64,000 bases of DNA from Streptomyces carpinensis. Lineage in GTDB: Bacteria; Actinomycetota; Actinomycetes; Streptomycetales; Streptomycetaceae. The DNA is taken from contig NZ_MUBM01000016.1 of NCBI RefSeq assembly GCF_002154505.1, positions 62,001 to 126,000 of the forward strand. Direction: 5' to 3'. Position 1 is the first letter of the stretch, and each line of letters starts with the position of its first letter. The notes beneath the pieces are model-generated. The model ran no database searches. It was not told the origin of the DNA and saw nothing but the letters and a program-made list of their open reading frames with translations. Below, in pieces: positions 1-64,000 of this stretch. Position numbers and translations under genes: made by a program.

Positions 1-62
1 AACACCCTGGAATCGTTCAGGCCATAGACGTCAGCGGCCCGCCCCCGCGCGATCAACTTCAT
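1..62 (-). CDS. Phosphotransferase-like protein, N-terminus only (runs off left edge)
   Basis: Reading leftwards from an ATG at 62, the minus strand encodes MKLIARGRAADVYGLNDSRV before the window ends. A start of the form RGRxADVYxLDDxRVLRR is typical of aminoglycoside phosphotransferase/choline kinase-fold proteins, whose N-terminal glycine loop begins this way. A purine-rich AGGACGGAC stretch lies about 8-16 bases upstream of the ATG and could be the ribosome site. Only about 20 residues are present, so no catalytic Brenner motif can be checked and the substrate is unknown. Confidence 0.5.
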   Translation of the reverse strand, partial: MKLIARGRAADVYGLNDSRV

Positions 63-536
63 GCAGGCAGTCCGTCCTGACGGCATACCAGCCGACAACA
101 GGGCGAACGGTGCATTAGCACGGATGTGACGCCCGTCGGTCACCGACAGGCGGGGCAAGACGCATCTGCTCCCCTTCAGGGACAAAGTGCCCGGGCGGTT
201 ACGACCTGGTCCGCGAGTGATGGCGACCCGCAACGGGGTGCGGCCGCATGCGGTTGGTCGGGCATGCGCGACAACCCGGTGCAGCGGGAGGAGCTGGTGT
301 CCGGCGCGGAGCCGGTGGCCACCTGCCGCCTCCCCGGCGACCGACGTCAGGACCACGCGAGAGCGGACCGCCCCCGGCGCCGATCACCGCGACAGTCCGA
401 AGAGGGGGCTGCCGTCGATCGACCTGACCGCCGCGCCGGAAGGCCACCGCCCATGGAGGACGAAGTACGCAGGACACACGAGACGCGGAGATCGCGCGAG
501 TGTGAAAAGGAAGCACGCACAGAACGGAGCACGATC
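63..536. other. Intergenic stretch, no gene supported
   Basis: The long open frames here overlap one another on both strands and show no recognisable domain or good ribosome site, so they look like GC-rich shadow frames. The stretch separates the divergent phosphotransferase-like start at the left edge from the small plus-strand gene at 537 and should hold promoters for both, although no clear -35/-10 pair was identified. Confidence 0.5.
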
Positions 537-797
537 ATGGAGACCTTCACCCCAGCAGCCGATCAAGCGTGGGATCCAGCCCCGGCGTGCGACTCCCCAC
601 TGTCGCCACCCCGACCCGCCGACCGCATCGCCTGCCGCGTCGAACCCCGCGACCTACGGCGCCTCAACCTGTACGCCGTTCTGACGGCGGCCGGGATCGC
701 CCCCTACCCAGGCGACCGGGAAGCCATCGAAGAACTCAGCGCACTGCCCGACAACGTGCACCAAGCCCTCCACCACTGGCTCACCTCCGGCAGATGA
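537..797 (+). CDS. Small hypothetical protein (86 aa)
   Basis: An ATG at 537 follows ACGGAGC with normal spacing, which sets this start over upstream GTGs in the same frame. The 86-residue product has a Pro-rich first 30 residues and then a compact acidic/basic segment (ACRVEPRDLRRLNLYAVLTA and on to an LHHWL end) that looks helical and folded. It resembles short uncharacterised proteins common in Streptomyces genomes, but I do not recognise a named family. There is no signal peptide, membrane segment or cysteine. It is followed closely by a hairpin at 836-888, which supports it as a single-gene transcript. Function unknown. Confidence 0.6.
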   Translation: METFTPAADQAWDPAPACDSPLSPPRPADRIACRVEPRDLRRLNLYAVLTAAGIAPYPGDREAIEELSALPDNVHQALHHWLTSGR

Positions 798-835
798 CAC
801 ACCGGCACCGCGCCTCCTGCCGGCCGCGGCCGGAC

Positions 836-888
836 CGTGACCCACATCGGGGCGCTTGAAGAACGCAAGCCGCCCCAAGTGGGTCACG
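836..888 (+). terminator. Long stem-loop, likely terminator
   Basis: CGTGACCCAC (836-845) pairs perfectly with GTGGGTCACG (879-888), and inside it GGGGCG pairs with CGCCCC. The hairpin starts 38 bases after the stop of the 86-aa gene. No T-run follows, as is usual in Streptomyces. Confidence 0.6.
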
Positions 889-1366
889 AGCGCGGGCCCG
901 GGACCCTTTCTGACACCGCGTCGGTGACCCCGCCCAGGTGGTCGACGGCGTCGAGTGCCCTGGGACGTGCAGGTACCGGCCACCCGCCGGGACGAGGGCC
1001 GCCGGTGCCCGCACGTGAACACTTCGCCCGAAACATCGCGGCCGACGATGAGGCCGGAGGCGGGATGCCGAACGGAATCAAAGGTTGCGGGCGGCATCCC
1101 GCCGGGCGTCCCGCTCGGTGCGGCGGGCTCAGCGGAGACGGAGCCCGAGCCTGAGTTCGTGAAGCAACCGGCACCACGCGAGACCACAGCCACCCATCTC
1201 CCCATCGGACAGCAGGCAGCGGCGTTCCGTCCGCGCTACACCATTCGACGGCTTGTGCCCGACACCATGCCATTTGCGCTATGACATTCCTATTTATTCC
1301 ACTATCCAGGTGCTGGAGCTGCCCTCACCGAAGACGGGCGTCCCCAAGTCGAGGAGAGTGGAAACG
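889..1366. other. Intergenic region; AT-rich promoter-like patch before the surface-protein gene
   Basis: No coding frame here is convincing. Around 1265-1312 the composition drops to unusually AT-rich for this window (a CCTATTTATTCCACTATCC stretch), 55-100 bases ahead of the LAXTG protein start. It probably contains that gene's promoter; a precise -10/-35 call is not possible by eye. Confidence 0.4.
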
Positions 1367-1777
1367 ATGACGACATTGCCTCGATGGCGATCTGTTATGG
1401 CGTCAGCGGCCGCCGCCGCTGCGCTCTTCACCGCACCACTGGCAGGCGCGACGACAGCCTACGCCGACGGCCATCCCCACAACCCACAACCCACACACGC
1501 ACCTCACCACGAGCACGGCTCCGACAAGCACGGCTCCGACGAGCACGGCTCGGACGAGCACAGCTCCGACGAAAACGGCTCGGACGAGAACGGCTCGGAC
1601 GAGAACGGCTGCCCCGAGCACCGCTGCGACAACGACGAACAGCGCCCGGACAAACCGCGACTCGCCGACACCGGTGCCGACCACACGCAGGAAGTGATCC
1701 TGGGCAGTGCGGCCGCCGCTCTGATCGCAGCAGGTGCCGGCACCATGCTGATCGCGCGCCGCCGCAGCAACTCATAG
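1367..1777 (+). CDS. His/Asp-rich surface protein with LAXTG sortase signal
   Basis: This 136-residue secreted protein starts at the ATG at 1367, after a GAGGAG ribosome site. Residues 1-32 form a signal peptide (basic start, Ala-rich core, AYADG cleavage region). Next comes a histidine-rich segment (HPHNPQPTHAPHHEHG) and about seven five-residue repeats of the type HGSDE/NGSDE (DNA 1511-1610). The C-terminus has LADTG, then a hydrophobic span and RRRSNS. LADTG fits the LAXTG motif used by class E sortases of Streptomyces, so it is probably linked to the cell wall. His and Asp repeats suggest divalent metal binding, which is inference. No sortase gene is in the window. Confidence 0.75.
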   Translation: MTTLPRWRSVMASAAAAAALFTAPLAGATTAYADGHPHNPQPTHAPHHEHGSDKHGSDEHGSDEHSSDENGSDENGSDENGCPEHRCDNDEQRPDKPRLADTGADHTQEVILGSAAAALIAAGAGTMLIARRRSNS

Positions 1778-1884
1778 CACCGTACCCAGTACATCCACCG
1801 TCCTCCTGGAGCGTCCCGGTCGAGCCCCCCCGTGTCCCCCGGCACGCCGGCGCGTCCACGACCCTCCGGGCAGGAACACGCAAC

Positions 1885-1916
1885 CGGCCGCCGCCGCCAT
1901 TCAGCGGCGGCGGCCG
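1885..1916 (+). terminator. GC-rich hairpin terminator
   Basis: A 13-bp perfect stem (CGGCCGCCGCCGC at 1885-1897 with its complement at 1904-1916) has a six-base loop. It lies between the convergent surface-protein and MFS genes and may serve both strands. Confidence 0.6.
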
Positions 1917-2092
1917 CGTGGGCCAGTCACACCAGTCCACTCACCCGTCACGATCTGTTCGCGCACGCGGCACAACCGCCGCCCACCCCACAACCACCCG
2001 CGCATCACCGCAGAGGATGGCTGGATCGCCGGCAGGCCGCGAGCGGTGCAGCGCTCGGCACCGGCTTCGTCCAGTACACGCCGTCCGGCGCC

Positions 2093-3454
2093 TCAGTGGG
2101 TGCCCGGGGCCGCCTCCGCGGGGGCGAGTCCGCGAGGGCCCGCCGTGCCGAACGCCTGCCGGTCGAGCGCCGGTCCGGCGACCGGGACCTCGATCTCGAC
2201 GACCGGCTGTTCCGGGGCACCCACCTGGGGCACCGTGCCGGACGCCGTGCCCGTCGTGGCCGCCACCACCGCGGCCGGGGCGCCACCCCGGCGCCGCACC
2301 GCCCCGGGGCCGAGCGGCCGGCCGCCGGTGTGCAGGGCGACCGCCGTCAGCGGCAGCACGAGCAGAAGCAGCCCGGCGCCCAGCACCAGGCCCATCGCCG
2401 GATAGCCGGCGCCCGCGGACAGCAGGCTTCCGACGAGCGGGCCGCACGCGGTGCCCAGCGAGGACGCGGACCCGGCCAGCACGGCCCAGCGACCGCGCGC
2501 GTCGAGGGATGCCGCCAGCCCGATGAGGTACGAGAGGACGACCGGATAGACGGTGTTCCAGGCGATCTCGCCGGTCGCGAACGACGGCAGGCCGTCCGCC
2601 GAGGCGCTGACCACGATGCAGCAGGCGATCAGCGCGGTCCCCGCCCCGATCGGTAGCGCCCGCCCCAGCCGCGCCCCGAGCGCGCCCGCGCCGATGACAC
2701 CGAGCAGTCCGGCGCCCAGGGCCGTCGCGAAGACCGCGCCGACGGTGACCTCGCTCAGCCCTGCCTGATGCAGGCCGATCCGGCCGCTCACGCCCCACAG
2801 CGAGTTCTGCGCCATGGACCAGAACAGCATCGAGCCGGCGAGGACGAGCCCCGAGCGGCGGTAGGGGAGCCTGCCGCGCGGCGCCGCCGTGTGACCGGGG
2901 CCCATGGCATTGGCGAGCCGGCCCGTCGCGGGCCACACCAGGAGCGCGGTCAGCGCGATCGCAGCGAACGGCAGCCCGTGTCCGGGCCCGAGGTGCGGGA
3001 TCGTCAGGTACACGGCGCCGGCGAGCGCGGACACGCTCAGCAGCCCGAAGGTCGAGGTGCGGTGCGGGTCGCGCTGGGCCGCGATGCCCGAGGCGGCGAC
3101 CGTCGTCGCCGTACCCGAGCCGAAACCGCCCGTCATCGCCCCGGCGACCACCACCGGCACACTGTCGGACAGGGCCGCGCAGCCGAATCCGAGCGCCGCG
3201 AGCAGCAGCCCGGAGCGGGCCAGACGCCGCGGCCCGAACCGCTCGACGCGCGCCGCGAGCGTGAAGCCCGCCGTGGCCGAACTCAGGAGCAGCGCACTGC
3301 CGACGAGCCCTGCCTGTGCGGGCCCGAGGCCCAGCCGGTCACCGAGGCGGCCGACGACGGTGGGCAGCAGATAGGGCGCGAGGTAGCCCGCCGTGAATAG
3401 CGCTACGAGGGGCCAGGAGGAACCGCGCGAGAGCGCGGGCGCGGGGGAGGACAC
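2093..3454 (-). CDS. MFS transporter (exporter-like)
   Basis: A 453-residue major facilitator protein with about 12 hydrophobic segments. A basic cytoplasmic loop (ARVERFGPRRLARSG) after TM2 matches the family's signature loop position. I place the start at the GTG at 3454 because the first membrane segment (WPLVALFTAGYLAPYLLPTVV) begins only about 13 residues later; the upstream in-frame extension is compositionally unlike a protein. The ribosome site there is weak (GGAA). The last 80 or so residues are a non-membrane Ala/Pro/Val-rich tail, unusually long for the family. A DUF6300-like fragment lies upstream. Substrate cannot be told; the general layout suggests drug or metabolite efflux. 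Confidence 0.8.
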   Translation of the reverse strand: MSSPAPALSRGSSWPLVALFTAGYLAPYLLPTVVGRLGDRLGLGPAQAGLVGSALLLSSATAGFTLAARVERFGPRRLARSGLLLAALGFGCAALSDSVPVVVAGAMTGGFGSGTATTVAASGIAAQRDPHRTSTFGLLSVSALAGAVYLTIPHLGPGHGLPFAAIALTALLVWPATGRLANAMGPGHTAAPRGRLPYRRSGLVLAGSMLFWSMAQNSLWGVSGRIGLHQAGLSEVTVGAVFATALGAGLLGVIGAGALGARLGRALPIGAGTALIACCIVVSASADGLPSFATGEIAWNTVYPVVLSYLIGLAASLDARGRWAVLAGSASSLGTACGPLVGSLLSAGAGYPAMGLVLGAGLLLLVLPLTAVALHTGGRPLGPGAVRRRGGAPAAVVAATTGTASGTVPQVGAPEQPVVEIEVPVAGPALDRQAFGTAGPRGLAPAEAAPGTH

Positions 3455-3724
3455 GGGCGTTCCAAGGCATGCGAAAGCGACAGGAGGAAGGGTGGAGCAA
3501 GAGAGGGATGGGCGACCGTCGACGGACAGGAACGCGCGCCAATTTGTATCAAGCGTGGGCACGCGTAAAAAAGGCAGGGCAGCGTGATCTAGGTCATATT
3601 GCGTTTGGCGTCGAGAGCCCTGGGCAAATGTGATGCTCCGTCTGGCTCGATCGGGTGCGTTCGCGCAGGTCAGCGACGATTCGTTGGCGAGGTGGGGAGC
3701 CGCGGTCGGCGGCCGCCGACGGGC

Positions 3725-3900
3725 GCCTCGAGGCCGAGCCGTGCGGGCGCGGCGGGATGCGCCTCCTCCGGTCCGCGCGCGATCACGGCCGCCGTTGCCG
3801 GCGGAGAACCGCACCAGGAGCTCGACGGTCGTCCGGTCGACGTCTCCGGCGTCGCAGACCGGGCACAGCTCCAGATGGATCCGCCGCCCCGGCCCGCCGG
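3725..3900 (-). pseudogene. Decayed DUF6300-like zinc-ribbon fragment
   Basis: On the minus strand near 3788-3898 the translation reads RRIHLELCPVCDAGDVDRT followed by TVELLVRFSAGNGG. This closely matches the CPxCD...AxLLVRF core of small Streptomyces DUF6300-type proteins. No start codon or N-terminal CxxC half precedes it, and after about 3790 the expected EEGA tail continues only in another frame (GPEEAHPA), which suggests a frameshift. It is interpreted as a remnant. Recognition is from memory of the family pattern, so confidence is modest. Confidence 0.35.
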
Positions 3901-4039
3901 CCTCCGGGTTGGTCTCCGACCGGTGCGGACCCGCCGTGCCGGCCGCGGCCGAACGGGGCGTCCCACCCCGCACCGGCCTGGGACGCCGGGGCCCTCCGGC
4001 ATCGGGTGTGGTCAGGGACCGGCTGCGGGCTTGGGGACA

Positions 4040-5551
4040 CTACCGGCGGCTGGAGACCGCGTAGTACTGGAGGTCCTGCACGGTGACCGTGCGCCGTACC
4101 GGAAAGCCGGTCGTGACGGTGGCGACGGTGTCTCCCGTGCGGCGCACCACGGCCTCGGCGCGTCCGGGAGACAGGGGCAGGTCCTGGGCGTGCACGCCGA
4201 CGGGAACCCGGTAGGTGTGGGGGGTGGTGCCCACCCGCGCGGAGACCGTCGCGGGCGCGGTCAGGAAGGTCAGCAGCTCCACCTGGTCGCGTGGGAGAGC
4301 GGTGCCCGGGCGTGGGCGCATCAGCCACCGCTGGAGCGAGGCGGCACCGGTGTCCGCGAACTGGACACGGGAGGTGACGTACACGGTGTCGCGGACGATC
4401 TGCGGCCAGGCCCCGGTCTTGAAGCGGGTGAGGTAGTACGAGGAGATGTCCAGGTACGTGTGGCCGTTGTGCAGTGAGGGGGCGAACTGGCTGCCCTCCG
4501 AGTAGTCGTTCCAGGTGGTGAGCTGCACCCAGTCGGCACCGTCGGAGATGGCGTGGTTCCAGGTCGACCGCAGGGTCGCGGTGTTGCCGGCCTCGTCGTA
4601 GACCCCCTGGTTGGGCCGGGCGTCCTGCACGGACACGGCCTGCATCCACTTCTTGCCCAGGGAGTGGGCGAGCCGGATGTCGCCGGGAACGTTGTTCTGG
4701 CGGGTGTAGCTGCGGCTGCCCCAGGACGAGAAGGCGTAACTGATCGGGGCGAACCGCTCGGCGTTCGAGCGGAAGTCCAGGAAGACCGGGACGAGGGCGG
4801 TGGCGATGCCGTGGTCGCGCAGCCGCGCGATGACCTGGCTCCACCAGGCGGGGTCCTGCTCCTCGGCCTTGAACGGGGAGACCACGAGGCGTCCGTCGGC
4901 CAGCCGGTGGGCGGACGGTGACTCGGCGAGCACGGCCAACTGGTCGGCCAGGGTCCCGGGGTCGGTGTGCAGGGAGGTCATGTCCGGCATCAGCACGATG
5001 CGAAAGCCGGGATCCACGCGGTGCGCGGCGCGCAGCAGCAGGTCGACGCGCTCACGGTTGGGGCCGGTCAGGGAGAGGATGTCGACGGTGAATCCGTCCA
5101 GCCCGGCGTCCCGGGCGGTCCTCACCTCCCGTTCCAGATTGGCCAGTTGCCAGTCGCCGCTGGTCGGCTTCACGGGCAGCGGCCGGTCGCGCAGCAGTCC
5201 GCCGTAGGCCGCGTGCTTCCCCTGCTCACCCTGCGGTGTGAGGTAGTTGCGGGCGTAGTAGTCGTGCTCGGCGGGCTGGTTGTCGAGGGAGAGTGGATAC
5301 GGGGGGAAGTAGTGCGCGAAGACCAGATGCGGGCTGTCGCGCAGCAGGTGAGGGCTCGGCAGGTCGAAAGGAAGCGCTGCGGTGCTCGTACGCTCGGTGC
5401 GGGGCTCGGTGTCCGTCAGGTCGATGGCCAGCCCGGTGCCCGTGATCAGTGCGATCAGCAGCAGACCGGCCAGGGCGCCGAGCACGGTGCGTCGGCGGCG
5501 GCCCGGCGGCCTTCGATGGTGGCTCGTCGGAGGAGCGGCGTGGTCCGTCAT
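4040..5551 (-). CDS. Secreted GH71 alpha-1,3-glucanase (mutanase)
   Basis: The 503-aa product starts at the ATG at 5551, preceded by GGAGG at proper spacing. Residues about 20-45 are one hydrophobic segment after RRRR, either a signal anchor or an uncleaved signal. The body matches glycoside hydrolase family 71: HLVFAHYFPPYPLS near the N-terminus, the walk through LDGFTVDILS, the strand RIVLMPDM, and WVQLTTWNDYSEGSQFAPS near residue 370, where GH71 carries conserved acidic residues. These enzymes cut alpha-1,3-glucan of fungal walls or bacterial mutan, suggesting predation or scavenging on fungal biomass. It diverges from the multidomain protein at 5912 and shares a 360-bp promoter region with it. 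Confidence 0.85.
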   Translation of the reverse strand: MTDHAAPPTSHHRRPPGRRRRTVLGALAGLLLIALITGTGLAIDLTDTEPRTERTSTAALPFDLPSPHLLRDSPHLVFAHYFPPYPLSLDNQPAEHDYYARNYLTPQGEQGKHAAYGGLLRDRPLPVKPTSGDWQLANLEREVRTARDAGLDGFTVDILSLTGPNRERVDLLLRAAHRVDPGFRIVLMPDMTSLHTDPGTLADQLAVLAESPSAHRLADGRLVVSPFKAEEQDPAWWSQVIARLRDHGIATALVPVFLDFRSNAERFAPISYAFSSWGSRSYTRQNNVPGDIRLAHSLGKKWMQAVSVQDARPNQGVYDEAGNTATLRSTWNHAISDGADWVQLTTWNDYSEGSQFAPSLHNGHTYLDISSYYLTRFKTGAWPQIVRDTVYVTSRVQFADTGAASLQRWLMRPRPGTALPRDQVELLTFLTAPATVSARVGTTPHTYRVPVGVHAQDLPLSPGRAEAVVRRTGDTVATVTTGFPVRRTVTVQDLQYYAVSSRR

Positions 5552-5911
5552 GGGTGTCCTCCACGGGCGCCGATGGCTTCCGGTGCGAACTTTAGTGCGC
5601 CGGGTGGCCCGGTGCGTGGCGAGCCACACCGTACGGGCTGATTCGGTCGTGATCGCCGCCCGTCGGAAGGTCGTGGCGCCGAGCCGGTCGGCGTCGTGGG
5701 ACCGGTGCCGCGGTACGCCCGGGACGCATGCGGTGGCCGAGAAGGCGGCGAATCTCCCTCCCAGATGAGTCAAGTGCGTTCAACGGCGTGTCATGTACTC
5801 GTATGGTGCACGGAACAACAACACATACGTGCGAGCCCGTTCGGATCTGGGGAAGACCGGCGGGCTCGTCAAGGCGGGGGCCTGTGACTGGGCCCCGGAG
5901 CCGGGGGGTAT
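5552..5911. promoter_or_regulatory. Divergent promoter region, GH71 and multidomain secreted protein
   Basis: This 360-bp gap lies between two divergent genes for secreted proteins. A CGTATG (5800-5805) and CATACG (5824-5829) pair forms an inverted repeat with an 18-base spacer in the least GC-rich part, a plausible regulator or promoter area. No CebR-type or classic LacI palindrome is present. Confidence 0.35.
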
Positions 5912-8635
5912 ATGAGAAGATCCAGGCGGCTGAGCGCCGCCCTCGTCCTGTCCACCGCGGCCGGTCTGGGCCTGGTGGCCCTGCCGCAGCCGGCCGCCGC
6001 GCTCACCCCGCCCGTCGCCTTCACCGCCGACGACCTGCCGACCTGGCAGACCAACGGCATCGTGTGGGCCCTGGCGGAGGCACACGGCACCGTCTTCGCG
6101 GGCGGCACTTTCTCGCAGGTGCGCCCACCCGAGGGAGGAGGCGGCACTGCTCAGAACGCGGTGAACTTCGTCGCGCTGGACGCGGCGACCGGCGCTCCCA
6201 CGTCCTGCACGCTGTCCTTCACCATCGGCAGCGGCACCGCGACCGTGCGGGCGCTCGCCGTCTCGCCGGACAAGAAGACGCTGTACGCGGGCGGTTACTT
6301 CGGCGCCGTCAACGGCACGCAGGTCAGCAGCCTCGCCGCCATCGACATCGCCACCTGCACGCCCAAGGCGAACTTCCACCCGAGCGTGTCCGCCACCGTG
6401 CGGGCGCTCGCCGTCACCGACGACACCGTGTACCTGGGCGGCGACTTCTCATCCGTCGGCGGCACCGCGCACGCGCGGTACGCGGCGGTGGACGCCACCA
6501 GCGGCGCGGTCAAGCCCTTCCAGGCCGACGTCGACGAGCCCGGCCGGGCCGTCGCGGTCACCCCCGACGGCAAGAACGTCGTCCTGGGCGGTGACTTCTT
6601 CACCGTCAACGGCGCGAACTCGCACGCCCTGGCCGTCGTCGACGCGACCACGGGCGGCAACGTCCGCACCTATCCGGGGTTCATCGAGACCAACTCCGTG
6701 GTCAAGTCGATCGACACCGACGCCACGGGCTTCTACACCGGCAACGAGGGCACCGGCGGCGGCGTCTTCGACGGCCGTATCGCCCTCGACCTGTCCACAC
6801 TCGACCAGCGATGGCGCGACACCTGCCTCGGAGCCACCCAGGCCGTCAAGTCCTACGAAGGCGTGGTCTACAGCGCCTCGCACGCGCACGACTGCTCCAG
6901 CGTCGGGGAGTTCCCCGACGGGCGCCGCCACCACCTGCTCGCGGAGCCGACGACCGGCACCAACAAGCTGGGCTGGTTCCCGGACACCAACGACGGGCTG
7001 GGCGAGGGCATCGGCCCGCGCGCCATGGTGATCTCCGAGACCTCCGACAACAAGTACATGTGGGTCGGCGGCGAGTTCACCACCGTGAACGGCTCGCCGG
7101 CCCAGGGCCTCACGCACTTCGCGGCCTCCCCGGACACCGGCGCGCCGTCGGTGCCGTCGGTCAGCGCCGAGTCCGTGAAGCCCACCGAGACCCACGTCCG
7201 CTGGCGCGCCGCCCTCGACACGGACGACACCAGGCTGACGTACAAGGTCTACCGCAACGGCGGTGCCACGCCCGTGTACACCGTGGACGGCGACTCGGTG
7301 GAGTGGTCGCGCCCGCAACTGTCGTTCACCGACAAGGGCGTCACCGCCGGCTCCACCTACACCTACCGGGTGACGGCCACCGACGGCGCGGGCAACACCT
7401 CCGCGCTGTCCGCCGCGACCACGGTGACGGTGCCGACGTCCGCCCAGAAGTACGCGGCGAAGGTGCTCGACGACGGCGCGACCCTTTACTGGCGCTACGA
7501 CGAGTCCGCCACTCCGTTCGTCGGCGACACCTCACCCGGCGACCAGAGCGGCATCCACCTCAACGGGCCCTCCCTGCGCCAGACCCCGGCGGCCGTGACC
7601 GGCCCGTCCACCGCCATCGGCTTCGACGGCACCAACCAGCAGGTCTACAGCGACAAGCGCACCACGGTGCCGAGCCGGTACTCGATCGAGACCTGGTTCA
7701 AGACCACCACCGGCCGGGGCGGCAAGCTCGTCGGGTTCGGCAACAACACCACAGGGTCCAGCAGCAACTACGACAAGCACGTCTACATGCGCAACGACGG
7801 CCGGCTCGTCTTCGGCGTGTGGACGGGCACCGCCCGCATCATCACCTCGCCCGACAGCTACAACGACGACGCGTGGCACCACGTCGTCGCCACCCAGGGC
7901 GACTCCGGGATGGCGCTGTACGTGGACGGCGACCAGGTCGGCACGCTCGGCGAGACGACCAACCAGAGCTACAGCGGCTACTGGCACGTCGGCGGCGACA
8001 ACCTCAACGCCTGGCCGGACCAGCCCTCCAGCAACTACTTCGCCGGGCAGATCGACGAGACCGCGATCTACCCGTCGGTGCTGAGCGCGGCTCAAGTGCA
8101 GAGCCACTACACCGCGGCCTCGGCTCCGGCGGACAGCGTGCAGACCGTCCGCGCGTCGGACGACACGTACGTCAACGCAGGTGCCACCGGCACCAATTAC
8201 GGCACCTCCTCCTCGCTGGCGGTCCGCGGCAGCGCGGCGTACGAGACGTATCTGCGCTTCGACCTGCCGTCTGCCCCGGCCGGGACGGTGCTCAAGAGCG
8301 CGCGGCTGGCGGTGAAGACCACCACGCTGAGCAGCGCGGGCAGCACGGACGACATCTCCGTGCGGCCGGTCACCGGAAGCTGGACGGAGGCGGGGACCAC
8401 CTACGCCTCCAGGCCCGCCGTGTCCTCCACCGTCGTCGGCACCCTGAGCGGGGCCACCGACCTCTCGACGGTCTACTCCGCGACGCTGGACACCGCGGCG
8501 CTCTCCCCCGCCCTGGGCGGCTCCTACGACCTGGCGCTCACGAGCACTGGCACGGACGCGCTGTGGCTGTGGTCCAGTGAGGCGTCGGCCGCGGAGAACA
8601 CCCCGCAGCTGGTGCTGACCTTCGGGGCTCCGTAA
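5912..8635 (+). CDS. Secreted multidomain protein: beta-propeller, FN3, LamG, CBM96-like
   Basis: The 907-aa protein starts at an ATG at 5912 after a GGGGGG ribosome site. Residues 1-30 are a Sec signal peptide ending PAAA. Residues about 31-410 are propeller-type repeats (delta-60/YVTN-like) with recurring blades such as VRALAVSPDKKTLYAGG, FGAVNGT and TVYLGGDFSSVGGT. About 410-510 is a fibronectin type III domain, 515-733 a LamG/concanavalin domain (YSIETWFKT, WHHVVATQGDSGMALYVDG), and 740-907 a CBM96/DNRLRE-type module (DDTYVNAGATGTNYGTSSSL, ETYLRFDLP). No catalytic residues are evident, so it is probably a polysaccharide-binding or wall-associated protein. It is monocistronic, followed by a strong terminator. 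Confidence 0.8.
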   Translation: MRRSRRLSAALVLSTAAGLGLVALPQPAAALTPPVAFTADDLPTWQTNGIVWALAEAHGTVFAGGTFSQVRPPEGGGGTAQNAVNFVALDAATGAPTSCTLSFTIGSGTATVRALAVSPDKKTLYAGGYFGAVNGTQVSSLAAIDIATCTPKANFHPSVSATVRALAVTDDTVYLGGDFSSVGGTAHARYAAVDATSGAVKPFQADVDEPGRAVAVTPDGKNVVLGGDFFTVNGANSHALAVVDATTGGNVRTYPGFIETNSVVKSIDTDATGFYTGNEGTGGGVFDGRIALDLSTLDQRWRDTCLGATQAVKSYEGVVYSASHAHDCSSVGEFPDGRRHHLLAEPTTGTNKLGWFPDTNDGLGEGIGPRAMVISETSDNKYMWVGGEFTTVNGSPAQGLTHFAASPDTGAPSVPSVSAESVKPTETHVRWRAALDTDDTRLTYKVYRNGGATPVYTVDGDSVEWSRPQLSFTDKGVTAGSTYTYRVTATDGAGNTSALSAATTVTVPTSAQKYAAKVLDDGATLYWRYDESATPFVGDTSPGDQSGIHLNGPSLRQTPAAVTGPSTAIGFDGTNQQVYSDKRTTVPSRYSIETWFKTTTGRGGKLVGFGNNTTGSSSNYDKHVYMRNDGRLVFGVWTGTARIITSPDSYNDDAWHHVVATQGDSGMALYVDGDQVGTLGETTNQSYSGYWHVGGDNLNAWPDQPSSNYFAGQIDETAIYPSVLSAAQVQSHYTAASAPADSVQTVRASDDTYVNAGATGTNYGTSSSLAVRGSAAYETYLRFDLPSAPAGTVLKSARLAVKTTTLSSAGSTDDISVRPVTGSWTEAGTTYASRPAVSSTVVGTLSGATDLSTVYSATLDTAALSPALGGSYDLALTSTGTDALWLWSSEASAAENTPQLVLTFGAP

Positions 8636-8652
8636 CCCTCACCGCGTCCCTT

Positions 8653-8688
8653 GTGCGGGGCACCGGACCACGTTCCGGTGCCCCGCAC
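8653..8688 (+). terminator. Strong hairpin terminator
   Basis: A 15-bp perfect stem, GTGCGGGGCACCGGA (8653-8667) with its complement (8674-8688), and a six-base loop, 17 bases after the stop of the multidomain gene. Confidence 0.8.
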
Positions 8689-8756
8689 ACCCCGCCTGGG
8701 CCGCACCCGTTTGTGGCCGCCTCCATACCCAGGCCCGCCGGGCCGCAGGAGCCACC

Positions 8757-9476
8757 ATGCACACTCGTACCCTTCGGCCTCTTCGGCGCGACGCCGCCGC
8801 CGGCGCCGTCGCTCTCACCGCGCTTCTCGTGCTCGCCGGCTGCAGCTCGGCGGGCGACACGGATGCGAAGCCGAAGTCCCCGCACCGCATCTCCGACGAA
8901 CAGGCCGCCGCCCTACCCGACGACCAGGCGAGCCCCGCGCCCCAGGGCCCGTCGGCGTCCTCCAAGGGCCCGTCGGCGTCCTCCAAGGGCCCCGTCCTGC
9001 CCGACGCGCAGCTCACCCCGGCGACCGGTTCCTTCACCGCCAAGGAGAAGAAGTACCTGCACGGCCGGGTACCCCGGAACATGGATCCGGCCGCCGTGCT
9101 CCAGGCCGGCCAGGAGACCTGCCAGCGCTTCGAGCGCACCGCGGCCCACGACAAGGACGCCGCGATCGGCGCGCTCATCACCAAGGAGGTGCCGACCGCC
9201 GAGGCCGCGATCAAGCAGCTCTGCCCGACGCTGCAACCCCTGCTGAGCGCCGCCGCGACCGGCTTCGCCGACGGCGCCCGCAAGAATCCGGAACCGGGCA
9301 CCTACCGGGCGCTGACAACCGCCGAGAACTGCACCTGGAAGGCGCTGGGCTCGGGCGACAAGGTGCTGGCGTCCGGCCCCGGCCCGGGCGGCGCCAAGAA
9401 GGTGACCGCGAAGGTCGCGGCCGGGACGCGCACGTTCGTGTCGTCGGGCTGCTACGCCTGGCTGCCGGTGCGGTAG
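8757..9476 (+). CDS. Putative lipoprotein (239 aa)
   Basis: The start at 8757 gives a basic N-terminus, a hydrophobic core and the lipobox LAGC at about residues 25-28, so the mature protein should be lipidated on the outer membrane face. A short low-complexity linker contains two direct copies of GPSASSK, encoded by a 21-bp DNA tandem repeat around 8946-8987. The rest (FTAKEKKYLHGRVPRNMDPA onwards, then GQETCQRF and KQLCPTLQPLL) resembles the layout of small DUF732-type actinobacterial proteins, but not strongly enough to name. Four cysteines after the lipobox could form disulphides. Its position ahead of a GH92 enzyme does not by itself show a shared role. Confidence 0.7.
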   Translation: MHTRTLRPLRRDAAAGAVALTALLVLAGCSSAGDTDAKPKSPHRISDEQAAALPDDQASPAPQGPSASSKGPSASSKGPVLPDAQLTPATGSFTAKEKKYLHGRVPRNMDPAAVLQAGQETCQRFERTAAHDKDAAIGALITKEVPTAEAAIKQLCPTLQPLLSAAATGFADGARKNPEPGTYRALTTAENCTWKALGSGDKVLASGPGPGGAKKVTAKVAAGTRTFVSSGCYAWLPVR

Positions 9477-9876
9477 CCGTCCGCGGCACGGAACCGTTCC
9501 GGCGTTCACGCCCGCAACGGGGGAACACCGCCTTCCCCCCAGCCGGACCGCGGACTCCATCCGTCCGGGCGCCACGCATATGCGCTCGGTGAACTGCGCC
9601 CCACCACGAGCGTGCGCCGCTGGGGGGGACGGTCGGGGTGCTCGAGCCGGCGGGTCGAACCTCACTTGCTCCCAAGGGGCTTGAAGGTCCACCTTCCCGC
9701 CGGCTCCGATCGTCCCGCCCGCCGGCCGACGCCCTCATGAGCGCTGTCGTGGCCGACGGCCGTTCGGGTGGCGTGCGCACGAGGGTACTTCGCGGTCCTC
9801 ACACCGCCCGCCACTCTGGGAAACACCGAACACCCTTGACACCACCCGACTACGGAGGGAGCATCCTCGCGTTCAC

Positions 9877-9890
9877 TGACAACGTTGTCG
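9877..9890. promoter_or_regulatory. LacI-family-type operator in front of GH92
   Basis: TGACAACGTTGTCG at 9877-9890 matches 13 of 14 bases of the perfect palindrome TGACAACGTTGTCA, a form typical for LacI/GalR-family operators in actinobacteria. It sits 76 bases upstream of the GH92 start codon. No LacI gene lies in the window, so the regulator would act in trans. Confidence 0.6.
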
Positions 9891-9965
9891 GCAGTCCCGA
9901 CGGAAGGCGGACGCGCCTGTTCTCAGCGCGCCTTGATCCACCGTCAGGCAAGAAGGGCAGGAGCC

Positions 9966-12900
9966 GTGCCAGGCTCATCGATACGTCAGACTCATGTAGG
10001 GAACCGGACCCGTCCCAGACGGCGCGTTCTCGCTACCGTGGCGGCGGCCGCCATGGCTGCCGCCGCGACGGCCATGACCGTCACGCCCGCCTCGGCGGCA
10101 GCGGACCGCGGCGAGGTCAAGGACCCGGTCTCCTACGTCAACCCGCTGATCGGCTCGTCCAACGCGGGCAACACCTACCCCGGCGCCGTCCAGCCGTTCG
10201 GCATGCTGGCGTGGAGTCCGCAGAACTCCCGCGGCAATCAGGTCTCGACCCCCGCCCCGGGCGGTTACCAGTACAACGCGACGAAGATCCGGGGCTTCAG
10301 CCTCACCCACCTCAACGGCGTCGGATGCTCCGGCGCCAACGGCGACATCCCGATCATGCCGTACGTGGGCGACGTCGACTCCTCACCCACCGCCGACACC
10401 ACCGACTCCAAGTACGCCAGCACCTTCTCCCACGCCAACGAGACGGCATCGGCCGGCTATTACAAGGTGGGCCTGGACAGCGGCGCCTCCGCCGAGCTGA
10501 CGGCCACCCCCCGTACCGGCTCGGGCCGCTTCGGCTTCCCCGCGGACAAGCCCGCCAGCATGCTGTTCCGTACGTCCAACTCCGAGAGCGGCAGCACCGC
10601 CGCCGACGTCCAGGTGAACGCCGCAGACAGGACCGTGACCGGTTCGGTCAGCGCCGGCAACTTCTGCGGGCCGCAGAGCGCCAACAACCGCAAGGACCTG
10701 TACACGCTCTACTTCACCGCGCACTTCGACACGCCGTTCGCCAAGTCCGGCACCTGGACGGACGGAAACCTGCAGCCGGGCTCCACCTCCGCCAAGGGCG
10801 GCACGGGCTTCACCTCGTCCGGCAACCCGGTGGCCGGCAAGGGCTCAGGGGCGTACGTCACCTTCCCGTCGGGCACCACCAAGGTCCAGGCGAAGGTGGC
10901 CATCTCCTACGTCAGCCCGCAGAACGCGGAGGCCAACCTCCGTGCGGAGAATCCGCCGGCCAAGACCTTCGGCGCCGTCGAGTCCCAGGCGAAGGCGGCC
11001 TGGAAGCACGAACTGAGCAAGATCCAGGTGAGCGGCGGCAGCGACGCCCAGCGCTCCACCTTCTACACCGCGCTGTACCACTCGATGCTGGAGCCGACCC
11101 TCACCAGCGACGTCGACGGCCGCTACCTGGGCGCCGACCGCAAGCCGCACAAGCTGGCCAAGGGGCAGAAGGCGCAGTACGGCACCTTCTCCGGCTGGGA
11201 CCAGTACCGCGCCCAGGTGCAGCTGATGACCCTGCTGAACCCGAAGGCCGGCAGCGACTACGCGCAGTCCCTGTTCAACTACGCCAGCCAGCGGGACGGC
11301 GAGTGGGACCGCTGGCTGCTGGAGAACGGCAAGACCAGCGTCATGTCCGGCGACCCCTCCGACCCGGCGCTCGCGAGCATCTACGCCTTCGGCGGTCATG
11401 ACTTCGACGTCAAGGGCGCTTTGAAGTCGCTGGTGACCGCCGCGACCGTGCCGACGGCGAACGACTCCGACAGTGCGGGCTGCAACGTCGAGTGTGTCGG
11501 CCAACGCCCGGCGCTCGGCGAGTACCTGACCCTGGGTTACGTACCGTCCGACGGTTGCCACTGCTGGGGCGGCGCCGCCGAGACGCTGGAGGACGCCGCG
11601 GCCGACTACGCCATCTCCTCGCTCGCCGGCCAGATCGGCGACCACGCCGACGAGAAGAAGTTCCTCGACCGCTCCGGCAACTGGACCAACGTCTTCGACC
11701 CCAACGCCACACCGCAGGGCGGCTACATCCGCGACCGCAAGGCCGACGGCACCTGGGCGGGGACGTTCACCCCGAGCACCGGCAGCGGATTCGTCGAGGG
11801 AACCAGCGCCCGCTACACCTGGATGGTCTACTCCGACGTGGCAGGACTCGCCAGCGCCATGGGCGGCGACGACGCGGCCGTCGCCCGCCTCGACTCCTTC
11901 TTCCGCACCCCGGACGGTGCCTTCGACTTCTCGGCCAAGGACGGCACGCGTTACGACCCGACCAACGAACCCGACATCAACGCGCCTTACCTGTACGACT
12001 ACCTGGGAACGCCGTACAAGACGCAGGAGACGGTCCGCGCGGAGATGGACCAGCTGTGGAACGACAGCCCCGGCGGAATCCCCGGCAACGACGACGCCGG
12101 GACGATGTCGTCCTGGTACGTCTTCTCGGCGCTGGGCATGTACCCGCAGGTGCCCGGCCGCGCCGACATGGTGCTCTCGGCGCCGCTGTTCCCGCACGCT
12201 GTGGTACACACCGGCAACGACAAGACCATCACGGTCAACGCGCCCGCGGCGTCGGCGGACAACATCTACATCCAGAGCCTGAAGACCGACGGCAAGAAGT
12301 CCGACAAGCCCTGGGTGCCCGCCTCGTTCGTCACCCACGGCGGCACTCTGGACTACACCCTCGGCTCCAAGCCCGACACCTCGTGGGGCAGGGCCAAGGC
12401 CGACGCCCCGCCGTCGTTCCCGGGCGGCGGAGTGAAGTTCTTCACCGGCCTCACCCCTTCCAAGCTCAAGGCGGAGCCCGGTGGTGACGCCGTCGCCGCG
12501 ACGGTCAAGGTGCAGGCGCTCCAGGACCAGGACACCGAGGTCCACTGGACTGCCACACCTCCGGCGGGCATCACCGTGACACCCTCCCAGGGCGACTTCA
12601 CGGTGCCGGGTGGTGGCTCCGTCAGCGCGAAGGTCTCCGTCTCGGCGGCTGCCGGGACCAAGGAGGGCTTCTACACCATCCCGGTGACGCTCACGTCGTC
12701 GTCGGGTACGGCGCTGCCGAAGACGTCCGCATCGGTGACCGTCGCCGCCAAGAACAGCATGCTGTGGAACGTCAACAGCAACGGCATCTCGGCCGACGAC
12801 ACCAACCCGCAGGCCAACTTCGACGGTGAGGGCTGGAGTTACTCGGCCACCGCCCTCGCCGCCGCGGGCGTGGAACCGGGTGGGACCGTCTCCTCCGGTG

Positions 12901-13331
12901 GGTTCAGCTTCACCTGGCCCAAGGCCGCCGCCGGTGATCCCGACAACATCGAGGTCGTCGGGGGCGGTCAGACGCTCGCCGTGCCGGCGGCCGACGGTGC
13001 CACGAAGCTGAGTTTCCTGGGCAGTGCGGCTGAGGGAGCGGCGAGCGGTACGGTGACGCTCACGTACACCGACGGCACTACCCAGCAGGCCGAGATCGGC
13101 TTCAGCGACTGGACGCTCGGTGGCGGTTCGCAGACGCCCTCCTTCGGCAACACGGTCGCCGTCAAGACCGCGTACCGGGACGTGCAGGGTGGCGGCAAGG
13201 ACCCGGTGGCCACGGACGTCTTCACCACCGCGCCCATCGCGCTGCAGGCGGGCAAGCAGCTCGCCAGTGTGACACTGCCCGCCACGACGAACGGCGGCGT
13301 GATCCACATCTTCGCGGTGGCGACCGCCTGA
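9966..13331 (+). CDS. Secreted GH92 alpha-1,2-mannosidase with NEW3-type module
   Basis: I start at the GTG at 9966 because GGCAGGAG lies just before it and a good signal peptide follows (RRR, Ala-rich core, cut near PASAA). The product is about 1121 aa. The N-terminal beta-sandwich begins YVNPLIGSSNAGNTYPGAVQ. The GH92 catalytic barrel shows GWDQYRAQ, HCWGGAAETLEDAAADYA near residue 535, and the family signature GIPGNDDAGTMSSWYVFSAL near residue 705, whose acidic residues bind calcium and catalyse. After about residue 830 come a NEW3/NPCBM-associated Ig-like domain and a Streptomyces-type C-terminal beta domain. Exo-mannosidases of this family trim N-glycans or fungal mannan; calcium dependence is family knowledge. 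A hairpin terminator follows. Confidence 0.9.
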   Translation: MPGSSIRQTHVGNRTRPRRRVLATVAAAAMAAAATAMTVTPASAAADRGEVKDPVSYVNPLIGSSNAGNTYPGAVQPFGMLAWSPQNSRGNQVSTPAPGGYQYNATKIRGFSLTHLNGVGCSGANGDIPIMPYVGDVDSSPTADTTDSKYASTFSHANETASAGYYKVGLDSGASAELTATPRTGSGRFGFPADKPASMLFRTSNSESGSTAADVQVNAADRTVTGSVSAGNFCGPQSANNRKDLYTLYFTAHFDTPFAKSGTWTDGNLQPGSTSAKGGTGFTSSGNPVAGKGSGAYVTFPSGTTKVQAKVAISYVSPQNAEANLRAENPPAKTFGAVESQAKAAWKHELSKIQVSGGSDAQRSTFYTALYHSMLEPTLTSDVDGRYLGADRKPHKLAKGQKAQYGTFSGWDQYRAQVQLMTLLNPKAGSDYAQSLFNYASQRDGEWDRWLLENGKTSVMSGDPSDPALASIYAFGGHDFDVKGALKSLVTAATVPTANDSDSAGCNVECVGQRPALGEYLTLGYVPSDGCHCWGGAAETLEDAAADYAISSLAGQIGDHADEKKFLDRSGNWTNVFDPNATPQGGYIRDRKADGTWAGTFTPSTGSGFVEGTSARYTWMVYSDVAGLASAMGGDDAAVARLDSFFRTPDGAFDFSAKDGTRYDPTNEPDINAPYLYDYLGTPYKTQETVRAEMDQLWNDSPGGIPGNDDAGTMSSWYVFSALGMYPQVPGRADMVLSAPLFPHAVVHTGNDKTITVNAPAASADNIYIQSLKTDGKKSDKPWVPASFVTHGGTLDYTLGSKPDTSWGRAKADAPPSFPGGGVKFFTGLTPSKLKAEPGGDAVAATVKVQALQDQDTEVHWTATPPAGITVTPSQGDFTVPGGGSVSAKVSVSAAAGTKEGFYTIPVTLTSSSGTALPKTSASVTVAAKNSMLWNVNSNGISADDTNPQANFDGEGWSYSATALAAAGVEPGGTVSSGGFSFTWPKAAAGDPDNIEVVGGGQTLAVPAADGATKLSFLGSAAEGAASGTVTLTYTDGTTQQAEIGFSDWTLGGGSQTPSFGNTVAVKTAYRDVQGGGKDPVATDVFTTAPIALQAGKQLASVTLPATTNGGVIHIFAVATA

Positions 13332-13358
13332 CGACCGGTCCGACCGGTTGCGGCCACG

Positions 13359-13400
13359 CCAAGGCCTGCTCAGCCCTGCGAAGGGAGGAGCAGGCCTTGG
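13359..13400. terminator. Bidirectional terminator between convergent genes
   Basis: CCAAGGCCTGCTC (13359-13371) and GAGCAGGCCTTGG (13388-13400) form a 13-bp perfect stem with a 16-base loop between the GH92 gene and the convergent monooxygenase gene. Confidence 0.75.
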
Positions 13401-13501
13401 TCAGGCCTTGGCCCGGTGCGCCGTGGCGGCGCGGAGTTCGGCGCCACGCAGTACGCCGGCCGGGCTTCTGTATGTCTCCTGGTCTGCGGTGTGTCGTCGG
13501 C

Positions 13502-14650
13502 TCAGCGGGACTCAAGCGCCCGCAGGAGAACCGTTGAAGAAACCGGTGCGGCTTTGACGAAGCCGAAGAAGGGGCCGAAGTCCTGGGTGGCGGTGAAGCC
13601 GGTGAGGTAGAGGCCGGGCACCGTGCTCTGGAAGCCCTCGTCGAGTACCGGGAAGCCGTTGCGGGTGGCGATGCGGTCGAGGAGGCCGGCCAGGTAGGGG
13701 ACGCGTGCGAGGTCGGGTGCGTATCCGGTGGCGAACACTATGTGGTCGACCTGCAAGGTCTCGCTGTTCGACAGAGTGATCCGCGGGCAGCCGCCTCTCG
13801 CGTCGCCGTCCACGTGAGCGACCTGGCATCGCGGCCAGACGTGGACGGCGGGAGAGCTCAGGCGCGGCGGCAGCCATGGTTCGAGCGTGGCTCGTCCGGC
13901 CTGCCGGCACCGCTCGCGGACAGCGGCTTGCTCCGTGGGCGCAAGGCGGCGCCACCAGCCGTCCACGCGCAGCGTGCTCTCCACATAGTCGTCGAAGAAG
14001 TCCCAGTTCACGGCCTCGAAGCGGGGCACGGGATGGCGGTGCACGACGTCGACGCGCTCCGCACCGTGCTCACTGATCAGCGCCGCCCACTCGTACGCGC
14101 TCTGCCGGCCTCCGACGATGAGGACACGCCGTCCCGACAGCGCGTCGAAGGAGATCAGATCAACGCTGTGGGCGGCGCGGCCGGGCACCACCTCGGCGGC
14201 CCAGTCGGGGAGCGATCCGAAGTAGCCGACGCCCGGGGCGGCGACCACGACATCGCTGTGCACGCGTCCGCCTCCGGAGCATTCGGCCTCGAATCCGCCG
14301 TCGTGCCGGGTGATGTCCGTGACGAATTCCTCCCGGACCTCGATCTGTTTCGCGTCGCGGAACCAGTCGGCGTAGCCGAGGAAGACGGCGACGGGGATCG
14401 GGGCGACCTCATCGGTGCCCAGGCGCCGCTCGTCCAGGTAGGCCCGCAGGGTGTGCTCCCCGGTGGCGTCCAAGTGCCAGTCGGGACCTGAGCGCAGGAG
14501 CAGCCCGTCGGGCATGTGCTCGCGCCAGAAGCCCATCGGCCGACCGACCGTGATCGTGTCGATGCCGTGCTCCCGGGCGAGCGCGGCCGCGGAGAGGGCG
14601 AACGGGCCGGCGCCGACGATGAGCATGCTCGTGGAGGTGGTGTCATGCAC
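13502..14650 (-). CDS. FAD/NAD(P)-binding flavoprotein monooxygenase
   Basis: The GTG at 14650 has AGGAG eight bases upstream and is chosen over longer in-frame options. The 382-aa product starts almost at once with the FAD fold (MLIVGAGPFALSAAALA) and has a second Rossmann motif in the middle (VLIVGGRQSAYEWAAL), then the FATGYAPDLARVPYL sequence characteristic of flavin-containing and ornithine/lysine N-hydroxylase-like enzymes. It likely uses NADPH and O2 to oxidise a small substrate in the cytoplasm; which one cannot be read. It is transcribed away from the enoyl-CoA hydratase at 14932, with a 281-bp shared promoter region. Confidence 0.75.
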   Translation of the reverse strand: MHDTTSTSMLIVGAGPFALSAAALAREHGIDTITVGRPMGFWREHMPDGLLLRSGPDWHLDATGEHTLRAYLDERRLGTDEVAPIPVAVFLGYADWFRDAKQIEVREEFVTDITRHDGGFEAECSGGGRVHSDVVVAAPGVGYFGSLPDWAAEVVPGRAAHSVDLISFDALSGRRVLIVGGRQSAYEWAALISEHGAERVDVVHRHPVPRFEAVNWDFFDDYVESTLRVDGWWRRLAPTEQAAVRERCRQAGRATLEPWLPPRLSSPAVHVWPRCQVAHVDGDARGGCPRITLSNSETLQVDHIVFATGYAPDLARVPYLAGLLDRIATRNGFPVLDEGFQSTVPGLYLTGFTATQDFGPFFGFVKAAPVSSTVLLRALESR

Positions 14651-14931
14651 GATCCGGCTCCTGTCCCCGGCTTCGATGTGGACCCGCACATCGCGTGGCA
14701 GGCGGCTCGTCGACGTCCCAGCGTCACCGGCTTCCAGGGTGACGTGATCTTCGCCGGGGCTCTCACACCGGATGACGGCCCCACTTGTGCCGAGCATCTC
14801 TCGATGGTGGACATCGCCGCAACCCAAGGCCCGCCGAGCCGGCAGGGCCCGGTGCGGACGCCGCGATTCCCGGCTCGCAGGGGAGGTGAGGAGTCGGGGC
14901 GCGGCGTATCACTCCGGCGTACGGTGGGGTC

Positions 14932-15705
14932 ATGGCCTCGTACGAGCACCTCACTGTGGCGGCTCGAGGACAATTCACCTGGGTCACCCTGGATCATCCC
15001 GAGCGCAGAAACGCCCTGAACTGGAGCATGCTCCAGGACCTGCACAAAGCCCTGACCGAGGTGGCTGACTCCTCGGCCACCGGCATCGTGCTGGCAGCGA
15101 ACGGCCCGGTGTTCTGCTCCGGGCACGACTTCGCCGACGTGCTGGCCGCGGACACCGACGACATCCGCGGACTGCTCGAGCTGTGCACCAAGGTGATGCG
15201 ACTGATCCACTCTGTGCCGCAGGTCGTGGTTGCCAGGGTGCACGCACTGGCCGTGGCCGCCGGATGCCAACTGGTGGCGACCTGCGACCTGGCGGTGGCC
15301 GGAGAGTCCGCCGGATTCGCCCTCCCCGGGGGCAAGGGCGGCTGGTTCTGCCATACGCCCGCCGTTCCGGTGGCCCGCTCGATCGGGCGCAAAAGGCTCA
15401 TGGAGATGGCCCTCACCGGCGACGTGATCGACGCCCGTACCGCCGCCGACTGGGGACTGATCAATCGAGCGGTCCCCGACCGGGAGCTGGACGCGGCCAC
15501 CGAAGAACTGCTCGCCCGCGCCACCCGCGGCAGCCCGGCCAGCAAGGCGCTGGGCAAAGAGGCCCTCTACGCTCAGCTGGACCGCCCGGAGACCGACGCC
15601 TACGAGATCGCCTGTGAAGTCATGGCCGTCTCGTCCCAGTCCCCCGCAGCGCGCGAAGGCATCGCCTCCTTTCTGGAGAAGCGCAAGCCCGAGTGGCCCG
15701 AATGA
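14932..15705 (+). CDS. Enoyl-CoA hydratase/isomerase family protein
   Basis: The 257-aa protein has the complete crotonase layout: ITW..LDHPERRNALNWSML at the start, the oxyanion-hole segment FCSGHDFADVL near residue 65, the second oxyanion loop HALAVAAGCQLVATCDLAVA near 104-123, and a helical tail (SPASKALGKEALYAQLDRPE) in the usual trimerisation region. The segment GKGGWFCHTPAVPVAR at the active site resembles the ECHDC3-like subgroup rather than classical beta-oxidation hydratases with two catalytic Glu, so hydratase activity is uncertain. It is likely cytoplasmic CoA-ester metabolism. It ends at a strong hairpin and diverges from the monooxygenase gene. Confidence 0.85.
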   Translation: MASYEHLTVAARGQFTWVTLDHPERRNALNWSMLQDLHKALTEVADSSATGIVLAANGPVFCSGHDFADVLAADTDDIRGLLELCTKVMRLIHSVPQVVVARVHALAVAAGCQLVATCDLAVAGESAGFALPGGKGGWFCHTPAVPVARSIGRKRLMEMALTGDVIDARTAADWGLINRAVPDRELDAATEELLARATRGSPASKALGKEALYAQLDRPETDAYEIACEVMAVSSQSPAAREGIASFLEKRKPEWPE

Positions 15706-15711
15706 AGGTGG

Positions 15712-15747
15712 CCCCCGGTCTTTTCACACCGGTGAAAAGACCGGGGG
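15712..15747. terminator. Bidirectional hairpin terminator
   Basis: A 15-bp perfect stem, CCCCCGGTCTTTTCA (15712-15726) with its complement (15733-15747) and a six-base loop, lies between the convergent hydratase and GH43 genes. The inner TTTT/AAAA pair gives a U-tract-like element on both strands. Confidence 0.8.
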
Positions 15748-15819
15748 TGGGCGCGCTCCGGCCCGCCGGACCGGAGCGCAGTGAGCCCGGGGCACCCCAC
15801 CCCGCGGTCGGACTGCGCG

Positions 15820-18195
15820 TCAGCTGTTCGTCCCACCTCCAGCAGCTCGGGTTCCAGCACCCTGCGCCATGTCGTAGGTGTGCACGTAGTCGAACTTGGC
15901 GGTGGCTCCGGCGGTGTTCATGGACACGAGGCCGATGCGCAGGTCACCCTGGTCGGACAGCGACCAGGTACCGCCCCACTCCCAGTGTTCGCCGTCGGTG
16001 CTCGATGCCATGCGCACGTCGTACTCGTCGTGCGCGACGTCATGCTGGACGTACAACCGCAGCCAGGTCGTCTCCGCAGGGGCTGCCCCGAACATCGGGC
16101 CGTTGGCCACGGCGACTGGCGGAGTGGCCGTCGGGCGCTCTGCTTCCTTCCCGAACTCCGTCTGGTGCAGAAGCTGGCCGGCCTTGCGGTTGAGCGGCAG
16201 AACGGAGTGCGCCAGCTTCAGGTACCGGTCGTCGTTCTGGTAGAGAACCAGGCCGGCCTGCTGAGAGGCCCGGGTACCGTCGAAGCCGAGCTTCGTCTCG
16301 ACGAGGTAGTCCGATCGGGGAGCGTCCCGGAGCAGCACCGAGGCTGTGTCGCTGCCCGTGTACAGCTCAGCGGCCTGGGTGGGCCACACCAGCCGGCCGT
16401 CCTCCAGCCGCGGGCCCGTCGCGGGCTGCCGCACCCACGACCACGCCGAGTCACCCGTTCCCGGCATGCCGGTCCCTTCGAACTCGTCGGAGTATCCCGT
16501 GAGCAGCCTGCCCGGCACCGGATCGGGAACGCGTTCGGTGACTCGCCGAGCCGCGGGGGCGGCGCTCACGTTGTCGACGTCGCCACCGCGACGCGCGCTC
16601 ACCGCGATCGCGCCGCTCGGAGTCGCCCTCCCGGGTGCCGTCGCCGTCGTCACCGCCAGCGGATCGATGAGACCGTCCTCCGACACCGACGCCGTGACGT
16701 GATCGCCGACCCAGTCGAGCGTCAGCACCTTCCAGCTGCTCGCGTCGAACGTCGCCGGCAGCGGAGCGGCCGAGCGGACGGTCGTGTCACCGTGCGTGAC
16801 TTCGACGCGGAGCTCGCCGGCCTGGGAGTCGAGCCACGCAACGGCGCCGTTGCGCCCGTTGACGCCGGCACGGAGCCCGACGGTGCCACCCGCCGATGTC
16901 CGCACGTCCGCCTGTGCGCGCAGATCCCCCTCGACACGGACCTTGCTCGTGAGCGTGGCCCCATCGCCCAGACGTGCGAAACGCCCGGCGTCCGTCTCGT
17001 CGCCGACGACGGCCGGTCCTCGGGACACCCAGGCGCCGAGCCCCGAGGCGAAGCTGTCGTCGACGGGTCCGGTCGTCACAGGGGCCGCTGCTCCAAAGAC
17101 GCTTGCGCCAGCGCCCGCGTTGGCCACTGGCCAGCCGTCGATCCAGTCCAGCCGATCGATCAGCATCGGGCGCTTGGAGAGCTTCAGTTCGCCCGCGCGC
17201 GACTGCACCGGAGGGAAGTCGGGGTCTGCGTTCGAGATCCCGTGATAGACGATCCAGTCCTGGCCCGACAGATCCGTCTGGACCGCGTTGTGCCCCACGC
17301 CCGTGAACCCGTTGCCGTTCGGGGCGAGAACGAAGCCACCCTTGCTCGAGAGGCTCATCAGGTCGGTTCCCTCATCGTCCTCGAACGGGCCGGAGGGGCT
17401 GCGACTACGCCCCACCTTGACGGTGTAGCCGCTGAACGCTCCGTCGCAGCAACCGCCGTCGGAGTACATGAGGTAGTAGAAGTCGCCATGCTTGGCGACG
17501 AACGCGCCTTCCATGCGCCGCCCCTGGGCGACCTGGGTGACGGGGCCCGTGAGTGCGGTCGCATCGGCGTTCGTCCTCGAGACGCAGATGACGTCGTAGC
17601 TACCCCAATAGAGGTAGTGGGTTCCGTCGGTGTCCGTGAACAACGCCTGGTCGATGTTCCCCGTCGGGCAGCCGGCCACCGCGGCGCTCGGGACGAGGAG
17701 ACCGTGCTGAGTCCACGGACCTGTCGGCGTCGGCGCCGTTGCCAGCGCGATGCCCCCGGTCGAGAGCGCATACGTCAGGTAGTACTGACCGTCGACATAG
17801 CGGATGTCCGGCGCCCAGGCGCGCGAGTTGCTCTGCCAGAAGGCAGGAATCGCGTCCGGCGAGACGACATCGCCCACGTACTTCCAGTCGACCATGTTCT
17901 CGGAGCGGAGTACGGGGAGGATGTGTTCGCCCTCCTCACCCGCGCTGTTGAAGATCGGGTTCGTCGTTCCGTATGCGTACCACGAGCCGTCCTTGCCGCG
18001 GATCATCGTCGGATCCGGGAACGTGTCCACCACTCCGGCGGTCACCGGGTTGGTGTAGGTCGCGGCGGACGGCGATCCGGCGCCGTGGGCGGTCATCGCG
18101 TTGGCCGGTGCGACGGCCGAGACTCCGCCGGCCAGCAACACGCCGGCTGACAACGCCGTCGCGGCTAACCGTGCCAGTCTTCCTCGCAATCCCAT
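15820..18195 (-). CDS. Secreted GH43 arabinan-active enzyme with concanavalin-like tail
   Basis: Translation from the ATG at 18195 (GGAAGGAAT upstream) gives 791 aa. Residues 1-33 are a signal peptide ending ANA. The GH43 five-blade propeller carries the expected acids: Asp61 in FPDPTMI (general base), Asp130 in AWAPDI (pKa modulator) and Glu229 in RRMEGAFV (general acid). A middle beta-domain (about 400-555) and a C-terminal DUF1349/beta-xylosidase-type concanavalin domain (DEFEGTGMPG..., FDYVHTYDMAQ) follow. Substrates of the family are arabinan and arabinoxylan side chains. The end, AGGGTNS, recurs in a remnant at 57762. Upstream lie a transposase scrap and a divergent GH43-like gene. Confidence 0.85.
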   Translation of the reverse strand: MGLRGRLARLAATALSAGVLLAGGVSAVAPANAMTAHGAGSPSAATYTNPVTAGVVDTFPDPTMIRGKDGSWYAYGTTNPIFNSAGEEGEHILPVLRSENMVDWKYVGDVVSPDAIPAFWQSNSRAWAPDIRYVDGQYYLTYALSTGGIALATAPTPTGPWTQHGLLVPSAAVAGCPTGNIDQALFTDTDGTHYLYWGSYDVICVSRTNADATALTGPVTQVAQGRRMEGAFVAKHGDFYYLMYSDGGCCDGAFSGYTVKVGRSRSPSGPFEDDEGTDLMSLSSKGGFVLAPNGNGFTGVGHNAVQTDLSGQDWIVYHGISNADPDFPPVQSRAGELKLSKRPMLIDRLDWIDGWPVANAGAGASVFGAAAPVTTGPVDDSFASGLGAWVSRGPAVVGDETDAGRFARLGDGATLTSKVRVEGDLRAQADVRTSAGGTVGLRAGVNGRNGAVAWLDSQAGELRVEVTHGDTTVRSAAPLPATFDASSWKVLTLDWVGDHVTASVSEDGLIDPLAVTTATAPGRATPSGAIAVSARRGGDVDNVSAAPAARRVTERVPDPVPGRLLTGYSDEFEGTGMPGTGDSAWSWVRQPATGPRLEDGRLVWPTQAAELYTGSDTASVLLRDAPRSDYLVETKLGFDGTRASQQAGLVLYQNDDRYLKLAHSVLPLNRKAGQLLHQTEFGKEAERPTATPPVAVANGPMFGAAPAETTWLRLYVQHDVAHDEYDVRMASSTDGEHWEWGGTWSLSDQGDLRIGLVSMNTAGATAKFDYVHTYDMAQGAGTRAAGGGTNS

Positions 18196-18407
18196 GAGTA
18201 TTCCTTCCGCATCGAAGAACCCGCGCCTGCGGCGCAGCGAGCGCAGGAACGACCGAAGTCGCCCTCCGAGCTCATGCAACGGATTTCTGATTTTTCCGTC
18301 AAGGCGTCGGCAGAATGGAAGTCCCGATGGGCGTCTATCGCGGAATGCGGACATCGCCGGAATGCGGTTAATGTCGGTCGGGGTGGTCGGGTGCGCGGGC
18401 GGTGACC

Positions 18408-18584
18408 GACAGCCGGACAGGGCCAGCGGTCATGGAAGTACCAGGTCAAGGGACGTGCACCCGCGACGAGGCGAGCGGGGACGGCGATCAGGTGGCGGCG
18501 GACGGTTCCGGTGCGCGTCCCGACGTGAAAGACGGAGGCCAAGGCGCCGAGCAGCGCGGGTGAGATTGCGAGCGAGGGCGGCAA
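18408..18584 (-). pseudogene. C-terminal remnant of a DDE transposase (IS1380/IS4-like)
   Basis: The minus strand encodes SPALLGALASVFHVGTRTGT then VRRHLIAVPARLVAGARPL and WYFHDRWPCP. This matches the common end of IS1380/IS4-type transposases (RxHLIxVPARxxxxARxLxLHLPxxWPW). No catalytic DDE part, start or terminal repeats remain, and the frame runs on into unrelated sequence. It is an insertion-sequence scar in the 567-bp gap between two divergent GH43 genes. Confidence 0.45.
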
Positions 18585-18600
18585 GGATCGGCCGGAGCGG

Positions 18601-18662
18601 CCCGGATTAATTAATCCGGGCCGCTCCGGATTAATTCTCCGACCTGTTGACGAAAATCGGAG
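18601..18662. promoter_or_regulatory. Palindromic operator-like cluster before the GH43-sulfatase-amidase operon
   Basis: CCCGGATTAATTAATCCGGG at 18601-18620 is a perfect 20-bp palindrome. A half copy, CCGGATTAATT, repeats at 18626-18636, and CTCCGA (18637-18642) pairs with TCGGAG (18657-18662). The cluster lies 100-160 bases ahead of the operon's first start codon, in an AT-rich island. A dimeric regulator binding here is an inference. Confidence 0.5.
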
Positions 18663-18762
18663 ACGGTTCGCATGCTGGGCTCAGTGCATTCAGAAGATCT
18701 CCTGTTGAGCTGCTGCGCGCGCCGATGCCGGCGATCCGGGACGACGAAGGAGAGTGTGATTG

Positions 18763-20127
18763 ATGAACACCGGTCCCCAGAACGGGTCGCCCATCGGCCG
18801 ACGGGCGCTGCTGGCCGGGGCGGCCAGGACGGCCGGTGCGGCCGGCCTCGCCGGTGCGTTCGGATCGCTGGGCGCGGCGGCGCGGGCCGCAGCCGCGGAC
18901 GGCACGGCGAGTGGGCGTCACCCGTCGAACTGGCCCGACCTCGAGCCATACGGTCTCGCGGACACCCGCATGGACCTCTGGCCACGGGAGGACAACTCCT
19001 TCGTCCTGCCGCTCGAGCTGCGCCCGCGCGACGAGGAGCTCGGCCGGGTCTGGATGCGCGACGCCTACGTCAACTGCTTCAGGGTCGCGGGCCGCCGCCC
19101 GCTCTACGTCGCCACCGGCACCACCCGCGTACCCGGCCTCGACACGGCCGGCCCCTGGAACGACGGGATCTTCCTGTGGACGGCCGCCTCTCTGCGCGGC
19201 CCGTGGCGCTTGGCCGACACGACCGGCATCCGGCCCGGCGCCGAGAAGGGCAAGGTCTGGTCGCCGGAGTTCGCCGGCGAGAACCGGCCCGGGCGCACGG
19301 TCGTCGCGCCGTGGCAGGAGTACTGGTACGACGACCGGTTCGGCAAGCGGGGCAACGTCTGGGCGCCGGAGGTGCACTACTTCCGGGGCACCTGGTACAT
19401 CGTCGCGTGCATGGGCGATCGCGCGCACAAGGTCGGCTCGTTCCTGCTGGTGAGCGAGGGCGGCGTCGAGGGACCGTACCGGCTCGCCGAGGGCAACCTC
19501 GACAAGCCCTTCGGCGATGCGCTCCCCGACGCGCCGTACATCGATCCCGGGGCGCGTTTTCACATCGACGGGGGCATGTACACCGAGGGCGACGACGCCT
19601 GGCTGGTGCTGCACAACAACGTGTACGCCCGGTTCCGGGACGACATGGAGGACATCGTCCCGACGACACACCTCCCGGCGTTCCAGCAGCAGCCCTACGC
19701 CCCTGAGCCCTACCTGGAGGGCGCGTCCGTCTTCAAGCACGGCGGCAAGTACTACCTGGTGCACGCCGCGTGGGACCGCACCTCGACGGCCGGGGACGGC
19801 AGCATCCGCTATGCCTACGACACGGCCGCCCCCGGCCGGACGCAATACCACTACGACGCGATCGCCGCCGTCGCCGACCGCTTCGAGGGCCCGTACTCCC
19901 GCCGCTGGACCCTGGGCGTGGGCGCCGGCCACAACAACATCTTCGCGGACGCCGGCGGCCGGCTGTGGGCGACCTTCTTCCGCAACCCGAACTTCGGCTA
20001 CTGGGCCGACCCGGCGCGCATCGCCGACGCCGCGGTGCCCGGCGTCGTCCGCCTGGAGTGGACCGGCCCGCAGGGCAACCGCCTGTACGTCCGGCGCCCG
20101 AGCCGAGGCCATGCCATCAGCGAGTGA
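18763..20127 (+). CDS. Tat-exported GH43-like glycoside hydrolase
   Basis: About 454 aa. Start is the ATG at 18763 or an overlapping TTG at 18760, both behind AAGGAG. The N-terminus is a twin-arginine signal (GRRALLAGAARTAGAAGLAG). The propeller-type body carries GH43-like positions: MRDAYVNCF (candidate base Asp), GNVWAPEVHYF (modulator Glu or Asp position) and YLEGASVFKHGGKYYLVHA (acid Glu). The end is FFRNPNFGYWADP...PGVVRLEWTGPQGNRLYVRRP. The same ending occurs in a remnant at 57347-57595. It is followed after 118 bp by a sulfatase and then an amidase in the same direction, suggesting joint attack on a sulfated or complex extracellular glycan. Subfamily and substrate unknown. Confidence 0.75.
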   Translation: MNTGPQNGSPIGRRALLAGAARTAGAAGLAGAFGSLGAAARAAAADGTASGRHPSNWPDLEPYGLADTRMDLWPREDNSFVLPLELRPRDEELGRVWMRDAYVNCFRVAGRRPLYVATGTTRVPGLDTAGPWNDGIFLWTAASLRGPWRLADTTGIRPGAEKGKVWSPEFAGENRPGRTVVAPWQEYWYDDRFGKRGNVWAPEVHYFRGTWYIVACMGDRAHKVGSFLLVSEGGVEGPYRLAEGNLDKPFGDALPDAPYIDPGARFHIDGGMYTEGDDAWLVLHNNVYARFRDDMEDIVPTTHLPAFQQQPYAPEPYLEGASVFKHGGKYYLVHAAWDRTSTAGDGSIRYAYDTAAPGRTQYHYDAIAAVADRFEGPYSRRWTLGVGAGHNNIFADAGGRLWATFFRNPNFGYWADPARIADAAVPGVVRLEWTGPQGNRLYVRRPSRGHAISE

Positions 20128-20245
20128 AGACCGAAGGCGACGTGATCTCCCCGTGCGGTGCGTCAACCCACGCATCGCACCGGCTGCTTGATCCGCGTCC
20201 CCACCCGACTGCCCCGATCGCGTTCTCCTACTGGAAGGGGACACT

Positions 20246-21739
20246 GTGACCTGCCCGACCGCTCCGAACATCGTGTTCGCAATGTCCGATCAGCTCCGCG
20301 CCGACTTCACCGCGGGCATGGGCTTCGACCTCGACACGATGCCCTTTCTCGACTCCATCGCCACCCAGGGCACCCGCTTCCGTCGGGCGTACACCACCGC
20401 CCCGGCCTGCGTCCCGGCGCGCACCAGCCTGCTCACCGGCAGATGGCCCAGCACCCACCGCATACGGCAGAACTCCAACACCGGCCCGCAGCTGGTGTCG
20501 CGCGGCGACGACCTGCTCGATGTGCTGCGCGGCGCCGGCTACCAGTTGTTCTACGCCGGCAAGACGCACATGTACCGAAACAAGGCGGCGGACTACGACG
20601 CCTTCTCCGCGTACGGGCACACGATGGCACCGGACACCACCGACGAGCAGCGCGCCTTCACCGACTATCTGATCTCCATCGACATGGGCCCGACGACTGA
20701 ACCCACCCCGTTCCCGGTGGAGCTCCAGTACCCGCACCGGATCGTCTCCGACGCCATCCAGCAGATAGACGCCCGGGACCCCGACAAGCCGTTCTTCGCC
20801 TTTGTCTCCACGCCCGAGCCGCACAACCCGTACCAGGTGTCGGAACCGTACTTCTCGATGTTCGCCGAGGACGAGATCCCCAACCGGCTCTGCGGCCCCG
20901 CGGCCGCGGAGGCCAAGGGCGGCGCCTACAAGTGGCTACGCGACCTGGTGGAGGAGAAGCGCCCCGGCTACGACAAAATGTGGCGCCGCTACCTCGCCAC
21001 CTACTGCGGCATGCTCCGCCTCATCGACGACCAGTGGCGCCGGCTCGTCGACCACCTGAAGGAGCAGGGGCTGTGGGACAACACTCTGCTCATCTTCCTT
21101 GCCGACCACGGCGACTACACCGCCGAATACGGCCTGCAACGCAAGGGCGCCGGCATCCCCGAGGTCCTGGCCCACATCCCCATGATCGTGCACGGCTGCG
21201 GCGTCGCGGCCCAGGACAACAAGAAGGACTTCGTCTCGATCGCCGACATCCTTCCCACCGTGTGCGAGGCGATCGGCCGTCCCATCCCCCTGGGTGTCCA
21301 GGGCCGCAGCCTGTGGCAGATACTCACCGGCGCCGAGTACCCGGCCGCGGAGTTCGCCGACATCGTCACCGAGCGCGGCTACGGCGGCCTGCCCTATCCC
21401 GACGACGCCCGGCCGCCGCTGCACTTCCCCTACGAAGGCACCAGGTACGACGAGCTGAACAGCGTGACCCAGAGCGGCTCGTCGCGGATGATCCGGCACG
21501 ACCACTACAAGCTCTACGAGCATGTCGCCGACGCCGGTGAGCTGTACGACCTCGACAAGGATCCGATGGAGCTGGACAACCGCTGGGATGATCCGAGCCT
21601 GCGCAAGATCAAGGCCGATCTCATGCAGCGACTGCAACGATGGTCGGTCCGGCTCACCGACGACCTGCCGAAAGGGCAGTACAACGCCAAGCTCGCCCCG
21701 CACAACTGGTACCGGACCTCGGAGGAGGACGGAGCATGA
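20246..21739 (+). CDS. Type I sulfatase (formylglycine-dependent)
   Basis: The GTG at 20246 follows GGAAGGGG and gives 497 aa. The sulfatase signature CVPARTSLLTG starts at Cys55, the residue that the formylglycine-generating enzyme converts to the catalytic aldehyde hydrate. Metal-binding segments are visible as NIVFAMSDQLRADF at the N-terminus and LADHGDYTAEYGLQRKG near residue 290. The C-terminal part (YKLYEHVADAGELYDLDKDPMELDN) is the standard sulfatase end. It has no signal peptide, so despite its neighbours it appears cytoplasmic, or it leaves by another route. Its stop overlaps the next ATG by four bases (ATGA), implying translational coupling. Confidence 0.85.
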   Translation: MTCPTAPNIVFAMSDQLRADFTAGMGFDLDTMPFLDSIATQGTRFRRAYTTAPACVPARTSLLTGRWPSTHRIRQNSNTGPQLVSRGDDLLDVLRGAGYQLFYAGKTHMYRNKAADYDAFSAYGHTMAPDTTDEQRAFTDYLISIDMGPTTEPTPFPVELQYPHRIVSDAIQQIDARDPDKPFFAFVSTPEPHNPYQVSEPYFSMFAEDEIPNRLCGPAAAEAKGGAYKWLRDLVEEKRPGYDKMWRRYLATYCGMLRLIDDQWRRLVDHLKEQGLWDNTLLIFLADHGDYTAEYGLQRKGAGIPEVLAHIPMIVHGCGVAAQDNKKDFVSIADILPTVCEAIGRPIPLGVQGRSLWQILTGAEYPAAEFADIVTERGYGGLPYPDDARPPLHFPYEGTRYDELNSVTQSGSSRMIRHDHYKLYEHVADAGELYDLDKDPMELDNRWDDPSLRKIKADLMQRLQRWSVRLTDDLPKGQYNAKLAPHNWYRTSEEDGA

Positions 21740-22395
21740 CCGGACCGATCCGCCACAGCGACGGCAACGGGCAACCTTCCCCGTCACGCCGTACGGTCCT
21801 GCGCGGTGCCGCCGCCGTCACCCTGGCCACGGCGGCCACCACCGCAGCCGGCGCCGGAACCGCTTCCGCGGCCGGCGCCGGCCCCTCCCCCGCGGTCGTC
21901 GACCACCCGGGCGCGCAGTGGCTGCCCGCGGACCCCGCCAACTACCGCACCGCACGGCGCCCTCGCAGCCATCCGATCGACTACGTGGTCGTCCATGTCA
22001 CGCAGGAGCACTTCGACGACGCCGTCGCCGTCTTCCAGAACCCCGGCCGGAGAACCTCGGCCCACTATCTGGTCCGCTCGGCTGACGGCCACATCGGCCA
22101 GTGCGTCCGGGAGAAGGACATCGCCTGGCACGCCGGTGATCCCGGCTACGACGACCACAGCATCGGCATCACACACGAGGGCTGGGTCAATTCCACCGCC
22201 TGGTTCACCGAGGAGATGTACGCCTCGTCCGCGGCGCTCACCGCGGCCGTGTGCGCGCGCCATGCGATTCCACTGGACCGTACCCACATCCTGGGTCACC
22301 ACGAGGTGTCCAGCGCCACCCACACCGACCCCGGAGCCAACTGGGACTGGGATCACTATCTCGAACTGGTGCGGATGGCGAGAACCAAGAGGTGA
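21736..22395 (+). CDS. Tat-exported N-acetylmuramoyl-L-alanine amidase-type protein (Amidase_2)
   Basis: The ATG overlaps the sulfatase stop (ATGA) with GGAGGACGGAG just before it. The 219-aa product begins with a twin-arginine signal (SRRTVLRGAAAVTLATAATT). The mature part is an Amidase_2/PGRP fold: IDYVVVHVTQE supplies the first zinc histidine, SAHYLVRSADGHIGQCV and IAWHAGDPGYDDHSIGITHEG are typical, and GHHEVSSATHTDPGANWDW carries the other zinc ligands (His and Asp). These enzymes cut the amide between muramic acid and stem peptide. In this operon it may open peptidoglycan of prey or remodel the own wall. A very strong terminator follows. Confidence 0.85.
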   Translation: MTGPIRHSDGNGQPSPSRRTVLRGAAAVTLATAATTAAGAGTASAAGAGPSPAVVDHPGAQWLPADPANYRTARRPRSHPIDYVVVHVTQEHFDDAVAVFQNPGRRTSAHYLVRSADGHIGQCVREKDIAWHAGDPGYDDHSIGITHEGWVNSTAWFTEEMYASSAALTAAVCARHAIPLDRTHILGHHEVSSATHTDPGANWDWDHYLELVRMARTKR

Positions 22396-22448
22396 GGCGC
22401 ACGCCCGAGGGAGTGGCGCCCGCGCCTCCGCTCCCTCGGGCGTGCGCC
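22396..22448 (+). terminator. Very strong hairpin terminator
   Basis: An 18-bp perfect stem (GGCGCACGCCCGAGGGAG at 22396-22413, complement at 22431-22448) begins at the base after the amidase stop codon, so it ends the three-gene operon. Confidence 0.85.
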
Positions 22449-22717
22449 GGGATCCGGACCGGCGCCCGAGCGGATCACGGCCGCCGCTCCGGGGCTGAGA
22501 CTCGTGCCGTCTTGACGAGGACGGCCGCGGCTCGCACCGACGACGGTAGCGGCGCTCGCCTGTGCGCAGCGACGGCGGCTGGTATTCGGTTCGTCGCCCG
22601 CTCGGCCGACAGCATCTTCGACCTGCTCGCCGGGGCGCTTCAGAACACGTTGTGGGGCCACCTCCCGGATGGCACGATGCGCTGAAGCGTCAATCGGCAA
22701 GAGAGGGAGGCCTCTTG

Positions 22718-23365
22718 ATGGACGAGCAGGGTGGTTCGCGGGCCGCGGCGGTGTTCGACGCTCTGGGAGCCGACTACGAGAAGGCGTTCGCCGGGTCGGC
22801 CGCGCACCGGTCGTCACTCGAGTGGCTTCTCGGCCGACTCGCGCCCGGCAGTCGGGTGCTCGACGTGGGCAGCGGAACGGGCCGGCCCACGGCGCAGACC
22901 CTCGTCGCCGCGGGGCACGAGGTGCTGGGCGTCGACGTCTCCCCGGTCATGGTGGAACTCGCCACCCGGCAGGTGCCCGGGGCTTGCTTCCGGTGTGCCG
23001 ACATCCGTGAAGTCCCCCTGACCGATGCCTCGTTCGACGCGATCTGCGTGTATTTCTCGCTCCTGCAGATGTCGCGTGACGACCAGTCTCGGCTCCTGCG
23101 CCGGCTCGTACAGGCGCTGAAGCCCGGCGGCAGCCTGGCCGTCGCCACGGTGCCCCTGGACGTGGAGGACGTCGAGGGTGTCTTCATGGGCCAGAAGGTA
23201 CGGGTGACGAGCTTCGCGGCCGAGGGCTTCGCCGCGATGGTCACCGGGGCCGGCCTGTCCGTCGTGTCCGAGGAGAGCTTCCTGTTCACCCCGTCTCACC
23301 CGGACGCCGTGCCCGAGCCCCACCTCTTCCTCCACTGCCTCCGCAAGGAGACCGCAGGGGCCTGA
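22718..23365 (+). CDS. Class I SAM-dependent methyltransferase
   Basis: The ATG at 22718 follows GGGAGG at seven bases. The 215-aa protein has motif I VLDVGSGTGRPTAQTL (residues about 47-62), motif II EVLGVDVSPVMVELA, and ADIREVPLTDASFDAICVYF with a later LKPGGSLAVATV, the standard order of small-molecule methyltransferases (Methyltransf_11/25). It is cytoplasmic and likely methylates a small metabolite; the substrate is unknown. It stands alone between two hairpins. It should not be assumed to belong to the preceding glycan operon, which is terminated just upstream. Confidence 0.8.
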   Translation: MDEQGGSRAAAVFDALGADYEKAFAGSAAHRSSLEWLLGRLAPGSRVLDVGSGTGRPTAQTLVAAGHEVLGVDVSPVMVELATRQVPGACFRCADIREVPLTDASFDAICVYFSLLQMSRDDQSRLLRRLVQALKPGGSLAVATVPLDVEDVEGVFMGQKVRVTSFAAEGFAAMVTGAGLSVVSEESFLFTPSHPDAVPEPHLFLHCLRKETAGA

Positions 23366-23411
23366 ACCCGGTCATCGCCCCTTGTCCGCCGGTCCAGGTT
23401 CGCCGCGCACT

Positions 23412-23453
23412 CCCCGTGCTGCGCCATCGGGAGGACGTCAGCGGAGCACGGGG
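23412..23453. terminator. Hairpin terminator
   Basis: CCCCGTGCTGCGC (23412-23424) pairs with GCGGAGCACGGGG (23441-23453) with one mismatch, between the convergent methyltransferase and the SDR remnant. Confidence 0.6.
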
Positions 23454-23503
23454 GGCAGATCAGGGGTTCACCGGTCGGGGGCGGGACGGGGCGGTGAAGG
23501 CCG

Positions 23504-23932
23504 TCATCGGGCGACGTAGCCGCCGTCGACGGGGAGGGCGACGCCGATGACGAAGCCGGCGCTGCACAGCCACAGGACGGCCTGGGCGATCTCCCCGGCC
23601 GTGCCGAGCCGGTCGATGGGCTGGTTGGCTTCGGCCTCGGCGCGGTCGAGTTCCCCCTTGGCAATCATGTCGCGGACCATGGGGGTGTCGATGGTGCCGG
23701 GGCAGATGGCGTTGACGCGGATGCCGCGAGGGGCGTATTCGAGGGCGGCGCTGGTGGTCAGGCCGATCACGCCGTGCTTGGAGGAGTGGTAGGAGGCGCG
23801 ACCGGGGATGCCGACGAGTCCGCCGAGCGAGGAGCAGTTGACGATGGCGCCGCTGCCCTGGGCGCGCATGTGGCGCAGTTCGTGCTTCATGCTCGCCCAG
23901 ATGCATGCGTGGTGGACGAGGTCAAGCGGCGG
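23504..23932 (-). pseudogene. N-terminally truncated short-chain dehydrogenase
   Basis: The frame encodes only the back half of an SDR: WASMKHELRHMRAQGSGAIV, then NCSSLGGLVG, the active-site YHSSK, SAALEYAPRGIRVNAICPGTIDTP, and a complete C-terminus (VIGVALPVDGGYVAR). The Rossmann TGxxxGIG part and the NNAG motif are missing. Upstream in the same frame the sequence turns into LDLVHHACI and then overlaps the 3' end of the neighbouring lipoprotein gene, where the DNA is clearly coding in another frame. An ATG at 23890 exists, but the product would lack cofactor binding. The junction looks like a deletion or recombination breakpoint. Confidence 0.75.
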
Positions 23933-24458
23933 CTTCGAGGGTGATGCGGCCGGCCCCGGCCAGCTGGTCGGGGCCGGCGTGGATCTGGCCGAGGACGAGT
24001 AGGTCGGCCGATGCGGACGGGCCGCCGCGGTGGAAGAGGGCGAGGTTGCCCCAGGGCGCGTAGTAGGCGAGGTCGCCCGCCTTGGCCGCGGTCGGTTCGG
24101 GAGCGCCGGAGGTGTTCAGCTTGCGCGGCGGACAGCCGATCCGCTCCGTCCCGTGGAAGTCGTCCAGGTCCAGGGTGAGCAGGAGCAGAGTGACGAGGTC
24201 GCGGGCGGCGGGGCTGTTGTTCAAGGTGGCGTCGACGGGCCGGCCGTCGAGGGTGACACGAATGTCCATGGAGGTGTTCCTGTCGGAGCCGGGCGGGGTG
24301 GTGGGTGCCGCTGTCTCCTGCTGCCGTCCCGGCGACGCCGACGAGGAGAGCCCGGACGGCGAAGCGGCCTCCGGGGAGCCGTTGGAGCAGGCGGTCAGGG
24401 CCAGCAGAGCGGCTGCCGGGGCCGCCCGGGCCAGGGCCCGGAGAGGTACGGAGATCAC
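23922..24458 (-). CDS. Lipoprotein with cyclophilin-like domain
   Basis: The 178-aa product starts at a GTG at 24458 (weak ribosome site). A hydrophobic run ends in the lipobox LTAC at about residues 21-24, followed by a Ser/Pro/Ala linker. From MDIRVTLDGRPVDATLNNSP (near residue 64) onward it matches the small cyclophilin-like fold family (Pfam Cyclophil_like): DLVTLLLLTLDLDDFHGTER, AKAGDLAYYAPWGNLALFHR, VLGQIHAGPDQLAGAGRITLE. Many relatives consist of this domain alone, so the export part is notable. No proline-isomerase residues are evident; function unknown. Its last bases are shared with the SDR remnant. Confidence 0.75.
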   Translation of the reverse strand: MISVPLRALARAAPAAALLALTACSNGSPEAASPSGLSSSASPGRQQETAAPTTPPGSDRNTSMDIRVTLDGRPVDATLNNSPAARDLVTLLLLTLDLDDFHGTERIGCPPRKLNTSGAPEPTAAKAGDLAYYAPWGNLALFHRGGPSASADLLVLGQIHAGPDQLAGAGRITLEAAA

Positions 24459-24524
24459 GGGCGTCGTCCGGTGGGACGGTCGGGCAGCGGCTCGGCGCAG
24501 TGCCGGCGCCCGGGCGGGGTGGGG

Positions 24525-25541
24525 TCAGGGGGTGAGGAGGGTCTTGATGGCGCGGCGCTCGTCCATCGCCTGGTAGCCCTCGGCGACCTGTTCCAGGGGC
24601 AAGGTGAGGTCGAAGACCCTGCCCGGGTCGATCCGGCCGGTCAGGACTCGGTCGATCAGGTCGGGCAGGTAGCGGCGCACGGGGGCGGGGCCGCCACGCA
24701 GGCCGACGTGGGAGAAGAACAGCTCCTGGCCGTCGACCGCCACGTCGTGGGGGACGCCGACGAAGCCGACGTTGCCGCCGGGCCGGGCCGAACGGAGAGC
24801 CTGCTGCATGGCCTGGGCGGTGCCCACGCACTCCAGCACCGCGTCGGCGCCGATCCCGCCGGTGAGGTCCTTGATCCGGGCCACGCCCTCTTCGCCGCGC
24901 TCGGTGACGATGTCGGTGGCGCCGAACTCCCGGGCGAGCTTCTGGCGGGGTTCGTGGCGGCTCATGACGATGATCCGCCCGGCGCCCATCTCCTTCGCCG
25001 CGATCACACCGCACAGGCCCACGGCTCCGTCACCGACGACCACGGCGGTGGAGCCCGGCTTGACCTCGGCGGCGTCGGCGGCCCACCAGCCGGTGCCCAT
25101 GACGTCGGAGACGGCGAGCAGGCCGGGCCAGAACTGCTCCCCGGGCGTCTCGCCGGTGGCGACCAGGGTGCCCTGTGCGTTGGGGATGCGCACGTAGTCG
25201 GCCTGGCAGGTGCTCATGAACTCGCGATGCAGGCAGTTGGACTGAAAACCGTTGCGGCAGTTGGCGCAGGTGTTGTCCGAGGTCGCGAACGAGCCGATCA
25301 CGAACTGGCCGCGCCTGACCGCAGTGACCTCGCTGCCGACCTCCTCCACGAAGCCTACGTATTCGTGCCCCATCGGGTGCGCCTCGCCGATCGGCTCCAG
25401 GCCCCGATAGGGCCACAGGTCCGAGCCGCACACACAGGTGACGGCCGTCCGGATGATCGCGTCGGCCGGATGGAGGATCTTCGGGTCGTCCAGGTTCTCG
25501 AAGCGGATGTCGCCGGGGGCGTGGATCACTGCTCCGCGCAT
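24525..25541 (-). CDS. Zinc-dependent alcohol dehydrogenase (MDR family)
   Basis: The ATG at 25541 with AAGGAA upstream gives 338 aa, the standard length for the family. The catalytic zinc ligands are in TCVCGSDLWPY and HPMGHEYVGFVEEVG, the structural zinc lobe in NTCANCRNGFQSNC (only part of the usual four-Cys set is obvious), and the NAD(P) motif in STAVVVGDGAVGLCGVIAAK near residue 170. It oxidises an alcohol or reduces an aldehyde in the cytoplasm; substrate unknown. It diverges from an XRE/MmyB-type regulator at 25791, a common pairing in which the regulator controls the dehydrogenase and itself. Confidence 0.85.
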   Translation of the reverse strand: MRGAVIHAPGDIRFENLDDPKILHPADAIIRTAVTCVCGSDLWPYRGLEPIGEAHPMGHEYVGFVEEVGSEVTAVRRGQFVIGSFATSDNTCANCRNGFQSNCLHREFMSTCQADYVRIPNAQGTLVATGETPGEQFWPGLLAVSDVMGTGWWAADAAEVKPGSTAVVVGDGAVGLCGVIAAKEMGAGRIIVMSRHEPRQKLAREFGATDIVTERGEEGVARIKDLTGGIGADAVLECVGTAQAMQQALRSARPGGNVGFVGVPHDVAVDGQELFFSHVGLRGGPAPVRRYLPDLIDRVLTGRIDPGRVFDLTLPLEQVAEGYQAMDERRAIKTLLTP

Positions 25542-25740
25542 GACGGGTTCCTTACGTGCTGAGGCGTGCGCTGCCGGGGTGTACCGGCGGCGCCGAGTGC
25601 GGGTCCGGGCCGGGCACAGGCGGCGAGCCGCCCGTGAGCCGGGTGCGGGCTCCTCACCGGCCGCGTTCACGGCCGGACGGAGGCGCTACGTCCTCCAGAC
25701 AACCGGCTCTCCGTACGCGCAGCGAGTCACGCTCAAGGGG

Positions 25741-25755
25741 TGTACCGGCAGTACA
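25741..25755. promoter_or_regulatory. Candidate operator of the XRE/MmyB-type regulator
   Basis: TGTACcggcaGTACA is a perfect inverted repeat with a five-base spacer, 36 bases upstream of the regulator's GTG, in the shared 249-bp divergent region. Confidence 0.5.
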
Positions 25756-25790
25756 TCCCTACGGCCGCGTGCGGGACGTACGGTCGAGGG

Positions 25791-26684
25791 GTGGACAACC
25801 GTGAAGAGGTCCGCGAGTTCCTCACCTCGCGGCGCGCGAAGATCACCCCGGAGCAGGCGGGGCTGCCGCCCGGCAACAGGCGGCGTGTGCCCGGCCTGCG
25901 CAGGAGCGAGGTGGCCGCGCTCGCCGACATGAGCGTGGAGTACTACGCCAAGCTCGAACGCGGCAACCTCGCCGGCGTCTCGCCCGCCGTCCTCGAAGCG
26001 GTCGCCCGTGCCCTCCGGCTCGACGACGCCGAGCGCGCCCATCTGCTGAATCTGGCCCAGGCCGCCGACGGCTCCGACTCCCTCGCCCGCCCCCGGCGCC
26101 GCGCCACCCGGCAATGGACACCGCACCGCAGCCTGCAATGGACCCTGGACGCCATCACCGCCGGACCCGCCTTCGTCCGCAACGGCCGCATGGACATCGT
26201 CGCCGCCAACCCGCTCGCCCGCGCCTTCTACACCGACGTCTACGCCACGCCCCACAACCAGGCGAACCTCGCCCGCTTCAACTTCCTCGACCCCGCCTCG
26301 CGCCGCTTCTACCCCGACTGGGACACCTTCGCCGACGTCGCCGTCGCCATCCTGCGCACCGAAGCCGGCCGCAACCCGCACGACAAGGACCTGCACGACC
26401 TGGTCGGTGAACTGTCCACTCGCAGCGACGAGTTCCGCACCCGCTGGGGCGCACACAACGTCCGCCACCACGGCACCGGCACCAAGCGCTTCCACCACTC
26501 GGCCGTCGGTGAACTCACCCTCGCCTTCGAGGGCCTGGACATGGCCGCGGAACCCGGCCTCACTCTCACCATCTACACCGCCGAACCCGGCTCCCCTTCC
26601 GAAGAGGGCCTGCGCCTCCTCGCCTCCTGGGCCGCCACCCAAGAAGCCGCGGCCTCCCCGTCACGGACGTCTCCGGCGGGCTGA
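25791..26684 (+). CDS. XRE-family regulator with MmyB-like ligand-binding domain
   Basis: Family members usually begin MDNREEVREFLTSRRAKI; here the equivalent V is the GTG at 25791, so I choose it although only GAGGG lies immediately before it. The product is 297 aa. Residues about 1-80 form the HTH (LRRSEVAALADMSVEYYAKLERG) and about 100-270 the MmyB-like PAS-type ligand-binding domain (GRMDIVAANPLARAFYTDVY, NLARFNFLDPASRRFYPDW, VGELTLAFEGLDM). Such proteins are typically repressors or activators of a divergent oxidoreductase gene, matching the alcohol dehydrogenase here. The palindrome at 25741 is the obvious candidate site. Confidence 0.85.
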   Translation: MDNREEVREFLTSRRAKITPEQAGLPPGNRRRVPGLRRSEVAALADMSVEYYAKLERGNLAGVSPAVLEAVARALRLDDAERAHLLNLAQAADGSDSLARPRRRATRQWTPHRSLQWTLDAITAGPAFVRNGRMDIVAANPLARAFYTDVYATPHNQANLARFNFLDPASRRFYPDWDTFADVAVAILRTEAGRNPHDKDLHDLVGELSTRSDEFRTRWGAHNVRHHGTGTKRFHHSAVGELTLAFEGLDMAAEPGLTLTIYTAEPGSPSEEGLRLLASWAATQEAAASPSRTSPAG

Positions 26685-26696
26685 CCGGCTCGTCGC

Positions 26697-27020
26697 TCAG
26701 CACGCGATCCTCGCCGGGAAAGCCCGGCGCCGGATGCGTTCAGCGCGTGGTGGCGCCCAGGCCTGCCCGGGCGCCACTGCCCGGGCAGGTCCCTGGTCCG
26801 CCACTCGCTTGATCACCACAGCCGGGGCTTCCTGCGGTGCAGCTCGCTGCCGCCCGACGTCCGAGGACACCACCCCGGCGGCCACCGCGCCTGCCGACAC
26901 ACCGCCCACGACGGCAAGCAGCCGCGGGACGAGCACGACCCATGCTTCGACGAGATCGCCGCGCCGCCTGAGCGGGCTGCGCCGAGCCCGTCCGGCCGTT
27001 GCCCAGCGACTGCTGATCAC
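26697..27020 (-). pseudogene. Fragment of an Rv1733c-like membrane protein
   Basis: The minus-strand frame reads SPLRRRGDLVEAWVVLVPRL, then LAVVGGVSAGAVAAGVV and a short AVVIKRVADQGPARA. This matches the NPLRRRSDxxEAW plus first-membrane-helix start of actinobacterial Rv1733c-type proteins (about 190 aa). The usual extracellular domain, second helix and proper N-terminus are missing. It is probably a truncated remnant, in a stretch with other broken genes. Confidence 0.45.
26750..26777 (+). terminator. Hairpin, probable terminator of the regulator gene
   Basis: GTGGCGCCC (26750-26758) pairs with GGGCGCCAC (26769-26777); a second stem, CCTGCCCGGG with its complement, overlaps it. It starts 65 bases after the regulator stop. 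Confidence 0.5.
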
Positions 27021-27090
27021 CCTCCCGTGGCGTGCGCAACAGGGCCGAGGTACGCATCGAGAGCCGCACGAGGCCGGCGCGCGAAAGGTG

Positions 27091-27126
27091 CTAGCGGTGG
27101 TCGATGCCGTGGACGTAGGTGCTCAT
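27091..27126 (-). pseudogene. Stub of a gvpF/gvpL-type gas-vesicle gene
   Basis: The stop of the gvpA gene overlaps an ATG (ATGA) that opens MSTYVHGIDHR and then stops at TAG. GvpF/L proteins characteristically begin M(S/T)TYVYGI, and gvpF directly follows gvpA in Streptomyces clusters. The rest of the gene is absent; the DNA beyond continues into unrelated or decayed sequence. The reading is short, so this rests on motif plus context. Confidence 0.5.
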
Positions 27127-27527
27127 CGTTCCTCATCCCGGCGCGGGCGTGCGGTTTCCCTCTCGCGGTGCTCGTCCCGCGCCTGCTGGAAGGCATCGGA
27201 GATGGCCTGGGCAGCGCCGGACAGGGCCCCCTTCGTCTTGGCCTGACTGCTGGAACCGGTGAGCCGGCCGCCGAGGATCTCCGGCAGTCCGGCCGGCTTG
27301 TGCGGCCCCGCCTCCAGGTCCATGCGGTTGCACGCCTCGGCGAACCGCAGATAGGTGTCCACGCTCGCCACCACGACCCGCACATCGATCTTCAAGATTT
27401 CGATTCCGACCAGGGAGACCCGCACGAACGCGTCGATCACCAACCCTCGGTCGAGAACCAGCTCCAGTACGTCGTACAGACCACTGGTACCTCCCCCGCC
27501 CCCGCCATGCGCTGCCACCACACTCAC
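27123..27527 (-). CDS. gvpA: Gas vesicle structural protein family, GvpA/GvpJ
   Basis: Residues about 14-75 of this 134-aa product (SGLYDVLELVLDRGLVIDAF then VRVSLVGIEILKIDVRVVVA, SVDTYLRFAEA) are the conserved gas-vesicle shell core: amphipathic helix, beta-hairpin, helix. A charged, Gln/Arg-rich tail of about 55 residues follows, as in soil-actinomycete versions. The start is the GTG at 27527 with GGGAG nine bases upstream. No gvpO, G, S or K gene is present and gvpF is reduced to a stub, so vesicles cannot be made from this locus alone. It may be a relic still under some selection, or it may work with a cluster elsewhere. Confidence 0.85.
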   Translation of the reverse strand: MSVVAAHGGGGGGTSGLYDVLELVLDRGLVIDAFVRVSLVGIEILKIDVRVVVASVDTYLRFAEACNRMDLEAGPHKPAGLPEILGGRLTGSSSQAKTKGALSGAAQAISDAFQQARDEHRERETARPRRDEER

Positions 27528-28072
27528 CCTGACCAGCTCCCTTGCCTATCCCCTGGCTCATCTCTCCAGCCCGGGCGGCCGCACCCGCACGGCATCCGAA
27601 GACGCGGACGCGACCAGCGAAACACCCCCAAGTAACCCCATCCATCTGGATGAAACACCTGAGCCGACACCACCCCGACCACGACTGCCCAGACCTCGAC
27701 CACGGCCCCGAGACAGAGCTTTGTCATGACTTGGACCGACCAGGTCGCGCCTGCCGCCGCCCGGGCAGAAGTGGGTGTCCGTCGTCACCTGGCTCGAGCC
27801 GATTTTCCGGTATGGGCGACGATGGATATGTGGTGACGACCGGTGCGGCTGGTTCGAAACTCCACTGCCGGAGTCGGCAGGCCGGGTCTCTCCCGGCCCC
27901 GGTGCGGTGACCGCGGTATCGGCGAGGCCGACGCGGTCTGCCGCTGCGCTGGTGTCTACGGCCCGTGGCGACCGCCCCGGCGCACGCGAGGCGGGAAGCG
28001 TACGGTCCGGTCGGATGCGGGGCCGGAACACCGAATTCACCCGGGAATGCAAGGTCTGAAGGGTGTCTCGCC
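27528..28072. other. Gene-free stretch between divergent gvpA and amidohydrolase
   Basis: Open frames on both strands lack recognisable motifs. In particular, no gvpO-like gene lies upstream of gvpA. The stretch should contain promoters for both divergent genes. Confidence 0.4.
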
Positions 28073-29341
28073 ATGACCTCACACGACACGGCTCAGCGGG
28101 TCCTGGCCGGTCTGGACGCCGACCTGATCCAGAACCTGGAAGCTCTCTACCAGGACCTGCACGCCCATCCCGAACTGTCCTTCGAGGAGCATCGCACGGC
28201 CGCCGAAGTCTTCCGCCGTGCGCGGGAGCTGGGTTACGAGGTCACCGAGGGGGTCGGGCAGACCGGCGTTGTGGCCAAGCTGGTGAACGGCCAGGGCCCG
28301 ACCGTGCTGCTGCGCGCCGACTTCGACGCGTTGCCCGTCACCGAGCGGACCGGACTGCCCTACGCCTCGACGAACGAGGGTGTGATGCACGCCTGCGGCC
28401 ACGATGTGCACGCCACGTGTCTGCTGGGCACCATGGCTCTCCTCGCCGGCGCCCGCGACAAGTGGTGGGGCACCGTCCTGGCCGTGTTCCAGCCCGCTGA
28501 GGAACTCGGCCAGGGTGCCCAGGCCATGGTCGACGACGACCTCTACGCCCGCTTCGGCACGCCCGACGTCGTCCTCGGTCAGCATGTGATGTCGATCCCG
28601 GCCGGCACCGTGGCCTGCCACCCCGGTCTGGCCTTCGCCGCCACCGACGCCCTCAAGGTGCGCATGTTCGGGCGCGGGGCCCACGCATCGATGCCGGAAG
28701 CGGCGATCGACCCGGTGGTGATGGCGGCCTCCACCGTGATGCGGCTGCAGACCGTGGTCTCCCGCGAGATCGCCTCCATGGACCGGGCCGTGGTCACCGT
28801 CGGCGCCCTGCGGGCGGGCTCCAGAGACAACGTCATTCCGGACGAGGCCGAACTGCAGCTCAACATCCGCACCTACACCCCGCACGTTCGGGCAGCCGTC
28901 CTGGGCGCGGTGGAGCGGATCGTACGCGGTGAGGCGGAGGCAGCCGGGGCGCAACGGGATCCTGAGATCGGCACCATGCACACCTTTCCGCTGATGTTCA
29001 ACGACGAGGACGCGTGCGCCCGCACCCTGGCCGCCATCGGTGACGTGATCGGCCACGACAGGCTGACCGATCCGGGTGCCTCCTCCGGCAGTGAGGACGT
29101 CGGCGTCTTCGGCACCAGTGCGAACGCTCCGGTGTGCTACTGGCTGCTCGGAGGCATCGATCCCGACGTCTACGCGAAGGCCGACGCCGCGGGTACCAGG
29201 AACCGCGACATCCCGCAGAACCACTCTCCGTTCTTCGCGCCCGTCATGCAGCCCACCCTCACCAACGGTGTCACCGCGCTGACCGCTGCGGCCCTCGCGT
29301 GGCTCGGCCAGCCCTCGCATCCGGCGTCACCATCCGCATGA
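28073..29341 (+). CDS. M20D-type amidohydrolase/metallopeptidase
   Basis: The 422-aa protein begins at the ATG at 28073. It has the full M20 pattern: LHAHPELSFEEHRTA near the N-terminus, LLRADFDALPVTE, the metal motif HACGHDVHATCLLG, VFQPAEELGQGAQAM with the catalytic Glu, a dimerisation domain containing GRGAHASMPEAAIDPV, and the final metal histidine in PQNHSPFFAPVM. Relatives hydrolyse N-acyl amino acids (hippurate, IAA-conjugates, N-acetyl-diaminopimelate). It lacks a signal peptide, so it is cytoplasmic. It stands alone; its natural substrate is not deducible here. Confidence 0.9.
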   Translation: MTSHDTAQRVLAGLDADLIQNLEALYQDLHAHPELSFEEHRTAAEVFRRARELGYEVTEGVGQTGVVAKLVNGQGPTVLLRADFDALPVTERTGLPYASTNEGVMHACGHDVHATCLLGTMALLAGARDKWWGTVLAVFQPAEELGQGAQAMVDDDLYARFGTPDVVLGQHVMSIPAGTVACHPGLAFAATDALKVRMFGRGAHASMPEAAIDPVVMAASTVMRLQTVVSREIASMDRAVVTVGALRAGSRDNVIPDEAELQLNIRTYTPHVRAAVLGAVERIVRGEAEAAGAQRDPEIGTMHTFPLMFNDEDACARTLAAIGDVIGHDRLTDPGASSGSEDVGVFGTSANAPVCYWLLGGIDPDVYAKADAAGTRNRDIPQNHSPFFAPVMQPTLTNGVTALTAAALAWLGQPSHPASPSA

Positions 29342-29388
29342 CCACGCTGTGCACACCTGGCACGCCCGGCAGTGCGCACGTCACCCGC

Positions 29389-29979
29389 CTACCAGGATGA
29401 TCCAGCACGGGTCATGAGCCGTTCGGCCGGGCCACGAGCTCGGCGAGGACCGGCGACGGGCGGGCCGCGGGCGGCCCGGCTCATCGTGCCCCGTCGTCCT
29501 GCTCGGTGGGGGCTCCCGGTGCGCGGGTCATGGTGCCGCCTCGCCCAGGTTTCGCTGCGCCCCTGCGTGAGCGCTTCGCCGGCCACGAGGACAATGGCGA
29601 GGGCGGTGACGTTGGTGCCCAGCTTCAGCTGGGCCGCGTCCGCGACCGTATTGTGCACCGACGCCCGCACCTCGTCGGGCGTGCCGTCGCCGTACCACAC
29701 GGCCTGCCGCGTCAGCGTCATCGCCAGTACGCCCGCCGCGTCCTTGAACTGCCGGTGCCGGACCACGTCCCGGATCTGCTGGTTGGCGTCCGGGTTCGCG
29801 GGCGGGGTGTACAGGGTGGCCGGCGGCGCCGAGTGCGCCGGCGCCGCTGCCTGCGCGGGAGCAGCGGCGAACGCGGTGGTGGCCAGCGCGACTGCGACTG
29901 CGGCTGCGGTGAGCGGACGGGGGGCTCCGCTGGTTCTGGCGGGTGTTCCGGTGCTTCCGGCACGGTCGCGTGCGGTCAT
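29389..29979 (-). pseudogene. Truncated GH6 cellulase (N-terminal quarter only)
   Basis: The ATG at 29979 follows GGAG. A signal peptide (PLTAAAVAVALATTAFAAAP) leads into ATLYTPPANPDANQQIRDVV, then a segment ending TRQAVWYGDGTPDEVRASV. This is the recognisable start of secreted GH6 endoglucanases and cellobiohydrolases of Streptomyces. After TVADAA the match stops: the next expected stretch (VPVLVAYNIPxRDC with catalytic Asp) is replaced by unrelated residues, and the frame ends after 196 codons. Without the catalytic barrel it cannot be active. A perfect CebR box upstream confirms its past as a cellulase gene. Confidence 0.75.
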
Positions 29980-30030
29980 GCGGGCGGCTCCTCGGATACG
30001 TGGGGTGGCCGTGTGCGTTCATGACAGCTA

Positions 30031-30044
30031 TGGGAGCGCTCCCA
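30031..30044. promoter_or_regulatory. CebR-type operator (TGGGAGCGCTCCCA)
   Basis: The perfect 14-bp palindrome TGGGAGCGCTCCCA at 30031-30044 is the established binding sequence of the cello-oligosaccharide repressor CebR in Streptomyces. It lies 52 bases upstream of the truncated GH6 start codon. Confidence 0.9.
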
Positions 30045-30135
30045 TTGCACGGCACCAAGGAATTAACCCCTCATACAGCAGCGGCGTCAATCCTCCTGAC
30101 ACACTTCGAAATTGAGGGCTTCAGAGGCATGACGT

Positions 30136-30250
30136 TCACGAAGAACCCAGGACGGACGCGGCCAGCGTCGCCATGGCGTACCGGTCCGCGCCGGACGCGC
30201 CCGCATCAACGGGGGACTGCCGGGTGACGATCGACTCGCCGTCCGCGTCC
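30136..30250 (-). pseudogene. 3' end of an unrecognised gene
   Basis: A frame with strongly coding-like third positions reads VADADGESIVTRQSPVDAG, then ASGADRYAMATLAASVLGSS, and stops at 30136. It has no start codon and is cut off by the 3' end of the HxlR gene. The family is not recognised; it is probably a remnant. Confidence 0.3.
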
Positions 30251-30251
30251 G

Positions 30252-30650
30252 CTACGGGGCCACTGGTGTGTTCGTGCGGGCGTCATAGGCGGCGCGGGCA
30301 TCGTCGATCCGGGTGAGGTGCGCGACGCTCCATTCGAGGAGGGGCGCGGTGGCCTCGCGCAGGGTGACGCCCATCTCCGTGAGCTCGTAGCTGACATGCG
30401 GCGGCATCACCTCGTGGACGGTGCGGGTGAGGATTCCGTCCCGCTCCAGACTGCGCAGCGTCACGGTGAGCATGCGCTGGCTGATTCCGTCGATGGCCTT
30501 CTTGAGCTCGGTGAAACGGCGCGGCCCGTTCCTGAGATTGCGCACGACCAGCAGCGACCACTTGTCCCCGACGATGTCGAGCACCACCCGGGTCCGGCAC
30601 GCGTCACTGGGCCGCGTCGCGAGCCGCGGATCGCCGTGTGCCGCGTCCAT
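30252..30650 (-). CDS. HxlR-family transcriptional regulator
   Basis: The ATG at 30650 has GGAGG six bases upstream; 132 aa. It has the HxlR winged-helix pattern: CRTRVVLDIVGDKWSLLVVRNLRNGPRRF, then ISQRMLTVTLRSLERDGILT and TVHEVMPPHVSYELTEMGVTL. HxlR proteins are small dimeric regulators, often sensing electrophiles or redox change through an N-terminal cysteine; Cys18 (DACRTR) is in that position. It diverges from an alpha/beta hydrolase gene at 30834, which it very likely controls through the inverted repeats between them. Confidence 0.9.
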   Translation of the reverse strand: MDAAHGDPRLATRPSDACRTRVVLDIVGDKWSLLVVRNLRNGPRRFTELKKAIDGISQRMLTVTLRSLERDGILTRTVHEVMPPHVSYELTEMGVTLREATAPLLEWSVAHLTRIDDARAAYDARTNTPVAP

Positions 30651-30670
30651 GGTTACCTCCAGAGAACCGG

Positions 30671-30743
30671 GGCACCGAAAAGTGCCTTATTGCCTGCGGT
30701 GCGTCCTGTGCACCAGCATGCTTTCGGTACTCAAACAGTACCG
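30671..30743. promoter_or_regulatory. Two inverted repeats, candidate HxlR operators
   Basis: GGCAC (30671-30675) pairs with GTGCC (30682-30686). CGGTACT (30725-30731) pairs perfectly with AGTACCG (30737-30743) across a five-base CAAAC spacer. Both sit in the HxlR-hydrolase divergent region; GTAC-core repeats of this kind are usual for the family. Confidence 0.6.
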
Positions 30744-30833
30744 AGGCACGAAAGGTAACCACCAGAGCCGCGAATCGTCGGCATGTGCGTGGCCCGTGCT
30801 CTTCTGCTTCTGCGAAGGAAGATCGATTCACTC

Positions 30834-31559
30834 ATGTCCATATTTCTGCTGGTACACGGCGCTTGGCACAGCGGACGGTGCTGGGAGCGGGTGGTGCCGC
30901 TGCTGGAGGCTGCCGGGCACCGGGTGTTCGCGCCGTCCCTGACCGGCTATGGCGACAAGGCAGACCTACTCGGTCCGGAGGTGGGGCTCGATACGCACGT
31001 CGACGACGTGGTCGGACTGATCACCGAGCAGAAACTCAACGACGTAGTACTCGTCGGCCACAGCTACGCGGGGCTGGTGATCTCCTCGGTCGCCAACCGG
31101 ATTCCGGAACGCATCGCGCACCTGGTCTACCTCGACGCGATGGTCCCCGAGGACGGCGAGTCCGCGGTCGACGTCCAACCCGTGACACGGCAACTGATCG
31201 AGCTCGCCGAGAAGTCCGAGAGCGGCTGGCGCGTGCCGCCGATGCCCGAGCAGCCCGCGCCCTTCGGCCTGTTCGGCGTCACAGACCCGGCCGACGTTGC
31301 CTGGCTGCACGGAATGCTCTCGGACCAGCCGGTGCGCTGTCTGCGGCAGCCGGTGCGGCTGGACAACCCAGCCGTGAACGCGATCCCGCGCACGCACATC
31401 CACAATGTCGGCGCCATGCCGGCGGGGGTCACCCGTCGCCCTGTCCCCCCGATCCAACCCAACGGCACTGCCGCGCGGGTCTGGGAGTTGCCGACCGGCC
31501 ACGACTGCATGATCACCATGCCGGACGAACTCAGTGAACTGCTTCTCAAGCTCGCCTAG
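30834..31559 (+). CDS. Alpha/beta hydrolase
   Basis: The 241-aa protein starts MSIFLLVHGAWHSGRCWERV, the oxyanion HG motif right at the N-terminus. The ATG at 30834 is preferred over upstream starts for this reason, although GAAGGAAG is about 14 bases away. The nucleophile elbow is VLVGHSYAGL near residue 76, and the late histidine is in ELPTGHDCMITMPDEL. It resembles esterase/hydroxynitrile-lyase-like hydrolases of about 235 residues that are induced by HxlR or TetR regulators. It is cytoplasmic; substrate unknown. Confidence 0.85.
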   Translation: MSIFLLVHGAWHSGRCWERVVPLLEAAGHRVFAPSLTGYGDKADLLGPEVGLDTHVDDVVGLITEQKLNDVVLVGHSYAGLVISSVANRIPERIAHLVYLDAMVPEDGESAVDVQPVTRQLIELAEKSESGWRVPPMPEQPAPFGLFGVTDPADVAWLHGMLSDQPVRCLRQPVRLDNPAVNAIPRTHIHNVGAMPAGVTRRPVPPIQPNGTAARVWELPTGHDCMITMPDELSELLLKLA

Positions 31560-31837
31560 GCCGTGGCTGCACGGCGGGCTCGCAGCGGACGGCGAGCTTG
31601 TCGCTCGAACTCTGCGGAGCCGTCAACCGCGGCCGTGGCTTGGCCAAGGTTTCGTGACGGCGGCAGCTCGTGCAGGCTTCATTCGCGGCGTCCGCCACGG
31701 CCTTCACCGCGTCGTTGTCGTGGTGGGGTCTGTCTGTGCCGCTCGCCTGCGTGCGTTGTCGAGGTCGTGCTCGTACGCGGCGTCGCAGTTCCAAGCGAGC
31801 CTACGTCTTCCTCGGGACCGTCACCGTTGCAACCCCG
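31560..31837. other. Gap between convergent genes; possible coding scrap on minus strand
   Basis: One minus-strand frame near 31620-31720 reads DAVKAVADAANEACTSCRRH, which looks more protein-like than its surroundings, but no start, ribosome site or family can be assigned. Nothing else is visible. Confidence 0.3.
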
Positions 31838-32755
31838 TCAGCGTGCGCTCGGCGGCACATCACGCTTTCGGTTGTGCAGTGCGTCCACGGCGATGCGGGC
31901 GGCCGTGCCGATGACGGCGTCGGCCGCGGGAAGCGTAGCCGCGGTGCGGGCGGTTCGGGTGAAGACGGCGACGGCGTAACGGCCGCCGTCGGGGTACTCG
32001 ACGACTCCCACCTCGTTGCGCAGCGTCGGCAGCGATCCAGTCTTCCCCGCGACGTGCACGTCGTCGAACGGGAACCCGGAGGCCAGGCGGTGCGGCCATA
32101 CCTGAAGGGCCATCACCCGCCTGATGGCGGCGCCGTGTTCGGGAGGGCACGCCTCGTCGCGCCAGACGGCACGCAGCAGCCGGGTCATGTCCCGCGGGGT
32201 GCTGTGGTTGGTGCGGGCCGGATCGAGTGCGCGCAGCCGCGCGACGACGTGCGGGTCGGCCAGCGCCTGGACACCGGCGGGTCCTGCGTCCTCCTTGATG
32301 CTGGCGAGCATGGCGCCGAAGGTGTGCACGGCCCGTGTCGTTTCGAGGCCGAGGCGGGCCGTTGTGCGGTTGACGGCGTCGAGACCGACTCGGGCCAGGA
32401 GCAGATCGGCCGCGGCGTTGTCACTGACGGCCATCATCAGGTACGCGAGGTCACGCAGTGACAGCCGGGTGGCGTCCAGCATCGCGGCGAGCCCGGTGGG
32501 CCCCGGGGTGCGGCCGTCCGGCGAGCATTCGACCGGCTCCGTGAGATCGAGGTCGCCGGTCGCAGCCCGGTCGTGCAGCGCGACCAGCAGGCACAGTTTG
32601 TGGACACTCGCGGTGCAGACCAACTGGTCGGCGTCGACGCCGAGTTGTGCGGCGGAATCGATGTCGAGGGCATGGAGCCGCCCGGTGACTCCGGCATCGG
32701 CGAAAGCCGCGCGGATGCGGTCGGGAGCGTCGGGCACGTTCACGGTATGGGTCAC
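31838..32755 (-). CDS. Class A beta-lactamase-fold serine hydrolase (cytoplasmic)
   Basis: The start is the GTG at 32755, which overlaps the LysR stop (GTGA) and has CGGAG eight bases upstream; 305 aa. The three active-site motifs of the penicillin-recognising fold are present: Ser50-x-x-Lys53 (SVHK), Ser111-Asp-Asn (SDN) and Lys238-Thr-Gly (KTGS). Two things are odd. There is no signal peptide, and the omega-loop ExxLN of true class A beta-lactamases is not seen before NHSTPRDMTRLL. It may therefore be a cytoplasmic serine hydrolase or sensor-like protein rather than a secreted resistance enzyme. Coupling to LysR and the divergent PBP points to beta-lactam or wall-peptide response. Confidence 0.8.
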   Translation of the reverse strand: MTHTVNVPDAPDRIRAAFADAGVTGRLHALDIDSAAQLGVDADQLVCTASVHKLCLLVALHDRAATGDLDLTEPVECSPDGRTPGPTGLAAMLDATRLSLRDLAYLMMAVSDNAAADLLLARVGLDAVNRTTARLGLETTRAVHTFGAMLASIKEDAGPAGVQALADPHVVARLRALDPARTNHSTPRDMTRLLRAVWRDEACPPEHGAAIRRVMALQVWPHRLASGFPFDDVHVAGKTGSLPTLRNEVGVVEYPDGGRYAVAVFTRTARTAATLPAADAVIGTAARIAVDALHNRKRDVPPSAR

Positions 32756-33711
32756 AGCCAGTACTCCGCTGCCGGGCGCAGGTGCATCGGGCGCGTGGGG
32801 GTGTCGGGGCGGGCGCCGGCGGTGGTGCGCAGCGCGTGCGTGGCCGCGTCGGCGAAGGCCCGTACGGCGGTGTCGCCGTGCCCGCGCGGCCAGGCGACGG
32901 AGTGCCGCCAGGCCAGCGGGGCACCCGCGAGGGGGCGCCATACCAGGTCGGCGTCGGGTTCGGCGGCCTGTGCGTCGCGCGAGCTGAAGGCGACGGCACC
33001 GGCGGAGAGCACGAGGCCGCGCACAAAGCTGGCGCCCTGGCCGTGCCGGACTGCGGGCGGCGTGTAGCCGCCGCGGGCACAGGTGGTGAGCAGGTCGTCG
33101 TAGAGCACGGGGGCGCTGGCCCGCGGGAAGAGGATCAGGTCGAATCCGGCGAGCGAGGAGAGCGGCACCTCGGCGTATCCGGCCACCTCGGCGTCGCGTG
33201 GCAGCAGAACGCCGAGGTCGCGCCGTAGCACCGGGCCGAGTTCGAGGCCGGTCACGTCGCAGGGGTGGTTGATGAGTCCGACGTCGAGTTCGTGTGCGGC
33301 GAAGCGGGCGAGCTGATCGGTGGTGGACAGTTCGTGCAGTTCCAGCTCCACGCCGGACCGCCGGTCCTGGAACCCCGTGAGGAGCGCGGCGACGGTGTCG
33401 CCCGCGATGTCGGGCGGCAGCCCGGCCCGCAGCAGCCCGCTCTCGCCGTCTCTGATCCGGCGCGCGGCCGCTCGCAGCGCCTCCGACCGGGCGAGCAGTT
33501 CACGCGCCTCGGGAAGCAGCAGCAGACCTGCCTTGGTGATGGCCACCTGACGGCTGGTCCGGTCGAAGAGCCGCACCTCCAGTTCCCGCTCCAGCCGCTG
33601 GATGCGCTGCGACAGGGGCGGCTGGGCCATCCCGAGGCGGGCTGCGGCCCGCCCGAAGTGTGACTCTTCTGCAACAGTCACAAAGCACTCCAGGTGCCGA
33701 ATCAGGTCCAC
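32752..33711 (-). CDS. LysR-family transcriptional regulator
   Basis: The 319-aa product starts at a GTG at 33711 with no clear ribosome site, so it could be leaderless. The N-terminal HTH is classic (RHLECFVTVAEESHFGRAAARLGMAQPPLSQRIQRLERELEVRLFDRT), followed by the two-lobed substrate-binding domain (LRAGLPPDIAGDTVAALL, LDVGLINHP, FDLILFPRASAPVLYDDLL). Its stop overlaps the start of the serine hydrolase gene, and it diverges from a PBP gene with 85 bp between starts. Divergent LysR control of beta-lactamase is well known in enterobacteria (AmpR) and Streptomyces (BlaA/BlaB), making this the likely regulator of both sides. Confidence 0.9.
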   Translation of the reverse strand: MDLIRHLECFVTVAEESHFGRAAARLGMAQPPLSQRIQRLERELEVRLFDRTSRQVAITKAGLLLLPEARELLARSEALRAAARRIRDGESGLLRAGLPPDIAGDTVAALLTGFQDRRSGVELELHELSTTDQLARFAAHELDVGLINHPCDVTGLELGPVLRRDLGVLLPRDAEVAGYAEVPLSSLAGFDLILFPRASAPVLYDDLLTTCARGGYTPPAVRHGQGASFVRGLVLSAGAVAFSSRDAQAAEPDADLVWRPLAGAPLAWRHSVAWPRGHGDTAVRAFADAATHALRTTAGARPDTPTRPMHLRPAAEYWL

Positions 33712-33735
33712 GATCAGCGATCATATGTGATTTCG

Positions 33736-33752
33736 ATCGATAGCCCATCGAT
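33736..33752. promoter_or_regulatory. Inverted repeat in the LysR-PBP divergent region
   Basis: ATCGAT (33736-33741) repeats as ATCGAT (33747-33752) around a five-base AGCCC spacer, midway between the two start codons (85 bp apart). A T-N11-A LysR box also fits across it (T 33741, A 33753). It is the likely binding site of the LysR protein. Confidence 0.55.
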
Positions 33753-33796
33753 ATCCAACTTGGACAGAGACCTGGGCCGATTGCTCTCCTCACGGC

Positions 33797-35446
33797 ATGA
33801 CACACCCTTCCTCACCTCCCGACGCCGTCTTCGGGCACACCACCACCCGCCGCCACCGAGGCCGTCGCCCCGGACTCCGGGCGGGCGTCGCCGTGACCGT
33901 CCTGACGGCCGTCGCCGTGGGCAGCGCGTACGCCGCCGGGCTCGGCCCCTTCGAGCGCGACGACGCCCCCGATCCCGCGGCCGTCGCTCAGGCCCAGGCG
34001 TTCCTCGCGGACTGGGCAGGCGGCCGGCTCGACAGCGCGGGCTCCCGCACCACGAGTCCCGCGAGGGCTCAGAAGGTGCTGCGCAGCTTCACCGCCGGTC
34101 TCGACATCAGCAAACCGGAGCTCACCGCCGCGCGGGCCACGACGGAGGACGACGGCACGGTCCGGGTCGCCTTCACGGCGAAGATGCCCGTCACGGGGCT
34201 GGGCACCTGGACCTACCGGTCCGAGCTCCCCGTGCGGGAACAGGAGAACGGGTCCTGGAAGGTCGACTGGTCCCTGTCGCTCGTCCATCCGCATCTCAGC
34301 GACACCGCCAAGTTCCGCCTGGAGCGTGAGGACACTCCCCTGCCGAAGGTCATCGACCGGAACGGGACGTCCCTGACGGGCGATGCCCATCCGTCGTTGC
34401 GGCCCGTGCTGACCCAGTTCGCCAGGGGCGGCTCCGGGCCGCACGGCGCGATCCGGCTCGTCGACCGGGCCACCGGCGAAGTCGAGCGCACGGAGGCCAC
34501 CTTCGGGAAGAAGGACGGGCAGCCGTCCGACAAACCGGTAACCACGACACTCGACGCCACCTGGCAGGCGGCGGCGGACAAGGCCCTGGCCGACACGACC
34601 GGCGGCAAGAACGCCTCGCTCGTCGCCCTGAGGGTCGACAACGGCGAGATCCTCGCGATGGCCAACTCCCCCGCCACCGGCTTCAATCGGGCGGTCTCCG
34701 GTACGTATGCTCCCGGCTCCACCTGGAAGATCGTGACGAGCAGCGCGCTGCTGCTCAAGGGTGCCGTCGCGCCCGACGACGTCGTGGACTGCCCCAAGTA
34801 CCTGACCGTCGGCAAGTCGTTCCACAACGTCGAGACATCCGAGTTCCCGGGCGCCACCTTCCGGAAGGCCTTCACCGAGTCCTGCAACACCGCCTTCATC
34901 GGCCTGCGCGACAAGCTCGGCGACGCCGAACTCGGCGATGTGGCACGGGAGTACTTCGGGGTCGGCCAGGAGTGGCACGTGGGGATCCCGTCGTACGACG
35001 GCTCGGTGCCGGTGCCCAAGGACGAGACGGAGAAGGCCGCTTCGATGATCGGGCAGGGTCGGATCCAGGCGAACCCACTGATCATGGCGTCCGTCACGGC
35101 GACCGCAGCGTCCGGCCGGTTCCATCAGCCGACGATCGTCCCCGGCGGGAAGGAAACGACCTCGACGAAGCCGCTCCCGTCGTCCGTGGTGACCCGACTG
35201 CGCGCGCTGATGCGGGCCACCGTGACCGACGGAACGGCGCGCGTGCTGGCCGATCTGCCCGGTGGCATCGGCGCGAAGACGGGCACCGCGGAGGTCGCCG
35301 ACGGCCGGCCCAACAACGGCTGGCTCGTCGCACGGCGCGGCAATGTCGCCGTGGCGTGCGTCGTCGAGCAGGGTGTCACGGGTGGTGGTTCAGCCGGTCC
35401 GATCCTGCACAGCCTCTTGTCCGCCGTCCCCGGCGATCCGTCGTGA
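33797..35446 (+). CDS. Penicillin-binding protein, transpeptidase with NTF2-like N-domain
   Basis: The 549-aa protein has a membrane anchor at about residues 26-48, an NTF2-like/MecA N-terminal domain at about 55-165, and a transpeptidase domain from about 215. The active-site motifs are Ser308-x-x-Lys311 (STWK), Ser362-x-Asn (SCN) and Lys494-Thr-Gly (KTGTAE). This is the layout of class B-like PBPs related to MecA/PBP2a, which cross-link peptidoglycan outside the membrane and are often poorly inhibited by beta-lactams. Its position, divergent from a LysR-serine hydrolase pair, suggests induction on wall damage or beta-lactam exposure. The resistance role is inference. Confidence 0.9.
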   Translation: MTHPSSPPDAVFGHTTTRRHRGRRPGLRAGVAVTVLTAVAVGSAYAAGLGPFERDDAPDPAAVAQAQAFLADWAGGRLDSAGSRTTSPARAQKVLRSFTAGLDISKPELTAARATTEDDGTVRVAFTAKMPVTGLGTWTYRSELPVREQENGSWKVDWSLSLVHPHLSDTAKFRLEREDTPLPKVIDRNGTSLTGDAHPSLRPVLTQFARGGSGPHGAIRLVDRATGEVERTEATFGKKDGQPSDKPVTTTLDATWQAAADKALADTTGGKNASLVALRVDNGEILAMANSPATGFNRAVSGTYAPGSTWKIVTSSALLLKGAVAPDDVVDCPKYLTVGKSFHNVETSEFPGATFRKAFTESCNTAFIGLRDKLGDAELGDVAREYFGVGQEWHVGIPSYDGSVPVPKDETEKAASMIGQGRIQANPLIMASVTATAASGRFHQPTIVPGGKETTSTKPLPSSVVTRLRALMRATVTDGTARVLADLPGGIGAKTGTAEVADGRPNNGWLVARRGNVAVACVVEQGVTGGGSAGPILHSLLSAVPGDPS

Positions 35447-35529
35447 TGCCGGGCCTGAGGAAGGCACGGGCAGGGCGGGGTTCCCTCGCCGTCGGAGAGT
35501 CAGGCATTCCCTGAAGCGAGCACGAGTCG

Positions 35530-35609
35530 TCGGCGTTCCGTAGTCGCGTCCAGATCAGGATGGCTGCGAGGTGGACCAGATGATCCAAACGACGGGCCCT
35601 GGTCGTCAT
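35530..35609 (-). pseudogene. Possible transposase C-terminal scrap
   Basis: The minus strand reads RARRLDHLVHLAAILIWTRL, similar in rhythm to the end of IS5-type transposases (hydrophobic helix closing with IWxRL), without any catalytic part or terminal repeats. This is a weak suggestion only. Confidence 0.25.
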
Positions 35610-35710
35610 CCTTCAGGCATGCAGTCCGTCGGCAAGTGTTTCCCCCAAGCCTGGCGAGGGAGATCGACGGTATGGTTCCGCGAGGTCACCCAAGGGGAGG
35701 GAGCGCGGGT

Positions 35711-35917
35711 ATGCAGCCTGATGGTGCCGAGGTTGCCGAGACACCGATGCCAGAGGTTCTAGAAGCGCTTGCTGATCGGCTCGAGGAAGAGACGGCTGCA
35801 TCTCTGGAAGCGCTGCGTCGGCAGGCCGCTCGTCTGCGGGCGGAGACCGCCGCAACCGTGGCCTCTCTACGAGAGCAAGCTGCTCGTCTGCGTGATGACC
35901 AAGACTTTCGCCGCTGA
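35711..35917 (+). CDS. Small coiled-coil protein (68 aa)
   Basis: The ATG at 35711 lies behind GGGAGGGAG. The product is almost wholly helical with heptad-like spacing and an internal duplication: TAASLEALRRQAARLRAE followed by TAATVASLREQAARLRDD. No membrane segment, cysteine or export signal is visible. The family is unknown. The repeated Ala/Arg/Leu heptads suggest a dimeric or trimeric coiled coil. It is unlinked to neighbours except for lying upstream of the signal peptidase gene in the same direction. Confidence 0.55.
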   Translation: MQPDGAEVAETPMPEVLEALADRLEEETAASLEALRRQAARLRAETAATVASLREQAARLRDDQDFRR

Positions 35918-36172
35918 GTGAGAACTCCTACGGCCCGGACTACGAGCCGTTGCGATCGACCTGATGGGGATGACGCCACAGGTTCAACGGGTCCGCCCTC
36001 GTCCCCAGCTCGTAGCGCGGGGCGGTGATCGAGATACCGTGCGGGCCATGGACGAGCCTCGCATCAAGGTCATGGGCGCAGGAACCGATGCTGCCGTCCA
36101 CGGGCGGGCGTGCACGGGAGAAACCGCTAGCCTCGACGCGCGCGGGAGAGCCCCGCGGGGGAGGGTACTGTG

Positions 36173-36844
36173 ATGCGCAAGCGGCGAGGGCTGACGATAA
36201 CGGCCTGGCTTCTGGGGACCTTGGGGCTGGTGCTGCTCGTCGGGTCCGTCGTGTTCTCGGTGGCCAGCTACTCCACCGCCACAGTGTCGAGCGACAGCAT
36301 GGCGCCCACGTACACCATCGGCCAGCGGATCGTGTACGAGCGGGTCGGTGGGGACGATGTCCGGCGGGGCGATGTGGTGCTGTACATGGCGCCGGAGCGT
36401 TACCAGTTCAACGAGAGCGTCATGCAGCGCGTCATCGCTGTGGGCGGCGATCACGTCTCGTGCTGCACGGGGCTGGGTACCCCTCGGGAGCGGATCACCG
36501 TCGACGGCCGGCCGCTCGACGAGCCGTACGTGAAGGACGGCGTCGCCGACGGGATGCACCGCCCGTACGACGTGACGGTGCCCGACGGGCGGCTGTTCTT
36601 GCTCGGTGATCACCGCGTGAACGCGCGGGACTCCCGCTTCTTCACCTGGGACCACGGCGGCACGGTGCCAGCCACCGCCGTGCGGGGCCGGGTGATCGAT
36701 GACTACACGGTTCCGGTTCTGCTCGGGGTGGCCGCGCTGCTCGGGCTGCTCCTCGCGCTCGCCGGGCTCGGCTTCGGGATCGCCGCGTGGGCCGTACGGC
36801 GGCGAGTGACTCCCCCGCTGCCACCGTGGCCCGTGCAGGCGTAG
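36173..36844 (+). CDS. Signal peptidase I homologue (S26), unusual box D
   Basis: Start at ATG 36173 (GTG at 36170 is equally possible) after GGGGGAGGG; about 223 aa with one N-terminal and one C-terminal membrane helix. Box B gives SSDSMAPTY with the catalytic Ser42, box C RRGDVVLYMAP and box E FLLGDHRVNARDSRF. Box D reads SVMQRVIAVGGDHV: the lysine that normally serves as general base (KRVIG) is a glutamine, Gln85. Either a variant catalytic set is used or another Lys takes over. Adjacent CC (SCCTG) could form a disulphide outside. It probably matures exported proteins, several of which are encoded nearby, but the direct link is speculative. Confidence 0.85.
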   Translation: MRKRRGLTITAWLLGTLGLVLLVGSVVFSVASYSTATVSSDSMAPTYTIGQRIVYERVGGDDVRRGDVVLYMAPERYQFNESVMQRVIAVGGDHVSCCTGLGTPRERITVDGRPLDEPYVKDGVADGMHRPYDVTVPDGRLFLLGDHRVNARDSRFFTWDHGGTVPATAVRGRVIDDYTVPVLLGVAALLGLLLALAGLGFGIAAWAVRRRVTPPLPPWPVQA

Positions 36845-37149
36845 CGGACGGCTCAGGGGCCGGCGGCCGGGCCCGGTCCTCGGGGGCCGCCGTACTCCGG
36901 GGGGCCAGAGGGCTGCGTGCCCACTCCGGGGGATCGTGACCGTGATCGGCTGTGAAGAACAACGGATGCTCCGTTCGGCCCGACCGCCTGGCCGAGGTGC
37001 GTGCAGCGAGCGAGCCTTGACTCACGCCTGTTTCTGCGTGGGGGTGTGCGCGGCCGTCCGCACGGCACACCCCGTTGTATCTGTCGCCTCCGGTCACCGT
37101 GGGATCCGCATGGTCAGCACGTGAATCCGGCTGTGGATAGGAGCTTCAC
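36845..37149. other. Intergenic stretch, nothing recognised
   Basis: About 300 bases without a supported gene. A GC-rich hairpin-like run (GGCCGGCGGCCGGGCC, near 36856) right after the signal peptidase stop may act as a terminator. Confidence 0.4.
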
Positions 37150-37944
37150 GTGAGCAAGGTCCCTGTGAGCAAGTTGCCGATGGTCGGCGTGCTCTTCTGG
37201 ACGATCAAGATCGTGGCAACCACGCTGGGCGAGTCGGTATCGAACTTCGTGTCGATGGCGCCCCTGAATCTCGGCTACGCCGCCAGCGCACTCATTTTCC
37301 TGGTGACCTTCGCGCTCACCCTGGCCATGCAGTTGAAGAGCGACCGGTTCCAGCCAGTGGTGTTCTGGTCGGTGATCCTGACGACCAGCATCGTGGGCAC
37401 CGCCATGTCGGACTACATGAACCGCACTGCCGGGCTGGGCTACGCCGGCGGCGCGGCCGTGCTGACCACCCTGCTGGTGCTCGTGCTGATCGGGTGGCGA
37501 GCGACCGGGCAAACCATGGATGTGGAACGGATCGCCACTACCAAGGGCGAGGTTCTGTATTGGACCGCGACCCTGGTGTCCAACACGCTGGGCACCTCCA
37601 GCGGTGACTTCCTTTCCGATGGTCTGGGCATCGGCTTCCGGGACAGCGCGCTCCTGCTGTCTGCGGCGATGCTGCTGATCCTCGCCGCACATTACTTCAC
37701 CCCGATCTCCGGCACAGTGCTGTTCTGGTCGGCCTACGTGCTGACCCGCCCCCTCGGGGCTGTCGCGGAGAACGCCGTCGAAAAGCCCGTCCTACAAGGG
37801 GGAATGGGTGTAGGAACGACCATCACTTCAGGAGCTCTGCTCGCTGTGCTCGTAGTACTCGTGAGCTACCAGCAACTCACTCGGAGACCCACGGCTGTAC
37901 AGCAGCGAGGTACAGCAACCTCAGCGACCTTCAGTGTCAAATAG
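37150..37944 (+). CDS. COG4705-type uncharacterised membrane protein
   Basis: The GTG at 37150 has AGGAG six bases upstream; 264 aa with about eight hydrophobic segments. The protein is an internal duplication: VLFWTIKIVATTLGESVSNF near residue 14 corresponds to VLYWTATLVSNTLGTSSGDF near residue 137, each followed by a stretch of the same type (LNLGYAASALIF, LGIGFRDSALLL) and a VVFWSVILTT/VLFWSAYVLT element. This repeated WT...TLGES/TLGTS motif is characteristic of COG4705 membrane-anchored proteins. The biochemical role is not established; a transporter-like channel with pseudo-twofold symmetry is a guess. Confidence 0.75.
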   Translation: MSKVPVSKLPMVGVLFWTIKIVATTLGESVSNFVSMAPLNLGYAASALIFLVTFALTLAMQLKSDRFQPVVFWSVILTTSIVGTAMSDYMNRTAGLGYAGGAAVLTTLLVLVLIGWRATGQTMDVERIATTKGEVLYWTATLVSNTLGTSSGDFLSDGLGIGFRDSALLLSAAMLLILAAHYFTPISGTVLFWSAYVLTRPLGAVAENAVEKPVLQGGMGVGTTITSGALLAVLVVLVSYQQLTRRPTAVQQRGTATSATFSVK

Positions 37945-38057
37945 CGGCTCTCGAAACACTCACTGCAGCCAGTACGAAACGCTCAATGCCCCGTCCACCT
38001 GGAGCTACGGACCAGAAGGTGATGCCCTCCGCGCGGTACCGTGCTGAGAGAACGGTG

Positions 38058-38829
38058 TCAGCCGAGCTGCCCCGTGGTCCGCATGGTGATGTGGTTGATG
38101 TCCACGCCCGCGGGCTGGTTGACGGCGAAGACGATCGTGTCCGCGATCTGCTCGGCCGTCATTGCCGGCGCCGTCTCGGGGGTGCCGCCGCGCTTGTCCT
38201 AAAACGGGTGTCCACCACACCGGGGGCGACGACCGTCACGCCGACCCCGTCCTTGCCCACGAGCAGCCGCGTGTTCTCGGCCGGCGCGTGCGGGGCCCAA
38301 TTGGTGACCGAGTACAGGTTGCCGGGTGTGTTGCGAACCCCGGCGACCGAACCGGTGATCACGATCCGGCCCTTGGATTCCCGCAGGTGCGGCAGCGTCT
38401 CCCGCACCAGTAGGGCCGGGCCCAGAACGTTTGTCAGGACCATGGCACGCGTGTCCTCGGGGCCGTGGCTCTCCAGGTTACCGGGCAGTGAGAAACCGGC
38501 GTGGCGATCACGTTGTCCCGTCGGCCCCATGTGTCCACCGCGCGGCGCACGGCGGCAGCGACATCGTGTTCGTCGCTGGTGTCCCCGGTGATCGTCGGTA
38601 GCCGCTCGCCTGCTCCGGCCGAAGCCGCGAAGGCGGCCGGCTTGTCCGCATCACGTCCGGTGACGGCCACGTGGTGGCCCTGCTTGAGTAGGGCGCGGGC
38701 GGTGGCGGCGCCGATTCCGGTCGAGCCACCGGTGATCAGCGTGACGTGTCCCTCGTACCTCTGGACGGCACCGCACCGATCGAAGACTTCCTCATCCACG
38801 TCGACGGCACTGCGGCCCGCTTCCGCCAC
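38058..38829 (-). pseudogene. SDR oxidoreductase broken by two frameshifts
   Basis: Three frames together spell one SDR. From about 38770: HVTLITGGSTGIGAATARAL then HHVAVTGRDADKPAAFA, ending near VDTWGRRDNVI (about 38510). The frame then shifts to AGFSLPGNLESHGPED, RIVITGSVAGV, NLYSVTNWA and VTVVAPGVVDT, ending near 38205. It then shifts again to KRGGTPETAPAMTAEQIADT, then IVFAVNQPAGVDIN and a stop at 38058. The catalytic YxxxK has become YSVTN. With two frameshifts and a lost lysine it is inactive. Confidence 0.8.
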
Positions 38830-39611
38830 TGACGAGGTGTGACGCCCGGGCGAACACGGCCCGGCCCGTCTCAGTACCCGTCTCCTTCAGCCCCGTTCAC
38901 GGGCGTTCAGACCAGCCCCCCGAACCGTCCTCGCCTCGTCGGCCAGCCCGGGTCACGACTACCCGACCACAGCCGTCGGCAGCCGCGACTGTGCGTCAGA
39001 CACTGGTTGGGGACGAAGAGATCGCCGTGCCACAGCCGTTCCGGAAGCAGGGGTCAGCAGCGGTCAACAACGGTGGCCAGCGGGTCATCCGTGCCCGCCC
39101 GCTCGGCCGGCGAAGCCGAAGGTCACCTGCCATACGGCCCTCCATGCTTGCTCGGCCCTGCTCGTACTTCGCGAGCGGCAACGAGACCAGCACCCTCCCG
39201 CAGGCCCGTGGCACGAGCTCGATCGCCAGTACGCCGGTGATGTGCCGCCAGAGATCGCCGGCTGGGCAACGGCCTTCCTCTCGCAGACAGCTGACTTTGA
39301 CTTGTTTAAGCAGAAGTTCTGCCCCTTTACTTAAAACTTGCGCGGACCGGACTCTTTCTTTGGCGCATTCGCGGCTATACGATCCGCGCAGGAACTTGGC
39401 CCGAGCCAGCCGCTCACCAGCGATCCCGGTGGGCGCTGACGCGCAGCTCGGCGTCGTGCACGCACCTGCCGTCACCCCGTCCCACCCGCACTGCAGCGAC
39501 TGATCACCCGTCTGCCTTTTCTTCCGGCATACCGGCGCATACCGCACCTTCCCCGGCCGGGCCGTCTCCGCATGACGGTCCGTTGGTCGGGCGTACCCCT
39601 GAGGAGGTTCC
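38830..39611. other. Gene-poor stretch with a decayed frame
   Basis: No intact gene is visible in about 780 bp. Around 39290-39380 the base composition is locally AT-rich. The one coding-like piece is listed separately at 39098-39334. The last 50 bases lead into the ThuA gene, whose GAGGAGG ribosome site is at 39601-39607. Confidence 0.4.
39098..39334 (+). pseudogene. Unrecognised 3' coding remnant
   Basis: A frame without a start reads HTALHACSALLVLRERQRDQ, then a Pro-rich turn, HELDRQYAGDVPPEIAGWAT, AFLSQTADFDLFKQKFCPFT and a TAA stop at 39332. It looks like the end of a globular helical protein, but no family is recognised. The 5' part is missing or frameshifted. Confidence 0.3.
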
Positions 39612-42600
39612 ATGCGCATAGCCCTCCGCCGTCGCCTCACCACGTTCGGCGTGCTGCTCGCCCTCGTGGGCAGCACGCTCATCGGCTTGGCGTCGGCGTC
39701 TGTTCCGGCCGCGGCGTCCGCCCCGGCTGCGCCCGTGCCGGAGAGCTCCGGCAATCAGTACAGAGTCCTGGTCTTCACGAAATCCACAGAGGCACACTCG
39801 TCGCTGACCAACGCCGGTGTGGACGCCATAAGACAGTTGGGCGATCAGCTCCGGTTCGCGGTTCAGGTGACCGACGACGCCCGAAAGTTCGACGAGGAGC
39901 ACCTCAAGCAGTACCGCGCCGTCGTCTTCCTCAATACGAGCGGCGACGTGCTCACCACCGCCCAGCAGGACGCCTTCGAGTCGTACTACCGCGCGGGCGG
40001 CGGCCTCGTCGCCGTCGGCTCGGCGATCGAGGCCCAGCCCGACTGGAAATTCCTGTCCGACGTCCTCGGCACCCGCGCATCCGGCCGGACCGACGTGCAG
40101 CCCGGCACCATCAAGGTCGCAGACCGCGTCCACGAGGCGTCGAAGAACCTGCCGGAGTACTGGACCCGTTCCGACGCCTGGTACAACTTCAAGTCCAATG
40201 TGCGCGGCAAGAGCCATGTCCTGGCCACCGTCGTCGAGGACACCTTCAAGCAGCAGCCGTCGGGTGACACGCTCACCGGCATCAGCGGCGGCACGATGGG
40301 GGCCGACCACCCGGTCACCTGGTGCAAGGACTTCGAGGGGGGCCGCTCCTTCTACACCGCGCTCGGCAACACCGCGGCCAGTTTCCGCGAGGGCGACATG
40401 CGCTCGCACCTCGGTGGCGCGATCAAGTGGGCTGCCGGGCAGGCCGATCCGGTGTACTCCGACTGCGGTGCGACAGTGCTGTCCAACTACCAGCAGACGG
40501 CCGTAGCAGCCCCGCCGAACCTGGGCGAGCCGATCGGCTTCGACGTCCTTCCCGACGGCCGGGCCATCCAGACCGACCGCCGCGGCAGCGTCCGCCTGCA
40601 CGACACCAAGTCGAACACGACCACCGTGCTGGCCCAGATCCCGGTCTACCAGAACAGCGAAGACGGCATGTACGGGCCGGGGATCGACAACGACTTCAAG
40701 ACCAACCACTGGGTCTACCTCTACTACGCGCCTCCCACTGTGAAGGACGTGAAGCTGTCGACGGGTGAGGTCGTCACGCAGACGACTCCGACGGCGGACG
40801 CGCCGACCACCGGGGACTCGCCGGCGGTCTGGGATCCCTGGGTCGGGTACTTCCAGCTGTCCCGTTTCAAGTTCGTCGACGCCGCCGGGGACACGCCGGC
40901 GCACCTCGATGTCGGCTCCGAGCAGCAGATCATGCGGGTTCCGGTCAACCGCGGCGCCTGCTGCCACGTCGCGGGTGACATCGACTTCGACAAGCACAAC
41001 AACCTGTGGATGGTCACCGGCGACGACACCCCCGCCGGTAGCGGCAACTCCGGGGGCTTCTCTCCCTTCAACGACATGAAGACCACGAGCGGGCAGTACA
41101 ACGCCCCGTTCGTCGACGCTCGCCGCTCGGCGCAGAACACCAACGACCTGCGCGGCAAGCTCCTGCGCATCTCGGTCAAGGACGGCGACATCGCCGCCGG
41201 CGACCAGAACAAGTTCGGCGGCGCCTACACGGTCCCCTCGGGCAACCTCTTCCCGGTCGGCAAGGACAAGACCCGTCCGGAGATCTACGCCATGGGCTTC
41301 CGCAACCCGTTCCGGGTCCAGGTCGACGAGAACGACGTCGCCTACATCACCGACTACTCGCCCGACTCGCAGACCCCGCAGAACTTCCGCGGGCCGGCTG
41401 GAACCGGCCGGGTGGAGATCGTGCGCAAGCCGGCGAACTACGGCTGGCCGCTGTGCTACCGGACGGACCTGCCGTACTACCGCTGGAACTTCAACACCTC
41501 CACGCCGCTGGACAGTCCGCCGCAGCAGTTCGAGTGCAACAACCCCGAGCACGGGCCGCAGAACAACTCCCGGTGGAACCTCGAAGGCGGGCCCACCGTC
41601 GAGCCCGGCCTCGAGTACGGCCCGCCGATCACCAACCCGGACATCTGGTACTCGTACACACCCGAGAACCGGGCGGACAACCCGATCGGTACGCCGTGCC
41701 TCGCCTACTACAACGGCTCCGGCGCCACCAGTTGCCCGCGGCTGTTCCCCGAGCTGGGCACCGGCGGTGTCGGCCCGCAGGGCGCGGCCAAGTACCACTT
41801 CGACCCGGACAACCCGGATCAGACGAAGCTGCCGCCGTACTACGACAACGCGGTCTTCATGGGCGAGTTCACCCGGGACACCCTCAAGGAGGTCCGCCTG
41901 GACTCGAAGGGCCGAGTGTTCAAGATCAACGACGTGCTCGACTGTGCCGGTCTCAACGCCAAGCGGGTCCCGGACACGAGCAAGCCGTTCGAGTGCGACA
42001 ACCCGATGGACATGCAGTTCGACGGGGACGGTCACTTCTACCTGCTCGGCTACGGCGACGGCTTCTTCAACAGCAACCCCGACGCCGGCCTGTACCGGTG
42101 GGACTACGTCAAGGGCAAGCGCGCACCGATCCCGGTGCTCGCGGCGACGCCGACGAACGGCTCCGCGCCGCTGAACGTGCAGTTCTCCAGCGCCGGTTCG
42201 CGGGATCCCGACGCGGGCGACTCGATCCGGTTCGAGTGGGACTTCAACGGTGACGGAACCGTCGACTCGATCGACCCCGACCCGCAGTACACCTACACGA
42301 CGCCGGGACAGTACACCGCGAAGCTGACGGTGCTCGACTCCAGCGGCAAGTCCGCCTCGGCGAACACGACCATCACGGTCGGCAACACCGCGCCCACCGT
42401 GACCGTCAAGACGCCGGTCGACGGCGGCCTGTTCTCCTTCGGCGAGAGCATCCCGTTCTCGGTGACGGTCACCGATCCCGAGGACGGGACGATCGACTGC
42501 AGCAAGGTCGAGGTGACGTTCGTCCTCGGCCACGACACCCACGGCCACGCCGAGCAGAGCGCCCACGGCTGCACGGGTGTGCTGGCGACCGATGCCAACG

Positions 42601-43154
42601 ACGTGTCCCACGGGGGCAACGTGTTCGGTGTCATCAGCGCCTCGTACACCGATAAGGGCGGAGCCGGCGGCGTTCCGGCGCTGACGACGGTCGCTCAGAA
42701 TCAGATCCGGCAAAAGCGCCAGGAGGCCGAGGTCGCCCTGGAGGAGTCCGGTACCACCGTCGCCACGACGAACGACCCGGACGGCGGCAGTCAGCACCGC
42801 GGCAGCCTCGGCAGCGGCGACTGGATCGCCCTGAACGGCCCGTTCAACCTGCTCAACACCGACTCGCTGACGTTCCGGGTGGCGAGCACGTCGACGCAGG
42901 TGCCGGCGGGCAGCCCGATGGCCGCCGTCGAGGTCCGTCTCGACTCGGTCGGCGGGCCGATTCTCACCACGGCGAATCTCACGTCGACCGGTGGCACGGC
43001 GACCTGGCAGAGCCAGAAGTTCCCGATCACCGACCCGGGCGGCAAGCACAAGATCTACCTCGTGTTCAAGTCGGTCGACGGCGGCCAGACCGGCGGCAAC
43101 CTGTTCAACCTCAACTGGGCCGAGTTCGGCGGACAAGGAGTGAGCGCGTCCTAG
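39612..43154 (+). CDS. Secreted ThuA / sugar dehydrogenase / PKD / CBM6 fusion protein
   Basis: The ATG at 39612 sits behind GAGGAGG; 1180 aa. Residues 1-40 are a signal peptide. About 49-275 is a ThuA domain (YRVLVFTKSTEAHSSLTNAG, GGGLVAVGSAIEAQPDW, FYTALGN). About 290-835 is a PQQ-type glucose/sorbosone dehydrogenase beta-propeller (GIDNDFKTNHWVYLYYAPP, RGACCHVAGDIDFDKHNNLW, EIYAMGFRNPFRVQVDENDV, NYGWPLCYR, MDMQFDGDGHFYLLGYGDG). About 838-920 is a PKD domain (VQFSSAGSRDPDAG, YTYTTPGQYTAKLTV), and about 1075-1180 a CBM6-like module. It likely binds a polysaccharide and oxidises or processes released sugars outside the cell. A Tat-exported TIM-barrel epimerase follows, separated by a hairpin. 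Confidence 0.88.
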   Translation: MRIALRRRLTTFGVLLALVGSTLIGLASASVPAAASAPAAPVPESSGNQYRVLVFTKSTEAHSSLTNAGVDAIRQLGDQLRFAVQVTDDARKFDEEHLKQYRAVVFLNTSGDVLTTAQQDAFESYYRAGGGLVAVGSAIEAQPDWKFLSDVLGTRASGRTDVQPGTIKVADRVHEASKNLPEYWTRSDAWYNFKSNVRGKSHVLATVVEDTFKQQPSGDTLTGISGGTMGADHPVTWCKDFEGGRSFYTALGNTAASFREGDMRSHLGGAIKWAAGQADPVYSDCGATVLSNYQQTAVAAPPNLGEPIGFDVLPDGRAIQTDRRGSVRLHDTKSNTTTVLAQIPVYQNSEDGMYGPGIDNDFKTNHWVYLYYAPPTVKDVKLSTGEVVTQTTPTADAPTTGDSPAVWDPWVGYFQLSRFKFVDAAGDTPAHLDVGSEQQIMRVPVNRGACCHVAGDIDFDKHNNLWMVTGDDTPAGSGNSGGFSPFNDMKTTSGQYNAPFVDARRSAQNTNDLRGKLLRISVKDGDIAAGDQNKFGGAYTVPSGNLFPVGKDKTRPEIYAMGFRNPFRVQVDENDVAYITDYSPDSQTPQNFRGPAGTGRVEIVRKPANYGWPLCYRTDLPYYRWNFNTSTPLDSPPQQFECNNPEHGPQNNSRWNLEGGPTVEPGLEYGPPITNPDIWYSYTPENRADNPIGTPCLAYYNGSGATSCPRLFPELGTGGVGPQGAAKYHFDPDNPDQTKLPPYYDNAVFMGEFTRDTLKEVRLDSKGRVFKINDVLDCAGLNAKRVPDTSKPFECDNPMDMQFDGDGHFYLLGYGDGFFNSNPDAGLYRWDYVKGKRAPIPVLAATPTNGSAPLNVQFSSAGSRDPDAGDSIRFEWDFNGDGTVDSIDPDPQYTYTTPGQYTAKLTVLDSSGKSASANTTITVGNTAPTVTVKTPVDGGLFSFGESIPFSVTVTDPEDGTIDCSKVEVTFVLGHDTHGHAEQSAHGCTGVLATDANDVSHGGNVFGVISASYTDKGGAGGVPALTTVAQNQIRQKRQEAEVALEESGTTVATTNDPDGGSQHRGSLGSGDWIALNGPFNLLNTDSLTFRVASTSTQVPAGSPMAAVEVRLDSVGGPILTTANLTSTGGTATWQSQKFPITDPGGKHKIYLVFKSVDGGQTGGNLFNLNWAEFGGQGVSAS

Positions 43155-43165
43155 CACCACCCCGC

Positions 43166-43202
43166 GGCCGGGGCGCCGTGCGATCACCACGGCGCCCCGG
43201 CC
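43166..43202 (+). terminator. Hairpin between ThuA fusion and epimerase genes
   Basis: A 15-bp perfect stem (GGCCGGGGCGCCGTG at 43166-43180, complement at 43188-43202) lies between two same-direction genes 84 bp apart. It may attenuate rather than stop transcription, giving less of the second product. Confidence 0.65.
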
Positions 43203-43238
43203 CAGATCTGGTTCAGCCACTTCGAAAGAGGGACCACG

Positions 43239-44546
43239 ATGGCCTTCGACAGCAAGTTCAACCGGCGCCGGTTCATGGTTGGCGCGGGCGCGGCGGTGGC
43301 CGCGGCGTTCAGCCCGATCGGCCCCGCATCGGTGTTCACGCCGGCCCAGGCGAGCGCGGCCGGCGGGCGGCTCATCCCGGGCGGCAAGCTGGGCACGATC
43401 GCCTACAGCCAGCGCGACGTGCCCACGCGGGTCGGCATCGCGGCGAGCGCGCGGCTCGGCGTTTCACCCACCATGGGCTACCTGGGCGGGCCGAACTTCC
43501 CGCAGGACCCCACCGACCTCGGCCCGCTCGTGCCGCTGCCCGGCGGCTGGGTGGAGCTGTTCGAGTTCCTGGCGAACTGCGGCTTCAAGCAGATCGAGTT
43601 CGCCGGCTACGGCCAGAACGCCGCGAACCCCGGCGGCGACGTGCCCAACCCGGCGCCGGGCGGCATCACCACACCGCAGTCGCGGGCAGCGTACCTGGCG
43701 TACGCGCGCACGCTGCGCGGCTTCCTCGACGCGTACGGTCTGGAGGTGATCGGCAACCACGGGTTCATCCCGAACACGTGGAACGGCCCGAACAGCCCCG
43801 GCGGCGCCATGGCCGCACAGGACTACGAGCGGCTGCAGACCGAGCTCGAATTCGCGGCGATCCTGGGCACGCCGTTCATGGGCACCGGCAGCGACCCGAC
43901 GAACGCGGGCAACCGCAACATCGAGCCGTGGACCGTCGCCGGCGAGAAATGGGAGGCGCTGAACACGCTCAGCCTCCAGTGGGGCATCCACCTGTACACC
44001 CACAACCACTCGCCGGCGTACAACTTCCTGCAGGACGGTCCCATGGTCACCGTGACCGAGGACCGCGTGACAGGAAAGCCGATCGCGCCCACGCAGGTGC
44101 GGGGAGAGTCGGGTAAACGCCTCATGCAGCACTATCTCGACGTCACCGACCCGGCCCTGTGCGTCATCGAGATGGACGTGTACTGGGCGCACGTCGCCCA
44201 GCACCAGTGGCGGTGGCGCTACGACTGGGAGGGCAACCGCGTCGAGGACGTCTTCGACCCGGCCGCCCAGGTCGCCAAGCAGCCGCAGCGCTACCAGCTG
44301 TTCCACGCCAAGGACGGCGATGCCACCGGCGAGGCACCCGGTGTCGGCAACGGCTACAACTTCATCCCCTTCGGCGACCCCCGCAGCGACATCGACTACA
44401 CGACCTTCTACAAGAGCGTCGGTGCCAAGGGTCACTACAACTCGAACTACGAGCAGGACAACGCCCCGGGCGGCAGCTCGGATCCGGGCCAGTCCCTGCG
44501 GTTCTCCAAGATCAGTGCGGCCGGCATGGCGACACTGCGCGGCTGA
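43239..44546 (+). CDS. Tat-exported sugar phosphate isomerase/epimerase-like TIM barrel
   Basis: 435 aa from the ATG at 43239 (AAAGAGGG upstream). It has a strong twin-arginine signal, NRRRFMVGAGAAVAAAF. The mature part is an AP-endonuclease-2/xylose-isomerase-like barrel: ELFEFLANCGFKQIEFAGYG, LRGFLDAYGLEVIGNHGFIP, LEFAAILGTPFMG, WGIHLYTHNHSPAY, DPALCVIEMDVYWAH and FHAKDGDA, with His/Glu/Asp suited to metal binding. Export is notable because most family members are cytoplasmic. ThuA plus an epimerase-type barrel recurs in clusters for 3-keto-sugar or glycoside breakdown, so an extracellular sugar-converting pair is proposed. Confidence 0.82.
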   Translation: MAFDSKFNRRRFMVGAGAAVAAAFSPIGPASVFTPAQASAAGGRLIPGGKLGTIAYSQRDVPTRVGIAASARLGVSPTMGYLGGPNFPQDPTDLGPLVPLPGGWVELFEFLANCGFKQIEFAGYGQNAANPGGDVPNPAPGGITTPQSRAAYLAYARTLRGFLDAYGLEVIGNHGFIPNTWNGPNSPGGAMAAQDYERLQTELEFAAILGTPFMGTGSDPTNAGNRNIEPWTVAGEKWEALNTLSLQWGIHLYTHNHSPAYNFLQDGPMVTVTEDRVTGKPIAPTQVRGESGKRLMQHYLDVTDPALCVIEMDVYWAHVAQHQWRWRYDWEGNRVEDVFDPAAQVAKQPQRYQLFHAKDGDATGEAPGVGNGYNFIPFGDPRSDIDYTTFYKSVGAKGHYNSNYEQDNAPGGSSDPGQSLRFSKISAAGMATLRG

Positions 44547-44692
44547 CACCTGGCGGCTCTCCTTCCCGCTCGCGTCGCGGCGGCCACGCGACCCGGTGGC
44601 CACCGCGGCGGGAACGGGGTGCGTGCCCCGGAACCTGGAGCAGCGTCCGGTCCCAGGATGCGCGGGCAAGCACCTCGCACCGCCCGGCTGAC

Positions 44693-44723
44693 ACGCCCCC
44701 GGCGATTCCCTCGCCGGGGGCGT
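44693..44723. terminator. Bidirectional terminator
   Basis: ACGCCCCCGGCGA (44693-44705) pairs perfectly with TCGCCGGGGGCGT (44711-44723) over a five-base loop, between the convergent epimerase and VCBS-protein genes. Confidence 0.8.
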
Positions 44724-44741
44724 AGCGTGCGCAACGGGCGG

Positions 44742-47700
44742 CTAGAAAAGGCCCTTGTAGCCGGCCCAGCCGCTCGCGATCTTCGTACGGGAGCCGAAGG
44801 TGCCCTTGCCGGTGCCGTTCTGCCGGTAGAGGTTGCCCGCGGTGTCCCGGGCGACGATGTCGGCCCTGCCGTCGCCGGTGATGTCCCCGACGCCGACGAC
44901 CGCGTTGTACGAGCCGCCCCAGTTGCCGGCGATCTTCACCCGGGACGTGAAGGTTCCCTTGCCGGTTCCGTTGAGGCGGTAGAGATTGTCGGCCTTGTCC
45001 TGGAGGAGGAGGTCGCCGATGCCGTCGCCGTTGAGGTCTCCGGCGCCGACGATCTTCTTGTAGCCCTTCCAACTGTCGTAGAGCTTGACGCGCGAGGACA
45101 ACTTGCCGGTGCTGGTGCTCTTGTAGAGGTAGACGGCTCCCGTGGAGGCATTGCGCGCGATCAGGTCGGGACGGCCGTCCTTGGTCACGTCACCGGGCGC
45201 GGTCAGGACGTCGTACTGGGTCCAGCCGCTGCTGCCGAGTGTGGTGTACGGCGTCGACGGCTTCAGCGCCGCCCCGCAGGCCGGCTTGTAAAGGCGCAGG
45301 GCGCCGTTGCTCAGCCGGACCAGGACGTCGTTGCAGCGGTCGCCGCTGAGATCGCCGAGGGGCACGGCTCTGACCGAGGTCGACCAGCCACTCGCCGACA
45401 CCTTCCCGGAGAACTTCCCGGCCCCGTCCCCCTGCTGGAAGGTGAGCGCCCCCGAGGAGTTCAGCGTCAGGAGGTCTCCCACACCGTCGGGCAGCGACGA
45501 GCCGCCGACGTGGTCCCGCCACACCGCCGCGCCACCCGTCAGCCGAACCGTGCCGGACTGGACGAACGCTGCACCCTGCCCGTCCGCCGGCACAGCCGTC
45601 AGCGTCCAGGTGTACGAGCCGTTGGGAATCAGTCCGCCCGTCGTGCCACGGCCGTCCCATGTCGTCGCGATCGAGTACGTGGCCGGTCCGCCCCTGCGCG
45701 TGGCGACGACGCGGCCCGTGGCCTTGTGGCGTATCTCCACCTTCCAGGAGGCCGCCGGTTCGGACAGCCACCATTCGCCGCGCCAGGAGAGCGGCGTCGC
45801 GTCCGTCTCCACCCGCGCGGTGACGTTCCGGTAGGGAGAGACCAGGGCCGCCTCGGGTCGCCCGGTGTTCAGGACGTGGACGGCCTGGTCCGGTGTGGAG
45901 TACGCGAGATCACCGTTGCGCGGGTCGAGCGCCACGAGCCCCGCGGTGTCGGTTGCCCACCGCTGGACGGCCGCCCCGGTCTGCAGGCCGTAGACACCGA
46001 GCCCCTGCCCGGCCCGGACGGCGACGACACCGTCGCCGAGGTGGGCCTGCCCGGCGGAGGGAAGCGGGATGCTCTTCCTGGACTGGAGGTCGTAGACGCC
46101 TGCGGCGTCCGGAGCGTTGCTGACGTTGCACTTCCAGTACAGCCATCGGCCGACAGCCTGAAGATCGACCATGGAGGAGCACCTGGTGCTCACCGCGAAG
46201 GACGTCAGCGAGGTCCCGGTGCGCGCGTCCTTGGCGGTCACCGTGCCGCCCGGGGTCGAGGACCACAGAGTGGTCCCCCAGATCGCACCCGTCTGATACG
46301 GCTCCTTGTGCAGGACCTTGCCGGAGTGGATGTCGACGACCCGGAGTTCCCGGCCGCCGCCCGCAGGTGTGCCGTCGACCAGCACCAGGCTCTCGGATGC
46401 CCCCACGATCCTCGTCTGTGCCTCGGATTCGTCGAAGGAATCCTGGAGGCCCGTTTCGATGGGAGTGCCGGGAAACGTCTCGCCCTTGCCCACGACGAAC
46501 AGCTTGGGCTGCCAGTCGCCGCCCACGCTCACTGCCCCGCGGTACACGGTCCGGCCGTCCCCGGTGGGATACAGCTCGGGGCACAGTCCGTAGCCGGCGC
46601 TGCACTTGTCGTACGGGGCCGGCAGGCCGCCGACCCGCACACGTTCGCCGTATCCGGGCGCGGTTTCGGTGAGCAGGCGCTGGTACGCAAAGGTGGCTCG
46701 ATCGCCGTACTCCAGGGTCGTGACGGTGCCGTGATCCAGCGTCAGCCGCTGGAGCTGCATCGGGACCGGCAGGATGCGGAGCACACGAGTCGCGTGCGGT
46801 ACGGCGTCCGCCCCGGCAGTGATGTCCTGGTAGCCGTAGTCCTGCGCGGACCGGCCGCCGACGATCTGAAGGCCGCCGTCCGGTCGGACGGCGACACGGT
46901 CCGCCACCGCACGGGCGAGAAGCGTCCGCTCGCCGGAACCGTCGAAGGGGACGGCCACGACTCTCCAGACGGACGCCTGGTAATCCTTCTGGCCGAGCGA
47001 AGGGTCGTAGCGGCCCACGATCAGCGAGTCGCCGACGACGCCGAGAACCTTGGCGTCCGTGAGGCTGACCTGGACCTCGCGCAAAGGGGTGTCGAACCGG
47101 CCCTGCTCATAGATCCGCACGCCGCCGGCCTGGGGGGTGACCAGATGGAGAGCGGTCACCACGGAATTCCCGTACACCGTGCCGTACGGCAGAAACGTGG
47201 CTTCCGCGGTGCGGAGATCGACCCATGCGTACTGTGCTACGTCGTCTCCGGGGACCTTCAGAAGCGAGAGGAACCCATGGACGCCGGCTCGCCCGACATT
47301 GATGACGTAGGCCCCCTCGGGAAGGCCTGTCACTCGACGGTCCTCCGTGGTCCCGTTCTCATCGGTCAGCAGATGAAACTCGGTCCACTTCCCGTCGGCA
47401 CCTCCGCCCTCGGTGACCACGGTGGTCCCGATCGTTCTGCTGTACTTCTGCCCCTTGGGGACAGTGACGGTTGTGGTCTCGTCGGTGACCATGTTCCGCA
47501 GCAGTACGTCGCCCGTGGCCCCGCCGGGCGGCAGCGCCACTACGTCCGATGCCGTTCCGTAGTACTCCACAGGGTCGTACAGATGCGTGCCCTCGAGCTT
47601 CCGGGTCGAGCCGTCCGCGCCCGTCCACTCCAGGCCGGAGGGACCGTTAGTGGTGGTGGCGGAGTGCAGGAACCCGGAAGTCCCGGCGCTCACCACATAG

Positions 47701-47861
47701 CCGGAGTCCGGTGTGACGCGCATGGTCGCGGCAATCGTGGTCCTGCTGAACGTCCCGGCATCGGCGGAAGCGGTCCAGGAGGCCGGACCGGCAGCCAGCG
47801 ACAGAGACACGACCGCTGTGGCGGCGACGAGACTCAGACGTGCAGAGGCATGACGAGCCAA
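44742..47861 (-). CDS. Large secreted VCBS/FG-GAP repeat protein
   Basis: The TTG at 47861 has GGGAGGG six bases upstream and gives 1039 aa with a signal peptide (ARLSLVAATAVVSLSLAAGP). The first 650 or so residues are a beta-rich, propeller-like region not assigned to a family (LYDPVEYYGTASDVVALPPG, LVLVDGTPAGGGRELRVVDI). A FlgD-like Ig domain follows (TWDGRGTTGGLIPNGSYTWT). The C-terminus holds three to five VCBS/FG-GAP repeats with calcium-loop signatures (GDLSGDRCNDVLVR, GDVTKDGRPDLIAR, GDLNGDGIGDLLLQ, GDITGDGRADIVAR). Streptomyces have many such exported proteins; their function is unknown, and adhesion or display is plausible. It is monocistronic. Confidence 0.8.
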   Translation of the reverse strand: MARHASARLSLVAATAVVSLSLAAGPASWTASADAGTFSRTTIAATMRVTPDSGYVVSAGTSGFLHSATTTNGPSGLEWTGADGSTRKLEGTHLYDPVEYYGTASDVVALPPGGATGDVLLRNMVTDETTTVTVPKGQKYSRTIGTTVVTEGGGADGKWTEFHLLTDENGTTEDRRVTGLPEGAYVINVGRAGVHGFLSLLKVPGDDVAQYAWVDLRTAEATFLPYGTVYGNSVVTALHLVTPQAGGVRIYEQGRFDTPLREVQVSLTDAKVLGVVGDSLIVGRYDPSLGQKDYQASVWRVVAVPFDGSGERTLLARAVADRVAVRPDGGLQIVGGRSAQDYGYQDITAGADAVPHATRVLRILPVPMQLQRLTLDHGTVTTLEYGDRATFAYQRLLTETAPGYGERVRVGGLPAPYDKCSAGYGLCPELYPTGDGRTVYRGAVSVGGDWQPKLFVVGKGETFPGTPIETGLQDSFDESEAQTRIVGASESLVLVDGTPAGGGRELRVVDIHSGKVLHKEPYQTGAIWGTTLWSSTPGGTVTAKDARTGTSLTSFAVSTRCSSMVDLQAVGRWLYWKCNVSNAPDAAGVYDLQSRKSIPLPSAGQAHLGDGVVAVRAGQGLGVYGLQTGAAVQRWATDTAGLVALDPRNGDLAYSTPDQAVHVLNTGRPEAALVSPYRNVTARVETDATPLSWRGEWWLSEPAASWKVEIRHKATGRVVATRRGGPATYSIATTWDGRGTTGGLIPNGSYTWTLTAVPADGQGAAFVQSGTVRLTGGAAVWRDHVGGSSLPDGVGDLLTLNSSGALTFQQGDGAGKFSGKVSASGWSTSVRAVPLGDLSGDRCNDVLVRLSNGALRLYKPACGAALKPSTPYTTLGSSGWTQYDVLTAPGDVTKDGRPDLIARNASTGAVYLYKSTSTGKLSSRVKLYDSWKGYKKIVGAGDLNGDGIGDLLLQDKADNLYRLNGTGKGTFTSRVKIAGNWGGSYNAVVGVGDITGDGRADIVARDTAGNLYRQNGTGKGTFGSRTKIASGWAGYKGLF

Positions 47862-48270
47862 CTGGACCCTCCCTAGGTACCCGAGACGGGACGTGCACCG
47901 CTCTCCGGCGCCCCTGGCCCCCCGGCCAACGCACCCGTCTCACAAATGGCCTGATCCTACAGTCCCTTCACAGCTCCTCGGAGAGTGTTTGCTGACCGTG
48001 TGCGGCGCCGGTCGCACCGACGCGCCGCGCGAGTACAAGCACCCGGCCACCGAAGAACGACCGGCGGCACCTGCAACACCGCCAGGGCGTCTACGACGAC
48101 CGCGGCTCTCCCACCCTGCCGACCGGCTTCCGGAGGGCCGGGTTTGCCTGGAAGGCCGGATGACGCCTGCAGTGAACCCCCAGGACCTCTCTGGACAACC
48201 CGACGGCGACAGCGAGGAGCGTGCTGACCGAGCAGTGCCCGGGCACGGCCGAAGACGAAACGCCCCGATG
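47862..48270. other. Gene-free stretch upstream of the VCBS gene
   Basis: About 400 bp between two minus-strand genes, with only shadow frames. It should hold the VCBS gene promoter; on the minus strand a TAGGAT that could be a -10 occurs around 47955, without a convincing -35. Confidence 0.35.
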
Positions 48271-51222
48271 TCAGCCGGTCAAGTGACGCTGGATCCAGTC
48301 GGCGGCGGTCCTGCGGAATGCCCGGCGGTTGTCCGCCCGCCGGAAGTAGTGACCCTCGTCGCGCAGGACGAGGAGTTCCGCCTCCACCCCACGCTCCCGG
48401 GCCGCCCGCACGAACTGCTCGGACTCGCCCGGCGGCACGTTGGTGTCGTGCTCGCCGTGCACGGCCAGCAGCGGCACGCGCAGCGCGTCGATGCGGCTCA
48501 TCGGCGACAGCACCCGCAGCAGCTCCCGGTCACGGTCCGGATGCCCGTACTTGTGTGCGGCCGACTGCGCCAGCCACGGCTCGGTGCCCGCGAAGAACGT
48601 CGCGAAGTTCGACATCCCGCACACCGGGACGCCGGTGCGGAACAGCTCCGGATGCCACACGAGGGACGCCATGACCAGATAGCCGCCGTAGGAGTGGCCC
48701 ATCACGGCCAGCCGGACCGGGTCGGCCAGGCCCTCCAGGACAACGTGCGCCGCGCAGTCGGCGACGTCGTCGATCGCGGCGAACCGGCCCCTGCCGAGAT
48801 CCGCGTCGACGAAGGAACGGCCGTAACCGGAGGAGCCGCGCACATCGGGGGCGAAGACGTCCAGTCCCCGGCCCAGCAACTCGTGGTAGAGCGGATCGAA
48901 CACCGGGCGCTCCTGCTCCTCCGGGCCGCCGTGCAGATGCAGGACGCACGGCGCGGCCTCCCTCGGCGAGCGTCCCCGCGCCCGGTAGTACCAGCCGCCG
49001 AGGCCCAGTCCGTCCCGGGCGAGGGGCCGCACCGGCACCGGCCGTACGGGACGGTGAACGCCGGGGGCGACGACGTCCTCGTCCCGTGAGGACCACGGGG
49101 TGCGCAGCTCGGCGCCCTGGGGCAGCCACCACACACCGGGCCGGCGCAGCGATCCCGACAGCGCCACGACGGGCGCGTCCGGGTCCGCTGTGACTGCCAC
49201 GCGGGTGACGACCTCGTGCGGAAGCGGCACGGCGCGGGACGGCTCGAGGGCCGTCCCGGGCACCGGGACCAGTGGGGCCACCTCCAGCTCACTGACGCCG
49301 CGCACGTTCCAGACCAGCACCGCGCCGCGGCCGTCACGGTCCAGAGCCAGCAACTCCAGCCCGCTGCCGTCGCGTTGGGCGGCCACCGTCAGACCGAGCC
49401 GTCCTCCCCGCGGGTCGAGGGCGACCGCGTACAGGGCGGCGTACTCACGTTCGTGGTCGCTGCGCAGCCACAGCGTACGGGCGTCCGGCGCGAACGCGCC
49501 GATCCACGGGTCGCCGTCGGCGACCGGCACCGCGCAGGTCACCCGCAGATCCCGGGTGCGCACGACCAGGGCCTCCCGCCTGGCCCGCGGCCCCCGGCGC
49601 ACCAGCGCCAGTCGCCCGTCCCTGCTGATGTCGCACACGCGCAGGGTGGCGGCCTCCCGTTCGCTCGCCAGCAGCACGGGTGCGGCCGAGCCGTCGGGGT
49701 CGACGAGGTACGCCGACAGCGTCCTGGGCGCGGGTTCGGCCGTGGCCGCATCGCGGTCCGCTGCGGCGGAGACGGTGGTGACGTGACCGGTCGGCGGCGC
49801 GGGGCGGGACGGTGCGCCCAGGAGAGTGGCGCGACCGTCCCGTGCGGTCCAGCCCTCCGGGTGAACCGTCGCGGCAGCGCCGGAGACGGGCGAGGCAGGG
49901 GAGGCGGCGCCCGCGCCAGGACCGGCGGCACCGCTCTGCCCGGCGCTTCCGGCGCCGGCCTCCGCACCGGCCGGTGGAGGGTACGCGGGGGCCTCGGCGA
50001 CCGTCACCGCGAGCGCGGAACCGTCGTGCGTCCAGCAGCCGAGGTACGCCGAGCTCCCCGGCTCGCCGCCCGCCAAGACCCGCCGCCCCGTGCCGTCGGG
50101 GCGCACGCACAGCACACGCGTGTGCTCGCTGCCCCCCGGTGCGGTGGTGTAGGCGATCCACCGCCCGTCGGGCGACCAGGCGACCTCGGCCACCGGATCC
50201 GGTTCGGCATCCAGCAGATGCACGTCGTCGCTGTCGACCGGCCCCTCCCACAACTGAGGCACCCCGCCCCGGTCGCAGATGAACGCGACATGGCGCCCAC
50301 CGGGATCCACCGAGGGGTACCAGCAGCCGTGCGAGACGAGCACCCGGGGCACGGCGTCCAGCGGCACGGCCGCGTCCGGTACCAACAGAGCCTCGGGCGC
50401 GGCCTGCGCCTCGCCGTCCCCCGCAGGCCCGGAAAGCTCGCCGGCCACGGTCGCCGAGCGCTCCGCGCCGGGCTCTGACGGCTTTGTCGGCGACTGGTCG
50501 GCCACGCCCTCGTACGGGTGCGGCCGGTCCGTGGTGCTCCCTGCGGCGTACGGCCCGTCCGTGGCGCTCCCTGCCGGATGCGGCCGGCTCCGAGGTGGCG
50601 ACGGGGTGCGCACCGGATCCGCACCGTGCTCCGTCCGCATCGGTCGTGGCGGATCCGCCGCGGCCACGGCCCGGCCGCTCCACACGGGGTCCTCTTCCTC
50701 GCCGGTCCGGTCGCCTCCCGCGAAGCGTGCCTCGCCCTCGGCTGCCCACTCTCTGCGGACGGGGCCTCTCCCGTCGCGGGTTCGGCGGGGCCATGAACGA
50801 CCCGGCGCGCTCCGGGTCCGGTCGGTCCAGTTCCCCTCCCGGCCGCCAGGTGGGGGGTTCGCCCCGTCTCCGGTTCGGCGTCGGGGCTCGGGGCCGGCCG
50901 CGCCTTTCGGCCGGCCGGGCTCGGAGCGGTCTGCCGGGTCTGCCGTGATCCCGGCCCGGTCGCCACGTGGGACGTCCGCCGTGGTCTCGGCCGGTTCCTC
51001 CCGGGCAGGGCCCGCCCGGTCCTCGGCCGGGCCGGTCCCGTGGCGGTCCGTGCCGGTCCGGTCGGGCCGCGGGCCCTCCGTCGCGCTCCCGGGCCTGTCG
51101 GGGCGTGGGCGCCGTGGCGCGTCACTCGGCGTGGCAGCCCGAACGCCCCCCTCGGCGCCCCCGGCCGGGCCCGGTGGGAAGGAGGGTTCGCCGGTCAGTG
51201 GATCTCGTGGGTCTGTAGCCAT
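48271..51222 (-). CDS. S9 prolyl-oligopeptidase-family peptidase with long disordered N-terminus
   Basis: From the ATG at 51222 the product is 983 aa. The first 275 or so residues are low-complexity (Arg/Pro/Gly/Asp-rich) and look disordered. Then comes a WD/TolB-like propeller (GCWYPSVDPGGRHVAFICDR, VAWSPDGRWIAYT) with a second Pro/Ala-rich insert, and a C-terminal alpha/beta hydrolase: HLHGGPEEQERPVFDPLYHE, nucleophile GHSYGGY, then HGEHDTNVP and DEGHYF supplying Asp and His. There is no signal peptide. Its start overlaps the amidotransferase 3' end by 28 bases, so they share a transcript. A weak ribosome site (GGAAAT) leaves a later start possible. It is proposed to trim or degrade the peptide made by its neighbours. 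Confidence 0.85.
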   Translation of the reverse strand: MATDPRDPLTGEPSFPPGPAGGAEGGVRAATPSDAPRRPRPDRPGSATEGPRPDRTGTDRHGTGPAEDRAGPAREEPAETTADVPRGDRAGITADPADRSEPGRPKGAAGPEPRRRTGDGANPPPGGREGNWTDRTRSAPGRSWPRRTRDGRGPVRREWAAEGEARFAGGDRTGEEEDPVWSGRAVAAADPPRPMRTEHGADPVRTPSPPRSRPHPAGSATDGPYAAGSTTDRPHPYEGVADQSPTKPSEPGAERSATVAGELSGPAGDGEAQAAPEALLVPDAAVPLDAVPRVLVSHGCWYPSVDPGGRHVAFICDRGGVPQLWEGPVDSDDVHLLDAEPDPVAEVAWSPDGRWIAYTTAPGGSEHTRVLCVRPDGTGRRVLAGGEPGSSAYLGCWTHDGSALAVTVAEAPAYPPPAGAEAGAGSAGQSGAAGPGAGAASPASPVSGAAATVHPEGWTARDGRATLLGAPSRPAPPTGHVTTVSAAADRDAATAEPAPRTLSAYLVDPDGSAAPVLLASEREAATLRVCDISRDGRLALVRRGPRARREALVVRTRDLRVTCAVPVADGDPWIGAFAPDARTLWLRSDHEREYAALYAVALDPRGGRLGLTVAAQRDGSGLELLALDRDGRGAVLVWNVRGVSELEVAPLVPVPGTALEPSRAVPLPHEVVTRVAVTADPDAPVVALSGSLRRPGVWWLPQGAELRTPWSSRDEDVVAPGVHRPVRPVPVRPLARDGLGLGGWYYRARGRSPREAAPCVLHLHGGPEEQERPVFDPLYHELLGRGLDVFAPDVRGSSGYGRSFVDADLGRGRFAAIDDVADCAAHVVLEGLADPVRLAVMGHSYGGYLVMASLVWHPELFRTGVPVCGMSNFATFFAGTEPWLAQSAAHKYGHPDRDRELLRVLSPMSRIDALRVPLLAVHGEHDTNVPPGESEQFVRAARERGVEAELLVLRDEGHYFRRADNRRAFRRTAADWIQRHLTG

Positions 51223-52979
51223 ATTTCCAGCAAGGCAACCTGCCACAGCGCGTTCGCCCCGCGCTTGGTGCGGTGGGCGTCGGGCGCGGCGAGCAGTTCG
51301 TCGACGTAACTCCGGCGGAACAGCCCGCGGGCCCGCGCCTCGGGGGCGGAGAGGGCCTCGCGGACGCGTTGCAGCACCGGCCCGGCCATGTGCTTGATCG
51401 CCGGGACCGGGAAGTAGCCCTTGGGCCGGTCGACGACCTCCCGCGGCAGGACCTGGCGGCCCACCGCCTTCAGCACGCCCTTCCCGCCGTCCGCGAGTTT
51501 GAGCCCGGGCGGACACGCGGCCGCCAGCTCGACCAGTTCGTGGTCGAGGAACGGCACGCGGGCCTCCAGACCCCAGTCCATGGTCATGTTGTCGACCCGT
51601 TTGACCGGGTCGTCGACCATCATCACGTGCGTGTCCAGCCGCAGGTCCGCGTCCAGGGCGGTCTCGGCGCCCGGCACGGCCATGTGCGCCCGCACGAAGT
51701 CGCCGGACACGTCGTGGCCGGGCAGCACCGAGGGGTCCAGCATGCGCGCGAGATGGGCGTGCGGGCGGTCGAAGTACGTCTCGGCGTACGCGGCGGCCGC
51801 CCGGTGCCGGGGCACGCGCGCCATCTCCGGGTACCAGTGGTAGCCGGCGAAGACCTCATCGGCGCCCTGTCCGCTCTGCACGACCTTGACCTCCTTGGCC
51901 ACCTGCTCGGACAGCAGGTGGAAGGCGACGACGTCGTGGCTGGTCATGGGCTCGCTCATGGCCTGGACGGCTCCCTCCAGGGCCTGCGACACCCGGTCGG
52001 AGGGGACTATCAGCTGGTGGTGGTCGGTGCCGAAGCGACGCGCCATCAGGTCGGAGTAGTGGAACTCGTCCCCCTCCTCCCCTCCTTCGGACTCGAAGCC
52101 GACACTGAAGGTGGCCAGGTCGCACTGTCCCTCGTCGGCCAGCAGCGCCACGATGAGGCTGGAGTCCAGGCCGCCCGACAGCAGCACACCCACCGGTACG
52201 TCGGCGACCATCCGGCGCCGCACGGCCGTGCGCAGCGCCTCCAGGACCGCCTCCGTCCAGTCCTCCGCGGTCAGGCCGGCGTGCTCGGGGCGGCGCGTGT
52301 AGACCGGCTGCCAGTAGCAGTGGTCGCGGTACGTGCCGTCCGCCTCGACGACCCGGACGGTGGCCGGCGGCAGTTTGCGCACGCCGTTGAGGACGGTGCG
52401 GGGCGCGGGCACGGTCGCGTGCCAGCTGAAGTATTGGTGCAGTGCGACAGGGTCGATGGAGGTGTCCACCCCTCCGGCCGCCAGCAGCGCGGGCAGCGAG
52501 GAGGCGAACCGGAGCCGTCCGGGCGACTCCGCGAGGTACAGCGGCTTTATGCCCAGCCGGTCGCGGGCCAGGACCACCTTCCCGCTGTCCTGCTCGACGA
52601 TCACGAAGGCGAACATGCCCACGAAGTGTTCGACGCACGAAACGCCCCACTCCCGGTACGCCTTCAGCACCACCTCGGTGTCGGACTCCGAGAAGAACTG
52701 ATAACCCCGCGAGGCCAGCTCGCGGCGCAGCTCACGGTAGTTGTAGACGCACCCGTTGAACACGCCGACGACCCGCGCCCGGGGGTCGGCCATGGGCTGC
52801 GCGCCGCTGTCCGTCAGGTCGATGATCTTCAACCGCCGATGGCCGAGTGCGAAGGGTCCCTGCGACCACAGTCCGCGGCCGTCGGGCCCGCGGGGCGCGA
52901 GCCGGTCGGTCATGCGCTCGACGGCGGCCAGGTCCGGCTGCCGGCCGTCGAGCCGGACCTCGCCGCTGAGCCCGCACAT
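51195..52979 (-). CDS. AsnB-like amidotransferase, N-acetylglutaminylglutamine type
   Basis: The ATG at 52979 has GGGAGG eight bases upstream; 594 aa. The product starts MCGLSGE, so Cys2 is the glutaminase nucleophile. The N-terminal Ntn domain shows RMTDRLAPRGPDGRGLWSQG, LGHRRLKIIDLTDSGAQPM and FNGCVYNYRELR. The synthetase domain has the PP-loop VGVLLSGGLDSSLIVALLAD near residue 275, then QGADEVFAGYHWYP and a GLEARVPFLDHELVE motif. The RLKIIDLT...AQPM and HYSDLMARRFGTDHH wording matches the amidotransferase of the NAGGN osmolyte 'trio' (TIGR03104-like) rather than plain asparagine synthetase. It likely amidates a terminal carboxylate of a small peptide. It lies between a GCS2 ligase and an S9 peptidase. 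Confidence 0.88.
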   Translation of the reverse strand: MCGLSGEVRLDGRQPDLAAVERMTDRLAPRGPDGRGLWSQGPFALGHRRLKIIDLTDSGAQPMADPRARVVGVFNGCVYNYRELRRELASRGYQFFSESDTEVVLKAYREWGVSCVEHFVGMFAFVIVEQDSGKVVLARDRLGIKPLYLAESPGRLRFASSLPALLAAGGVDTSIDPVALHQYFSWHATVPAPRTVLNGVRKLPPATVRVVEADGTYRDHCYWQPVYTRRPEHAGLTAEDWTEAVLEALRTAVRRRMVADVPVGVLLSGGLDSSLIVALLADEGQCDLATFSVGFESEGGEEGDEFHYSDLMARRFGTDHHQLIVPSDRVSQALEGAVQAMSEPMTSHDVVAFHLLSEQVAKEVKVVQSGQGADEVFAGYHWYPEMARVPRHRAAAAYAETYFDRPHAHLARMLDPSVLPGHDVSGDFVRAHMAVPGAETALDADLRLDTHVMMVDDPVKRVDNMTMDWGLEARVPFLDHELVELAAACPPGLKLADGGKGVLKAVGRQVLPREVVDRPKGYFPVPAIKHMAGPVLQRVREALSAPEARARGLFRRSYVDELLAAPDAHRTKRGANALWQVALLEIWLQTHEIH

Positions 52980-53140
52980 CAGGCGGACCTCCCTTCCGCG
53001 GCGGCCTCCCCGGCTGCCGCAGGAGGTCTGCCGTCCGTTACGGACGCGCTGCCATCCGTTACGGACGCGCAGGAAGGCCGGACGGCGGCCGGGAGGGTCG
53101 GGCGGCCGGCGATGGTCGCGGGAGCGGGAACGTGGGACAT
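52979..53140 (-). CDS. Possible 53-aa peptide coupled to the amidotransferase
   Basis: An ATG at 53140 opens a frame (MSHVPAPATIAGRPTLPAAV and on to GEAAAEGRSA) whose TGA overlaps the amidotransferase ATG by one base (TGATG). Its ribosome site, AGGAGA, is rather far (12-13 bases). The DNA repeat at 53034-53065 lies inside and yields the repeated SVTDG. It could be a real leader peptide coupled to the next gene or an accident of the repeats. Confidence 0.3.
   Translation of the reverse strand: MSHVPAPATIAGRPTLPAAVRPSCASVTDGSASVTDGRPPAAAGEAAAEGRSA
53034..53065. promoter_or_regulatory. Paired palindromes upstream of the amidotransferase gene
   Basis: TCCGTTACGGA occurs at 53034-53044 and again at 53055-53065. 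Each is a perfect odd palindrome (TCCGT-T-ACGGA) and the copies are exactly 21 bp apart, two helical turns, placing them on the same DNA face 55-86 bases before the start codon. This arrangement is typical for cooperative regulator binding and suggests an internal control point in the operon. Confidence 0.5.
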
Positions 53141-53224
53141 GGCACTGACCACTCTCCTGGGGCGGTCGTCGGGCACCGCCGGTGACAGACGGCATGCGGG
53201 GCGGGCGGACATGGGATCGGCCCG

Positions 53225-54388
53225 TCAGAACGCGGCGCCTCCGGCGACCGGGCTGGGACGGGGGGTGCGCGCGGGGCGGGCCGGCGCTGCCGCGCGCGGA
53301 CCGGCCGCGCCGCGGGTCTCGGCGACCAACAGGTCGATGCTGGCGAGCAGGTCCTCGCCCTCGGCCGCCTGCCGCAGCCGGCGCGCGGCACTGCCGTCGG
53401 CCAGAGCCCGCGTGAGCAGTTCGTGCACGGTCTCCCAGTCGCCGGACGCCTCCAGCGCGGGGCGCAGCCGGGCCGCCATGCCGTGCAGCACCCTGTGGGC
53501 GGGGACGGCGCGCCGGGTGACCGGGTCGACCAGTACGCCTTCCAGGCCCGAGCGGGCGGCTCGCCAGGTTGCTGCCCGAAGCCACTCGTGGTGGCCGTCG
53601 CACCGGCCACCGTCCCCGCGGGCCAGCCGGTCGCACGCGTCCCGGACCAGCGCCCGGAAGAGCCCCGCGACCAGCACGACCGTCTCCACGCGCGGACAGG
53701 CGTCGCAGATCCGCAGCTCCAGCGTGCGCTGGTGCGCGGAGGGCCGTACGTCCTGGTACGCCATACCGGCATCGCTGATGACGCCCGAGCGGATCAGCTC
53801 CTCCAGCGCCGCGTCGTACGCGGCCGCGTCGGCGTAGCAGCCCGGTGGCCCGGCGGTGGGCCAGCGCTGCCACAGCATGGTTCGCCAGCTCGCGTAGCCG
53901 GTGTCCGCGCCGAGCCAGAACGGCGAGCTGGCGGACAGCGCGAGCAGCGGCGGCAGCCACGGCGAGACCAGGCACATGGCTCGTACGGCGGTGTCCCGGT
54001 CGGGTATGTCGACGTGCACCTGTGCGCTGCAGACGAGCTGTTCGTCGGCGACCCTGCGGTACTCGTCGGCCATGTGCCGGTAGCGGCGCCCGGCGGTGAC
54101 GTTGCGGGGGCTCGGCCGGCCCAGCGGCACGGTGCCGGCGGCCACCGTGACGAGGCCGAGCGAGGAGGCCGTCGCGTCCAGCAGCCGCCGTGATCGGGCC
54201 AGCTCCGCCAGGAGGGCGCCGAGGGTGTCGTGGACCGCGCTGTTGCTCTCCACGACCGACTGCTGGAGCTCGGTGGTGAACCCGGGCCTGTGCAGCCGGT
54301 CGAGTACGGCGCGGGCGCGGGGCACCAGCCGACCGCTCTCCACGTCCAGCACGTGGAACTCTTCCTCTGCCCCGATGCGCAGTGTCAC
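53225..54388 (-). CDS. GCS2-type carboxylate-amine ligase (YbdK-like)
   Basis: The GTG at 54388 follows GGGGAG at eight bases; 387 aa, the usual length (YbdK about 370). Family marks: TLRIGAEEEFHVLDVESG at the start (ATP/metal Glu cluster), TTELQQSVVESNSAVHDT, VAAGTVPLGRP, CSAQVHVDIPDRDTAVRAMC and WLPPLLALSASSPFWLGADT with GYASWRTMLWQRWP. It joins a carboxylate, typically a gamma-glutamyl group, to an amine such as cysteine or another amino acid using ATP, in the cytoplasm. Downstream in the same direction are the NAGGN-type amidotransferase and the S9 peptidase. Here the ligase may supply the peptide bond that the missing NAGGN synthetase would otherwise make (inference). Confidence 0.88.
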   Translation of the reverse strand: MTLRIGAEEEFHVLDVESGRLVPRARAVLDRLHRPGFTTELQQSVVESNSAVHDTLGALLAELARSRRLLDATASSLGLVTVAAGTVPLGRPSPRNVTAGRRYRHMADEYRRVADEQLVCSAQVHVDIPDRDTAVRAMCLVSPWLPPLLALSASSPFWLGADTGYASWRTMLWQRWPTAGPPGCYADAAAYDAALEELIRSGVISDAGMAYQDVRPSAHQRTLELRICDACPRVETVVLVAGLFRALVRDACDRLARGDGGRCDGHHEWLRAATWRAARSGLEGVLVDPVTRRAVPAHRVLHGMAARLRPALEASGDWETVHELLTRALADGSAARRLRQAAEGEDLLASIDLLVAETRGAAGPRAAAPARPARTPRPSPVAGGAAF

Positions 54389-55058
54389 GTCACGTTCTCC
54401 CCTTGCCTGGGCGATCACTGGGCCGTCGCGCCCGCATCCCGCCGGGGGCCATAGCGGCTCCGGGAGCTCCGAGTGCCCACGCCGGGACCTTCGCAAGCCT
54501 CTCGCCCCCTCCGTCGCTCGGCCGTCCGGGCCCGCCGGCCGCGCGTCCGGCGTCCTCGTGCAGGGCAGCGCCGGAAAAGTTCGGCCGGGACCGGGGAAAA
54601 TCCGTGGCAGTCGGCGGGCACGATGCCGGGATGGCCCGCGGGGGGACCGGACGTCGGTACACCGACCCGGTACTGGTCCTGACCAGCTGCCCGATGCTTG
54701 CCCAACTGCCTGTACAACGCTCGGCCAGGCCGCGGCCGAACTCCTGGAGTCAGCGCCGGAGCCAGCCGTACAGCACGGGATCCGAGAGATCGCCGGACGA
54801 GTGCGGGCCGCCGAAGAACCACCCGAGCTCGTGCCGCCTGCCGGCAAGGTGGGCCACAGTCTCTACGTCGGAGTCGGCTTCGTGGTACCGCCGGGCTGCT
54901 GGGACGTCGCGGACGAGAACCACGGTCAGCCAGCTCGCTCGGGGAGTACCGCCTACGCCACGAACCCCCGCCGTCTCCACCGCGCAACATGAGGCCGCCC
55001 GGGTGACGATGGACGTGTACTGACGTGACCACGCTGCTCCCCGGAGGAGGCAGGCGTC
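54389..55058. other. Gap upstream of the ligase operon and HdeD gene
   Basis: A 670-bp stretch between divergent genes, large enough for promoters on both sides. Only one coding-like scrap (54750-54923, listed separately) stands out; the other open frames are shadows. Confidence 0.4.
54750..54923 (-). pseudogene. Coding-like fragment of unknown family
   Basis: The minus strand from about 54923 reads VVLVRDVPAARRYHEADSDV, ETVAHLAGRRHELGWFFGGP, then HSSGDLSDPVLYGWLRR and a stop. Third positions are nearly all G or C, as in real genes here, and the segment looks like a folded C-terminus, but there is no good start or ribosome site. It may be the end of a decayed gene or a short protein from a GTG at 54923. 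Confidence 0.3.
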
Positions 55059-55736
55059 ATGACATCTCCTACCGATTCCCCAGGCCCCGTTCCCCCGCGC
55101 GGCACCGTGCCGCAAGAGGGTCCCCTGGCCGGAGGCATGGCCGCTTTGGCGAACATGGGCTGGCAGATCCTGCTCACCATGGGCCTCGCCAGCATCGCCC
55201 TGGGCGTCATCGCCCTGGTCTGGCCGGGCGCGACGCTGCGGGTCGCCGGTGTGCTCTTCGGCGTCTATCTGCTGGTCACCGGTGTCTTCGAGCTGGCCGG
55301 CGCCTTCGGCACGCACGTGCCCCGGCATCTTCGCGTACTGCATTTCATCACCGGCGCGGCCTCCATCCTGCTGGGACTGATCGCCTTCCGGGGCCCCCTG
55401 GAGTCGACTCTGCTGCTCGCCCTGTGGATCGGCTTCAGCTGGCTGCTGCGCGGCACCACCGAGACGGCCGCGGCGGCCTCCGCCCAGGAGATACCGGCGC
55501 GCGGCTGGCACGTGGCCTTCGGCATCATCGGGTCCCTGGCGGGAGTCGTGATGATCATCATGCCGTTCGCCTCGATCGCGACACTGACCCTGGTCGTGGG
55601 CGTCATGGCCATCGTTCTGGGCCTGACCGAAGTGATCCGCGCCATCAGGACACGCGTCGAGATCGGCCACCTCGCCGCGGGTACGACCCCCCAGCGGCGG
55701 CCCCTGTTCCACGCCCGTCCGCACCCCCAGCACTGA
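55059..55736 (+). CDS. HdeD/DUF308-family membrane protein
   Basis: The ATG at 55059 has GGAGGAGG upstream; 225 aa. After a Pro-rich cytoplasmic start of about 28 residues there are six membrane segments in three pairs: WQILLTMGLASIALGVIALV/WPGATLRVAGVLFGVYLL, VLHFITGAASILLGLIAF/LLLALWIGFSWLLRG and VAFGIIGSLAGVVMIIMPF/TLTLVVGVMAIVLGLTEVI. The repeated G..SI.LG.I....P pattern is the HdeD hallmark. HdeD of E. coli is linked to acid resistance at high cell density; in Actinobacteria the role is unknown, probably membrane or pH stress. Confidence 0.85.
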   Translation: MTSPTDSPGPVPPRGTVPQEGPLAGGMAALANMGWQILLTMGLASIALGVIALVWPGATLRVAGVLFGVYLLVTGVFELAGAFGTHVPRHLRVLHFITGAASILLGLIAFRGPLESTLLLALWIGFSWLLRGTTETAAAASAQEIPARGWHVAFGIIGSLAGVVMIIMPFASIATLTLVVGVMAIVLGLTEVIRAIRTRVEIGHLAAGTTPQRRPLFHARPHPQH

Positions 55737-56145
55737 CCGGCGGAGTCGGATCGGGCGTCCAAAACCCCCTGGGCCCCTCCAGCGAGGCGATGGCCGCCGG
55801 CTGACTCGCCGTTGCGGTCCGCGTGCGGTTCCGCCTCTGCACGGCGGTGATACGAGGCACGAGCACGGGCGGCCCTGCCCTCCCCCAGCCGGTCGAGTAC
55901 GCCTTGGACACACCGTCGACGAGCTAAATCCGTGCGGCTGCAGGTCTTGCCGGAGGCTGACGGCACGCCGCGGCCCTCGTCCCTCGCTGGTTGAGGTTCT
56001 GCCTGACAGTGGCAGGCCATCGAGCTCAAGTGGCATATCTGCCGGTGACACCGGCCCTCGGGCTGTCCGCCCGGGCCCCCAACCGGCACCGGCAGCGCCC
56101 GTCCCCACGAGGGCCGCGGCGAAAACGGGACCGCGTGGGCGCCCG
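55737..56145. other. Gap between convergent genes, nothing recognised
   Basis: About 400 bp with only shadow frames; no clear strong hairpin was found. Confidence 0.4.
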
Positions 56146-57327
56146 CTACTGCAGGCTCCGGAAGTCGTCGAGCCAGGCGTAGCCCGGCGCCGACATCCCG
56201 GCTCCGCGCGGCTGGACAGTGAGGGTGGCGAACACGCTGTTGAGCAGCCACGGCGGCTTGTTCGCGTTCCAGCCCGCCGTCATCGACGGCACCTGCCGGA
56301 ACCCGTACATCGCGACGGCGAGCCGACCCGTGCTCCGGAACCGCGCCATCTCGTCTCGCAGCAGGTGCTTCTTTGACTCGAACCACGGGCTCTCAGCGAG
56401 CAGGTCGTCCCACTCGCGCGACGGCAACGGGTGCGCGATCGCGTCACCGATCACCTGCCACACCTGGGTGTCGGGGGCATAGCGGTACCGCTCCGCGAAC
56501 GTGGCCGGGATCCGGTCGGTCATGTGCTTCTGCCAGTACCAGACCAGGGAGAACTCCGTCACCAGGAATGTCTGGTCGGAGCGCAGGCGGGGCAGGGTGT
56601 AGTCGAGGAACGGCTGGATCGCGTCCTCGTCGGGCACATGCGGATGCAGGTCGACGCCCTCGAGCTCCGGCGTCTCGCGAACGAATCTGAGGTACCGCTC
56701 CACCGCCGGAGTGCGGTTGGCCGGTATGTCCAGCCGGTTCAGGGCGCCCATGTACAGGTGGGTGGGACACGCGGACCCGCACAGCCGCTCCCGCGCCTCG
56801 ATCACGTGCCGAGCGACGGTCTCGTAGAACCGGTTGAGCCGCTCATCGCGCTCGGCCGGGATGCTCTCGACGAACGGTTCGTTGCCGATGGTGACGATGT
56901 CGGCGGTGCCGAGTACCAGCGGCAGCACCCGGTCCAGACGGGCCAGCTCCGCATCCATGGCTTCCGTGCCCGGCTGCGGGAACGAGCGGCCGGCCAGCGG
57001 GAACTTCAGGCTCAGCACGGTGTGAAGCCCTCGCGCGTGTGCGTCGTGGAGGGCCACAATCGTGCCGCTCCGCTCGGGCGGCACCTGGTCGGCCTCGGGC
57101 AGGGCGTAGAACCCCCGGACCCAGTCGGCGCGCGCCGTGCGCAGCTCCGGGTAGTCGAGCTGGTCGAGGTTTTCGTTGAAGTTCGCCCCCAGCACCCCCA
57201 GCGCCGGCAAGGGTGCGGCCTGGCCGTCATATCCGGCCACGGCCGATGCCCCGCCCCCGGAGAGCGAGACGACGAGCGTAGTGGCACAGGCGGCGAACAT
57301 GGACAGTACACGTCGGTGTCGCGACAT
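56146..57327 (-). CDS. Secreted TIM-barrel glycoside-hydrolase-like protein
   Basis: The ATG at 57327 with AAGGAG seven bases upstream gives 393 aa. A signal peptide (RRVLSMFAACATTLVVSLSG) is followed by a clan GH-A-like barrel: LGVLGANFNENLDQLDYPEL, WVRGFYALPEADQ, HTVLSLKFPLAGRSF, DIVTIGNEPFVESI (the NEP motif, with Glu as acid/base candidate near residue 160), VDLHPHVPDEDAIQPFLDYT, FLVTEFSLVWYWQ (the TEF motif, with Glu as nucleophile candidate near 270) and ending WLLNSVFATLTVQP. NEP and TEF in this order mark retaining beta-glycosidases of clan A. Which GH family is unclear. It lies next to 3' remnants of two other glycosidase genes. Confidence 0.75.
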   Translation of the reverse strand: MSRHRRVLSMFAACATTLVVSLSGGGASAVAGYDGQAAPLPALGVLGANFNENLDQLDYPELRTARADWVRGFYALPEADQVPPERSGTIVALHDAHARGLHTVLSLKFPLAGRSFPQPGTEAMDAELARLDRVLPLVLGTADIVTIGNEPFVESIPAERDERLNRFYETVARHVIEARERLCGSACPTHLYMGALNRLDIPANRTPAVERYLRFVRETPELEGVDLHPHVPDEDAIQPFLDYTLPRLRSDQTFLVTEFSLVWYWQKHMTDRIPATFAERYRYAPDTQVWQVIGDAIAHPLPSREWDDLLAESPWFESKKHLLRDEMARFRSTGRLAVAMYGFRQVPSMTAGWNANKPPWLLNSVFATLTVQPRGAGMSAPGYAWLDDFRSLQ

Positions 57328-57346
57328 TGTGCGGCTCCTTCCGGGC

Positions 57347-57595
57347 TCAGCCCTGCAGAGTGCGGCCGTGGTGCCGCCGTTGGACGGAGATGCGGTTGTC
57401 CTCGGGGCCCGTCCATTCAAGGCGCACGACGCCGGGCGCCGCCGACTCGTCGAGGCCCGACGGGTCGGACCAGTAGCCCGCGTTGGGGTTGCGGAGGAAC
57501 GCCGCCCACCGGGAGGCTCGCGGTGTGAGCGCAGAGAGCACCCGCTGCTCGTGCAACCGCCGCGCCTCTGCTGGGACTTGGGCCGTCGCTGACAT
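57347..57595 (-). pseudogene. C-terminal remnant of a GH43-like hydrolase
   Basis: The 82-residue frame contains FLRNPNAGYWSDPSGLDESA then APGVVRLEWTGPEDNRISVQ, clearly paralogous to the last 50 residues of the intact enzyme encoded at 18763-20127 (FFRNPNFGYWADP..., PGVVRLEWTGPQGNRLYV). The remaining 35 N-terminal residues are unrelated, and the catalytic propeller is gone. It ends 20 bases before the start codon of the TIM-barrel gene. Confidence 0.7.
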
Positions 57596-57761
57596 GCAGG
57601 CGAGGGTAGACAGGCCAGGAATTTTCCGGCAACGACCTGACAGAATGTCTTCTCGCTTCGGTACGGGCACCGCAAGAACCTGGGCGGGACGGGGCGCTCG
57701 TCGACGGCATACCGCGGGTGGGGACGCCGTCCAGGTCACCCCACCCGCGGTCCACCCGCGG

Positions 57762-57959
57762 TCAGCTGTTCGTCCCGCCTCCAGCAGCCTGCGCCCTGTC
57801 GTACATCCATGCCGCCGTCGAGGAGGCGCGTCTCGAGTCCGGCCGCCACGACTCGGATGTGATGCTGCGGGGCTGCGCAGCCGTGCTGCCGCCGGACCCG
57901 GCAGGCTCCACATTCGCGCCATGCAGGGATGCGCGGCCGCGTCCCCTTGACGGGAGCAT
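57762..57959 (-). pseudogene. 3' remnant resembling the end of the GH43 arabinanase gene
   Basis: The frame ends YDRAQAAGGGTNS, matching the end of the enzyme encoded at 15820-18195 (YDMAQ...AGGGTNS). At DNA level, 57762 onward (TCAGCTGTTCGTCCCGCCTC) is nearly identical to 15820 onward (same with one A for G). The upstream residues show no GH43 domain. It is probably the leftover 3' end of a related glycosidase gene. Confidence 0.55.
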
Positions 57960-57960
57960 C

Positions 57961-58131
57961 CGAGGCGTATCGGTGTTGTCCGAGCAAATAACCAGGGGCG
58001 TCGGCCTGGCAGCCTGATCGTCACCCCTGCTGTCGGCCCTTCATCCGTGGGATATCAGGCGCTACTTCGCTTGTTATGCAGATCACATACGCCTCGGGGA
58101 AGGCTGGACCTGGTTTTCCTGTTCGGACAAG
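57961..58131. repeat. Interleaved inverted repeats
   Basis: CGAGGCGTAT (57961-57970) recurs inverted as ATACGCCTCG (58087-58096). TTGTCCGAGCAAATAACCAG (57976-57995) recurs inverted and imperfectly as CTGGTTTTCCTGTTCGGACA (58110-58129), with two small mismatched patches. The pairs cross each other (A-B-A'-B'), so they are not one simple hairpin. They lie just upstream of the Old Yellow Enzyme gene. Confidence 0.5.
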
Positions 58132-58196
58132 TAATGGCATCGCGGAGAGCCCGCGCGGCCGTGTGACACGCCCCTTTCCCACGAAAAGAGACGACG

Positions 58197-59282
58197 ATGT
58201 CGAAGGCATTCGAGCCCTACGAGCTGGGTGGCAAGCTCCTGGCCAACCGCCTGGTGATGGCGCCGATGACCCGCAGCCGCGCTTACGGTCCCGGCCAGAG
58301 CCCCATGCCGTTGATGGCCGACTACTACGCGCAGCGCGCCTCCGCCGGGCTGATCGTCACCGAGGGCGTCCAGCCCTCCAGGGTCGGCCAGGGCTACCCC
58401 GACACCCCCGGCATCCACACCGCCGGGCAGGTCGCTGCCTGGCGGAAGGTGACCGACGCCGTGCATGCCCAGAGTGGCGCGATCTACCTCCAGATCATGC
58501 ACACCGGACGGGTCGGCCACCCCGCGCTGACGGGCCTGCAACCCGTCGGCCCCTCCGCCGTCGCGGCCGCCGGGCAGGTGTACACCCACGAAGGCCCCCA
58601 GGACTTCGTCACCCCGCACGAACTGACCGACGCCGAGATCCGCGCCACCATCGCCGACTACGCCACCGCCGCCCGAAACGCCATCGAGGCCGGCTTCGAC
58701 GGCGTCGAACTGCACGGCGCCAACGGGTATCTCATCCACCAGTTCCTCGCCCCGAACAGCAACCAGCGCACCGACGAGTGGGGCAGCAGCCCCGAGAAGC
58801 GCATCCGCTTCGCCGTGGAGACCACCAAGGCCGTCGTCGAAGCCATCGGCGCGGACAAGGTCGGCTTCCGCCTCTCCCCGGGCAACCCCTACAACGACAT
58901 CGACGAGTCCGACACCGCCGACGCCGAGGCCACCTACACCGCCCTGGTCGAGGCGCTCGCCCCGCTGAACCTCGCCTACCTGCACCAGTTGGAGGCCCCC
59001 GGCGTACGTGACCTGACGCTCCGGCTGCGCAAGGCATGGCCCACGGCCTTCATCCTCAACCCCTTCACCGGCCAGGAGCCCACCGGACCGGCCGAGCTGG
59101 AACTCGTCGAGAACGGCACCGCCGACCTGATCGCCTACGGCGCCCTCTTCCTCGCCAACCCCGACCTGCCCGCCCGCCTGGCCCAGGGCGGCCCGTTCAA
59201 CACCCCCGACCCCGCCACCTTCTACGGCGGCCACGAGAAGGGCTTCACCGACTACCCCACGCTGGAGGAGGCCCACGCCTGA
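58197..59282 (+). CDS. Old Yellow Enzyme-family alkene reductase
   Basis: 361 aa from the ATG at 58197 (weak AAAGAG ribosome site). OYE signatures run in order: FEPYELGGKLLANRLVMAPMTRSRA, YYAQRASAGLIVTEG, IYLQIMHTGRVGH, the catalytic and substrate-binding HGANGYLIHQFLAP near residue 180, QRTDEWGSSPEKRIRF, VGFRLSPGNPYNDI, and a flavin phosphate-binding ALFLANPDLPARL near the end. FMN-dependent enzymes of this type reduce activated C=C bonds of enals and enones using NAD(P)H and help detoxify electrophiles. A MarR regulator gene follows after 167 bp in the same direction. Confidence 0.92.
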   Translation: MSKAFEPYELGGKLLANRLVMAPMTRSRAYGPGQSPMPLMADYYAQRASAGLIVTEGVQPSRVGQGYPDTPGIHTAGQVAAWRKVTDAVHAQSGAIYLQIMHTGRVGHPALTGLQPVGPSAVAAAGQVYTHEGPQDFVTPHELTDAEIRATIADYATAARNAIEAGFDGVELHGANGYLIHQFLAPNSNQRTDEWGSSPEKRIRFAVETTKAVVEAIGADKVGFRLSPGNPYNDIDESDTADAEATYTALVEALAPLNLAYLHQLEAPGVRDLTLRLRKAWPTAFILNPFTGQEPTGPAELELVENGTADLIAYGALFLANPDLPARLAQGGPFNTPDPATFYGGHEKGFTDYPTLEEAHA

Positions 59283-59449
59283 CGGTTCGGCGACGGACCC
59301 GAGCACGCCGGGCATGCCGCACCTGAGCACATACCCTGCTCTCAGGATGCGGACCCGAGGGCCTGCGCGCGGCAGTCGGCCTCGACTCCGGCTGCCGCGC
59401 GCAGGCTCCGGCAAGGACGGCCGCGCGGGAGAAAGCAGAAGGCAGCACC

Positions 59450-59962
59450 ATGGAATCCGAGGCAACGCCCCAGGTCCCCGAGACCGGGGAACTCCCCGAG
59501 GCCGCACGCCGCGGACCGATCAGCCATACGATCTTCCGGGTGGCCCGCCTGCACCGCATGCTCGCCGGCCACCTGCTGCGCGAGGTCGGTCTGCACCCGG
59601 CCCAGGAGCTGGTCATGATGCAGCTGTGGGACCGCGGCCGAATGCGCCAGACCGACCTGGCCCGACACGTCGGCGCCGACGCCGCCACCATGACCCGCAC
59701 CATCCAGCGCCTGGAGAAGGCCGGCTTCGTGCGCCGCGTGCGCTCCACCAGCGACAAGCGCTCCGTCCTGGTCGAACCCACCGCCGCCAGCCAGGCCCTG
59801 CGCCAACAGGTCGAAGACCTCTGGGCCCGCCTCGAGGACTACGTCGCCGGCGACCTCACCGACGCCGAACGCGACGAGACCCTCGGCGTCCTCGAACGTC
59901 TCGAAACCAACCTGGCCGCCCACATCGGCGACGCCGAACCGCCCTCACGCCCCGGCGCCTGA
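59450..59962 (+). CDS. MarR-family transcriptional regulator
   Basis: 170 aa from the ATG at 59450 (GAAGGCAG upstream). Residues about 25-155 form the MarR winged helix: ISHTIFRVARLHRMLAGHLL, LHPAQELVMMQLWDRGRMRQ, TDLARHVGADAATMTRTIQRLEKAGFVRRV and the wing RSTSDKRSVLVEPT, then the dimerisation helices. It likely represses the upstream alkene reductase, itself, or both, responding to a phenolic or electrophilic ligand; the crossed repeats at 57961-58131 are possible targets. Confidence 0.9.
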   Translation: MESEATPQVPETGELPEAARRGPISHTIFRVARLHRMLAGHLLREVGLHPAQELVMMQLWDRGRMRQTDLARHVGADAATMTRTIQRLEKAGFVRRVRSTSDKRSVLVEPTAASQALRQQVEDLWARLEDYVAGDLTDAERDETLGVLERLETNLAAHIGDAEPPSRPGA

Positions 59963-60042
59963 CCGGCCGATCGGTGGGCGGACGGACGCGCCGCACGGCC
60001 CGGGCAGCAGGCCCTCGGAGGGCTTCGGTCAGGCCAGCCCGG

Positions 60043-61512
60043 TCACGCGACCGATGCCAGGACGGGAGCGACGGGACATGACGGGGCTGACTGCTCAGCC
60101 CACACGATCTTCCCGGCGGGGGTGAAGCGGGTTCCCCACCGCTCGGCGAACTGGGCGACGAGGAAGATTCCGCGACCGCCTTCGTCCGTGGATGTTGCGT
60201 AGCGCAGGTGCGGGGAGGTGCTGCTCCCGTCGCTGACCTCCATCACCAGGTTGGTTTCGCGCAGAAGACGCAGGTGGACAGGGGGTGCCCCGTACCGGAT
60301 GGCGTTGGTGACCAGCTCGCTGAGGATCAGTTCGGTGGTGAATGCCGTCTCCTCCTCCAGGTTCCAGTCGGCCAGCCTCGCGGACACCTCGGCGCGCAGG
60401 GCGGACACCGCGGTAGGAGAGGCCGGGATGTCCCATTCGGCGATACCGTCACGTGGGAACGCGCGGGTGCGGGCGATCAGGAGAGCGACGTCGTCGATTG
60501 GACGGGCGGGGAGCACCGCCTCCAGGATCCTCTCGCACGTCTCCTCCGGGTCGGCCCCCGCGCCGGAGAGCGCGTCGCGCAGCAGCTTCAGGCCGGTGCC
60601 GATGTCGCGGTGCCGGTCCTCGAGGAGCCCGTCGGTGTACAGGACGAGCTGCGTGTCCTCCGGCAGCTGCCGCTCGACAGCCTCAAAGCGCAGGCCGCCT
60701 ATACCGAGCGGGGGACATTCGGGCAGGTCGAGAATCTCCGCGCGGCCGTCCGGATGGACGATGGCGGGCGGAAAGTGACCGGCTCTTGCCATCGCGCAGC
60801 TACAGGAGACCGGGTCGTAGATCGCATACAGGCACGTAGCCGCGACGATCCCATCCGCACCGGCGCCCGCCTCCGCATCCATCTCGAGAACCACGTCGTC
60901 GAGGCGGGCCAGCAGTTCGTCGGGCGGCAGGTCAAGGGTGGAGAAATTACGGACCGCGGTGCGCAGGCGACCCATGGTGACCGCAGAGCTCAGGCCATGG
61001 CCGACCACGTCACCGACCACAAGAGCGGTGCGGAAGCCTGGAAGTGGGATCAGGTCGAACCAGTCCCCGCCGACATCGGCCTCGGCCGGCACGTACCGGT
61101 ACGCCGCCCGGACGGCACTGGTGTCCGGCAGCAGATGGGGCAGCAGGCTGCGCTGCAGGGTGGTGGCGATGGTTCGCTCGCGGCTGTAGCGGCGAGCCAG
61201 CTGAGAGACCGCAAGGCCGACGACGAGCAGCAGCCCGGCGGTGATGATGTCGTCCGAGTTGTTTATGTAGGTGAAACTCGCGTACGGAGTGGTGAAGAAG
61301 AAAACGAACCACACGGCGGCGGACAGGGCCGTGAGGACCGCAGCCCCACGGTTGCCGAGGGCGGCCACCGCCGCGACGACCAACGTCAGGATCAGGACCA
61401 CGTTGGTGGCGGACAGGGTCCCTCGGAGGGGAAGCAGCAGCAAACAGACGGCGAGCGGGGCCGCTACTGCCGCAAGGAGCGCGGTCAGCCCCCTGACCAG
61501 ATCACGAGGCAT
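60043..61512 (-). CDS. SpoIIE-type PP2C phosphatase with sensor and anti-sigma kinase-like domains
   Basis: The ATG at 61512 has GGGAGG six bases upstream; 489 aa. Residues about 5-90 are four membrane helices of DUF4118 sensor type (NRGAAVLTALSAAVWFVFFF, TTPYASFTYINNSDDIITAG). About 100-330 is the SpoIIE phosphatase (YVPAEADVGGDWFDLIPLPG, VVGDVVGHGLSSAVTMG, LVLYTDGLLEDR), with metal aspartates in GGDW, GDVVGHG and TDGL. About 355-470 is a HATPase_c_2 domain (ELILSELVTNAIRYG, EGGRGIFLVAQFAERWG). Such proteins control anti-anti-sigma/anti-sigma switches through dephosphorylation. No sigma-factor gene is next to it. Confidence 0.92.
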   Translation of the reverse strand: MPRDLVRGLTALLAAVAAPLAVCLLLLPLRGTLSATNVVLILTLVVAAVAALGNRGAAVLTALSAAVWFVFFFTTPYASFTYINNSDDIITAGLLLVVGLAVSQLARRYSRERTIATTLQRSLLPHLLPDTSAVRAAYRYVPAEADVGGDWFDLIPLPGFRTALVVGDVVGHGLSSAVTMGRLRTAVRNFSTLDLPPDELLARLDDVVLEMDAEAGAGADGIVAATCLYAIYDPVSCSCAMARAGHFPPAIVHPDGRAEILDLPECPPLGIGGLRFEAVERQLPEDTQLVLYTDGLLEDRHRDIGTGLKLLRDALSGAGADPEETCERILEAVLPARPIDDVALLIARTRAFPRDGIAEWDIPASPTAVSALRAEVSARLADWNLEEETAFTTELILSELVTNAIRYGAPPVHLRLLRETNLVMEVSDGSSTSPHLRYATSTDEGGRGIFLVAQFAERWGTRFTPAGKIVWAEQSAPSCPVAPVLASVA

Positions 61513-61915
61513 GCCACACCTCCCGTCTCTCCGGTGTAGCAGGACTCCCATGGCGCTGCCAGTCGTTCCCCCCGGCGCGCCGGCTCCGGCGTTGATCCGG
61601 ATACCGCGCGCGTTGGTCGTCCAACGCGCCGGACCGCACAAGCCCTGGGCCTCGAGGAGCGCGGCGGCCGGCGTGTCTGCGGCCTCCACTGGGCCAAGGA
61701 CATCAGTGCCGCCGAGCCCGGGGAAGTCCCGGTGGTCCATCCGGCGCGGCAGCTACAGCGCGGAGCAGGATAACCTGGTCCGCCGCCTCCTGCGCTGGGA
61801 GGTCGGCGCGTACGGTGTCCCTGTGATCGGGTCGGTCGAGCGGGCGGTCGTCGCGCTGAGCCGAGTCCGACTGCTCAACCTGCGGCGCGATGGAACGACG
61901 CGGGAGAGCTGAGAC
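61513..61915. other. Gap between divergent phosphatase and transporter genes
   Basis: About 400 bp. A plus-strand frame ending at 61912 (YSAEQDNLVRRLLRWEVGAY...) runs up to the MFS start, but no family, start or ribosome site supports it. Promoters for both flanking genes should be here. Confidence 0.35.
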
Positions 61916-63136
61916 GTGAGGATCCCGACCACGTTGCCCACCTCGAAGCACTCCAGCCGTCCCGCGGCCGCGCTCGCCCTCATCGCTGTGGCCACGTTCC
62001 TGTCGATGAGTGTCTGGTTCTCCGCATCGTTCGTCGTACCTCAGCTGAAACAGGTGTGGGGCCTCACCAGTGGCGAGAGCTCGCTCATGACGATCGCGGT
62101 GCAACTCGGGTTCGTGACCGGCGCCCTCGCCCTCGCAGCGACCGGCCTCGCCGACGCCTACCCCGGACGGCGCCTGATGTGCGTTGGAGCGCTCGGCGCG
62201 GCCGCGGTGAACCTGGTCCTGCTGTGGGCGCCCGGCTTCGCCGCCGCCGTGCTGATCAGAGCGCTGACCGGGGCCTGTCTCGCCGCCGTCTACCCGCCGG
62301 CGTTGAAGGAGGTGTCATCGTGGTTCCAGCGCGGGCGCGGCACTGCTCTGGGAATCATGATCGGGGCGCTCACCCTCGGCTCAGCAACTCCTCAACTGAT
62401 CAAGGCGTCCGGCGGCCTGGGGTGGCACATCGTGATCGCCGCGACTTCCGCTCTGACCGCCCTCGGCGGCCTGACCACACTCCTCATCCGCAGTTCAGGA
62501 CCGTTCCCCTTCCCCAAGTCCGGGTTCGACATCAGGTCCGCCTGGCGTGCCTGCCGGAGCCGACGCGTCGTCCTGGCGAACATCGGCTACGCCGGCCACA
62601 TGTGGGAGCTGTATGCGATGTGGGCCTGGATCGGTACCTTCCTGGCCAGTCTGGACGGGTTCGCCGGCCATCCGGACGGCCCCCGGCTCGCGGCCCTGGC
62701 CGCGTTCGTCTGCATCGGTGTAGGTGCCGTCGGTTGCCTGGTCGGCGGCCGCATCAGCGACCGAGTGGGCCGTGCGCAGTCAGCGCTGATCAGCCTCACC
62801 TGCTCAGGCGGTGCGGCGTTCACTCTCGCCTTCATACGGACTTTGCCGTTGCCGATCGTCCTGGTGGTGAGCGCCTTCTGGGGGTTCTGGGTGATCGCGG
62901 ACTCCGCACAGTTCTCCGCCATGGTGACGGAGAACGCGGATCAGCGGTATGTCGGCAGCGCTGTCTCGTTGCAGCTCGGCATCGGCTACGTGACCACCGC
63001 GGTGACGATCTATCTCGTCCCCGTCCTCGCCGACGGCAGCTCATGGACCTCGGCTCTTCTCGTTCTTGTCCTCGGCCCGGTCGTCGGGATCGGCGCGCTT
63101 CTCACCTACCTGCGCCCCGCAGCCACCGCAGCCTGA
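61916..63136 (+). CDS. MFS transporter
   Basis: The GTG at 61916 follows GGGAGA at about nine bases; 406 aa with 12 hydrophobic segments. Features include FLSMSVWFSASFVVPQLKQV in TM1, the loop 2-3 signature LADAYPGRRLMCVG, LIRALTGACLAAVYPPALKE around TM4-5, WFQRGRGTALGIMIG, and the second-half equivalent GGRISDRVGRAQSAL. The pattern is close to nitrate/cyanate-type and organic-anion MFS carriers, but the substrate is not evident. It converges with an ABC substrate-binding protein gene at 63319. Confidence 0.85.
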   Translation: MRIPTTLPTSKHSSRPAAALALIAVATFLSMSVWFSASFVVPQLKQVWGLTSGESSLMTIAVQLGFVTGALALAATGLADAYPGRRLMCVGALGAAAVNLVLLWAPGFAAAVLIRALTGACLAAVYPPALKEVSSWFQRGRGTALGIMIGALTLGSATPQLIKASGGLGWHIVIAATSALTALGGLTTLLIRSSGPFPFPKSGFDIRSAWRACRSRRVVLANIGYAGHMWELYAMWAWIGTFLASLDGFAGHPDGPRLAALAAFVCIGVGAVGCLVGGRISDRVGRAQSALISLTCSGGAAFTLAFIRTLPLPIVLVVSAFWGFWVIADSAQFSAMVTENADQRYVGSAVSLQLGIGYVTTAVTIYLVPVLADGSSWTSALLVLVLGPVVGIGALLTYLRPAATAA

Positions 63137-63318
63137 CGCAGCGCCGACGCGACGCGCCACCGACTCGGCGACGTCTGCTCCAACAGCCGGGCCGACACCC
63201 ATCCGAATGAGCCATGCGGTCCGGCGGGCGGACCGGCTGCCGGACATGTGATCCGTGGTGTCCACGGGCCGAGGCCGCCCGGCCTGTCGTCGCCTGGGCG
63301 GCCCCCTGCGCCGGAAAC

Positions 63319-64000
63319 TCAGCCGTCGGCGCCGGCTGGGGTCGTGGTGGTGGTGAAGCCCTCCTTCTTGTTGGCCGCGACGGCGAAGTCGTTGGTGAAC
63401 GTCTTGCTGATGTCCACCGGCGAGGACACGGACCCGACCAACTTCTCAGTGGCCAGCGCCGTCTTCGGGCCGCCGGCCGGCATGATCCCGTCCGGCAGGA
63501 ACTGGCCCTTGTCCTCGTTCAGAGCCGTGACGTAGTCGGCCTTGGTGACCAACTGGTTCTGTACGAACGACGCCGGCAGCTTGTTCGCGATGTCGGCGGC
63601 GCTGTGGTCGTGGATCCAGTGCATCGTGGCCACGAGCGCATCGACGACCTTCTGCACCGCGTCCTTGTGCGAGTTCACCCAGTCGGTGCGGGCGAGGACG
63701 CTCGCCGCCGGGAACGCACCGCCCAGCGCCGCCTTGGCGCCGTCGGTGGTGGCCAGGTCGATCGCGGAGGTGCCGACGCCCTTCTTCTGGATCGCGGCGA
63801 CCGTCGGCTGGGTCGTCATGACGCAGTCGGCCTTGCCGTTCTGCAGCGCAGCGACGGCGGTGGAGCCCGCACCGACCGCGAGCCGATGGAACTGGTTGGT
63901 CTTGACGCCCTTCTTCGCCGCCATGAACTGAGTGAGGGTGTCGGTGCCCGAGCCCAGGTCGGTGACGCCGAGCGTCTTGCCCTTGAAGTCGGCGGCCGAC
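63319..64000 (-). CDS. ABC transporter substrate-binding protein, NrtA/SsuA/ThiY-like (partial)
   Basis: The gene enters from the right edge, so its N-terminus and signal peptide are missing. The visible 226 residues begin ADFKGKTLGVTDLGSGTDTL and continue AVGAGSTAVAALQNGKADCV, MTTQPTVAAI, PAASVLARTDWVNSHKDAVQ and end with a Thr-rich tail. This is the typical second half of periplasmic-binding-like proteins for nitrate, alkanesulfonates or thiamine precursors (NMT1/SsuA fold): the V(T)DLGSGT ligand loop and the 'counts of bound-site' GKADCVMTT strand. ATP-binding and permease genes are presumably beyond the edge. Confidence 0.85.
   Translation of the reverse strand, partial: SAADFKGKTLGVTDLGSGTDTLTQFMAAKKGVKTNQFHRLAVGAGSTAVAALQNGKADCVMTTQPTVAAIQKKGVGTSAIDLATTDGAKAALGGAFPAASVLARTDWVNSHKDAVQKVVDALVATMHWIHDHSAADIANKLPASFVQNQLVTKADYVTALNEDKGQFLPDGIMPAGGPKTALATEKLVGSVSSPVDISKTFTNDFAVAANKKEGFTTTTTPAGADG

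Follow-up and report, generated by a model that had tools for sequence, protein, structure and literature searches.

What does an amidotransferase of the N-acetylglutaminylglutamine amide (NAGGN) type do in a Streptomyces operon where the ligase and the peptidase beside it are not those of the known pathway? According to the available part of PMC8070244, the known NAGGN trio consists of asnO (TIGR03104), ngg (TIGR03103) and an M42 hydrolase (TIGR03106), for example P. aeruginosa PA3459-PA3461. An earlier note on the window (the whole 64-kb stretch of DNA analysed here) had described three packed minus-strand genes, with the peptidase gene starting inside the end of the amidotransferase gene, and had proposed that the synthetase and peptidase of the trio are replaced here.

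Results

Organisation of the locus

Coordinates and profile matches bear out the described layout, with genes for a GCS2 ligase, an amidotransferase (AT) and an S9 peptidase all on the minus strand. The features are as follows.

54473-54498, minus strand: candidate promoter of the sigmaB family (GCTT, spacer, GGGCAC), whose end lies 84 bp ahead of the GCS2 start
53225-54388, minus strand: GCS2/YbdK-type carboxylate-amine ligase (387 aa, GTG start; PF04107, TIGR02050)
51195-52979, minus strand: AT, N-acetylglutaminylglutamine amidotransferase family (TIGR03104; 594 aa, ATG start)
48271-51222, minus strand: S9-family peptidase (983 aa from an ATG overlapping the AT stop; PF00326)
50451-51222, minus strand: S9 N-terminal extension (about 257 aa; Pro/Arg/Gly-rich, poorly conserved)

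The likely S9 start codon, the ATG at 51222 as read from the sequence, gives a 28 bp overlap with the AT stop, and the annotated S9 gene of S. fungicidicus overlaps its AT by 25 bp. Because the AT codons in this region yield both GTG and ATG in the S9 frame, the overlapping start is weak evidence when taken alone.

The amidotransferase belongs to the trio family

The AT scores 960.8 bits against TIGR03104 (cut-off 570.1), which upholds its earlier assignment to the NAGGN type, and such proteins carry the annotation 'N-acetylglutaminylglutamine amidotransferase' in Streptomyces. It has an MCG start and SGGLDSS and GQGADE motifs, shares 60% identity with the pSymB protein of S. meliloti 1021, and retains 55 of 67 trio-specific and all 62 core residues, equal to S. 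meliloti AsnO. The motifs DDPVKRVDNM and SGQGADE are common to this AT and to Ngg-linked ATs. Eight trio-type ATs from other lineages are 59-67% identical to it, against 32-36% for four asparagine-synthase-like proteins from its own genome, and a quick tree with long branches groups the AT with the trio family, apart from those four proteins, at a support of 98. On these two grounds an ordinary AsnB was rejected; the grouping with ordinary asparagine synthetases that the earlier note had named as evidence against its reading was not seen.

Ngg and the M42 hydrolase are jointly absent

The statement that no synthetase lies in the flanks extends to the whole assembly (824 contigs, 99.92% complete), where the best TIGR03103 match reaches 29.8 bits against a cut-off of 569. 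The wider survey that had been proposed found TIGR03103 in 0 of 101 genomes of the genus (E <= 1e-60), so that no full NAGGN synthetase, the other finding named as contrary, lies near the loci of relatives. The same profile matches 32 of 46 actinobacterial genomes with TIGR03104, showing that Ngg is detectable, and is without a match in the other 14; in S. meliloti, Ngg adjoins the AT. The M42 hydrolase (TIGR03106, E <= 1e-40) is present in 26 of the 32 Ngg-carrying genomes versus none of the 14 Ngg-less genomes, the window's own among them.

If Ngg were unlinked or had been missed, the operon could serve ordinary NAGGN synthesis, which would fit the annotation of the AT and the fragmentation of the assembly. 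However, with no match over cut-off in a nearly complete genome or in any of the 101 genomes of the genus, by a profile that does find Ngg in other actinobacteria, a missed Ngg was rejected, and we regard ordinary NAGGN synthesis as barely credible for this locus.

In a plasmid collection, AT was found in 88 records (Streptomyces 3, Embleya 1, Nonomuraea 1, Polaromonas 1, others 82), and the Ngg search, with 84 records, returned none from Streptomyces, Embleya, Nonomuraea or Polaromonas when the two were compared by organism counts. By the same counts, two Skermanella records appear in the Ngg search and are missing from the AT search.

A GCS2 ligase adjoins the amidotransferase

The ligase exceeds both profile cut-offs (PF04107, 171 bits against 21; TIGR02050, 246.1 bits against 176.4). 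The top PDB match of its AlphaFold2 model (mean pLDDT 79.6) is YbdK 1r8g (E 6.8e-19), followed by plant and bacterial glutamate-cysteine ligases, and comparison of the predicted model with 1r8g_A (TM 0.78 and 0.85) places it in the GCS fold. Residues G6, E8-E10, E40, E47, H125, R169, R215, T222, E224 and R226 are invariant among 26 aligned sequences, that of the window included. The ergothioneine ligase EgtA (TIGR03444) was absent from the NCBIfam matches at E <= 0.001. A second, separate copy of near GCS2 is present in the window's own genome, and the AT-tied GCS2 subgroup is 34-37% identical to distant GCS2 copies near some AT loci.

When adjacency was surveyed across Streptomyces (80 named loci in all), S9 was found downstream of AT at every one of the 74 loci that have 1.5 kb or more of downstream sequence, at 72 of them by tblastn and at L075 and L087 by a blastp search of the called ORFs. 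GCS2 was upstream in 57 of the 76 loci with at least 1.6 kb on that side. Among the remaining 19, eight carry a distant GCS2 (35-37%) downstream and 11 have none in the sequence examined. Genome-wide, near GCS2 (E <= 1e-110) occurs in 11 of 19 AT-carrying versus 2 of 82 AT-lacking genomes of the genus (Fisher p = 3e-8, the species not being independent); the two exceptions are G077 and G087, and eight AT-carrying genomes have no near GCS2 anywhere. G046 has an AT without an adjoining S9. In L049 a masked stretch separating the two genes gives the false appearance of a natural GCS2-AT fusion, which was rejected. The GCS2-AT-S9 arrangement is thus beyond chance; as a three-gene unit it holds for the nearly constant AT-S9 part and is incomplete on the GCS2 side.

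The same order was also found in Embleya and Nonomuraea. Three further actinobacterial families have variants: f39 (three genomes) has GCS2 fused to CP_ATPgrasp_2 ahead of AT-S9, f18 (three genomes) has GCS2, CP_ATPgrasp_2 and AT, and f42 (one genome) has GCS2-AT. For one f18 genome, G175, the ATP-grasp and AT are shown and GCS2 is not. Within the genus, CP_ATPgrasp_2 occurs in 1 of 19 AT-carrying genomes and is absent from the window's own. An AT tree (LG+G4) was built from 40 of 65 rows, after dropping four AsnB, one duplicate and 20 hand-picked rows, mostly near neighbours; its Streptomyces rows are a one-in-six sample plus five chosen sequences, labelled 'strep' with or without GCS2. In this tree, where support is modest in places and long branches are flagged, a 95/94 split sets Streptomyces, Embleya, Nonomuraea and f39 apart from the Ngg side; f18 is nested within the latter, and f42, a single genome, is also on it. 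The trees suggest repeated recruitment of GCS2 to an AT that has no synthetase. Together with the joint absence of Ngg and M42, the placement of GCS2, with or without an ATP-grasp, beside synthetase-less ATs in other lineages supports the proposed replacement.

Alternatively, AT and S9 could be the real pair and GCS2 a mere frequent neighbour in a stress cassette, with the AT substrate coming from elsewhere (protein turnover or another ligase). The constancy of S9 beside a GCS2 missing upstream from a quarter of loci fits this, as do near GCS2 genes that stand alone and G392, which has AT-S9, no Ngg genome-wide and no GCS2 within the 17.8 kb read. Yet the AT tree has three places at which GCS2 adjoins AT, two of these also with an ATP-grasp, near GCS2 is associated with AT genome-wide, and eight of the 19 loci without upstream GCS2 carry another one downstream; we consider this explanation unlikely.

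The S9 peptidase and the wider neighbourhood

The S9 protein scores 145.6 bits against PF00326, and its catalytic Ser605, Asp687 and His719 (numbering of 48271-50505) are invariant in 19 aligned sequences, the window's included. For most relatives the alignment begins only at about residue 254-300; the structural model starts inside the N-terminal extension, and its first 58 residues have pLDDT < 50. Acylaminoacyl peptidase 5l8s is the top match by both sequence and fold, and PCY1, a peptide cyclase, is among the sequence and structure matches. The latter, and the fact that S9 is the most constant partner of AT, would suit a role in synthesis, in which S9 trims or transfers a peptide into the AT substrate and does not degrade the product. 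The acylaminoacyl peptidase match argues against such a role, as does the third gene of the NAGGN trio, annotated as a peptidase in the available part of PMC8070244, and we hold it to be quite improbable.

No other neighbour is widely common to the 80 loci, the top further cluster being a SpoIIE phosphatase (32 of 80); ORFs were called from 60 codons, a minimum that a short precursor gene could escape. This bears on whether the operon instead tailors a secondary metabolite or modified peptide through C-terminal amidation. Related asparagine-synthetase-like enzymes do amidate natural-product peptides (available part of PMC13060819), and in some relatives AT-S9 sits with glycosyltransferases, an MFS transporter and a distant GCS2; but the lack of a common further gene, and an AT as trio-like as AsnO, make tailoring very doubtful. 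A Micromonospora paper on 'ABAGG' was rejected, the compound being unrelated, going by the accessible portion of that source.

A candidate sigmaB-like promoter precedes GCS2

Of 57 loci, 34, the window included, carry the pattern G.TT-N14-17-GGG[ACT]A[CT], picked after viewing the upstream alignment, in the 250 bp ahead of GCS2; the figures are 26 of 808 for other genes in the 80 loci and 0-3 of 56 for each of six altered patterns. The pattern has six matches in the 64-kb window, counting both strands, occurs in 3 of 23 loci that lack a scored GCS2 start, and was not found in the Embleya or Nonomuraea loci. The candidate -10, GGG[AC]AC, departs from the commonest sigmaB form (consensus in the available parts of PMC8346170 and PMC3184153). 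A strict pattern, G..T-N14-17-GGGTA[CT] within 350 bp, is near control level (4 of 57; control mean 1.0, maximum 4), and the promoter claim therefore depends on the wider -10. A TTGAC-N16-18-TA...T promoter was rejected (0 of 57 GCS2 upstream regions). The stress role proposed earlier is thus backed in part, by a candidate promoter at these 34 loci.

Discussion

Taken together, these observations moderately favour an operon under stress control whose enzymes build a small peptide amide along the lines of the NAGGN pathway, with GCS2 in the place of Ngg. Under stress, RNA polymerase with a sigmaB-family factor would transcribe GCS2-AT-S9, as the conserved candidate promoter suggests. By the chemistry of its family, GCS2 would couple glutamate, through its gamma-carboxylate and at the expense of ATP, to an amino acid amine, most likely that of glutamine, and the resulting gamma-glutamyl dipeptide would stand in for the acetyl-Gln-Gln of Ngg. 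Judging from sequence conservation, AT would then transfer the amide nitrogen of glutamine to the C-terminal carboxylate of the dipeptide, converting it to a carboxamide as AsnO does. The acylaminoacyl-peptidase-like S9, in the position of the trio's M42, may degrade the product once stress ends. The product is probably a new, NAGGN-related small peptide amide, perhaps gamma-glutamyl-glutamine amide. In other actinobacteria, the ATP-grasp beside or fused with GCS2 may append another residue.

More tentatively, and somewhat short of likely, the loci could represent a second kind of bacterial stress solute of the peptide-amide type, in which a gamma-glutamyl cap replaces acetyl. Its members would be products either of GCS2 acting alone, such as gamma-Glu-Gln-NH2, or of GCS2 together with a circularly permuted ATP-grasp, which would give a tripeptide amide. 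The class would have arisen repeatedly around an AsnO-type amidotransferase that stayed fixed, with two lineages having their own peptidase-like partner (S9; DUF1028).

The current annotation would lead readers to expect NAGGN in Streptomyces species that lack its synthetase. The operon points instead to peptide amides of soil actinomycetes that have so far escaped recognition as a group. It offers a role to GCS2 ligases that would otherwise be orphans, and it suggests a pathway in which the amidating enzyme is fixed and the peptide-making and peptide-breaking parts are exchanged. Among the titles and abstract openings listed by a literature search, with most subscription papers outside its coverage, none describes GCS2 with a TIGR03104-type amidotransferase.

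Among known systems, the ligase shares its family (TIGR02050, PF04107) and predicted fold with E. coli YbdK (1r8g); unlike GCS2/YbdK ligases at large, its subgroup is tied to AT. The closest solved relatives of the window S9 are the acylaminoacyl peptidases (5l8s), with conserved catalytic residues, from which it differs in its long extra N-terminus and an identity of 18% by structural alignment. The ATP-grasp linked to Anbu is of the same circularly permuted kind as that of f39 and f18. As far as the available part of PMC6376114 describes it, the Anbu operon comprises an ATP-grasp, alphaE, a transglutaminase-like protein and Anbu, and so has an ATP-grasp peptide-ligase-like protein in common with the f39 and f18 variants; it is unlike the window operon, whose genome has no CP_ATPgrasp_2. 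In contrast to the NAGGN trio, the window operon has GCS2 and S9 instead of Ngg and M42, and no acetyltransferase; the two are alike in their amidotransferase family, in an operon with a ligase and a peptidase, and probably also in stress control.

A three-gene unit kept across Streptomyces

The window (70% G+C) lies on contig 68 of a 10.4 Mb assembly in 824 contigs. The operon and its nearest called flanks are:

53225-54388, minus strand, YbdK-type carboxylate-amine ligase (GCS2): PF04107 171 bits; TIGR02050 246 bits (cut-off 176)
51195-52979, minus strand, NAGGN-type amidotransferase (AT): TIGR03104 961 bits (cut-off 570)
48271-51222, minus strand, S9 peptidase (S9): PF00326 146 bits
55146-55736, strand opposite to the operon, DUF308 protein
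44742-47696, FG-GAP repeat protein

In profile searches the AT scored 423 bits with the general asparagine synthase model TIGR01536, and the best NCBIfam match of S9 was dipeptidyl-peptidase Dpp5 (76 bits; cut-off 900). The structural model of GCS2 (mean pLDDT 79.6) matched YbdK first and then glutamate-cysteine ligases, with Dop, PafA and glutamine synthetase among the more distant matches. The S9 model (mean pLDDT 69.9; 193 of 744 residues below 50) best matched acylaminoacyl peptidase 5l8s. Both proteins look active, since GCS2 retains its conserved acidic and basic residues, and S9 its catalytic ones, without variation in the alignments.

Elsewhere in the window are a 1180-aa protein carrying ThuA, GSDH, PKD and CBM6 domains (39612-43154), a gene of the NADH:flavin oxidoreductase family with a MarR regulator after it (58197-59962), and a SpoIIE phosphatase that also has a HATPase domain (60043-61443); this last gene, possibly a partner-switch regulator, is ~5.7 kb away from the operon. 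The genome also holds a second GCS2 gene (L183, G000:C79:28928-30055; 77% identity to the operon GCS2), with a cytochrome b gene ~0.5 kb downstream and neither AT nor S9 within the 19 kb read.

Adjacency of the three genes across Streptomyces, which the earlier note had put forward for survey, held for AT and S9 and only in part for GCS2. Among the best 80 of 256 candidate loci (79 Streptomyces, one Kitasatospora), S9 was detected downstream of AT by tblastn in 72 of the 74 with enough DNA and by blastp of called ORFs in the other two, whereas GCS2 lay upstream of AT in only 57 of 76. Eight of the 19 loci without it carry a distant GCS2 (35-37% identity) downstream, adjoining S9 in L111, L116 and, on the other strand, L100, and several kilobases away in L092-L094, L105 and L118. 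In these last five, AT-S9 is followed by glycosyltransferases (family 2 and heptosyltransferase-like family 9), a HAD hydrolase and then the distant GCS2 (assigned by Pfam for L092, by cluster for the rest); L092 also has an MFS transporter before AT. Among 18 further Streptomyces loci read, one (L041, genome G046) has an AT without an adjacent S9.

At E <= 1e-100, AT was present in 19 of 101 Streptomyces genomes; operon-type GCS2 (E <= 1e-110) occurred in 11 of these 19 compared with 2 of the 82 lacking AT. Outside the genus, the order GCS2, AT, S9 recurs in Embleya sp. NBC_00888 (13-bp overlap of GCS2 and AT) and Nonomuraea gerenzanensis (10 bp between GCS2 and AT; 4-bp AT/S9 overlap). Since the flanks vary by species, it is the GCS2-AT-S9 unit itself that is kept. 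The DUF308 and FG-GAP genes are counted outside it.

Absence of the trio partners

In S. meliloti pSymB, AT is followed by Ngg, the synthetase of the NAGGN trio. The earlier note had seen no synthetase near the operon, and this absence proved to be genome-wide, the best score of the Ngg profile TIGR03103 being 29.8 bits. Nor did any of the 101 Streptomyces genomes give a match at E <= 1e-60; the controls within that search gave no match, and the positive control is the 46 actinobacterial genomes with TIGR03104, in 32 of which the same profile found Ngg (30 over the cut-off, two partial). The M42 hydrolase of the trio was present in 26 of these 32 genomes but in none of the 14 lacking Ngg (Fisher p = 1.6e-7, species being non-independent), which are thus without both trio partners. 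Among actinobacteria with asnO and ngg, production of NAGGN is reported for Micromonospora provocatoris (PMC8146288).

Other candidate synthetase modules were seen beside AT. All five Streptomyces among the 14 Ngg-less genomes carry GCS2-AT-S9. Three genomes from outside the class (family f39) encode an 890-940-aa protein with N-terminal GCS2 and C-terminal CP_ATPgrasp_2 (detected with Pfam for two of them and with blastp for the third), then AT and S9. Three of four f18 genomes (G331, G227, G473) have GCS2, CP_ATPgrasp_2 and AT in that order, with GCS2 and ATP-grasp split between frames in G331; the fourth, G175, has ATP-grasp and AT with no GCS2 seen. DUF1028, presumably an Ntn-hydrolase-like family, follows AT in G175 and G227, and the G473 sequence is cut inside AT. 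These DUF1028 genes (L166 9862-10584; L186 7200-7988) sit in the peptidase position. GCS2 lies 2 bp ahead of AT in G219 (f42), and G392 has AT-S9 with no GCS2 within the 17.8 kb read. CP_ATPgrasp_2 was found in 1 of the 19 AT-carrying Streptomyces genomes and not in that of the window, so GCS2 would act there alone or with an unlinked partner.

A TIGR03104 amidotransferase also occurs in a beta-proteobacterium, on Polaromonas naphthalenivorans pPNAP02 (L195 7375-10833). A 536-aa protein 15 bp upstream matched nothing in Pfam (E <= 1e-4) or NCBIfam (E <= 1e-10), pentose-phosphate and phosphoketolase genes lie downstream, and Ngg had no match in a Polaromonas plasmid record.

Phylogeny and predicted substrate of the amidotransferase

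A quick tree of 65 ATs separated the trio family from four other asparagine-synthase-like proteins of the window's genome (support 98, those four rows being long branches). The AT thus does not group with ordinary asparagine synthetases, as one refutation named in the earlier note would have required. In a more careful tree of 40 ATs, a 95/94 branch splits Streptomyces, Embleya, Nonomuraea and f39 from the Ngg-linked ATs. The f18 ATs nest within the Ngg-linked side (84/89, modest). Those of f42 and G392 fall on that side with unsure placement, and the f42 and S. meliloti branches, both long, meet. These scattered positions suggest that GCS2 paired with ATs lacking Ngg on more than one occasion; the tree is unrooted and compatible with gain as well as loss.

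Sixty-seven alignment columns are trio-specific, being at least 95% invariant across 29 actinobacterial ATs linked to Ngg and lacking in the four AsnB-like proteins. In 55 of them the window AT has the trio residue, a number equalled by S. meliloti AsnO, and both retain all 62 core columns. At positions more than 90% conserved within each group, the residue is identical at 237 of 248 (nine pass a stricter difference test), and the synthetase motifs are common to the window AT and Ngg-linked ATs. AsnO is listed among peptide-amidating enzymes in one source, in whose predicted model Asp and Arg are arranged for a C-terminal residue that bears a side-chain amide (PMC13060819). Most simply, judging from these alignments, the amidated end of the substrate would be unchanged, a C-terminal glutamine, and the N-terminal cap would differ.

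Candidate promoter and neighbouring genes

An alpha/beta hydrolase, a PAS-SpoIIE phosphatase and a STAS protein, a set resembling RsbQ-RsbP, lie in the DNA retrieved around the operon in 12 of the best 80 of 256 loci (L053, L060, L061, L062, L067, L068, L071, L072, L073, L076, L103, L124). HSP90 clusters lie near 13 of these 80 and MsrA clusters near 12; HSP90-like sequence was also seen by eye in Nonomuraea L179.

The pattern G.TT-N14-17-GGG[ACT]A[CT], chosen after a conserved block was seen in the closest-relative alignment, was present in the 250 bp before GCS2 in 34 of 57 loci, the window included, a count that overstates independence as the loci are related. In 300 draws of random stretches from the same loci, the average was 0.47 of 57 and the highest count 4; the pattern preceded 26 of 808 other genes there, and six permuted or respaced versions gave 0-3 of 56. 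It stood just before AT in 1 of 56 stretches and, where no GCS2 start was scored, in 3 of 23, some cut at contig ends. Upstream of GCS2 in Embleya and Nonomuraea it was not found. For the nine SigB homologues of S. coelicolor, the reported promoters have a -35 of GTTT or GNNT and a -10 with nearly invariant GGG and A, GGGAAC and GGGCAC being among the cases (PMC8346170).

Comparison with the NAGGN trio

NAGGN synthesis as described begins with Ngg, which acetylates a glutamine and couples it to the second, after which AsnO amidates the product; P. aeruginosa deletion mutants are described as growing slowly at high osmolarity (PMC8070244). No published account of GCS2-AT-S9 was found in the literature searched. 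A previous survey of these ligases across genomes, Iyer et al. 2009, may already have noted some of the associations described here. We infer the product, reaction order and stress role of the unit. Ngg and M42 are features of the trio, and neither accompanies GCS2-AT-S9, which is therefore not a NAGGN trio by its defining features; most likely, it works like one.
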